From Bdellovibrionales bacterium (lineage in GTDB: Bacteria > Bdellovibrionota > UBA1018 > CAIMNF01): a stretch of DNA of 34,169 bases. The DNA lies in the NCBI GenBank assembly GCA_947462765.1, contig CANHQK010000023.1:1-34169 (forward strand), read 5' to 3'. The position numbers were made by a program, and so were the translations under genes. This document shows, piece by piece, positions 1-34,169 of the stretch. The notes below the pieces were generated by a model. That model did no database searches, was not told the origin of the DNA, and worked only from the letters and a program-made list of their open reading frames with translations. Positions within the stretch are counted from its first letter, which is position 1. Each line of letters begins with the position of its first letter.

Positions 1-1505
1 GTGTAAGCCTGAACAGACGGGAGCGGATAAGCGTTCCCGATATTCTCCTCGTTTGCACTTCCCGCCACCGCCGCCTGCTGGGAGGCTGCCAGGAAGGGCT
101 TGACCCGCTTGGGCCGAAGCTCCCCGCCGAACTCGCTGAACTTGGAGCATCGTGTCCCACGGAGCGTGTAAAAGCCGGTGATGGGCTGCCCGATTGCACT
201 CACCAAGGCAAGCGCATTCATCTGGCCGCCATCGAGAGTGTCGTCCGCTCCTGCCCAGAGGGTGTTAAAGTCGAGACTCTTTCCTGAAGCGTCGAGCACC
301 CGGGTTTCGGTGCAATCGTATTTCAAAAATTCCTGAAACGTGGCGCCGTTTGAATCCAATTTGTGTGAATTCAAACAGCAGGCCAGCTTCTTGTTGGCCA
401 GTTTTTGGAAGTTGGCGTTGGTGGCGGAGCCGGAAGTCTCCCCGTAAGGCGAAAGGGCAATTCCCGTCGTGCCCTCGCCACAGGCGTGCTTTTCCCGTTT
501 ATATATACAGTTACCCGTGCCCAAGTCAGGCTCAAAGGGAGCGGAGCAGGTCCAGATCCTGCGGTCATAAGGCTCGATCACATCTTGCTCGGAAGCGCTT
601 TTCGGAAGATTGATCGTAGGCTTCAATGGACCGGTTGAACTGCTCTCTTTCCAGGCGGTGAGGATGTGCTGATTGTAAAACGCGGGGTACAGCGCATACG
701 GTGCGAGGACCCGGTTGGGTGAGTTGGAGATACCAGTATCGATCATCGGGACGCAAACCGAACCGGCCTGGGGATCGGTTGGAGAGAGGGCCTCGGCTTT
801 TTCGTTCAGATTGGGACAACTGCAGACCGAAAACTCAGTGGCCGATGCACTCGGATGAAACAAGGAGAAAGCCCGGGGATCCACTGTTGCCTTGTTGGTG
901 ACCGCCACGGGCCCATAGGGTGCGCTGTAGGGTGGGTCTCGAGAAATTTCCTCGAAGGTTGAGGCATAGAATCGTCGCAAAGGGATATTTGATAAGTCGG
1001 AAGCACCTTGCCGACCCACAACCGGGGTATAGATTGGTAGCTGACCGGTACGTGGAGTCATCATATCGGTCAAACAAGCACAACGGTTACCGGGTGATGA
1101 TCTTCGATACGCATATACCGGAGGTGATGAATCACTCGTTACGTAGCGCAGCCCCGTCGCCGGGTGCACATCTAGGGCATTCGGGTAAGTGATGGTGGCG
1201 GCAGAGGACACCGTGTAGCTGGCATCAGCAGAGACCGGGATTCGCGGACTCGTCTTATTTGGAATGCCCGGTCCGCAAACCGGCCATTCTTCGGCGGCAT
1301 CCGTGTATGGCGCGGTCTTCAAGTAGCCAAACTCATGTTCCGCCGCCCCGGAAGGCCCACTCACCGGCCCGAAGGCGTCGTCGAGGTCTACTCTTACGGG
1401 GCTTGTACCCACGTAACCTGGCGGCTGAGCAAACGCCTGTTTGGAACAACCCAACCACGCAAGCCCGATCCCTATAGAGATAATGTAAACCCGGCAAGAA
1501 CCCAT
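1..1505 (-). CDS. Secreted Cys-containing protein, paralogue of the upstream gene (3' end cut by window edge)
   Basis: Reading the minus strand from the ATG at 1505 gives 501 uninterrupted codons that run off the left edge, so the stop codon lies outside the window. The start MGSCRVYIISIGIGLAW has a hydrophobic core and a likely signal-peptidase I site after AFA near residue 26; a Cys at residue 20 could instead act as a poor lipobox. AGGGG lies five bases before the ATG. From about residue 315 the protein resembles residues 470-641 of the gene at 1559-3823: both have CCLN, an LWAG-x-D-x-x-L-x-G segment, a P-I-x-G-F-Y segment and a C-x-x-F-S-E-F segment in the same order. The first 300 residues show no recognised domain. 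It lies 53 bases downstream of that paralogue on the same strand, probably in one transcript. Function is unknown; secretion is likely. Confidence 0.85.
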   Translation of the reverse strand, partial: MGSCRVYIISIGIGLAWLGCSKQAFAQPPGYVGTSPVRVDLDDAFGPVSGPSGAAEHEFGYLKTAPYTDAAEEWPVCGPGIPNKTSPRIPVSADASYTVSSAATITYPNALDVHPATGLRYVTSDSSPPVYAYRRSSPGNRCACLTDMMTPRTGQLPIYTPVVGRQGASDLSNIPLRRFYASTFEEISRDPPYSAPYGPVAVTNKATVDPRAFSLFHPSASATEFSVCSCPNLNEKAEALSPTDPQAGSVCVPMIDTGISNSPNRVLAPYALYPAFYNQHILTAWKESSSTGPLKPTINLPKSASEQDVIEPYDRRIWTCSAPFEPDLGTGNCIYKREKHACGEGTTGIALSPYGETSGSATNANFQKLANKKLACCLNSHKLDSNGATFQEFLKYDCTETRVLDASGKSLDFNTLWAGADDTLDGGQMNALALVSAIGQPITGFYTLRGTRCSKFSEFGGELRPKRVKPFLAASQQAAVAGSANEENIGNAYPLPSVQAY

Positions 1506-1558
1506 GATTTCCCCTGGCTTTCAGTATACACCAAATCCGTCGGGCAAATGGGTACTGT

Positions 1559-3823
1559 CTAGAGCCCCCGACGCATCTTGAGGATTTCTTCAATCGAAAT
1601 CGTAGAAAGCTGGGAGCTGTCTAAGACGGTATCAACCATTTTCATGGTGGGCTGCCCGGTGATTTCGTGAATCTGCCTCATTTGGACATGAATCTGGACC
1701 ACTCCACCGGTTGCGCACCTGACCTTGTCTGCCGCGGCTGCAGAGTCGATGAAGGTCTTCTGCGGATTCACTCCCGGAACGGGCTTCTTGCACGAAACGA
1801 CCGTGGCGGCACGAAGCAGAACCGGGCACCGACGCATCTCATCGATGGTGGTCGGAATGGTCTTTCCTTTTTTCCGGACCTCCGTGCGGATATGCGTGAA
1901 GGCTGCGCCTTGGGGGATCGGAAGCGGGGTTCCGACCGCCACCATGTTCCCTGCTCCCACCGAGTTTTGCTGGACCACGGTCTGGGCCGGGTCCACGCGG
2001 TATCCTTGGATGGGTCCGAGCGCTGCAAACTCACTGAACTCACCACAGCGACGGAGTGATCCGCCTTCGAGTGCGTAGAATCCTGAAATCGGCTTTCCGC
2101 CAAATCCCGCCAACAAGGTGGCATAAGGAGCGGCTCCGTTCAGATCCTGGTCCTTCCCGGCCCAAAGCTGATCGAAGCTCGAGGCCACACCTGCATTTTC
2201 GATGCAGTCGAACTTCAGGTGGCTTCCTCCACTGAAGGCTCCGTCGATTTCATTCAAGCAACACTTCAATTTTGGATTAAGAAAGCTCCGAATATCTTCC
2301 GAGCCCGGAACCGAAGGCATGACGCTCGAGTTCACCGGAGCTCCGCAAGAGTGGTACTCAGGGGTCGGCAAACATTCTCCTCCCGATCCCTTTGTAAAAC
2401 CCTTCCGACACTGGGTCGGATTGAGCGGATCCGCAAAGGGTGAAGCCGAAGGCACCGGATTCGCCGAAACGCCGATCACCGGGGGGCACACATAGGGAGG
2501 AGCAAAACAGTCCCCATTCATGCAGCACCCCTGGCTTGCAGTCATCACGCCCACCGATCCCAACTGGTCCTGACAGGCCACTCCGACCGCACAGTTCGAT
2601 GCCGAAGACGGCGTCGGTGGAGAAGTCGAGGGCGGAATACATTCAATAAAGGGCGGACTCAGGGAAATGAGTCGCCGCAGGGTACGCCCCGTCCGAGGGT
2701 CGATGAGTCCAGTGTTTTCCATGTAAAGACAGCTTGGATCACAAGCTACTCCGGGCAAGCAAATCTGCCGCCACTGCCCGGTTTTCCCGGGCTGCGCAAT
2801 TGGGGTACAGTTATCATCTAAAGCACAAGTCGGGAGTCCCGGGATCGGAGCGGATGAAGAACCACTTCCTGAGCCGCTTCCCGAACCACTGCCCATGCCG
2901 CTACCGAATCCACTACCGGAACCGCGTCCCGGACCGCTTCCGGATCCGCTTCCTCCACCCGAGCACGAGAATGGCCCGAGCAAGCAAGCAATTGGAGTGC
3001 CGTTTCGATCTACTTTGCAGCAACCTCCCGCTTCTGAACAACACGGATTTCCGCGACCAGCGAACCAGAGGCCGGCTTGCCCACCCGCACCCTGACAAGA
3101 GTCTCCGATATTGCAAGAGGGAGTCGGGGATACGGGAGGAGGGGCAGAACAAGTAGACCAAGCTGCCAAACAAACCTGCGCGGTGTTATCGATACAACAG
3201 TTGTTCGGCCCATCATAGGTACAGGAGTGGCCACGCGGACAAGGACCGCAATTCCAACCGTTGGTGCATGATGTGGCCGGCGTGGGAGTGGGTGTCGCAG
3301 GATTGGGGCTACAGGTGATAGGGGGCACGAGGCAAACTGGAAAAGGACCCGAGGTGCAACAGGCTCCATTGTCCCAAGTACCGGTCTGTGTTCCGTTGGT
3401 ACAACGATCTCCCTGGTTACAAGATGGGGTCCCGGATGGGGTTCCAGATCCGGTTCCGCTCCCACCCGAAGCGACACAAGCCGTTCCCAATGTGTTGGGA
3501 GCGTAGCCTGCGGCGCAAGTGCACTCATTCAGGCCCGAGATCAAAACGCGATTGGATCCGCACGGGGTCGAGATCCGACAACTCGTGCCCCCCGGCACTC
3601 CCTCATAGGGTAAAGTTCTGACCCCGCAATTATAGGAGCCCGCCCCCGAAAAAACACAGGCCCCACCCGAGAGATTGTATTGAGGAGGACAGGTGATCTC
3701 ACAATCTCCGTAGGAGTTCAATTGAGCCGTACCTCCAGCCGGAGCCACGCAAGACCATGCCGACTCAGTGGACAGCAGAAAAAGAAAAATAACCCCGAAC
3801 CGAAACCACCCCGTATGCAACAT
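1559..3823 (-). CDS. Large secreted Cys-rich repeat protein with Gly-Ser linker
   Basis: A protein of 754 residues with an N-terminal signal peptide (core VIFLFLL, likely cleavage near residue 24, just before Cys25). Residues 25-120 are Cys-rich. Five Cys-rich units follow at about 135-171, 186-225, 237-287, 333-395 and 411-446. Most have the pattern C-x(4-6)-C, a central CC pair and two late Cys. Pro/Thr-rich spacers and a Gly-Ser repeat linker (about 289-324) separate them. Residues 470-641 form a domain shared with the next gene downstream. ATG at 3823 is preferred over a TTG at 3838 because GAGAGGG lies six bases before it. The stop of the upstream membrane-protein gene is about ten bases away, so the two are probably co-transcribed. 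Many disulfides and flexible linkers suit an extracellular or surface-exposed protein. I do not recognise a named family. Confidence 0.85.
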   Translation of the reverse strand: MLHTGWFRFGVIFLFLLSTESAWSCVAPAGGTAQLNSYGDCEITCPPQYNLSGGACVFSGAGSYNCGVRTLPYEGVPGGTSCRISTPCGSNRVLISGLNECTCAAGYAPNTLGTACVASGGSGTGSGTPSGTPSCNQGDRCTNGTQTGTWDNGACCTSGPFPVCLVPPITCSPNPATPTPTPATSCTNGWNCGPCPRGHSCTYDGPNNCCIDNTAQVCLAAWSTCSAPPPVSPTPSCNIGDSCQGAGGQAGLWFAGRGNPCCSEAGGCCKVDRNGTPIACLLGPFSCSGGGSGSGSGPGRGSGSGFGSGMGSGSGSGSGSGSSSAPIPGLPTCALDDNCTPIAQPGKTGQWRQICLPGVACDPSCLYMENTGLIDPRTGRTLRRLISLSPPFIECIPPSTSPPTPSSASNCAVGVACQDQLGSVGVMTASQGCCMNGDCFAPPYVCPPVIGVSANPVPSASPFADPLNPTQCRKGFTKGSGGECLPTPEYHSCGAPVNSSVMPSVPGSEDIRSFLNPKLKCCLNEIDGAFSGGSHLKFDCIENAGVASSFDQLWAGKDQDLNGAAPYATLLAGFGGKPISGFYALEGGSLRRCGEFSEFAALGPIQGYRVDPAQTVVQQNSVGAGNMVAVGTPLPIPQGAAFTHIRTEVRKKGKTIPTTIDEMRRCPVLLRAATVVSCKKPVPGVNPQKTFIDSAAAADKVRCATGGVVQIHVQMRQIHEITGQPTMKMVDTVLDSSQLSTISIEEILKMRRGL

Positions 3824-3834
3824 GCGATACCCTC

Positions 3835-5970
3835 TCAACCCAGTTTAACAGCTCGACTCTGAAAGCTCTTGCTTATTTTTTTAAATGAACTCCATTGAAT
3901 CCACACTTGCCGAAAAAGAAAAACCAACCAGAAGATCAAGGAAACCCCATAGGAAATCCACATGAGGACAGTCCTCTGATAGGTCACCTCCACCGTTCCG
4001 GCTCCTCGGAAAACCAATCCCGGATAGGCCTTCATGAATTTGATTTCCGCTCCTTTTGAATCACGAATCCGCATTCCCGGCTGGGGATGGACCCGAAGGT
4101 GAACCCAGGCCTCGTTGGATGGAAGGTCCACCCGATACCGCCCCTTTCCCAACGAGGTAACGGGGGGCACTCCGCTCCGGACTGCAGGCTCCGGTTTCCG
4201 GAGCAATTCCTGATTGAAAGTGTCCCGGTCCTCAGGATAAATCCCAGGAGCCACCTGAGAGACCCCCTCCATTGCGGCATTCATTCGAGCCAGAACCGGC
4301 CCACCGAAATAGGGGTATTTTCCAGTGGGCGTTGCGAAATAAGACTCATTCGGGTTGAAGTACACCGCTCGCGAATGGTGCCGGGGATCGACCACGAGGA
4401 TATTTTTCGGCTCTCCTTGGAACCGGAAACTCCCCGCAGGAATCCAAGGGACCTCTTCCAAGCCTTTCGAAAGGACCTGCTTCCAACAGGAGCGCTTCGG
4501 CTCCGGGATCCACTCCAGATCCACGTCACCATAAACCAGGTAGCCGATGTCTAGGACCTGGATCGCATCCTTCAGCACCCGCTCAAAAGCCCCGCAATAG
4601 GGCGGATTCAGGTAATAGTAATCGAGCACCGCAGGAGGACCGAATAGGGTGACCAGATAAGAGCTGATGATGGCATTTCCGGTGGAACCCTCCCAATGCA
4701 AGCCCCGAATCGAGGAAAAACCGGGAAAGGCTCCGAGCAGGATGTAATCCAAACCGAAGTCGCAAGAACGGGTCCGCCCTAGAACCAGTGTTCTTCCACC
4801 GGTCCCCTTCCTCCATCCGTCGGGATACGACTCAACCTCGAGCGGAGGCTTGAGAGCCAGGGAGCCCCGGGTGACACTCCACCAGGGACTCATTTGGGTG
4901 CCAAGAGTCAGCCCCGTCAGGAGCAGACAGGCCCACATGCTCCTCTTCACTGAACTGCGGGAACTCCTGACATCGGCCGACCCCAACAAGCCCGCCCAGA
5001 ACAGGATCCAGGCCGGCATCGCCAAACGGTAAAAATGAAAAGAAATCGACTCATCCAGGTGGGCCCCGAGGCGCGGAAAAAGAATCAGAGGAGCATAGAG
5101 GATTGTGGCCAAAACAATCCAGACACTCCCCTTCCACCGTTGCCAGAGCGAAAGCGCCGCAGTCAGCGCCATGAGCACCAGCGTCCACGTTGACTGATTG
5201 AAGTAAATGGTCGAGGAGATCATCCATTTCCGGTAGGCCAGGAAGGGTAAGGTGAAAAAAGCGGTTGCCGCAAACAGGATCGCGATCCCTTTCAGGATAT
5301 CGGGACGCCTCCACTTCCGGGTGAACGCGATGATCAGGTACACGAGACTTGCCAGGATCCCCGTAATCAGGTGCGACAGGATACAAAAGCCGGTCCAGAA
5401 GAGGACCCGGGGTTTGGATGGAGGAGCCTCCTGGAAGGCCAGTCTCAGCAACTGGAAGAATCCGATCCCCGAGAGGAACTGACTCGAAAGCCCGATCACC
5501 ACCGCATCGAAAATCGACCACCCTTGCAGATTCGACGAGTCGAACTTCTGCAAATGAAACAACCAGAGCAGTCCGGCAGCGAAGACCAACCGGGTCCATC
5601 CTTTTTGAAGGGTCAGCACCCAGGTGCATTGAGAGGCCAGAAAAAGGAGCAGGATGAGCGAAACGTAGATCGGATAGAGTTCAAAACCCGTCCATCCACT
5701 CAGCAGCTGGAGTCCGGCAAGGAGAAAGTCCTCCAGCGGAGGATAAAAGAGGTTCTGGATGGAACCCATGAAGACCCGGTCTTGAATCCCGTGGTACCCC
5801 ACTTCGAGAAGCTGGGTCCCTCCGTAGGCGTGCCCTCCATGATCGAAGTGATACCAGGTAAAATAGCCGTAGAGTTGATGCCAGGCCCAAAGCAACGATG
5901 CGAGGTATCCCAAGAGGACGACTCCCGTGCTTTTCCTGAATCTAAGATGCCACTGTTTCAGTTTATCCAA
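3835..5970 (-). CDS. Polytopic membrane protein, GT-C glycosyltransferase-like (PTPS-related/YfhO type)
   Basis: A 711-residue integral membrane protein. Residues 18-36 form the first membrane segment, followed by an outer loop with FDHGGHAY and then [15 protein letters not shown]. An acidic residue in the first large loop followed by a Y-P-P-L segment is typical of GT-C-fold, lipid-linked-sugar glycosyltransferases and of the '6-pyruvoyl-tetrahydropterin synthase related' membrane family. About ten further hydrophobic stretches run to residue 370. A soluble region (370-655) follows, then a last membrane helix (about 662-685) and a basic tail. The start is TTG with no strong Shine-Dalgarno; no better in-frame ATG is visible. 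The stop is 11 bases from the ATG of the secreted Cys-rich protein, so glycosylation or surface display of that protein is a possible role. That link is inference, and the catalytic assignment is tentative. Confidence 0.75.
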
Positions 5971-6009
5971 GGCCGATCAAAAAATCGATCTTTTCGCTCC
6001 ATTTCTTTA

Positions 6010-6036
6010 TTGCATTTTTTACACGGAGCGTATAGA
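6010..6036 (+). promoter_or_regulatory. Candidate promoter for the sigma54 activator gene
   Basis: TTGCAT and TATAGA are separated by 15 bases, and TATAGA ends 13 bases before the ATG at 6050. The spacer is short, so the -35 match may be fortuitous. The 79-base interval to the divergent gene at 5970 must hold promoters for both directions. Confidence 0.3.
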
Positions 6037-6049
6037 ATCCGAGCACCTT

Positions 6050-7432
6050 ATGGGAAGCCCCTCAGCTCTTCACACCATCCAGAAGCTTCAGCAGGAATTC
6101 GACGGCAGCCTCGAGTTCCTGAATCGCGAGCTTCCGTTCGCGCGCTTCGCGATCGCCCGCTTCGATGCCAAGGGCGGACTCCCTCAACAGCTTTTCAATT
6201 CGTCTGCATCTTTTCCAGCTTTCGACCCGAGAACTCTCGATCAGGCGGTCCGCCTTCGCCAGAGCATCGTGGAGCCCCTCCATCAGGTTTTCATCGTTCC
6301 CTGCCTGCACCAACAACAGATCAGTGCCGTGTTGTTCGCCGCCCACGAGAACGGCAAGTGGTCCACTGCTGAACAGATCCTGGTCGAGCTGGCCGCGAGC
6401 GAACTCGGCCGGATGCTGGCCCCGGTCCGTCCGGGACTCACGCTCGGTGCCCCAGTCCGGAATCTGGCCAAAAACAGGTCCGCATCGACCTCGACCCTGA
6501 TCGGGTCCGGCAAAAAACTGAAAGAAGTCCTTTATCTGGTGGAACGCGTGGCTCCGACCTCGGCCAGCGTACTGGTCCTCGGCGAGAGCGGTACCGGCAA
6601 GGAACTCCTTGCTCGCCGGATTCATGAACTGAGCCCCCGCAAAGATCAGCCCTTTGTGGCGATCAACTGCGGTGCCATCACCGAGTCCTTGCTCGAATCC
6701 GAATTGTTCGGCCATGAGAAAGGATCGTTCACCGGTGCTGTGAACACCAAGAAGGGCCTCGCCGAAGTGGCCCATGGAGGAACCCTCTTCCTCGATGAAA
6801 TCGGAGAACTGCCCCTTTCCCTCCAGTCCAAGCTCCTGCGCTTTCTCCAGGAAGGGGAAATCTTCCGGGTGGGAGGCAAAGAGCCCATCCGAGTGGATGT
6901 CCGGATCGTTTCGGCGACCAACCGCAACCTGGAAGCCGAAATCAGTGCAGGCCGCTTCCGGGAGGATCTGTTCTACCGCTTGAACACCATTACCCTGCAG
7001 TCTCCGGCCCTTCGCGACCGGATGGAAGACCTGAAAGACCTGATGGAGCACTTTGCTCCGGGCCTGCATGGCCGGATGAGCCCCGAGGCACTCTCCCTGG
7101 TTCAAGGCTATCGCTGGCCTGGCAATATCCGGGAACTGCAAAACCTGACCGAACGCCTCCAGATCATGACCGGAGGTGCAAGGATTGAAGCAAAAGACCT
7201 GCCCGCGGTGATCCGCGAGCAAGCGGTTCCTGGCGGGAGCATCACCCTGTCCGGCCCCCCTCCGGTGGAGATGGCCCTCGAGGAACTCGAACGGATCCAC
7301 ATCCTGCGCTGCCTTCAACACCACGAAGGGAACAAAACCCGGGCAGCCCAGAGCCTGGGGATCACGATCAAAACCCTCTACAACAAGCTTCACCGATACG
7401 GAATCTTGGACAAAAACGAGTCAAAACTGTAA
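6050..7432 (+). CDS. Sigma54-dependent Fis-family transcriptional activator
   Basis: A 460-residue enhancer-binding protein. Residues 1-130 look like a GAF-type sensory domain, not a phosphoreceiver: there is no conserved Asp/Lys receiver pattern. The AAA+ domain shows Walker A GESGTGKE (about 178-185), the sigma54-contact loop as GSFTGA instead of the usual GAFTGA (about 225-230), Walker B TLFLDE (about 244-250) and REDLFYRLN near residue 304. A Fis-type helix-turn-helix closes the protein (about 428-456, with [19 protein letters not shown]). It should bind upstream sites and remodel sigma54-RNA polymerase; what it senses and which genes it controls are not visible here. The frame is open upstream to 5927, but the ATG at 6050 begins the recognisable protein. 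The histone-like gene follows 32 bases downstream. Confidence 0.93.
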
Positions 7433-7464
7433 AACCAACCCCTGACCCCGGAAGGAAAAACCCC

Positions 7465-7965
7465 ATGGCAAAAGCAAAGAAAGAACTGAATAAAAAAACC
7501 AACAAAACCACCCTGTCCGCCAAGCCGGCGAAAGCGGCTGCGAAATCCGCGGCCAAGGCCGTGACCAAGGCAGCAGCCAAACCCGTGGCCAAATCCACCA
7601 AGAAAGCAGAGCCCAAAGTGAAGCTGGCCATTGAGACCAAAAAAGGCGACAAAAAATCAAAAGTCCTCGAAGTGAAAGCCGAGATCCAGGCTGAAGGCCA
7701 GACCTCTGAAGAAGAGGAAGAGGAGCTCGAAGCCGCCCAGGCCCAGGCCTCCGCTTCCGGTTTGGCCATGGCAGCTGCCACGGCCGGTGCCGAAACCACG
7801 GCCGGATCTTTGAAGAACTTCCGTCATCATCCCGACATCGAGAACTTCTACCGCTTCATCTATGAAAACGACCTGCGCTATGAGGCTCTCGATATCATTG
7901 CCGTGATGGCATCGCAGCGCGCGAACATCCGCGCGACCAAGGCTGCCAAGTCCAAGACGAACTGA
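7465..7965 (+). CDS. Histone H1-like Lys/Ala-rich protein with conserved-looking C-terminal head
   Basis: A 166-residue protein of unusual composition. Residues 1-70 are Lys/Ala/Pro-rich with repeated KAAAK/KPVAK units, like eukaryotic histone H1 tails and bacterial AlgP/HctB-type proteins. An acidic Glu run (about 81-87) and an Ala-rich segment follow. The last 50 residues (LKNFRHHPDIENFYRFIYEN onward) have normal composition with aromatics and look like a small folded helical domain. It probably binds DNA through its basic tail and may compact the nucleoid; this rests on composition only. GGAAGGA lies upstream of the ATG at a good spacing. It converges on the methyltransferase gene with only two bases between the stop codons and no terminator hairpin. 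Confidence 0.85.
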   Translation: MAKAKKELNKKTNKTTLSAKPAKAAAKSAAKAVTKAAAKPVAKSTKKAEPKVKLAIETKKGDKKSKVLEVKAEIQAEGQTSEEEEEELEAAQAQASASGLAMAAATAGAETTAGSLKNFRHHPDIENFYRFIYENDLRYEALDIIAVMASQRANIRATKAAKSKTN

Positions 7966-7967
7966 AT

Positions 7968-8585
7968 CTAAATCTTCTCAGCCAACAGGAGCAGGCTCGG
8001 GAGCGGATGCCCCCGGGTCGGATCTGCCGGCTGACGCCCCACCTTCCGGATACGAAAGCCGCTTTGCTCGATCATCGAGCAGGCGGCTTTTTCGTTCCAG
8101 GGGTGCAGATAGCGGGACGGACCGGCGAGATCGCCTTCGCGATCCTCGAAGGATTCGGTGCCTTCATAAAGGATCACGCCGAATATCCCCCTTGGCTTGA
8201 GCCCACGGAAGGCGGTGACCACGATTCGCTGGGTCTCTTCCGGAGAGAAATGATGAAGGGAGCGATTGGCCCAGACTCCATCGAACTCCCCCTCCTTCAG
8301 GCTCAGGAACAAAAGGTTCTTCTCCAGCACCTCAAGCCCGGGAACCCGCTCCCTGGCCCACTTGGCCCGGACCGCACCGAGCTCGACCCCCACTCCTTGA
8401 AAGCCCGCTTTGGCAAACAGGATGAAGTCATCTCCGGCCCCGCAACCCAGGTCGAGAATCCGCCCCCCGGGAGGCAAAATTTCAGCAAAGGGCAAGAGCT
8501 CGCCGGGATTCCGGGTGCGAGCCGACAGTTCAAGAAGACGGTGGGCATGGTGCTCGTAGTAGGCGACGGACTCTGGGCTTTTCAT
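7968..8585 (-). CDS. Class I SAM-dependent methyltransferase
   Basis: A 205-residue Rossmann-fold methyltransferase. Motif I is ILDLGCGAGDD (about residues 43-53), the SAM-binding Gly-rich loop. An acidic motif II region follows (GVGVELG), then a motif IV-like stretch (FDGVWANRSLHHF, about 104-116) of the type seen in COG2227/UbiE-like small-molecule methyltransferases. The length is typical for a stand-alone enzyme. The substrate cannot be told from sequence. AAGGA lies eight bases before the ATG. It is transcribed divergently from the secreted-protein gene at 8617, with 31 bases between the start codons. Confidence 0.9.
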   Translation of the reverse strand: MKSPESVAYYEHHAHRLLELSARTRNPGELLPFAEILPPGGRILDLGCGAGDDFILFAKAGFQGVGVELGAVRAKWARERVPGLEVLEKNLLFLSLKEGEFDGVWANRSLHHFSPEETQRIVVTAFRGLKPRGIFGVILYEGTESFEDREGDLAGPSRYLHPWNEKAACSMIEQSGFRIRKVGRQPADPTRGHPLPSLLLLAEKI

Positions 8586-8616
8586 TTGGGATTCCTTCGG
8601 CTACAAGACTACCTCC

Positions 8617-9621
8617 ATGAGAGCGAGAATCACAATGTTTCAGGCCCTGTTGACCCTGCTCGGCACCCTGCTCACCCCCGTTTTTGGAAGCCAGGCACTG
8701 GCCGGTTGCCCCGACTCGTCCCGGCGGGAAACCCCGTCTGACTGCCCCTGGGCCGAGGTGACCCGCGTGGTCGAAGGCATTGAGGACCCGAACCGGATCC
8801 GGGAAGCCATCGAAACCCGCATTCCCGGCTTCTTGAAACAGCTCGAACAGGACCACGAGACCCCGCTCCTCTTTCAACTCTGGGGCATGAGCCGCAATAT
8901 CGACGAAAGCCACCTCTCCACGGGACGGAGAACTGTTTCGCCCGCCATCCTGAAAGCCCTGAACTCAATCTGGAATGTGGGCTATGACAACGATTATATC
9001 CACGGCCACGCCGGCCTCACCCACACCTACGGTTACCTTTTTTCGAACCTCGAGACTCCTTTTGGCTACAAGCGCGCACGATACGCCCGAAACGAGATTG
9101 AGTCCGGCTTCGGTCTGCCCGCAGGACTCTTTTCTGGACGGCCAGCGAAGGGAACTCTGTTTTCGAATCTGACCGTCTTCGCCGGAAAGATCGCTTTCCG
9201 GGATCATGAACCCGCCATGAAGCTGCTCGATGAAGCCATCGGTCAGATCGGTCGGACCGCTCCGGCGGAGCTCCTCTCCTACCCTTACGGTTCCCTCAAA
9301 CTGCGTCGTTTGGTGGAGTGGACCCGCAACGATGCCTTCACCCTGGAGCTCCGGACGGACATCGTGTCCTTCCCCAAAGCGAATCCGGCAGGAAGGAACA
9401 CGGCACTTCTCATTTACTCAATGGTCTACAAGAAAGACGGAAAGGATCGCGCCCGTCCGAGGCTGATCACGGTATTCCCGGTGGACTCGGGCTTCGCCGC
9501 CAATCTCTTTAAAGCAGACGGACTTGGCGAGCGCGTCCCCTTCAAGCTCAAGTACAATGCCTCTGTCCAGGGGGACTTGAACCAGGCCCTGCTCGTGGGG
9601 CGAAGGTTCATCGTCGAATGA
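8617..9621 (+). CDS. Exported protein (possible lipoprotein) coupled to an ABC-2 exporter
   Basis: A 334-residue protein with a clear export signal: MRAR, a hydrophobic stretch (about 8-23) and then ALAGC. LAGC fits a lipobox with Cys31 as the lipidated residue; cleavage after ALA by signal peptidase I is the alternative. The mature part has no domain I recognise; a stretch around residues 125-150 (YDNDYIHGHAGLTHTYGY) is rich in His, Tyr and Asp. The last four bases (ATGA) overlap the start of the ABC ATPase gene, so translation is coupled. The product may therefore be a periplasmic partner or substrate of that exporter. No good Shine-Dalgarno precedes the ATG at 8617. A second in-frame ATG at 8635 would remove the positively charged start of the signal peptide, so 8617 is preferred. 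Confidence 0.8.
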   Translation: MRARITMFQALLTLLGTLLTPVFGSQALAGCPDSSRRETPSDCPWAEVTRVVEGIEDPNRIREAIETRIPGFLKQLEQDHETPLLFQLWGMSRNIDESHLSTGRRTVSPAILKALNSIWNVGYDNDYIHGHAGLTHTYGYLFSNLETPFGYKRARYARNEIESGFGLPAGLFSGRPAKGTLFSNLTVFAGKIAFRDHEPAMKLLDEAIGQIGRTAPAELLSYPYGSLKLRRLVEWTRNDAFTLELRTDIVSFPKANPAGRNTALLIYSMVYKKDGKDRARPRLITVFPVDSGFAANLFKADGLGERVPFKLKYNASVQGDLNQALLVGRRFIVE

Positions 9622-10616
9622 GCACCTCCTCGCCGGCCATCCGGGTGGATGGTGTCACCCGAAGCTTCCGCTCCGTAAAGAAAGAAGAAGGCCTCAAAGG
9701 GACCCTGAAGCTCCTCTTCAGCCCCGAGTACGTGACCCACGAGGCTCTCAAAGGAATCACCTTCACCATCCCGGCCGGGGAGTTCACCGGGCTCATCGGC
9801 GCGAATGGCGCAGGCAAGACCACACTGCTCAAGATCCTGTCCGGACTGATCCCTCCGACCTCGGGCGAAGCCACCGTGCTCGGCTTCACGCCCTTCGAGC
9901 GTTCGCTAGAGTTCAGAAAACAGATCTCGATCGTGATGGGCCAGAAGGCCCAGCTCTGGTGGGACCTTCCTGCCATCGAGGCTTTCGATCTCCTTCGGGC
10001 GCTCTATCAGATTCCCCGCGATCTCTATAAGAAGAGAGTGGAGGAACTCACCACACTCCTGGGCGTGGACAAGCACCTGAATACCCAGATCCGGAGACTC
10101 TCACTCGGCGAGCGGATGAAGATGGAAGTGATCGGCGCGATCCTGCACCTCCCGCGGGTGATCTTCCTCGATGAGCCGACCATTGGCCTCGACGTGCTGG
10201 CAGCCAAGCGCCTTCGGGAGTTCTTGAAGAACCACAATCAAAAAGAGGGAGCGACCATCATCCTGACCTCGCACAACATGGATGACATCTCGGAGCTCTG
10301 TAAACGGATCCTCCTGATCAAAGAGGGGGAGATGATCTTTGATGGCGACCCTCACACCCTGACCCGTCAGGACGAGTGCGTCTTGAGGATCAAGCTTCTT
10401 TCAGAACCGGCGGTGGAGGACTTCGCGCGGAAGATGGAGTCCGCCACGGACCGGGTTCAAAAAGACGAGGAAGACCCCACCACCTATTTGCTGACCATTC
10501 CGCGCACCCGCATGACTGAGACCTTTCAGCGCTTGCTGGCCCAATTCGAAGTGGCCGATATCGGAATCCAGGAAGCCTCGCTCGAGCGGGTCATCCAGAA
10601 GATCTACCAGAACTGA
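9618..10616 (+). CDS. ABC-2 type exporter, ATP-binding subunit (COG4586-like)
   Basis: A 332-residue cytoplasmic ATPase that would power the two permeases encoded next. Visible motifs are Walker A GANGAGKT (61-68), a Q-loop region MGQKAQLWWDLP (about 108-118), signature LSLGE (161-165), Walker B VIFLDE (181-186) and a switch His in LTSHNMDD. The LWWDLP and TIGLDV stretches are characteristic of the uncharacterised COG4586 ATPases, which are normally found with COG4587 and COG3694 permeases. That arrangement is seen here. The about 100 residues after the nucleotide-binding domain form the usual C-terminal extension of this group. The start codon overlaps the upstream stop by four bases. Confidence 0.94.
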   Translation: MSTSSPAIRVDGVTRSFRSVKKEEGLKGTLKLLFSPEYVTHEALKGITFTIPAGEFTGLIGANGAGKTTLLKILSGLIPPTSGEATVLGFTPFERSLEFRKQISIVMGQKAQLWWDLPAIEAFDLLRALYQIPRDLYKKRVEELTTLLGVDKHLNTQIRRLSLGERMKMEVIGAILHLPRVIFLDEPTIGLDVLAAKRLREFLKNHNQKEGATIILTSHNMDDISELCKRILLIKEGEMIFDGDPHTLTRQDECVLRIKLLSEPAVEDFARKMESATDRVQKDEEDPTTYLLTIPRTRMTETFQRLLAQFEVADIGIQEASLERVIQKIYQN

Positions 10617-10626
10617 GGACGCACGG

Positions 10627-11442
10627 ATGAGTCTGGCAGGAACTCTCGCATGGCAACTGGAGTGGAGACGGGCGGCGATCACAAACGGGATCAAGGCTGC
10701 ACTCGCCTATCGGGGGGAGTTCTTTGTGGGGCTCTTTGGCTCCGCCCTCGTCCCGGTCGGGATCCAGCTCATGCTCTGGCATGCGATATTCAAGTCCGGA
10801 GGCACGGAGACCTTTGCCGGGATGTCGTATCCGGAACTGATTGCTTACACCTGGACCACCCTCCTCTTCAGTCAGATCCGGGGTGGCGACTACGACTTCG
10901 AACTGATCGAGCACATCCGCACCGGGGCACTTTCGAACTACCTGCTCCGGCCGGTGAGTGTAGTGGAGTTCATTTTCTTTCAGGGTTTTGGAGAGAAGCT
11001 CTACACCACCGTCCTCTGCCTCCTCGCAGGGTTCGCCGCGACCGCCTTCACGAAACTGACCGTGGGGCACCTTCTCCTCGGGATCACGCTTGCACTCATG
11101 GGGAACGTGATCGGGTACCTCTTTGGTGCGCTTCTCTCTGCCACGGCTTTTTATTGGGAGAATGCCTTTGCCGTGCTGATGGTGAAGAACATGGTGGTGA
11201 GCCTGCTTTGCGGAGAAGTGATTCCGCTGTCGATCGTTCCGGAGCAGTACTCCTGGGTCTGGAAGAGCACTCCGTTTTATCTGTTTGTCTACGGGCCGAC
11301 CCAGATCGCTCTCGGCAAATGGGAGCTCGCTCAAATCTATCGTGAGTTCGGAATCGCACTGCTCTGGATCTTGGGACTGGCTGGCGCGGTGAAGCTCGTC
11401 TGGCGGCACTCGATCCGCCACTACCAGGGAATCGGGGGCTGA
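10627..11442 (+). CDS. ABC-2 family transporter permease 1 (COG4587-like)
   Basis: A 271-residue inner-membrane protein with about six hydrophobic segments. The N-terminal region (LEWRRAAITNGIKAALAYRG) precedes the first transmembrane helix, and DYDFELIEHIRTGALSNYLLRPVS resembles the cytoplasmic coupling region of COG4587-type permeases. It should form a heterodimer with the next gene product and export an unknown substrate with the ATPase at 9618. GAGGA lies upstream of the ATG. The gap to the ATPase is ten bases and to the second permease three bases, indicating a tight operon. Confidence 0.92.
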   Translation: MSLAGTLAWQLEWRRAAITNGIKAALAYRGEFFVGLFGSALVPVGIQLMLWHAIFKSGGTETFAGMSYPELIAYTWTTLLFSQIRGGDYDFELIEHIRTGALSNYLLRPVSVVEFIFFQGFGEKLYTTVLCLLAGFAATAFTKLTVGHLLLGITLALMGNVIGYLFGALLSATAFYWENAFAVLMVKNMVVSLLCGEVIPLSIVPEQYSWVWKSTPFYLFVYGPTQIALGKWELAQIYREFGIALLWILGLAGAVKLVWRHSIRHYQGIGG

Positions 11443-11445
11443 ACG

Positions 11446-12231
11446 ATGCGTGTGTATTGGGACGTCTTCCTGACCAGCCTGAAAAACAATTTCGTGCGCG
11501 AGTTCATTTATCGCTCGAACACCATTGCCCTCACCCTGGCCGACATGGTCTGGGTGGTGGTCGAGTTTGCCTTCTTCGAGGTGATCTATTCGAACACCCT
11601 TTCGATCAACGGCTGGACCCGCGAGCAGGTGTTCTTCTTCCTGGGCCTCTTCATCGCCTCGGACTCCCTCTTCACGACCTTCTTCCAGCGGGCTTTTTGG
11701 ACCTTCCCGTACATGGTGAATCACGGGGACTTCGACGCGCTCCTGACCAAACCGACGAACGCAGTCTTCCTCGCGACCTTCCGGGATATCAACTTCACCC
11801 AGATCCTGAATCTCTTCCTCGGGCTCTACATGATCCACCACTATGGTGAGGCAGCCGGATTTGCGGGTGGACTGGCCTGGTTCGGGGTCGCTTTTTGGGT
11901 GCTGATCGGACTCCTGACTCAGTACCTCGTGCGCTTCTTTTTTGTGATCTGGGTGTTCTGGATCGAGCGTGGGATCATGGTGTCGCGCCTTTACTACGCC
12001 TTCTATGCGCTCGCGAACAAGCCAGAGGGACTTTATCCGCAAGCCGTGCGCTACCTGATCAAGACCGCGCTCCCCTTCGCCTTCATGGGATCGATCCCGG
12101 CCGAGGTGCTCACCGGTCGCGGAAGCGCCTGGAACTACGCTCTCGTGGTGTGCGTCCTTTCGCTTTACGGGATGTCACTCGTGTATCTTTGGAAGCGTGG
12201 CTTGCGCCGCTATCAGAGCGCGAGCTCCTGA
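11446..12231 (+). CDS. ABC-2 family transporter permease 2 (COG3694-like)
   Basis: A 261-residue polytopic membrane protein, about six membrane helices. The stretch FPYMVNHGDFDALLTKPTN followed by a second hydrophobic block is typical of COG3694 permeases, the usual partner of COG4587. It completes the three-part exporter. The ATG follows the previous stop after three bases and no separate Shine-Dalgarno is evident, so translation probably depends on the upstream gene. The stop is 14 bases before the first of three palindromes that lead into parA; no terminator-like hairpin with a T run is present, so read-through into parAB is possible. Confidence 0.92.
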   Translation: MRVYWDVFLTSLKNNFVREFIYRSNTIALTLADMVWVVVEFAFFEVIYSNTLSINGWTREQVFFFLGLFIASDSLFTTFFQRAFWTFPYMVNHGDFDALLTKPTNAVFLATFRDINFTQILNLFLGLYMIHHYGEAAGFAGGLAWFGVAFWVLIGLLTQYLVRFFFVIWVFWIERGIMVSRLYYAFYALANKPEGLYPQAVRYLIKTALPFAFMGSIPAEVLTGRGSAWNYALVVCVLSLYGMSLVYLWKRGLRRYQSASS

Positions 12232-12245
12232 AGCCGACACGCTTG

Positions 12246-12367
12246 CGGTCGCCGTGGCGACCGATGTGGGGACTGCAATCCGGTACCTCAAGCGGTCGCC
12301 ACGGCGACCGGTGATTCACTCCATTCCATTTTTTTGAATCAACCTGAATCGGTCGCCGTGGCGACCG
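12246..12367. repeat. Three copies of an 18-bp palindrome upstream of parA
   Basis: Copies lie at 12246-12263, 12293-12310 and 12350-12367. Each has the arms CGGTCGCC and GGCGACCG around a two-base centre (GT in copies 1 and 3, AC in copy 2, which is therefore inverted relative to the others). The arms are identical in all three, while the flanks differ. Starts are 47 and 57 bases apart. They lie between the exporter operon and the parA ribosome-binding site, so they may be ParA operators or ParB-binding centromere sites. They do not resemble the usual chromosomal parS site. A dispersed extragenic palindrome family is the alternative. Confidence 0.9.
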
Positions 12368-12435
12368 ATCGAAGATTTTGGTGGATCTTTGACGGCGAGC
12401 CTCTACACTTGAGTGGAAAGATCAAGGAGGCATCT

Positions 12436-13494
12436 ATGTTTCAACAACTGGTTTTCACCCCGAACGAGTTCGCGCAACTCGCTAAAATCGACAAGAGCCT
12501 GATCCCGGCTCTCGAATCCAATGGCGCGATTCACACCGAGCGGAAGCGCATCGGCAACGCGGATCGGAAGATCATCGCCCTCGAAGAAGTCCAAAAGTTC
12601 TTCAAAATGCTTCGCGAGTTCGACGAAGCAAAACATCCCGAAGTGAGCCCGGAGAGCATGGGCACCGGGGCGGAAGCTGCCGGAAGCGCCAGCATCGTAA
12701 GCGAAGTCCTGCATGAGGCAAGCAAATATATTGCGGCGCATCCAAAGCACAAGATCCAGATGTTCTACAATGTGAAGGGCGGAACCGGAAAGTCCACCCT
12801 TACGGCGCAGTTTGTCATGATGGCCTCCATCCTGGGCTACCGGGTTCTGGCCATTGATTTGGACGGCCAAGGCCACCTGAGCGTGAACCTCGATGTTCTC
12901 GACGCACACGAGCGCCCGACCATCTACGACGTGCTGATCAATGACCTGCCGATCGCGGATGCCGTGATGAATGTGGCCCCCGGGCTCGACCTGATTCCGG
13001 CCAACCTGCAGCTCTGCAACATCGAGATCCCGCTCAACAACAAGACCCGCCGGGAATACCGGCTTTCTGAGGCGCTCGAGAAGATCTCCGGCAACTACGA
13101 TCTGATCGTCGCCGACACGAACCCGGCCGCCTCGATCCTGAACGGATCCATGCTGGTCGCGTCCGAGCGGGTGAATGTGATCTGCGCCACCAACCCCCTC
13201 TCCTTTCACGGGATGTCGCTCGTGATGGCCACCATCGAAGAAATGCAGCGGGAGTTCCGGCGCACTTTGGACGTGAAAATCATCCCGAACATGTACGACA
13301 ACCGCGAGGTGATCAGCCAGGAAGTGCTGGGCGAACTCCGGGCGCAATTCCCCGAGAACTGTGCGAAATCCGTGATCAACCGGAGCGCGGACCTGAATGA
13401 AGCGACGAAGCGCCGGACCACCGTGCTCGACGTGAACACCAAAGGCACGGCCGCCGGAGACATCCACGGCCTCACTCACGAACTGCTCGGCTGA
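12436..13494 (+). CDS. parA: ParA-family partition ATPase with N-terminal helix-turn-helix
   Basis: A 352-residue Walker-type ATPase. The ATG at 12436 has AAGGAGG five bases upstream, which fixes the start. The frame is open further upstream but that part has no supporting signal. Residues 1-75 (FTPNEFAQLAKIDKSLIPAL and onward) look like a MerR-like winged helix-turn-helix, as in plasmid type Ia ParA proteins that also repress their own operon. The deviant Walker A KGGTGKST is at about 114-121, followed by LAIDLDGQGHLS (A' motif) and LIVADTNPAA (Walker B region). ParA should position cargo DNA together with the ParB encoded 23 bases downstream. The N-terminal DNA-binding domain makes the palindromes upstream good operator candidates. 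Confidence 0.92.
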   Translation: MFQQLVFTPNEFAQLAKIDKSLIPALESNGAIHTERKRIGNADRKIIALEEVQKFFKMLREFDEAKHPEVSPESMGTGAEAAGSASIVSEVLHEASKYIAAHPKHKIQMFYNVKGGTGKSTLTAQFVMMASILGYRVLAIDLDGQGHLSVNLDVLDAHERPTIYDVLINDLPIADAVMNVAPGLDLIPANLQLCNIEIPLNNKTRREYRLSEALEKISGNYDLIVADTNPAASILNGSMLVASERVNVICATNPLSFHGMSLVMATIEEMQREFRRTLDVKIIPNMYDNREVISQEVLGELRAQFPENCAKSVINRSADLNEATKRRTTVLDVNTKGTAAGDIHGLTHELLG

Positions 13495-13517
13495 ACACAC
13501 CCGAAAGGAAAAACATC

Positions 13518-14405
13518 ATGGAACAGAAAAAAGAAGCGAAAACCCGTCAAGGCAGCGGCTATCTCAAGCAGCTCTATTCGACCGCGCGCGTGAGCGCAGA
13601 CAACACCCACAGCGGACTGAAGGGCCTCACCACCTTTTTGGTGAACTTCATCCCGGTCGAGAAAGTGGACGCCTCCGAACTCCAGGTCCGGACCCACTTC
13701 GATGAGGCTGAAATCGCAGCCCTCGCCCACTCGATCAAAGAGCACGGCGTGCTCCAGCCGATCCTGGTGGTCCAGGATGGCGACCGCTACAAGGTCATCG
13801 CCGGTGAGCGCCGCTTGCGCGCCTCGAAACTGGCCGGACTGGAGCGCATTCCGGCCCGAGTGATCCACTCGAGCGACAAAGCCGTGCATGAGATCGCGCT
13901 TCGCGAAAACCTCGATCGCGTGGACCTCCATCCGATCGAAGAAGGCGAAGGCTATCAGTCTCTCATTACCGCCGGCGCCTACCCGAGCCACGATGCGATC
14001 GCGACCGCTTTCGGCAAAAAGAAGTCCCGAATCACCGAGTGCATTGGCTTCACCCGCCTTCCAACGGAAACCAAGCAGCTGTTGATCGAGAAGAGCCTGA
14101 AAGGCCGCGCCCTCCTGCGCACCCTGCTCAACTCTCCGGTCGAGGAGCACGTGGCGATCATCGCCAAGGCCTCGAATGAGGATGAAACCGGACTCCTCGC
14201 GGAAACCAAAGGTAAGGTGCTGAAAACCAACACCGAACCCAAGGAAAACGGACCGAAGCCCTTCTTGTTTGCCGTGACCCCGAAGAAAGTGAAGATCCCC
14301 GGATTCACCTGGAAAGCCGGCGAAGGCAAGGATCGCCTGATTGAAATGCGCGAAGAGCTCAAGAAGCTCTCGGATGCGATCGATCAGACCCTCTCGAAGA
14401 TGTAA
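13518..14405 (+). CDS. parB: ParB/Spo0J-family partition protein
   Basis: A 295-residue ParB-like protein. The N-terminal ParB/CTPase domain starts near residue 48 (VEKVDASELQVRTHFDEAEI), with GERRLRA at about 96-102 (the CTP-binding motif, usually GERRxRA) and LRENLDRVDLHPIEEGEGY at about 131-149. A helix-turn-helix follows (about 156-178, SHDAIATAFGKKKSRITECI). The C-terminal 80 residues do not look like the standard Spo0J dimerisation tail, which is common in plasmid-type partners. AAAGGA precedes the ATG. It should bind centromere-like sites, perhaps the palindromes before parA, and spread with CTP. A strong terminator follows 18 bases after the stop. Confidence 0.92.
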   Translation: MEQKKEAKTRQGSGYLKQLYSTARVSADNTHSGLKGLTTFLVNFIPVEKVDASELQVRTHFDEAEIAALAHSIKEHGVLQPILVVQDGDRYKVIAGERRLRASKLAGLERIPARVIHSSDKAVHEIALRENLDRVDLHPIEEGEGYQSLITAGAYPSHDAIATAFGKKKSRITECIGFTRLPTETKQLLIEKSLKGRALLRTLLNSPVEEHVAIIAKASNEDETGLLAETKGKVLKTNTEPKENGPKPFLFAVTPKKVKIPGFTWKAGEGKDRLIEMREELKKLSDAIDQTLSKM

Positions 14406-14423
14406 GAGCTTTCTTTAAAAGTA

Positions 14424-14460
14424 AAAAGCCCGGGTCGGGGATTCCGATCCGGGCTTTTTT
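14424..14460. terminator. Bidirectional intrinsic terminator between parB and the zinc GTPase gene
   Basis: A 15-bp stem (14424-14438 with 14444-14458, one G-T wobble, five-base loop) is flanked by an A run on the left and a T run on the right. It can stop both parB transcription and the convergent minus-strand gene, whose stop codon begins at the end of the T run. Confidence 0.95.
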
Positions 14461-15656
14461 CATTCCTCAATCACTTCCCACTCCGGGAACGGATCTTTGG
14501 CCTTCCGCCAGTGACCCCCACCGAGTTTTTGCTCCTCAGGAGTAAGCAAACAGGCCTGAAGCATCTCCGTCAGGCGGCCGCGGTCGAGGTCCTGTCCGAT
14601 CAGGACGATCTCATTCAAGCGATCGCCGAACACCGGATCCCAAAGCTTACGGATCCGAGTGAGCTCTTCTTCGTCGACGTCCCATTCGTCTTCGGGGGTT
14701 GCAGCAAACCAGTTGCCACCGGATTCGACATTGCTCACACAACCCGCTTGCGACCAGACGCCGATCAGATCGGGACGCGTGGCAATCCAGAAAAACCCCT
14801 TCGAGCGGATCACTCCTTCCCAGGGGGTGTGGAAGAGATTCCAAAGCCGCTCAGGATGAAAGGGCTCCTTGGCGCGGAAAACAAAACTCTCGATTCCGTA
14901 TTCATCTGCCTCGGATTTTTCCTCGCCGCGAATGATCTTGAGCCAACCGGGATTGCTCTGCGCCCGCTCGAAACTGAATCGCCCCGTATCGAGCACGAGA
15001 TCGAGACTCACCTTGGATCGAACGGTTTCGATCACCGTGGCATCCGGATTCAAGCGCTGGATGAAGCTCTTCAGCGCATTTTTCCGGTCTGAATCCATCA
15101 AATCCGCTTTGTTGAGGAGAATCACATCCGCGAACTCCACCTGGTCGATCAAAAGATCCGTAATGGTCCGCTCGTCCTCCTCGCTGATTTCGAGTCCATC
15201 GGCTTTGAGTTCGCGCCCCTCTTGCACCTGCTCCAGAAAATTTGCGCCATCCACCACCGTGACCATCGTGTCGAGGCGGGCGAAACGCGAAAGAGACTCT
15301 CCGTTCTCGTCCTCGAATGTGAAGGTCTCAGCCACTGGCAAGGGCTCCGAAATCCCCGTGCTCTCGATCAGAATGTGATCGAAGCGCCCCTCGGAAGCGA
15401 GGCGCTTGACCTCGATCAGCAGGTCCTCCCGGAGCGTGCAACAGATACAGCCATTCTGCATCTCGACGAGCTTTTCTTCGGTTCGCGAAAGCGCCATTTC
15501 GTTTTTGACCAGGGCGGAGTCGATATTGACCTCGCTCATGTCATTCACAATGACCGCCACACGCTTTCCCTCACGGTTGTGAAGGATGTGGTTCAATAAG
15601 GTGGTTTTGCCGGCACCCAAAAAGCCGGACAAGACGGTAACAGGCACAGTATTCAT
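14460..15656 (-). CDS. CobW/COG0523 GTPase, ZagA/YciC-like zinc metallochaperone
   Basis: A 398-residue GTPase with Walker A GFLGAGKT (11-18), the metal-binding CICC motif (70-73), [13 protein letters not shown], and LLNKADL for guanine recognition. Long stretches ([30 protein letters not shown]) match, from memory, Bacillus YciC/ZagA, and the length also fits (about 400). That protein delivers zinc under starvation and is Zur-controlled. The CobW C-terminal domain spans about 235-385. ATG at 15656 is chosen because it begins the conserved [11 protein letters not shown]; an upstream in-frame start at 15680 adds eight unconserved residues. There is no Shine-Dalgarno. TACTGT lies eleven bases before the ATG, preceded by a 7-1-7 palindrome, so it may be metal-regulated. 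Confidence 0.93.
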
Positions 15657-15675
15657 GCAACCGTCGTACAGTAAA

Positions 15676-15690
15676 TGCAAACCGCTTGCA
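15676..15690. promoter_or_regulatory. 7-1-7 inverted repeat upstream of the zinc GTPase gene
   Basis: TGCAAACCGCTTGCA has seven-base half-sites around one central base with a single mismatch. The 7-1-7 form is that of Fur-family (Fur, Zur, PerR) boxes, but the bases do not match a consensus I know. It lies just upstream of a -10-like TACTGT on the minus strand, a good position for repression. Confidence 0.45.
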
Positions 15691-15704
15691 ACAAAAAGCG
15701 GGAA

Positions 15705-16895
15705 TCAGGTCCCGTCGCCCGGGCGTTCACCGGGGGCGTTGTAGTCCTTTTCGCAGCGCAGGCTTTGCTTCCAAGTCTGGGCATTCCGCTCGGTGAAGTT
15801 CTGGTACATGTGCTGAGCGAGCTTCTTCACGAACTCAGGTTCTTCAGTAAATAGCCCGAACTCCCGGTTTCGAGTCAGACTGGCGTTCGAACCGTTCACA
15901 GACCCCACCCAAGCGCGCTTGCTATCCACCAAGATGGCCTTGGTATGCAGATAACCCGGGCGTCCATTAACGGGAATGCTTGCGTTGAACGTTTTGGTGT
16001 TCACGCCGGCTGCGTCGAACTCCGAGTAAATCCGGGTCCAGCCTGCCACAGCGTTCTCGTCAGGACGGCCAAACGCACAGGCACTTGCGACCATGATGAA
16101 CACCTTCACCCCGCGGCGGGCCGCACGCACGATGGCGGCATTCATCTCGGGGTTCTTCAGGTATTGGTTTTCGAGTTGGACGGTTTTCTTGGCCGAGTCG
16201 ATGAACCGGACCAAAGGATCAAGCGAGAAGGGACTGACCGAGATCCGGCCTCCGGTCGAGTTCACGATCGCAGGGATGTCCACGGCGCGATTCTCCGTGT
16301 CGGCCCTGACAATCGACTGGATCGCCTTGACCACCACGGGATCACGACTGACCACGGTGTAATCACGATTGCAGATCGGCGGATTCTCGGATTTCTCGCA
16401 AAGATTGGAGGGATTGAAGTTCCCGGTGCTGAGCATGACCAGCTTCGAGTCGGCCACGACGATTTTTCCATGCTGGAAGCAAACTCCGCCGGGTGCACAC
16501 AGGCTCTTGTTGAAGGGGGCGTACACTCCGCCGTTTTTCCGGACGTGTTTGACGAAGCCCTTCATCTCCTGGCACTTGGCATCGTCTGCCGGACCTACCG
16601 GATAAAACACTTTGCATGCATCGACCGGATCGGCATCCTGGACAATACTGAGTTTCACCCCGCGCTCCATCGCCTTTTTGAGCGCGTTCATGATCTTCGT
16701 ACTCTTCAGCGTATAGACTTCGAGCTCGAGGGTCTTCTCCGCACCATTGATCAGGCTCAGGTGAGGAGGCCCTTCTGAGTTCTCATAGAAACGATCGAGC
16801 GACTGGGCGGAAGATGCGACCGCCGACAGCATGGAGAACGAAGTGAGCGCTACCGCTGCGACGAACCGGACCCGCTTTAAATGCGCTTGGATCAT
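15705..16895 (-). CDS. Secreted phospholipase-D-family protein with two HKD motifs
   Basis: A 396-residue protein of the PLD superfamily. Two catalytic HxK(x)4D motifs are intact: H142/K144/D149 followed by STGNFN, and H317/K319/D324 followed by GSVNGSN. Two HKD units in one chain form a complete active site for phosphodiester hydrolysis or transfer, on phospholipid or nucleic acid. The N-terminus (MIQAHLKRVR, hydrophobic core, ASSAQS) is a signal peptide cut near residue 30, so it acts in the periplasm or outside the cell. Extra Cys (94, 108, 133, 139) could form disulfides. ATG at 16895 is chosen over an in-frame TTG at 16910; a G-rich stretch lies before it. It lies upstream of the zinc GTPase gene and is separated from tig by a terminator. 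Confidence 0.9.
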   Translation of the reverse strand: MIQAHLKRVRFVAAVALTSFSMLSAVASSAQSLDRFYENSEGPPHLSLINGAEKTLELEVYTLKSTKIMNALKKAMERGVKLSIVQDADPVDACKVFYPVGPADDAKCQEMKGFVKHVRKNGGVYAPFNKSLCAPGGVCFQHGKIVVADSKLVMLSTGNFNPSNLCEKSENPPICNRDYTVVSRDPVVVKAIQSIVRADTENRAVDIPAIVNSTGGRISVSPFSLDPLVRFIDSAKKTVQLENQYLKNPEMNAAIVRAARRGVKVFIMVASACAFGRPDENAVAGWTRIYSEFDAAGVNTKTFNASIPVNGRPGYLHTKAILVDSKRAWVGSVNGSNASLTRNREFGLFTEEPEFVKKLAQHMYQNFTERNAQTWKQSLRCEKDYNAPGERPGDGT

Positions 16896-16988
16896 TCCGA
16901 ACCCCCGCAAAGGTTTTGCCAGAAGAAAGACAGGGATTCAAGCATTCCTTCTGGAAGGCTGTTCTTTTTTAAGGGCTTGAAACCAAAA

Positions 16989-17014
16989 GGGTTTATCGAA
17001 GAAACGAGAAACCC
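16989..17014. other. Imperfect hairpin in the presumed leader of the PLD gene
   Basis: GGGTTT and AAACCC arms enclose a second three-base stem (TCG/CGA) with a one-by-one internal loop. It lies about 95-120 bases upstream of the PLD start. The 323-base gap 16896-17218 holds this hairpin, a perfect 15-bp palindrome and the tig terminator; no gene was seen in it. Confidence 0.4.
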
Positions 17015-17132
17015 GGCCGAATCAAAGCTGTGAATCGAAGTAGGATGGGGCGCGGGGATGGGCATATCCCGGTTAGAGCAAGGACTGTTCCAACGGGTAT
17101 TGAATTGAGCAAGAACTGGCACCCACTCCCCT

Positions 17133-17147
17133 GTACAAAGTTTGTAC
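17133..17147. promoter_or_regulatory. Perfect 7-1-7 palindrome between tig and the PLD gene
   Basis: GTACAAAGTTTGTAC is a perfect inverted repeat with one central base. It lies immediately after the tig terminator and about 240 bases upstream of the PLD gene on the minus strand. The short loop argues against an RNA hairpin, so a protein-binding operator is more likely. The regulator is unknown. Confidence 0.5.
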
Positions 17148-17149
17148 GG

Positions 17150-17189
17150 CTGAAAACAGAACCGCCTCCCCCGGAACCCGGAGGAGGCG
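17150..17189 (-). terminator. Intrinsic terminator of tig
   Basis: On the minus strand a 12-bp GC-rich stem (one T-G wobble, GTT loop, plus-strand 17163-17189) is followed by GTTCTGTTTTC. The T run is interrupted, but the position 30 bases after the tig stop fits. Confidence 0.85.
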
Positions 17190-17218
17190 ACTTCGAAACA
17201 CTCCATGGAAAGACAGGA

Positions 17219-18565
17219 TTACTTGCCCTTCTTTTCCTTGATCTTGGCGGCACCGAGGATGAGCCGGATGGTCAGCTCCTCACGAACCCGGTACTCGAAA
17301 TTAGAACGATCCCGAGGATTGGCATCGAACCGCGCCTTCAACGACTGGGCGTCGGTTCCGAAGCTGGCAGCCATTTGCTGGAGCTCGGCTTCGATATCGG
17401 ATTCCTTCGCCTCGATTTTCTCTTTCTTGGCGATGGCATCCAGAAGAATGCCCGCACGAACCTGGGTCTCTGCGCGTTTTTTGAAATCCTCGAGCTGACT
17501 CATGATCGCAGACTGAACCATCTGATCATTGAACCCGTAACGCTTGAGCTCATTGGAATAATCATCAGCCAGCGCACGCATCTGGCTGTACACCAGAGCC
17601 TGAGGGACTTCGAACGTGTTTTTTTCGATGAGCTTCTCGATCATCTGGTTGCGGAGGAGGTTGTCGTTCTCCTCTTTCTTGGTCTTGGCCAGACGCTCTT
17701 TGGACTTGGTCTCGAAATCGGCGGTGCTCTCGTATCCGAATTCCTTCGCGAACTCCTCGGTCCACTCGGGAAGTTTCTTTTCCTTCACTTCACGAACGTC
17801 GATGGTGTATTCGGCTTCTTTGCCGGCGAGATTCTGGTCCTTGTAATCCTTGGCATAAGTCATCTTGAAGGTATTGGTTCCACCGGCCTTCACACCGATC
17901 AGGCCCGCTTCGAACTCAGGAATCAGTTGTCCACTTCCGATTTCGGCCGAGCGATTGCCCGAGAGGTTCGCATCTGGAGTGAATCCCGCGTCGGTTTTCA
18001 ACTTACCCTCGTATTTGAAATCCACGTAGTCGCCCGTTTTCGCTGCACGGTCGACAGGAAGCATCTCCGCTTTGCGATTCAGGAGGTTCTTGCGGACAGC
18101 ATCGAGATCCTCAGCACTCACTTCATCAGAGTTTTTCTCGAGAGCGAGGCCTTTGTAATCCTTTGGTTCGATCTCGGGAACGATTTCGACGGTTGCAGCA
18201 AAAGAGAGCGGCTCGCCATCGTGGATGTGAATGTGATGGTGCTGATGACCTTCTTCACCTTCGTGCCCGTGGGGCACACCTTCAATTTGAGGCTCACCGA
18301 CAATGCGCAGAGGGTGTTGCTTGAGCGCCTCGGAATAAGATTCGCTGATCAAAGTCTGAAGCGCGCGTTGTTTCACGTCTTCGGCGTAAAACTGCTTCAC
18401 CATGTTCAGAGGCACCTTGCCGGGACGGAAGCCCTTGATGGATGCCGTCTTCTGGGTCTCGAGGAACTTCTTTTCAACGGTCTTCTGGACCCGATCGGCG
18501 GGAATGGTGACCAGGAACTTCTTCTGAATGGGGGAAATGGTTTCCAACTTGATTTGAGTTTGCAT
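17219..18565 (-). CDS. tig: Trigger factor (ribosome-associated chaperone and peptidyl-prolyl isomerase)
   Basis: A 448-residue three-domain trigger factor. The ribosome-docking signature GFRPGKVP is at 45-52, the FKBP-like PPIase domain about 160-245 (TGDYVDFKYEGKL), and the helical chaperone arms make up the rest. It binds L23 at the exit tunnel and shields nascent chains. An unusual feature is a His-rich loop at about 97-117 (eight His between residues 99 and 115) in the N-terminal domain where most family members have a short acidic turn. The ATG lies 92 bases inside the end of truA, in another frame, with no Shine-Dalgarno; TATAAA lies ten bases before it. Expression may therefore come by coupling or from a very short-leader transcript. 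Confidence 0.97.
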   Translation of the reverse strand: MQTQIKLETISPIQKKFLVTIPADRVQKTVEKKFLETQKTASIKGFRPGKVPLNMVKQFYAEDVKQRALQTLISESYSEALKQHPLRIVGEPQIEGVPHGHEGEEGHQHHHIHIHDGEPLSFAATVEIVPEIEPKDYKGLALEKNSDEVSAEDLDAVRKNLLNRKAEMLPVDRAAKTGDYVDFKYEGKLKTDAGFTPDANLSGNRSAEIGSGQLIPEFEAGLIGVKAGGTNTFKMTYAKDYKDQNLAGKEAEYTIDVREVKEKKLPEWTEEFAKEFGYESTADFETKSKERLAKTKKEENDNLLRNQMIEKLIEKNTFEVPQALVYSQMRALADDYSNELKRYGFNDQMVQSAIMSQLEDFKKRAETQVRAGILLDAIAKKEKIEAKESDIEAELQQMAASFGTDAQSLKARFDANPRDRSNFEYRVREELTIRLILGAAKIKEKKGK

Positions 18566-19376
18566 AGGGGTCTGGTTTATACCAAACCCGCTCCAAAGTC
18601 AGCCCTTTTGCAGGGGCAGTAGGTCCGACTGCATGCCGGTCCCCGGTTCTGAGCAGATCCGCCATATCCGAGGGTTTGCGGTGCTTTTCACCGATCTGGA
18701 GCAAGGTTCCGGCGATTCCCCGGACCATTTGTTTCAAAAAACCGGTCCCGACCAGCCTGACCCGAATCATGGAATAGCCGGCCTCGTCCAAATCCTGACC
18801 GGGAAAGGCGGGCATCGGCAGGCGGACGACCTCGGCCTCGATCAGGGTCCTGACCGTCGATTTACCCGGATTTCCGCCCGAAGCCTGGAACACCCTGAAG
18901 TCATGCTCCCCCACCAGGAAAGACACGGCCTCTTGCATCGCCTTTTCATCCAAACGCCGATGAATCCACCAGGAAACATCCCTCCACTGCGGAAGATCCG
19001 AAGGGCCCTGAAGGAAATAGTAGCTGTATTGCTTTTGAGTGGCTGACCTCTGGGCATGGAACTCTTCGGGGACCTTCATCGCTTCCATGATCCGGATATC
19101 GCGAGGAAGCAGGGAATTCAGCCCTCGCCTGAGAACGTCGGTGGTGAATCGTTCTGTGGGCAGTCGAAAATGCACCACCTGACCGAGAGCATTCACCCCC
19201 GCATCGGTCCGTCCGCTCCCGACCACGGTCACGGGATGGTTCGCCATTTTCGACAAGGCCGCCTCGACCGTCTCTTGGATACTCGGGGGAAGGTCGGTAC
19301 GCTGTCCCTCGGCTTTTTGTCTTTGCCAGCCGCAATAGTTCCGACCGATATACGAGATCCGGAGCGCGTATTTCAT
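18474..19376 (-). CDS. truA: tRNA pseudouridine(38-40) synthase
   Basis: A 300-residue TruA. Catalytic Asp58 lies in GSGRTDAG (53-60); the family usually continues VHA, here VNA. ISYIGRNYCGWQRQ at the start and the RVRLVGTGFLKQMVRG segment are typical. It converts uridines 38-40 of the tRNA anticodon arm to pseudouridine. ATG at 19376 begins the conserved MKYALRISYIG; the frame is open further upstream but overlaps the preceding gene. The family's usual end (LERVWYKPDPY) is followed by about 30 extra hydrophilic residues encoded inside tig. The start follows the stop of the CFI-box gene after two bases, so translation is probably coupled. Confidence 0.96.
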   Translation of the reverse strand: MKYALRISYIGRNYCGWQRQKAEGQRTDLPPSIQETVEAALSKMANHPVTVVGSGRTDAGVNALGQVVHFRLPTERFTTDVLRRGLNSLLPRDIRIMEAMKVPEEFHAQRSATQKQYSYYFLQGPSDLPQWRDVSWWIHRRLDEKAMQEAVSFLVGEHDFRVFQASGGNPGKSTVRTLIEAEVVRLPMPAFPGQDLDEAGYSMIRVRLVGTGFLKQMVRGIAGTLLQIGEKHRKPSDMADLLRTGDRHAVGPTAPAKGLTLERVWYKPDPYANSNQVGNHFPHSEEVPGHHSRRSGPEDR

Positions 19377-19378
19377 GA

Positions 19379-21595
19379 TCAAATCTCGAACAGGAATCCG
19401 GCATAGATTCCGGAGCGTCCGAAAGAAACCCCTGTCCGGTTGAACGAGGAAAGATAAAAGTACTCGGCAACAAGATAAGTGTGCTGGATCCCGCGCGAGA
19501 GCCAACCGTCGAGCGCGGTTCTGGAGTCGAAGAAGTCGAGAGCCAGGGCCAACCCGCCGCTCCCCGCAAATACGAAAGAATACCCTCTCTTGTCACCGGC
19601 ATCGTCTTCTCGAACTTCGGTGTAAAACACCGTACCGGCTCCTGCGGAAACATAAGGGCGCAGAACCCGGAGCAGATTGAAGCGATAAGTCGCATTCACT
19701 AGCAGGGGGATCTGAAGAAACGAGAATCTAGTCTGAGAAACCGAATTCCCGTTGAAATTGAAACTGAGCAGTCCGTACCCGGACGAGTAGCTGAGCCCGG
19801 TATCGAAACCGACGCCGAAACTGCCTAGAAATTCAGAATGAAAGAGCTGTCGCTCGTAGTGAAGCAAGAGCTCGGGTTGCCAACTGGTCCCGTAGAGGGC
19901 GTCGAATCCGATACTCCCGGAGGAGTTCGTCACCGTCATCCCGGGAGAGACTCCGATCTTGAATCCGATGGCGGACTCAATGTCAGGACGCTCCATCACC
20001 TTCCGGGTGGACTTCCCCGACTTGACCTCGAGCGGAAGGGAGAGCCACGGATCGTCGCCGATTTTTTGCCGCTCTTTTTCGGAATACCCTTCGGAGGACT
20101 CCTCGTCCGGAATTCCGGATCTGAGTCGGGACGTATAGGTGCCAGGTCTCGGTGAGGGCGCCGCGGGAGCACGGGGGGGATTCGCCTCATCCGGAATATC
20201 GAGGGTCGGATCGCTCTTTTTGAGGCGGTCAATGTAAGGCTGGGACGAAGACGCTTCTTCAGCATCGGCCAGCTTGAGCCACAGCCAGGCCGCCAATTCA
20301 ACGGGAGCAAGAAGACGGAGTGCGATCGAGCGGATGATCGGCTTGTCCCAAGCCCACTCGGCCAAAGCCGGAGAATGCCGGTAGTAGGTCCGAATGATCT
20401 CTCTTCCTAAATCGCTCTTGGCCAGAATGCGATCACGGAACTTTCTGAGCACCATCACTGGCCCGGCACGACCGTCCTGGAATGCGGCCGTGGCAATGAA
20501 GCATTTGCTCTCGGTGAGTACACCCTTGATCGACTGGGCGGCAACAAAAGGCGAAGGGACCGTGCAAGACAGCGGAGAAATCAATCCGACCTTGTTTTGA
20601 GCATGAAGGTAGGCCTGGTACACATTGTCGGACCCGTTCACAGAGTTCACAAACCCGGTCACCGCCTGGTCGCCCTCTCCGATGGTGACGTAGGCGGTGA
20701 TCTCGTTCGAAGGAAGGCTGAGCGATGAACTGATCGGATTGAGGGGAATCCCGGAACCCACCCGGCTGGCCATGAAAATGAGCGAATCGAGCTCGACACC
20801 CGAATCACTCACCGTCGCCCCGTTGCCGACGGCTGCCCCGTAATTGGCGGGATTGATGTAGACCTGCTGATCCCCCGGAAAGTAATAACTGCTGATTCCT
20901 CCAGTGGGACAGGAAATGACAGGAGGAATATCGGAGACCGACAAGGTGAAAGTGGTTGTGTCGATATTCCCGCCACTCACCGCACCTGTGGTGACGAAAT
21001 CATTGACCACACTGAAGGTCACCACGATCGGCTGGGTCAGCGTCTTTCCCGCCATGGTCGTGTAGGCATTACTCGAACAAAGACTCCCCGCGGAGGCTCC
21101 CGGGGTATTGCAGAGGCTGGCAAAGGTGAATGCGACCCTCAACACGGTTCCCGCCTGATACGAGGCGGAAAGGTTCGATGCGCCTGTCCTGACGCCCTGA
21201 CAGGAGACGTTTCCGTTCGCCCCGCAAACCGGAGGCGCTGTATTGCTGGACACGATCCCTGCACCATAAAGAGGGATTTCGCTCCCGGCGGTGGAATTTG
21301 CAGAGAGGGTCACGACAATGTGCTGATTGGCATTGACCGTGAAGGGCTGGTTGCTGCTCACGTCGAGCCAGATCATGTTATCGACGTTCGTGGCCAAGGT
21401 GTTCAAGAACCGGAAGCCCAGCGATCCGTTGATGAAGGCGCCGTTGTAGGGCGTCCCTGCGAAATTGCCGGCGAGAGGGATCGTGTACCCGGTATCACCG
21501 AGCCTTTTCTGGGGCAAGGGAAGCGGAGGGTTCACCAATACCGTGGCCTCGGCACCCGTCAGGAAAACCAGCACTCCGAGCATCCAAGTCAGCAT
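19379..21595 (-). CDS. CFI-box protein fused to a C-terminal outer-membrane beta-barrel
   Basis: A 738-residue exported protein. A signal peptide (residues 1-17, cut after AEA) is followed by about 340 residues rich in Ser, Thr, Asn and Gly with beta character. At about 365-371 is CFIATAA, followed by VLRKFRDRIL, an IIRTYYRHSPALAEW segment and a hydrophobic helix. This is the 'CFI-box' module, usually found near the C-terminus of exported proteins. Here it is followed by a Pro/Ser/charged linker (about 440-510) and a predicted beta-barrel (about 520-738) ending in FLFEI, an outer-membrane-protein-like aromatic terminus. AGGAGG overlaps the pssA stop nine bases upstream, giving a strong start. 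The gene sits between pssA and truA. Its function is unknown; an outer-membrane location is likely. Confidence 0.85.
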   Translation of the reverse strand: MLTWMLGVLVFLTGAEATVLVNPPLPLPQKRLGDTGYTIPLAGNFAGTPYNGAFINGSLGFRFLNTLATNVDNMIWLDVSSNQPFTVNANQHIVVTLSANSTAGSEIPLYGAGIVSSNTAPPVCGANGNVSCQGVRTGASNLSASYQAGTVLRVAFTFASLCNTPGASAGSLCSSNAYTTMAGKTLTQPIVVTFSVVNDFVTTGAVSGGNIDTTTFTLSVSDIPPVISCPTGGISSYYFPGDQQVYINPANYGAAVGNGATVSDSGVELDSLIFMASRVGSGIPLNPISSSLSLPSNEITAYVTIGEGDQAVTGFVNSVNGSDNVYQAYLHAQNKVGLISPLSCTVPSPFVAAQSIKGVLTESKCFIATAAFQDGRAGPVMVLRKFRDRILAKSDLGREIIRTYYRHSPALAEWAWDKPIIRSIALRLLAPVELAAWLWLKLADAEEASSSQPYIDRLKKSDPTLDIPDEANPPRAPAAPSPRPGTYTSRLRSGIPDEESSEGYSEKERQKIGDDPWLSLPLEVKSGKSTRKVMERPDIESAIGFKIGVSPGMTVTNSSGSIGFDALYGTSWQPELLLHYERQLFHSEFLGSFGVGFDTGLSYSSGYGLLSFNFNGNSVSQTRFSFLQIPLLVNATYRFNLLRVLRPYVSAGAGTVFYTEVREDDAGDKRGYSFVFAGSGGLALALDFFDSRTALDGWLSRGIQHTYLVAEYFYLSSFNRTGVSFGRSGIYAGFLFEI

Positions 21596-21604
21596 TCGAC
21601 CTCC

Positions 21605-22339
21605 TCAGCCCGCCTGGGGTTTTCTGAACAAAGTGAGATAGCCAGCCCAGATCATCGACAGCACCAGGTAAAGGTAACCGGTGAAGAACAAGGTGAGCTC
21701 AGGCGCTTGAATCGCTGAGAGAATGAACAATACGGGTACCAGCAGAATCCATGCCTTGCCCTTTGAACGCCAATTCACCTCTTTGAATGAGGGGAAGGGA
21801 ACATGACTCACCATGAGCAGGCCGAACAGGATCCCGAGTCCACTCATGATTCCCGGTAAGCTGGAGACCGGAAACCAGGAGAACTTGTCCTGAACCAGCA
21901 CGGTGGTGACAATCAGTCCCGCCGATGCAGGAGAAGGCAGTCCCTGAAAATAGCCTTTTCTGATCTTGGCGAGCTTGGTCGGATCTTTCTCTTCCACGCT
22001 GACATTGAACCGTGCGAGACGCAAAGCCGCACCGATGGCATAAAGCACCGCCGCACTCATGCCGAGGCTCGCATCCTGGGCCGCGAACGAATAGAGAAGG
22101 ATGGCCGGGGCGATCCCGAAAGAGGTCAGATCGGACAGCGAGTCATACTGGACACCGAAGGCCGACGTGGCACGCGCAAAGCGGGCGATCCGGCCATCCA
22201 ATGAGTCACACACCGCCCCGATCACAATGTACCAGGCGGCACGGAAGTGATCCCCCTGGAGAGAATGGATCATGGAGAGGATGCCACAGACCAGATTCGC
22301 CGTGGTGACCAGATTCGGAAGGATGTAGATCTTCTTCAT
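21605..22339 (-). CDS. pssA: CDP-diacylglycerol-serine O-phosphatidyltransferase
   Basis: A 244-residue CDP-alcohol phosphatidyltransferase with about seven membrane helices. The full family motif D-x2-D-G-x2-A-R-x8-G-x3-D-x3-D is present at D45, D48, G49, A52, R53, G62, D66 and D70. The start MKKIYILPNLVTTANLVCG matches the type II membrane-bound PssA group. It makes phosphatidylserine, the precursor of phosphatidylethanolamine, from the CDP-diacylglycerol supplied by CdsA upstream. No psd gene is in the window. There is no good Shine-Dalgarno, but a promoter-like TATGAT lies eleven bases before the ATG, so it can be transcribed apart from tsaB. Confidence 0.93.
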   Translation of the reverse strand: MKKIYILPNLVTTANLVCGILSMIHSLQGDHFRAAWYIVIGAVCDSLDGRIARFARATSAFGVQYDSLSDLTSFGIAPAILLYSFAAQDASLGMSAAVLYAIGAALRLARFNVSVEEKDPTKLAKIRKGYFQGLPSPASAGLIVTTVLVQDKFSWFPVSSLPGIMSGLGILFGLLMVSHVPFPSFKEVNWRSKGKAWILLVPVLFILSAIQAPELTLFFTGYLYLVLSMIWAGYLTLFRKPQAG

Positions 22340-22350
22340 AGGATGCTTTG

Positions 22351-22378
22351 ATCATAACAGAAAGCCGGAGCACCGCAA
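22351..22378 (-). promoter_or_regulatory. Candidate promoter for pssA
   Basis: On the minus strand TTGCGG (22378-22373), a 16-base spacer and TATGAT (22356-22351) lie before the pssA ATG at 22339. The mRNA leader would be about five bases. The sequence CCGGCTTTC also occurs twice in this 52-base gap. Confidence 0.45.
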
Positions 22379-22391
22379 TGAAAGCCGGTAT

Positions 22392-23234
22392 TCAGGACCT
22401 GCCACCACGAGGGTGCAGCGGACTCGGTAGGATACGGCCCTTCTGAAGGTTGATCTCGGCCTCGGAGGCCCGAAGATAACGCGGCCTCAGCGCGGATGGA
22501 GAACGAATGATGCCTTGTTGAATCGCTTCGAAGGCGAGCCGAGTCAGCGCGGAAGGGCGAACCCTGTGAATCTCAGGATCGTCGATACGGATGCGCCGCG
22601 ACTGAGGGAGTGTCTTCAAGAGATCCGGATAACGCAGAATCGATTGACCGAGTGCGATCCACTTGGATTCGGGATTTTTTTCGAGCTTACCGAGAAGTTC
22701 CTCGACTGCTGATTCGGGCGCAACCACCTCCTCACGGACCCCCCTACCCCAGACTCCGGGTAGATCACCCTCCGCGAGCGCCACACATTCGCGAACCGAT
22801 TTCCAGGAGCCCGACAGGACAAACCACTCGCCCTTTGCCGCATCGGTCGCAGCCAGGATTCGGATCGAGCCGGAGTCTTCACGCTCCTCGAGCCATGCGG
22901 AGGCACCACGGGCCAGAACCGCCAGACTGGAAACCGGAATCACAGGAATTCCAAGGGTCCGGGCGAGCATCTTGGCGGTGGTGATACCGATCCGAAGACC
23001 GGTGAACGAGCCGGGCCCGACTCCGACCGCAATCCCGGAGAGTTGATCCGCCTGCCAGCCCGCGCTCTGCAGGACCGTATCCAGGCTCCAAAGCAATCGC
23101 TCGGAGTGCTTGGAGGTCTCAAGACTGAGAGACCAAGTGGCAACCGGCTTCAGCGCTCCCTTCTCGACTTCGAAGGCCGAGAGGATTCCCGTCAAGGAGG
23201 AGGTGTCCCAAGCGATGTAGCGCCCGTCCGTCAC
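22392..23234 (-). CDS. tsaB: tRNA threonylcarbamoyladenosine biosynthesis protein TsaB
   Basis: A 280-residue TsaB (YeaZ), the partner that activates TsaD in making t6A at position 37 of ANN-decoding tRNAs. The N-terminal ASKHA-type fold shows IAWDTSS (about 7-13), SKHSERLLWSLD (about 40-51) and the hallmark GVGPGSFTGLRIG (about 70-82), followed by a variable C-terminal half. It is longer than E. coli TsaB (about 230). The start is GTG at 23234 with GAGG about six bases upstream, within the end of rseP; the gap to rseP is seven bases. It belongs to the envelope/translation transcript. Confidence 0.93.
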   Translation of the reverse strand: MTDGRYIAWDTSSLTGILSAFEVEKGALKPVATWSLSLETSKHSERLLWSLDTVLQSAGWQADQLSGIAVGVGPGSFTGLRIGITTAKMLARTLGIPVIPVSSLAVLARGASAWLEEREDSGSIRILAATDAAKGEWFVLSGSWKSVRECVALAEGDLPGVWGRGVREEVVAPESAVEELLGKLEKNPESKWIALGQSILRYPDLLKTLPQSRRIRIDDPEIHRVRPSALTRLAFEAIQQGIIRSPSALRPRYLRASEAEINLQKGRILPSPLHPRGGRS

Positions 23235-23241
23235 ATCCGCC

Positions 23242-24852
23242 TCAGTTGAAGATGGGCAAGCGGGAGATATCGTTCTTCATCACGACGACCATGATGAGCA
23301 GGATGAACACCAGACCCACCGTCTGGGCGATCTCGAGCTGCTTCAGCGACAAGGCCCTGCCCCGGATCGCCTCAATACCCAGAAGGACGATATGACCCCC
23401 GTCGAGAACCGGAATAGGCAGGATATTCAGCACGCCCAGCCCGATTGAAAGGATGGCCATCATGCGCAGGAAGTCCATGAGTCCGCGACTGATGGAGTCA
23501 CCCGCAAGTTTTCCGATCAGGATGGGCCCGCCGAGTGACTTCACCGAAACCTGACCTTGGATCATTTTTCCGATTGAAACCAGGTTGCGGGCACTCAGAT
23601 CGATCATCCTCGCAACCCCTCTGTATACGAGCACGAATGGATTCAACACCCGCTCCACCACCATCTCGGGCTCGAGCATGGTCGAAACAGGAATGACTCC
23701 GACGGTGTACTGCTTCAGGGTCTTCAACATCGGATCTCGCTCGGTGGTCACCGAGGGAATAACCTCGTAGGTGACAGTTTTCCCGTCACGCACCACCGTG
23801 AGGTTCAATTTTCCGTGGACCTCTCCTGCTTTCTGGATGTTCTTCCGGAGCTCGAAGAAACTCCGGATCGGCACCGCGTTCACGGCAACGAGCTGGTCCC
23901 CCTTACGGATCCCGATCTTCTCGGCGGGAGAGTCCTTCACAGCCTGATCCACAAACAATTCAGACGAGAACAGCCCGAGGTCAGCTCCAGGATTGCCGGT
24001 GTTTTTTGCCTCGAGAACGATCGAACGGACTTGCTGATCGGATTTCACTTCGAAACGATAGGGCGGCGCGACTCCGGCGTAGCTCGCCTCGAATTCCTCG
24101 TAGCTTTTGAGCGCCTTACCCATGAAAGAGACCAGTTCGTCTCCGGTCTTCAACCCGGCCTTGCCGGCAGGACTCACCGGGGAAGACACCCCGATTTTTC
24201 CGGACCGTCCGGAGGGGATGAGTCCGTCGAGATTGCCTACCGGCTTGTTTTCTCCGTACATGGAAAACCCATCCTCGGTTCCGGTTTGAGCCTTCAGACT
24301 CAGTCGCTCCGTACCCCGCTCCACTTCAAGGACCACTTCGGTCGCAGGACGGTCGGAGATCTTCTGCATGAGTTCTTCGAATTTAGAAACCGGCTCACCT
24401 GCAACGGAGAGGATCTTGTCTCCCGGGCGGAGGCCTGCTGTTGCTGCGGGCGTTTCAGGAAGCACACGCCCCACCACTGTGGCCACCTGCTGCTCACCGA
24501 TCACCATCATGGCCATGAACACCAGCGCAGCCCAGACAAAATTGAAGAGCGGGCCGCCGAAGAAAATGAAAAAGCGCTTCCAGGGCACTTGAGAATGAAG
24601 GGCGCGCTTCCGCTCTTCGTCGGAAAGAGGCGCGGTGGGATCCTCACCGAGTAATTTCACATATCCACCGAGCGGAATGGCGGAAAGACGGAACTCGGTC
24701 TCTCCAAAAGATTTCTTCCAGAGCACCGGTCCGAAACCGACTGAGAATGCATCCGCGCGGACGCCGAAGAGTTTGGCAAAAAGGAAATGCCCGAGCTCAT
24801 GAACGACCACGAGCGGAATCAGGACCACCACGAAACCGATAAAAGAAATCAC
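23242..24852 (-). CDS. rseP: Site-2 intramembrane zinc metalloprotease RseP
   Basis: A 536-residue inner-membrane protease. Zinc ligands are H18 and H22 with catalytic E19 (HELGH), and LDGGH at 483-487 gives the third ligand D484. Three PDZ-like domains can be traced between the membrane helices: about 125-190 (AGLRPGDKILSV), 225-290 (AGLKTGDELVSF) and 315-385 (IGIRKGDQLVAV). E. coli RseP is about 450 residues with two, which accounts for the extra length. It cleaves anti-sigma factors and remnant signal peptides within the membrane. The start is GTG with GAAGG upstream. It lies 52 bases after cdsA; the dxr gene often found between them is absent. Confidence 0.96.
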   Translation of the reverse strand: MISFIGFVVVLIPLVVVHELGHFLFAKLFGVRADAFSVGFGPVLWKKSFGETEFRLSAIPLGGYVKLLGEDPTAPLSDEERKRALHSQVPWKRFFIFFGGPLFNFVWAALVFMAMMVIGEQQVATVVGRVLPETPAATAGLRPGDKILSVAGEPVSKFEELMQKISDRPATEVVLEVERGTERLSLKAQTGTEDGFSMYGENKPVGNLDGLIPSGRSGKIGVSSPVSPAGKAGLKTGDELVSFMGKALKSYEEFEASYAGVAPPYRFEVKSDQQVRSIVLEAKNTGNPGADLGLFSSELFVDQAVKDSPAEKIGIRKGDQLVAVNAVPIRSFFELRKNIQKAGEVHGKLNLTVVRDGKTVTYEVIPSVTTERDPMLKTLKQYTVGVIPVSTMLEPEMVVERVLNPFVLVYRGVARMIDLSARNLVSIGKMIQGQVSVKSLGGPILIGKLAGDSISRGLMDFLRMMAILSIGLGVLNILPIPVLDGGHIVLLGIEAIRGRALSLKQLEIAQTVGLVFILLIMVVVMKNDISRLPIFN

Positions 24853-24904
24853 CAGGACACCTTCACTTTCGTCTTCCTAGAATAGCGGGATTGGAGCCGC
24901 GATC

Positions 24905-25771
24905 CTAGCTCAAATACCGGAGCATCAAGTAAGTGACAGGGAGCGCGAAAACCACACCGTCAAAACGATCCATGAATCCGCCATGGCCCGGTAAAATGGA
25001 TCCCGAGTCCTTTTCCTTGGAAGCCCGCTTCAATAGACTCTCCGCAAGATCACCTACGATCCCGGCGGCACTCAAAGTCAAAATCATAACACCCAGGAAC
25101 CAGGGGGACTCATACGGCAAAAACCACCAGGCATAAGTTCCGGCCAGGACACAGGCTCCTAGGATTCCGCCCCAGGCGCCCTCCCAGGTTTTTTTGGGGC
25201 TCACCATTTCGAACAGTTTCCGCTTCCCAAAGAATCGACCTGCGAAATAAGCAAAGGTGTCTCCCGACCAGATCACGATCATCGTGAACATGAGCCAATG
25301 CTTTCCCTCGATCATGCTCCTGACCCCGACCATCAGTAGAGGGAACCACACACAATAGACCCATCCGAAACCGAGGGCCATCAACTCACGGACATGGGCT
25401 CCGAGCGCCTCTGTTCCCTCTTGGCTATTGAGCGCCTCACGACCGCCATAGCCAAGAACCCGGGGCACCGTGAAAAGGAAGTAGAGAAAGAACAGAACGA
25501 AAGGGACCAAGGCGAGCACCACGGCGGGCAAGCCTACGGGAATCACATAATTCAGGGCATGCGCGATCGTTCCGACAAGCAACATCAGGAAGGTTTTTTC
25601 TCGCGCATCAGCCAGACCGAGAAACATCCGGCAAAACTCGTAGAGCATGCCCATCGACACGACCCACGCGAAAAACGCGACCCCACCCACACCGAGACCG
25701 AGCAACAACCAGAGAATGACCGGCACCCCTACGAGAGCGGTCAAAATGCGTTTTTTCAAATTATCGTTCAT
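24905..25771 (-). CDS. cdsA: Phosphatidate cytidylyltransferase (CDP-diacylglycerol synthase)
   Basis: A 288-residue protein with about eight membrane helices. The C-terminal signature KDSGSILPGHGGFMDRFDG is intact, and SGDTFAYFAGRFFGKRKL plus SPKKTWEG form the usual substrate-binding block. It makes CDP-diacylglycerol from phosphatidic acid and CTP, feeding PssA and other phospholipid branches. Its ATG overlaps the uppS stop by four bases (ATGA), so the two are translationally coupled. Confidence 0.97.
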   Translation of the reverse strand: MNDNLKKRILTALVGVPVILWLLLGLGVGGVAFFAWVVSMGMLYEFCRMFLGLADAREKTFLMLLVGTIAHALNYVIPVGLPAVVLALVPFVLFFLYFLFTVPRVLGYGGREALNSQEGTEALGAHVRELMALGFGWVYCVWFPLLMVGVRSMIEGKHWLMFTMIVIWSGDTFAYFAGRFFGKRKLFEMVSPKKTWEGAWGGILGACVLAGTYAWWFLPYESPWFLGVMILTLSAAGIVGDLAESLLKRASKEKDSGSILPGHGGFMDRFDGVVFALPVTYLMLRYLS

Positions 25772-26484
25772 ATTCCGCCAAACCGGCGCTTTCTAGCGCC
25801 GTACCTCTCCAGACACCGCCTGAACTCCTGCACCGTGAAATCGGGCCAAAGGGTATCGGGAAAATCAAACTCCGCATAGGAGCATTGCCACAACAGGAAG
25901 TTACTAAGCCGCCGCTCGCCACTGGTCCGGATCATGAAGTCTACATCTGAGAACCGTCCGAGCTCCGAAGTCCAAAGCCGGCTCTCGACTGTGGCTTCAT
26001 TGATCTCGGAGGATCTGAGCGTCCCGTGCTCGCACTCCGACGCGATCTTCCGGACCGCATCAGTGAGCTCGGCCCGCGCCCCGTAAGAGAGCGCGAAAAC
26101 CAGATCCATTTCTTGACCGCCAGCAAGCGTCTCCATCGCAGCCCCCAGCTCCCTCCGCGCCTCTTCGGGAAGTCTCGACCATTCCCCGATCACCCGGAGA
26201 CGAATGCCGTTTTTTTTCAGCTCCGACACTTCACGACGGATGTATTTTCGAAGCAGGGTCCACAGGACCGAAAGCTCTTCATCCGGGCGCTTCCAGTTCT
26301 CAGTGGAAAACGCATAGAGAGTCAACGCGCGCACCCCCAAGGTCCGGCACTCCTGCACGATTTCGCGCACCCGGGCCGCACCACGAATGTGGCCGTAAAA
26401 GCGAGGATACCCCCTTGAAACGGCCCAGCGGCCGTTCCCGTCCATGATGATCGCAATGTGGGCAGGCAAAGTGGAAGCGGTCAC
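25768..26484 (-). CDS. uppS: Undecaprenyl diphosphate synthase (cis-prenyltransferase)
   Basis: A 238-residue UPP synthase. IIMDGNGRWA (12-21) carries catalytic Asp15 and phosphate-binding residues; LYAFSTENWKRP (about 57-68) and the C-terminal FMIRTSGERRLSNFLLWQ segment are diagnostic. It makes the C55 lipid carrier for peptidoglycan and other envelope polymers. The start is GTG at 26484, seven bases after the frr stop, without a clear Shine-Dalgarno, so it probably relies on re-initiation. The length fits the family. Confidence 0.97.
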   Translation of the reverse strand: MTASTLPAHIAIIMDGNGRWAVSRGYPRFYGHIRGAARVREIVQECRTLGVRALTLYAFSTENWKRPDEELSVLWTLLRKYIRREVSELKKNGIRLRVIGEWSRLPEEARRELGAAMETLAGGQEMDLVFALSYGARAELTDAVRKIASECEHGTLRSSEINEATVESRLWTSELGRFSDVDFMIRTSGERRLSNFLLWQCSYAEFDFPDTLWPDFTVQEFRRCLERYGARKRRFGGI

Positions 26485-26491
26485 GACAGAA

Positions 26492-27046
26492 CTAGATCGT
26501 CATGATCTCTTTCTCTTTGGTGGCAATTACCTTATCGATCTCGGCGACTTTCTCGTCAGTTTTCTTCTGGATCTGCTCCTGGAACTTCTTGGATTCATCA
26601 GCGGAGATGGCTTTGTCCTTCTCCTGCTTCTTCACGTCCTCGTTGGCATCACGGCGGTGGTTCCGGATCGCAATCTTGGCGTCTTCGCCCATCTTTTTGA
26701 TCATCTTCACCATTTCTTTACGGCGCTCCTCGGTCAGGGGCGGCATGGTGATGCGGATCACTTTTCCGTCATTCTGCGGAGTGAATCCCACGTTGGCTTC
26801 CAGAATGGCCTTCTCAATCGCTCCGAGCATGGAGGTTTCCCACGCGACGATCTGAATGGTCCGCGCATCAGGCGTGGTCAGATTCGCCACCTGGCTGATA
26901 GCGGTTTTTGAACCGTAATAGTCCACATGGACATGGTCGATCAATGCGGTCGAAGCGCGCCCGGTGCGGACCTTGAGAAGGTCCTTCTGAAGGGACTGGA
27001 TGGTTTTATCGGAATGTGCGGTCAGGTCGGTCAGTGCTTTGGACAT
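26492..27046 (-). CDS. frr: Ribosome recycling factor
   Basis: A 184-residue RRF of standard length. KVRTGRASTALIDHVHVDYYG (about 26-46), the PLTEERRKEMVK segment (about 103-114) and the long helical bundle are typical. With EF-G it splits post-termination ribosomes. AAGGAGG stands six bases before the ATG, the strongest ribosome-binding site in this operon, as suits an abundant protein. The gap to pyrH is 27 bases. Confidence 0.98.
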   Translation of the reverse strand: MSKALTDLTAHSDKTIQSLQKDLLKVRTGRASTALIDHVHVDYYGSKTAISQVANLTTPDARTIQIVAWETSMLGAIEKAILEANVGFTPQNDGKVIRITMPPLTEERRKEMVKMIKKMGEDAKIAIRNHRRDANEDVKKQEKDKAISADESKKFQEQIQKKTDEKVAEIDKVIATKEKEIMTI

Positions 27047-27073
27047 GGTGTCCTCCTTGGAAAAATCTCGGTT

Positions 27074-27790
27074 TCAAACATGGACCAGGGTGCCGATGGG
27101 CTCACCCCGGATGACTTTGGCCATCGCCCCACGCTCGCGCAGATTGAAAACGATGATCGGAAGTTTATTGTCCATACAAAGGGAAATCGCTGTAGAGTCC
27201 ATGACCTTGAGGCGCTTCTGGAGCACATCCATGTAGGTCAGGTCTTCGAAACGGGTGGCCTCTGGGTGCAGCTTCGGATCGGCCGTATAAATGCCATCCA
27301 CACTGGTTCCCTTGAGCAAAACCTGGCAATTCATCTCCATCGCACGGAGCGCGGCTGTGGTGTCCGTGGTGAAATAGGGACTGCCCACTCCGGCTGCGAA
27401 GATCACCACCCGGCCCTTTTCCAGATGGCGGACAGCCTTCCTGCGGATGTAAGGCTCTGCGAGTGCGCGCATCTCGATAGCAGACTGCACCCGAGTGAAA
27501 ACATTCTTACGCTCGAGCGCATCCTGAAGCGCGAGACAGTTCAAAACAGTGGCCAACATGCCCATATAATCGGCAGTAGCACGGTCCATTCCCTTGGTCG
27601 CACCCTTGACTCCGCGGAAGATATTCCCTCCGCCGACGACGATCGCAACCTCGGTCCCCGCGTCACGCAACTGCTTTACTTCGTTGGCGATCACATCCAG
27701 GGTATCGGTGTCGATTCCATAGCCAAGATCCCCGGCCAGGGCTTCACCAGAAAGTTTCAACAGCACTCTTTTGTAGGGTTCTCTATTCAT
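27074..27790 (-). CDS. pyrH: UMP kinase
   Basis: A 238-residue bacterial UMP kinase (amino-acid-kinase fold). [13 protein letters not shown] (7-19), [10 protein letters not shown] (about 50-59) and the [18 protein letters not shown] segment (about 73-90) are diagnostic. It phosphorylates UMP to UDP for RNA, CTP and UDP-sugar synthesis, and so supports uppS- and cdsA-dependent pathways. The ATG lies directly behind the tsf terminator: eight bases after the end of the T run, with no Shine-Dalgarno in between. Expression must come by read-through, antitermination or an internal tsf promoter. Confidence 0.97.
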
Positions 27791-27797
27791 AATGACG

Positions 27798-27831
27798 AAA
27801 AAAAAGGGGCCTTGATCGGAATCAAGGCCCC
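27798..27831 (-). terminator. Intrinsic terminator between tsf and pyrH
   Basis: On the minus strand a perfect 11-bp stem, GGGGCCTTGAT with ATCAAGGCCCC (27806-27816 with 27821-27831, four-base loop), is followed by eight T (27805-27798). It is one of the strongest terminators in the window and stands directly before the pyrH start. Confidence 0.95.
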
Positions 27832-27838
27832 TCGGTTC

Positions 27839-28744
27839 TCAGTGCTGGGTCTCCTCAGCAGCGACTTCAACGCCGTCCCCGAGTACAAAACGGGTGAAGC
27901 GCGCGATGCTGATCGGTTCTCCGATCGCTTTGCCGATTTCGCTGGTCAGCGACTCGATCGTCTTCTTATCGTCTTTGACGAACTTCTGGCGGATCAGGCA
28001 AGTTTCTTCGTAGTACTTGTTGATCTTGCCGGAAGCGATCTTATCGAGAACATCCGCGGGCTTGTTCTGCCCCTGGAGTTGGGCGAGTGCGATTTCCTTT
28101 TCCTTCGTCACCACGTCGGCAGGCACTTCCTCGGGCTTGAGGTAGAGCGGGCTCGCAGCTGCCACGTGCATGCACAGATCACGGATGTAACCTGCGAAGG
28201 GCTCCTGGGTGGCCTTGGATGCATTGGCAAGGTTCACCTCGGCCAAAACGCCCACTTTTCCACCCATGTGGATGTAGCTCTTCACTTCTTTACCGGCCAC
28301 CATCGGATAGCGGGCGAAGCGACGAACCATGATGTTCTCGCCCAGGGCCGCAATGGCTTCCTTGACGAACTCTTCCACGGTCGCACCCGAGTCCATTTTC
28401 TGGGTCAGGAGGGCGGTGGCGTTCTCGGGATTGGCCTTGGCGATGTGGCGCGCGATTCCGGTCACGAACTTCTGGAAATTCTCCGTCTTGGCGACGAAGT
28501 CGGTCTCACAGTTCACTTCCACGATCACAGCGGCCTTCTGGTCGGTGTCGATCAGGGAGAACACCGTTCCGTCTTTGGCGGTACGTCCTGCCTTTTTGGA
28601 GGCAGAAGCGATCCCTTTCTTACGGAGGTATTCGATGGCTTTGTCGAAGTCACCCGCATTTTCGGTGAGTGCCTTCTTGCAATCCATCATTCCCGCGCCG
28701 GTGCGCTCGCGAAGCTTGGCTACCTGTTCAGCAGTGATTTGCAT
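27839..28744 (-). CDS. tsf: Translation elongation factor Ts
   Basis: A 301-residue EF-Ts. The N-terminal LRERTGAGMMDCKKAL (10-25) and VEVNCETDFVAK (about 74-85) are hallmarks, and two core subdomains follow. It recycles EF-Tu-GDP to EF-Tu-GTP. AAAGGA lies upstream of the ATG. It follows rpsB by 20 bases, the standard rpsB-tsf operon, and ends just before the terminator at 27831. Confidence 0.98.
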   Translation of the reverse strand: MQITAEQVAKLRERTGAGMMDCKKALTENAGDFDKAIEYLRKKGIASASKKAGRTAKDGTVFSLIDTDQKAAVIVEVNCETDFVAKTENFQKFVTGIARHIAKANPENATALLTQKMDSGATVEEFVKEAIAALGENIMVRRFARYPMVAGKEVKSYIHMGGKVGVLAEVNLANASKATQEPFAGYIRDLCMHVAAASPLYLKPEEVPADVVTKEKEIALAQLQGQNKPADVLDKIASGKINKYYEETCLIRQKFVKDDKKTIESLTSEIGKAIGEPISIARFTRFVLGDGVEVAAEETQH

Positions 28745-28764
28745 AGTCAGGGTTCCTTTCGGGA

Positions 28765-29613
28765 TTACTTGGTTTCAGTTTCGGTGGTTTCAGTCTGCTC
28801 CATCGCCTCGAGGTCGGCAGCGTCCACACCCTTCAGATCGATGTCCCCTTCGAAACGGGAGACTTTCTTGCCAGAAGAATCGTCCTCATCCTTCGAGGAA
28901 GCGGCACCTGCGGCACGGAGTTTTTCCTGATGAACGCCAGCGCCTTCAAGGCACGCATCAGCGATCATTTTGGCAAAAAGATTCACGGAGCGGAACGCGT
29001 CGTCGTTACCAGGGATGACGAAGTCGATGCCGGAAGGATCACAGTTGGTGTCCACGATCGCAACGGTAGGAATTCCGAGACGACGGGCTTCCTTGATTGC
29101 ATTCGCTTCTTTAGTGGTGTCGATGATGAACATCGCGCCAGGAAGCTTCTTCATTTCCTGGATCCCGCCGAGACCGCGCTTCAGCTTCATGAGCTCGCGA
29201 TCGAAACCGGATTGCTCCTTCTTGGTGTAATCATTCCAGCCGTCAGAAGCCTTCAAGGCTTCGATCTTCTTCAGGCGATCAATGGACGCCTTCACGGTTT
29301 GGAAATTGGTGAGCATGCCGCCGAGCCAACGCTCGGTCACGTAGTACATGCCGGCGCGCTGGGCTTCTTTTTCCACCACTTCTTTGGCCTGCTTCTTGGT
29401 GCCGACGAAAATCACCTTTTTGCCTTCGGCAGTGACCGACTTGATGAAGTCGCAAGCTTTGCGCGCGCGCTCAACGGTCTGCTGGAGGTCGACGATGTAA
29501 ATCCCGTTCCGGGCACCGTAGACGTAAGGTTTCATTTTGGGGTTCCAGTGATTGGTCTGATGACCGAAGTGGACCCCTGCTTCGAGCATGTCTTTCATGG
29601 AGATAGTAGGCAT
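28765..29613 (-). CDS. rpsB: 30S ribosomal protein S2
   Basis: A 282-residue S2. MLEAGVHFGHQTNHWNPKM (about 9-27), YIVDLQQT (about 38-45) and WLGGMLTNFQT are typical. A hydrophilic tail of about 50 residues (KDEDDSSGKK and Glu/Thr repeats) goes beyond the E. coli length of about 240. The ATG at 29613 is chosen because GGAAAGGA lies upstream and conserved sequence begins here; an in-frame start at 29664 adds only basic, unconserved residues. It heads the rpsB-tsf transcript. Confidence 0.98.
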   Translation of the reverse strand: MPTISMKDMLEAGVHFGHQTNHWNPKMKPYVYGARNGIYIVDLQQTVERARKACDFIKSVTAEGKKVIFVGTKKQAKEVVEKEAQRAGMYYVTERWLGGMLTNFQTVKASIDRLKKIEALKASDGWNDYTKKEQSGFDRELMKLKRGLGGIQEMKKLPGAMFIIDTTKEANAIKEARRLGIPTVAIVDTNCDPSGIDFVIPGNDDAFRSVNLFAKMIADACLEGAGVHQEKLRAAGAASSKDEDDSSGKKVSRFEGDIDLKGVDAADLEAMEQTETTETETK

Positions 29614-29870
29614 AGCCTGTTTCCTTTCCGATTGAAGCGGGAATGCAAATCGTCTTCTTTTCAAGGAAAGGATTTGGAGATCCCGCGGTTATTCCTCCAC
29701 TTCCCGAATCAAGCCCCCCAAGAGGGAAACCTGACACCACGTTTTTTTGGAAGTGTGTGTATTGAATGGAAGGTTTAGCCCAAATCCCCCCGAAAGGCAA
29801 CCGACATCTCGCGCCTTGCGCGGCGCACCACCCTCTTGTCCTCACCCCGGTTTCCTGTTAACCCTAGCTC
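29614..29870. promoter_or_regulatory. Intergenic leader and promoter region of rpsB and the DUF493 gene
   Basis: These 257 bases between two divergent genes carry no gene that I can see. On the rpsB side the leader is probably long (a weak TTGGGC-16-TACACA pair lies about 140 bases upstream), which leaves room for S2 autoregulation; I could not resolve a structure. On the plus strand TTGTCC, 17 bases and TAACCC lie six bases before the GTG at 29871. Both promoter assignments are weak. Confidence 0.35.
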
Positions 29871-30158
29871 GTGACCCAGGATGACCCCTTCCAAAAATTC
29901 CGCACCTTGTTAGAGGCCCACTACGCGTTTCCTTGCGTGTACACCCACAAGTTTATTGGAAAAAACTCGTCCATCTTCAGAACCTCCGTCGAAGAGTTTG
30001 AGAAGAAATTCATCGGATTGACCCGAAGTTCCGAACGCCTGAGCGCCTCCGGAAAGCACCTTTCCCTGACCTACGACTACCATGCGGTGAACGCGGATGA
30101 GGTGATCGCACTCGCGGTCGAGACCCAGAAGATCAACGATTTGATCTACATCCTCTAG
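29871..30158 (+). CDS. DUF493 (YbeD-like) family protein
   Basis: A 95-residue protein. FPCVYTHKFIGKNSSIF (about 20-36) and the later SASGKHLSLTYDYHAVNADE stretch match the DUF493/YbeD alpha-beta fold, which resembles ACT-type regulatory domains; E. coli YbeD is of similar size (about 87). The biochemical role is not established. The start is GTG with no Shine-Dalgarno. It is divergent from rpsB and converges on cysK with nine bases between the stops. Confidence 0.85.
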   Translation: MTQDDPFQKFRTLLEAHYAFPCVYTHKFIGKNSSIFRTSVEEFEKKFIGLTRSSERLSASGKHLSLTYDYHAVNADEVIALAVETQKINDLIYIL

Positions 30159-30167
30159 CGCCAAACC

Positions 30168-31160
30168 CTAGAACTTCACCCGCCCGAGCATTTCGTCGGT
30201 GACAGGCTCGGTGCTGAGGGCCAAAGCCCGGGTCCGCGCCTCTTCCCCAAGAAGCGTGGAAAGGTAGCGCTCGGTGTGGCTGGCCAGAATCACTACAAGG
30301 GTCTTGCCGGCGTTTTCGGGCCTGCCGGCCAGACGGAGAGCCGCGACAATCGCCGCTCCCGAGCTGATTCCGACCGGAACCCCCTCTTCGCGAATGACCT
30401 TCTTGGCCATCGCCAGCGCCTCTTCGCTCGAGACAGTTTCGACAGAGTCGAGAAGCGTGCGATCGAAGTTCTTCGGCACGAATCCGGCTCCGATGCCCTG
30501 GATCTTGTGAGGACCGGGCTTGCCGCCGGAGATCACCGGTGATTCGACTGGCTCCACGGCCACCATCTTCACTGAGGGCTTTTGCTCCTTGAGATACTTT
30601 CCGACGCCACTGAAGGTGCCCCCCGTGCCCACACCCGACACCACCAGGTCGACCGTCCCCGCTGTGTCGTTCCAAATCTCAGGCCCCGTGGTTCGGTAAT
30701 GAATGAGGGGATTGTCGGCGTTCTCGAACTGTCTGGGCATGTAGGCGTTCGGTGTCCGAGAAAGCAGGTCGATCGATTTTGCGATCGCACCCTTCATGCC
30801 GAGCGCCCCCGGGGTGAGCACCAGATCCGCACCGAGAAGCAGAAGGAGGGTCCGGCGCTCCTGCGACATCGTCTCAGGCATCACGAGTGTGAGCGGGTAA
30901 CCCTTGGCCGCGCAAACGAAGGCGAGCCCGATGCCGGTGTTGCCGGAGGTGGGCTCGATGATCCGCATGCCGGGGTGAAGCGCTCCTGATTTTTCGGCCT
31001 CGGTGATCATACTCATGGCGATGCGGTCTTTGACCGAGCCGAGCGGATTGAAGAACTCGAGCTTGAAAAGCACGCGAGCCGGAAGTCCGCGAGTGAGTTT
31101 TTGGAAAGGAACGAGTGGAGTCGCGCCGATGGTGTCGAGAATGGAAGCGTGAATGGCCAT
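30168..31160 (-). CDS. cysK: Cysteine synthase (O-acetylserine sulfhydrylase)
   Basis: A 330-residue PLP enzyme of fold type II. The Schiff-base Lys44 lies in NPLGSVKDR (38-46), the substrate loop is TSGNTG (71-76) and the phosphate-binding loop is GVGTGGTFSG (about 175-184). It makes cysteine from O-acetylserine and sulfide. CysK and CysM are hard to separate by eye; the SGNTG loop and length favour CysK. No Shine-Dalgarno precedes the ATG at 31160. TACACT and six bases lie directly before it, so the mRNA is probably leaderless. The upstream lipoprotein gene is closed by a terminator, so cysK is its own unit. Confidence 0.93.
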   Translation of the reverse strand: MAIHASILDTIGATPLVPFQKLTRGLPARVLFKLEFFNPLGSVKDRIAMSMITEAEKSGALHPGMRIIEPTSGNTGIGLAFVCAAKGYPLTLVMPETMSQERRTLLLLLGADLVLTPGALGMKGAIAKSIDLLSRTPNAYMPRQFENADNPLIHYRTTGPEIWNDTAGTVDLVVSGVGTGGTFSGVGKYLKEQKPSVKMVAVEPVESPVISGGKPGPHKIQGIGAGFVPKNFDRTLLDSVETVSSEEALAMAKKVIREEGVPVGISSGAAIVAALRLAGRPENAGKTLVVILASHTERYLSTLLGEEARTRALALSTEPVTDEMLGRVKF

Positions 31161-31166
31161 GTGGGA

Positions 31167-31172
31167 AGTGTA
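31167..31172 (-). promoter_or_regulatory. -10 box predicting a leaderless cysK transcript
   Basis: TACACT on the minus strand is followed by six bases and the ATG, so the A of ATG would be +1. The -35 region is only a T run from the preceding terminator and is poor. Confidence 0.45.
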
Positions 31173-31187
31173 GCGGATTCCGAGAAT

Positions 31188-31222
31188 AAAAAAAGCCCGC
31201 CCCGGAAGCTCCGGGAGCGGGC
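31188..31222 (-). terminator. Intrinsic terminator of the lipoprotein gene at 31236
   Basis: On the minus strand GCCCGC, a bulged T, CCCGGA, a GCT loop and the matching arms TCCGGG and GCGGGC are followed by seven T. It starts 13 bases after the stop codon of the lipoprotein gene. Confidence 0.93.
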
Positions 31223-31235
31223 GGATTTTGACGGA

Positions 31236-32561
31236 CTATTTTTCGAAAACGATGAAAGTTCCCGAGTTGGCAATGTTATTCAAAGGATTTCCATTCTCAT
31301 CCTGATTCCGGTGATTATAAGTCGTTCCAAACGCCATCAGTTTGCCGTTATACTTCATGGCAATCACGAACACCCGCCCAGTATCTCCGAATAAGCTCGA
31401 GTCGATCACAAAAAGTCCGGGAATAGCCGCCGCATTCGCGTAGGTAGAGGCGAGCACGTTCGGACTGATCACAGCACCGGATGCAACCGCACCGTAATTC
31501 GAGGGGGCGGTCGAGAAGTTTGGATAGGATGGAGCGCTAGCAGACCAGCTTCCGGTATAGGTTGCGGGCCGGAAGTGCCCGAAATTGGGCACAGGAGAAG
31601 GATCGGCAGACAGTGCCACATTCGTGATCGGCACCGATCCGGAGGTTACAGCCCCGGTGGTCACTGCGATCAACTCTTCCTCGGAGCCATCATCTGAAAA
31701 TTTAATCCCCCCGAGAGTCTTACTTGCAAAATCAGCGATGGTCGCCGCATTCGTAGTCTTAAAAGCCACCAATCCACCGGACCCTGATGGCAAGTCCACA
31801 ATGAAGGCTCCTGCAGAAGTTGAGGCCATCCGGATAGTACTGGCGGACCCCCCACTCCCGATGCTTCGCACGCGGACACCATCCACACAGCCAGAACCCG
31901 TGATGGACTCGACTCCGTTCGGGGTGCCCGTGGTATATCTCACCGTCGGATTGCTCGCCGCAGTTCCTCCATTATCAAAGCCGAAATCTGCGTGAATGAC
32001 ACTGTTGAAATCGGCGTCGGTTCGATAAATTCCGAAAAGTTCGTATTTTTTTAGCCCTGTCATCATGAAAGTGTAATCGCCGGAGATCGAGGCACAACTG
32101 GTATCCTTCAAGAGCCCCACATGGAGCTGCTCCTGAATGTCGGGCGTTCCCGATTCAGTCTTACCCTTGACCACCAACGCCACTCCGGGCACCTCGAACA
32201 TATAGAATTGCTTCCCGGCACTTGGAGCATCATCTGCCGCACAAGTGAAGGTCGGCTCTGCCGTACAAGTCCCACTAGCCACCGAACAAACCTTATATCC
32301 GAAGGTCGCATCTGCCGCTCCACACGTTGCCGACACATTCAGCGTTTTGGCAATCGCACCGGTATTCGTCGTGACCTTCCAAATTGCTGTCAAACTCGAG
32401 CCCGAAACGGTCCATTCTGCATAATCGCCCGTAGTTCCCGTGGTACTGTAGGTAACTCCGGAAGTGGAAGTGCCCTCATCCTTCTTCGCACAACTTTGAA
32501 TTTGAGTGGCGAGCACGAATGCGAACACACCGCCGAATACGAGCCATCCTTTGCGTTTCAT
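31236..32561 (-). CDS. Putative lipoprotein of unknown function
   Basis: A 441-residue exported protein. The signal peptide (MKRKGWLVFGGVFAFVLATQ) ends in IQSC, a plausible lipobox with Cys24 lipidated, followed by AKKDEG. The mature protein is rich in Gly, Ser, Thr and Ala with beta character and has several Cys pairs in the first 150 residues. No known domain was recognised. AAAGGGA lies at a good distance before the ATG. It is a single-gene unit with its own terminator. An envelope location is likely. Confidence 0.82.
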   Translation of the reverse strand: MKRKGWLVFGGVFAFVLATQIQSCAKKDEGTSTSGVTYSTTGTTGDYAEWTVSGSSLTAIWKVTTNTGAIAKTLNVSATCGAADATFGYKVCSVASGTCTAEPTFTCAADDAPSAGKQFYMFEVPGVALVVKGKTESGTPDIQEQLHVGLLKDTSCASISGDYTFMMTGLKKYELFGIYRTDADFNSVIHADFGFDNGGTAASNPTVRYTTGTPNGVESITGSGCVDGVRVRSIGSGGSASTIRMASTSAGAFIVDLPSGSGGLVAFKTTNAATIADFASKTLGGIKFSDDGSEEELIAVTTGAVTSGSVPITNVALSADPSPVPNFGHFRPATYTGSWSASAPSYPNFSTAPSNYGAVASGAVISPNVLASTYANAAAIPGLFVIDSSLFGDTGRVFVIAMKYNGKLMAFGTTYNHRNQDENGNPLNNIANSGTFIVFEK

Positions 32562-32654
32562 AAACTTCCCTTTCGTGGATTACCTCCAAAGCTTAGTCGA
32601 AACAAAATGGAGCCGTCGATGATCAACTTTTGACTTCAAAAACCCTAGCCAAAC

Positions 32655-33023
32655 TCAAGAGTCGATCGCCACGGTCTTCAGCTCCTCGAGCGAAAGATAA
32701 TCGAGGAGGCTTTGATGAGTGGCCTCGAGCACCAGTGGCGCCCGGATCCCGGCCCGAAAGGCCTGAACATAGCGACCCGCACAGACACACCACTGATCAC
32801 CGGGACGAAGCCCGGGAAAACCGAATTGCGGGGCCGCCGTGGAGAGGTCGTTGCCCACCTTCCTTTGGAACTCGAGAAACTCGGCAGTCACCCGGACACA
32901 GGCGGTGTGCTCACCCGCATCCTCTGCATCCGTCTCGCAGCAACCATTCCTGAAAAAACCGGTGAGTGGATCACGAGAACAGGTTCGAAGCGGGGTTCCG
33001 AGCACGTTTTTTTGGAGGGACAT
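32655..33023 (-). CDS. DUF2237 family protein
   Basis: A 122-residue protein. KNVLGTPLRTCSRDPLTGFF near the start, GCCETDAEDAGEHTACV (about 27-43), NDLSTAAPQFGFPGLRPGD and WCVCAGRY match the small, highly conserved DUF2237 family over its full length. The conserved Cys and His suggest metal binding or redox chemistry, but the function is not established. No Shine-Dalgarno is present. TAGAAT followed by exactly six bases stands before the ATG, with TTGTCA 16 bases further upstream, so the transcript is probably leaderless. It is divergent from the small secreted-protein gene at 33113. Confidence 0.92.
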   Translation of the reverse strand: MSLQKNVLGTPLRTCSRDPLTGFFRNGCCETDAEDAGEHTACVRVTAEFLEFQRKVGNDLSTAAPQFGFPGLRPGDQWCVCAGRYVQAFRAGIRAPLVLEATHQSLLDYLSLEELKTVAIDS

Positions 33024-33029
33024 GGCGCC

Positions 33030-33057
33030 ATTCTAATTTGAAAAAAAACCTTGACAA
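33030..33057 (-). promoter_or_regulatory. Leaderless promoter of the DUF2237 gene
   Basis: TTGTCA (33057-33052), 16 bases and TAGAAT (33035-33030), then six bases and the ATG at 33023. The -35 box overlaps the TTGACA of the divergent plus-strand promoter. Confidence 0.65.
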
Positions 33058-33079
33058 GATTAACATGGTGCGTTAATTC
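33051..33079 (+). promoter_or_regulatory. Promoter with dyad operator for the small secreted-protein gene
   Basis: A consensus TTGACA (33051-33056) is followed after 16-17 bases by TTAATT/TAATTC, a weak -10. A perfect dyad ATTAAC-N7-GTTAAT (33059-33077) fills the spacer and -10, a classic repressor position. Confidence 0.6.
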
Positions 33080-33112
33080 TCCGCCTTCCCCACAACCTTT
33101 AGGAGAATACTA

Positions 33113-33532
33113 ATGAAAGCCTCTCTTTTCTTGATCGCCACCCTGTTCCTGTCTTTGGCCACCCATGCCCAAACCATCGTGACCGCCACCAAAACCCAGG
33201 ACGACCTCGACCTCTGCTACATGAAACAGCTGTCCATCCAGGGCTACGCATATGCAAACCTGATCGGACGCTGCGCCTGGGATCCGGCCATGAACGGAAT
33301 GCAACTCACCCTCGTCGCCATGCCCGAGGATCCGATGCAAAGCGGTCATAAAATCGAGCTCGATAATGTAAGAGACGTGGTTCGTGCTCAATCGAATGGG
33401 AAAGCCATCCAGTTTTCTGTGGTCCAAGACACCATGGATGCCGAGGGCAACATCACTCAGCTCAGAAAAACCATTACGGTTCGCAGCATCGATCCGAAAA
33501 AAGGGACCTTCCGGGTCACCCCGAGACGCTGA
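33113..33532 (+). CDS. Small secreted protein of unknown function
   Basis: A 139-residue exported protein. The signal peptide MKASLFLIATLFLSLATHA is probably cut after residue 19 (THA/QT). The mature 120 residues contain two Cys (near 35 and 54), which may form one disulfide, and look like a small beta-rich domain ending in RVTPRR. I recognise no family. AGGAG lies eight bases before the ATG, and a consensus -35 promoter with a dyad lies upstream, so it may be well expressed and regulated. Confidence 0.85.
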   Translation: MKASLFLIATLFLSLATHAQTIVTATKTQDDLDLCYMKQLSIQGYAYANLIGRCAWDPAMNGMQLTLVAMPEDPMQSGHKIELDNVRDVVRAQSNGKAIQFSVVQDTMDAEGNITQLRKTITVRSIDPKKGTFRVTPRR

Positions 33533-33560
33533 GCATGCCTTCCATTCTAAAATATAATTC

Positions 33561-33588
33561 TTGAATAATATTACTCTAGAGTTATATT
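33561..33588 (+). promoter_or_regulatory. Leaderless promoter with a dyad for the MBL-fold gene
   Basis: TTGAAT (33561-33566), 16 bases and TATATT (33583-33588), then six bases and the ATG at 33595. A 24-bp near-perfect dyad at 33566-33589, centred on ACTCTAGAGT with one mismatch pair, overlaps spacer and -10 and looks like an operator. Confidence 0.65.
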
Positions 33589-33594
33589 AAGACC

Positions 33595-34169
33595 ATGTCA
33601 CAAACTTCTATCAAAACCTTCGGTTCCCTCAGTCAAGACGGGGCGCAAGCACCCTCACCGTGGGAACTGAAGGTTTTGGTGAACGATGACAACCTGACTT
33701 ATCTGGCCTTTCACACCAAGACCCAGGAGGCCGTCTGGGTGGACCCTTTGACTGAAGATCTCGAACTCACTATCAGACTTTCCAACGAACTAAGGGACTA
33801 CCGCTTCATTGCAGTCATCGACACTCACACCCATGCGGACCACCTGAGCTGCGCAGGAGACCTGGCCCGAGCCCTCAAGACCCCTCTGGTGATGCATCGG
33901 AATGCACCTTCTTCGCGAGTGGACCTCAGGGTGAGTCAGGACACGCAACTTTCGACTGCGGCAGGCCCCTTGCATTTGTGGCTTACTCCGGGTCACACCT
34001 GGGATGGGCTCACCCCATCCTGGGGCCCCTTTGTTTTCACCGGGGACACCGTTTTTTACGGCGACACAGGAAGAGATGATCTACCCACGGGAAATCCAGT
34101 GGAACACTACGACAGCTTGCAGAAGTTGAAATCCTTGCTGAAACCGGAGCATCTGATCCTACCGGGACA
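33595..34169 (+). CDS. Metallo-beta-lactamase-fold hydrolase, persulfide-dioxygenase-like (3' end cut by window edge)
   Basis: An open frame of 191 codons from ATG at 33595 to the window edge. Metal ligands of the MBL fold are in place: THTHADH with H78, H80, D82 and H83, PGHT with H134, and FTGDT with D151. The VIDTHTHADHLS and FTGDTVFYGDTGRDDL segments are nearest to ETHE1/Blh-type persulfide dioxygenases and glyoxalase II relatives. The missing end should carry the last His, probably right after the LPG at the cut. A persulfide-oxidising role fits the nearby cysK but is inference. There is no Shine-Dalgarno; the promoter places +1 at the ATG. Confidence 0.9.
   Translation, partial: MSQTSIKTFGSLSQDGAQAPSPWELKVLVNDDNLTYLAFHTKTQEAVWVDPLTEDLELTIRLSNELRDYRFIAVIDTHTHADHLSCAGDLARALKTPLVMHRNAPSSRVDLRVSQDTQLSTAAGPLHLWLTPGHTWDGLTPSWGPFVFTGDTVFYGDTGRDDLPTGNPVEHYDSLQKLKSLLKPEHLILPG

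Follow-up and report, generated by a model that had tools for sequence, protein, structure and literature searches.

A second parAB locus with its own palindromic, probably centromeric, site in one order of Bdellovibrionota

The parAB2 locus and its three palindromes

The window, meaning the whole stretch of DNA analysed (34,169 nucleotides), comes from a Bdellovibrionales bacterium (assembly GCA_947462765.1, here the source genome, G000). It contains a parA-parB pair, called parAB2 here, and three palindromes in front of it, called parS2. The features of the locus are as follows:

9618..12231, + strand: ABC transporter (context), with an ATPase at 9618-10616 and ABC2_membrane_6 (PF06182) permeases at 10627-11442 and 11446-12231
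12246..12263, no strand assigned: putative parS2 copy 1, CGGTCGCC-GT-GGCGACCG
12293..12310, no strand assigned: putative parS2 copy 2, CGGTCGCC-AC-GGCGACCG, the reverse complement of copies 1 and 3
12350..12367, no strand assigned: putative parS2 copy 3, promoter-proximal, CGGTCGCC-GT-GGCGACCG
12382..12409, + strand: putative parA promoter region, weak, with a -10-like TACACT at 12404-12409 (sequence reading and genus comparison)
12436..13494, + strand: parA2, with an N-terminal winged-HTH at aa 1-64, a low-confidence linker at aa 65-84 and the deviant Walker A box KGGTGKST at aa 114-121
12628..12735, + strand: linker-coding part of parA2; the equivalent stretch bears one or two exact sites in 33 relatives
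13518..14405, + strand: parB2, with ParB_N carrying the CTP-binding motifs GERRLRA and ENLDRVDL, and HTH_ParB with the non-canonical recognition segment KKKSRITECIGFTRLP
14418..14464, + strand: intrinsic-terminator-like inverted repeat after parB2

The original prediction described three 18-bp palindromes with identical arms, one with an inverted centre, in front of parA and unlike the usual parS. All of this was confirmed. The exact coordinates and the GT/AC/GT centres are as listed, and all three copies lie within the 204-bp gap between the stop of the ABC-transporter gene (12231) and the parA2 ATG (12436). The asymmetry is confined to the two central bases, AC being GT read on the other strand. 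No match to a TGTTNCACGTGNAACA-like canonical parS was found at the parAB2 locus with up to three mismatches. The functional unit is better given as the 16-mer GGTCGCC-RY-GGCGACC than as the 18-mer; it is usually flanked by Y/R, with C or T at position -1 in 97% of half-sites. The putative promoter region is downstream of all three palindromes and is followed by the RBS AAGGAGG, while a consensus scan for a parA2 promoter gave no match. No exact parS2 site is present in the linker-coding part of parA2 (12628-12735) in the source species.

Several short GC-rich palindromes could also be a dispersed repeat (REP/BIME-like or the end of a mobile element) that lies here by coincidence. A scan of the 34-kb window with up to three mismatches found the three palindromes and nothing further, compared to a chance level of 0.36 matches per whole 34 kb in dinucleotide shuffles. 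Across the genome (2,325,643 bases, 2.33 Mb), up to two mismatches gave the three exact copies, at one locus, and a single further match with two mismatches; the reversed pattern, used as a control, likewise gave one match in the same scan. No further copy with up to one mismatch was found in the 2.33-Mb genome and, as described below, the site is bound to one gene pair across the order. The dispersed repeat was rejected because of this genome uniqueness and the confinement of sites to the parA2 locus, and we give it almost no probability. A dispersed repeat was also an outcome that the original prediction had named as refuting it, so the prediction stands against this check.

Proteins encoded by parAB2

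ParA2 (352 aa) has AAA_31 and CbiA matches, and its KGGTGKST box, which fits the deviant Walker A pattern KGGxGK[ST] of type I ParA proteins, is invariant in the family. An AlphaFold model built from 20 orthologues (mean pLDDT 70) predicts a confident helix-helix-strand-strand-helix at aa 9-64, followed by the linker (65-84) and a Soj-like ATPase core. In a Foldseek search, this model had a full-length match to Vibrio cholerae ParA2 (7npe), the winged-HTH domain included. Both results point to the N-terminal HTH of a type Ia ParA, and the predicted winged HTH agrees with the original claim that ParA has its own DNA-binding domain. The claim that ParB has a helix-turn-helix is likewise borne out by the HTH_ParB domain found in ParB2.

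ParB2 (295 aa) matches PF02195, PF17762 and TIGR00180, all above cutoff. Like ParB proteins of ParABS systems, it combines ParB_N with an HTH, and the CTP motifs GERRLRA and ENLDRVDLHP are conserved across the family. Its recognition segment (consensus KPKSRITECIGFTRLP) is near-invariant within the family and is unlike that of the canonical ParB in the same genome. Published specificity rules for ParB and Noc state that G1 of the site is read by R173 and C6 by R201 (PMC7383237). These rules were tried for predicting the ParB2 site, but ParB2 has K and A/S at those positions, so the simple rule fails to transfer.

Six long ORFs elsewhere in the window had no Pfam match (1559-3838, 3835-5970, 17030-18622, 19379-21595, 26927-28930 and 31236-32561).

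The site and ParA2 occur together in one order

The phylum was scanned (369 genomes, most of those studied being fragmented metagenome assemblies) for the exact 16-mer GGTCGCC-RY-GGCGACC and for ParA2 orthologues. The 16-mer was found in 49 genomes and a ParA2 orthologue in 48, with both in 47, the 16-mer only in 2, a distant ParA only in 1 and neither in 319. All 47 double-positive genomes belong to one order. The co-occurrence has a Fisher p of ~7e-56 over the 369 genomes, a value uncorrected for shared ancestry. The 47 genomes contain 155 exact 16-mers, and 142 of these fall within the stretches fetched around parA2, where composition predicts 0.0007. The inverted repeats thus cluster near parAB as in ParABS systems: each genome has one to seven exact sites, nearly all at parAB2. 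Even genomes of 38-44% GC keep the GC-rich 16-mer unaltered.

Among close relatives identified by protein search, 14 of 14 have at least one site upstream of parA. The nearest site is usually 76-130 bp before the parA2 ATG and the farthest upstream sites are ~3 kb away (G344; sites are also distant in G333 and G338). Over the upstream sites of all relatives, the spacing between neighbours is mostly 45-57 bp, with a mode of 47-48 and never less than 32 bp, and it gave no helical-phasing signal near 10.5 bp. Since site number and position differ between closely related species (the source genome, G313 and G308), the sites turn over while their sequence is kept. Several relatives also have the ABC-2 transporter next to parAB2, on its upstream side.

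Some sites lie on contigs apart from parAB2 (G324 C40, G326 C68, G344 C15 and G354 C104). G332 has four copies of the 16-mer on a separate contig, near its end, and further copies are present in G335, on C88 and C110. Those on C88, a contig other than that of parAB2, form an array of three exact palindromes and one degenerate palindrome (G335:C88, L314, 249-410), which is a duplicate, a strain variant or a true second array. In G354, the off-locus copy is one exact parS2-type site with the centre AT, ~3 kb from canonical parB (G354:C104:26996, L318); it is either a chance match or belongs to the other centromere. The two genomes that have the 16-mer and no ParA match differ. The lone site of G173 falls within a dnaJ-like gene, probably by chance. 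In G357, three sites lie close to the end of a contig, and the parAB2 of this genome may be unassembled. A scan of a viral collection gave, among the matches listed, almost only single sites, which chance could explain, given how very large the collection is.

Sites inside the parA2 coding sequence

Thirty-three parA2 genes contain 38 exact sites within the coding sequence, all at codons 60-118, between the winged HTH and the Walker A box. These sites are read in two frames, as V-A-[ATVM]-A-T (VAxAT) in 23 cases and as G-R-[HR]-G-D in 15, and five genomes have two sites each, one per frame. When all parA genes were recoded synonymously in 200 runs, a mean of 0.235 and a maximum of 3 sites arose, compared to the 38 observed. 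Selection on the linker sites therefore acts on the DNA itself.

These positions bear on the alternative that the palindromes are an operator, bound by the ParA2 winged HTH (as in P1/F-type ParA) or by another repressor, and serve only to control parAB transcription. In most genomes, sites do lie directly before parA, and the ParA2 N-terminus, being like that of V. cholerae ParA2, might in principle bind them. What defines type Ia ParA proteins is an N-terminal winged-HTH domain, and their N-terminal domains repress par transcription (PMC8397727). However, sites also occur inside parA in 33 genomes and up to ~3 kb upstream, in one to seven copies per genome, and by sequence reading they are generally upstream of the presumptive promoter, not over it. 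Their format of two 8-bp half-sites around a central RY step also fits that of ParB sites (16-bp parS/NBS). The intragenic sites, together with those ~3 kb upstream in G344, favour a centromere over a simple operator. We consider a ParA operator unlikely as the main role of the palindromes, and control of transcription alone quite improbable. The original suggestion of a new operator or centromere type thus divides: the unique locus, the order-wide co-occurrence and the intragenic sites support the centromere part, and the sites within parA and ~3 kb away speak against a classical operator, although some operator activity may accompany the main role.

Canonical parAB in the same genomes and the chromosomal position of parAB2

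The source genome also has a canonical locus with the order mnmG-rsmG-parA-parB-bactofilin-atp (names read from translations). Its parS, TGTTCCACGTGGAACA, is at G000:C1:59981-59996 (L140), inside rsmG and just upstream of canonical parA. With parS2 in parA2, both partition systems therefore have sites in coding sequence. A search for canonical ParB gave matches in 55 of 55 genomes of the order, and in 53 of these the protein is truly canonical; the sole match in G324 and G341, both incomplete assemblies, is ParB2. In each of the nine genomes examined, a TGTTCCACGTGGAACA-type parS lies 1-2 kb away from canonical parB.

Canonical parAB with its TGTTCCACGTGGAACA-type parS sits near dnaA, separate from parAB2. 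In three genomes a single contig carries both systems, and the distance from parA2 to dnaA in these is ~310 kb (G306), 159 kb (G320) and 181 kb (G348). Since this is the contig that carries dnaA, parAB2 is on the main chromosome, near the origin; the sample is biased, since a contig must be long and include dnaA to reveal such a position. In Pseudomonas aeruginosa and Caulobacter, extra parS sites are tolerated only within ~600 kb around the native parS or origin (PMC7333895), and this zone may be relevant to where parAB2 is found.

That a canonical system already supplies partition is one argument for reading ParB2 as a Noc-like or regulatory paralogue, which would bind the sites but act in nucleoid occlusion or transcription control instead of partition. 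The top NCBIfam match of ParB2 by score is indeed TIGR04285 (Noc), although at 147 bits it is far below the cutoff of 315. Against this, ParA2 is always adjacent, almost all sites are at one locus, and the clustering of ParA, ParB and sites is the layout of a partition module. To our knowledge, Noc has no ParA partner. Noc sites are reported to be scattered around the chromosome (PMC4331003). Overall, we regard a Noc-like function as unlikely.

Loss, variant sites and origin

The ABC transporter is still present in G312, G314 and G356, from which parAB2 and the palindromes are absent. Since several members of the order do not have the whole system, parAB2 is dispensable. In G353, ~six copies of a one-base variant, GGTCGCCGCCGCGACC, form an array directly after the ABC transporter that runs to the contig end (G353:C22, L311, 1-420). 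No parAB2 was found in the G353 assembly, and the array seems to reflect a site that has shifted coherently in a single species.

The nearest homologue outside the order is in G061, from another family of the phylum, with a ParA that is 40% identical and a ParB that is 32% identical over 205 aa. Its features are:

G061:C53 (L136), 2103-2249, 2983-2998 and 3852-3867: 21-bp repeats and two TTTCGCC-RY-GGCGAAA palindromes

There are ~seven of the 21-bp iteron-like repeats beside parAB. One TTTCGCC-RY-GGCGAAA palindrome is in the ParA linker, where it encodes KFRRGET, and the other is just before parB. A neighbouring ORF, located where a replication initiator would be expected, had no Pfam match. 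From this arrangement, the G061 locus would be plasmid-like. The inner TCGCC-RY-GGCGA and the linker position appear to be older than the order, the outer bases having changed.

Within the order, ParB2 distances correlate with those of canonical ParB (r = 0.84, 10 genomes, 0 of 2000 permutations), which is consistent with vertical inheritance of parAB2. An ancestor of the order probably acquired parAB2 from a plasmid-like replicon. The locus might be what is left of an integrated plasmid, decaying and now without function, as the plasmid-type ParA architecture, the replicon-like iteron locus of the closest out-of-order relative and the several genomes without parAB2 could suggest. In contrast, the system is kept up across the order with correlated ParB2 and canonical ParB distances, the protein motifs are intact, DNA-level conservation inside coding sequence is strong, and sites have repeatedly been repositioned with their sequence kept. 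A remnant is therefore very improbable.

A probable second ParABS system with its own centromere

Our preferred reading, drawn from sequence comparison and held with a probability of roughly 85%, is that the palindromes serve the adjacent ParB2 as parS-like nucleation sites (parS2), in a type-Ia-like ParABS system domesticated on the main chromosome. The uniqueness of the sites, their order-wide co-occurrence with ParA2, their multiple copies, their mobility and their upstream and intragenic positions strongly support a putative centromere with its own sequence. A wider proposal seems fairly likely, and is held with less confidence: the order would keep two centromere systems, independent and orthogonal in sequence, on one main chromosome, a canonical one at oriC and a domesticated plasmid-type one a few hundred kb away, with the centromere of the latter partly in the linker-coding part of its own parA in two frames.

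According to this model, ParB2 would bind each 16-bp GGTCGCC-RY-GGCGACC with one half-site per subunit. As its intact CTP motifs suggest, ParB2 may load as a CTP clamp and slide onto flanking DNA. The nucleoid-bound ParA2 ATPase, given its deviant Walker A box, could move or anchor the partition complex. The centromere would consist of several sites in a few hundred bases, upstream of the parA2 promoter and in the parA2 linker. The operon probably regulates itself, through ParB2 loading over parA2 and its promoter, through the ParA2 winged HTH, or both. From the anatomy of the locus, parAB2 would partition or position the origin-proximal chromosome. It coexists with canonical chromosomal ParABS without a shared site.

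In the open-access literature searched, neither the palindromic site itself nor two complete ParABS systems with unrelated parS on one main chromosome have been reported. If parAB2 is functional, whether one chromosome can run two centromeres, and why, becomes directly testable in a Bdellovibrio-related lineage. The near-invariant recognition segment, the invariant site and a distant homologue with a shifted site add a new specificity pair to the ParB/Noc specificity problem, and orthogonal ParB-parS pairs serve as useful labels of DNA loci. With its two reading frames, the site in the parA linker also offers a clean case of DNA-level selection within coding sequence.

Comparison with known systems

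Canonical chromosomal ParABS systems (parS TGTTNCACGTGNAACA), including Bd3906/Bd3905 of Bdellovibrio bacteriovorus, share with parAB2 a deviant Walker ParA, a CTPase-type ParB and 16-bp palindromes clustered by parAB on the chromosome. The parAB2 system differs from them in its site, GGTCGCC-RY-GGCGACC, in the extra winged HTH on ParA2 and in the recognition segment and N-terminus of ParB2, and it is present in addition to canonical ParABS. The extra ParA paralogues of B. bacteriovorus (ParA1 and ParA2) are orphans without ParB (PMC7186360).

Type Ia systems of plasmids and secondary chromosomes (P1, P7, V. cholerae ParA2-ParB2, Burkholderia c2/c3) resemble parAB2 in the N-terminal winged HTH of ParA and in a replicon-specific parS. 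Unlike these, parAB2 is on the main chromosome, has no adjacent replication initiator and has a ParB2 with a chromosomal-type HTH_ParB. In addition, type Ia parS is downstream of parB, whereas the parAB2 sites are upstream of or within parA2.

Noc and its NBS are similar in that a ParB-family paralogue with a diverged 16-bp site exists beside ParB/parS in the genome. In contrast to Noc, parAB2 has its own ParA and sites confined to the par locus, and ParB2 scores below the Noc family cutoff. The plasmid-like ParAB of G061 (L136) shares the TCGCC-RY-GGCGA core, found in the ParA linker and before parB, and is distinguished by outer bases of TT/AA compared to GG/CC and by the adjoining 21-bp iteron-like array.
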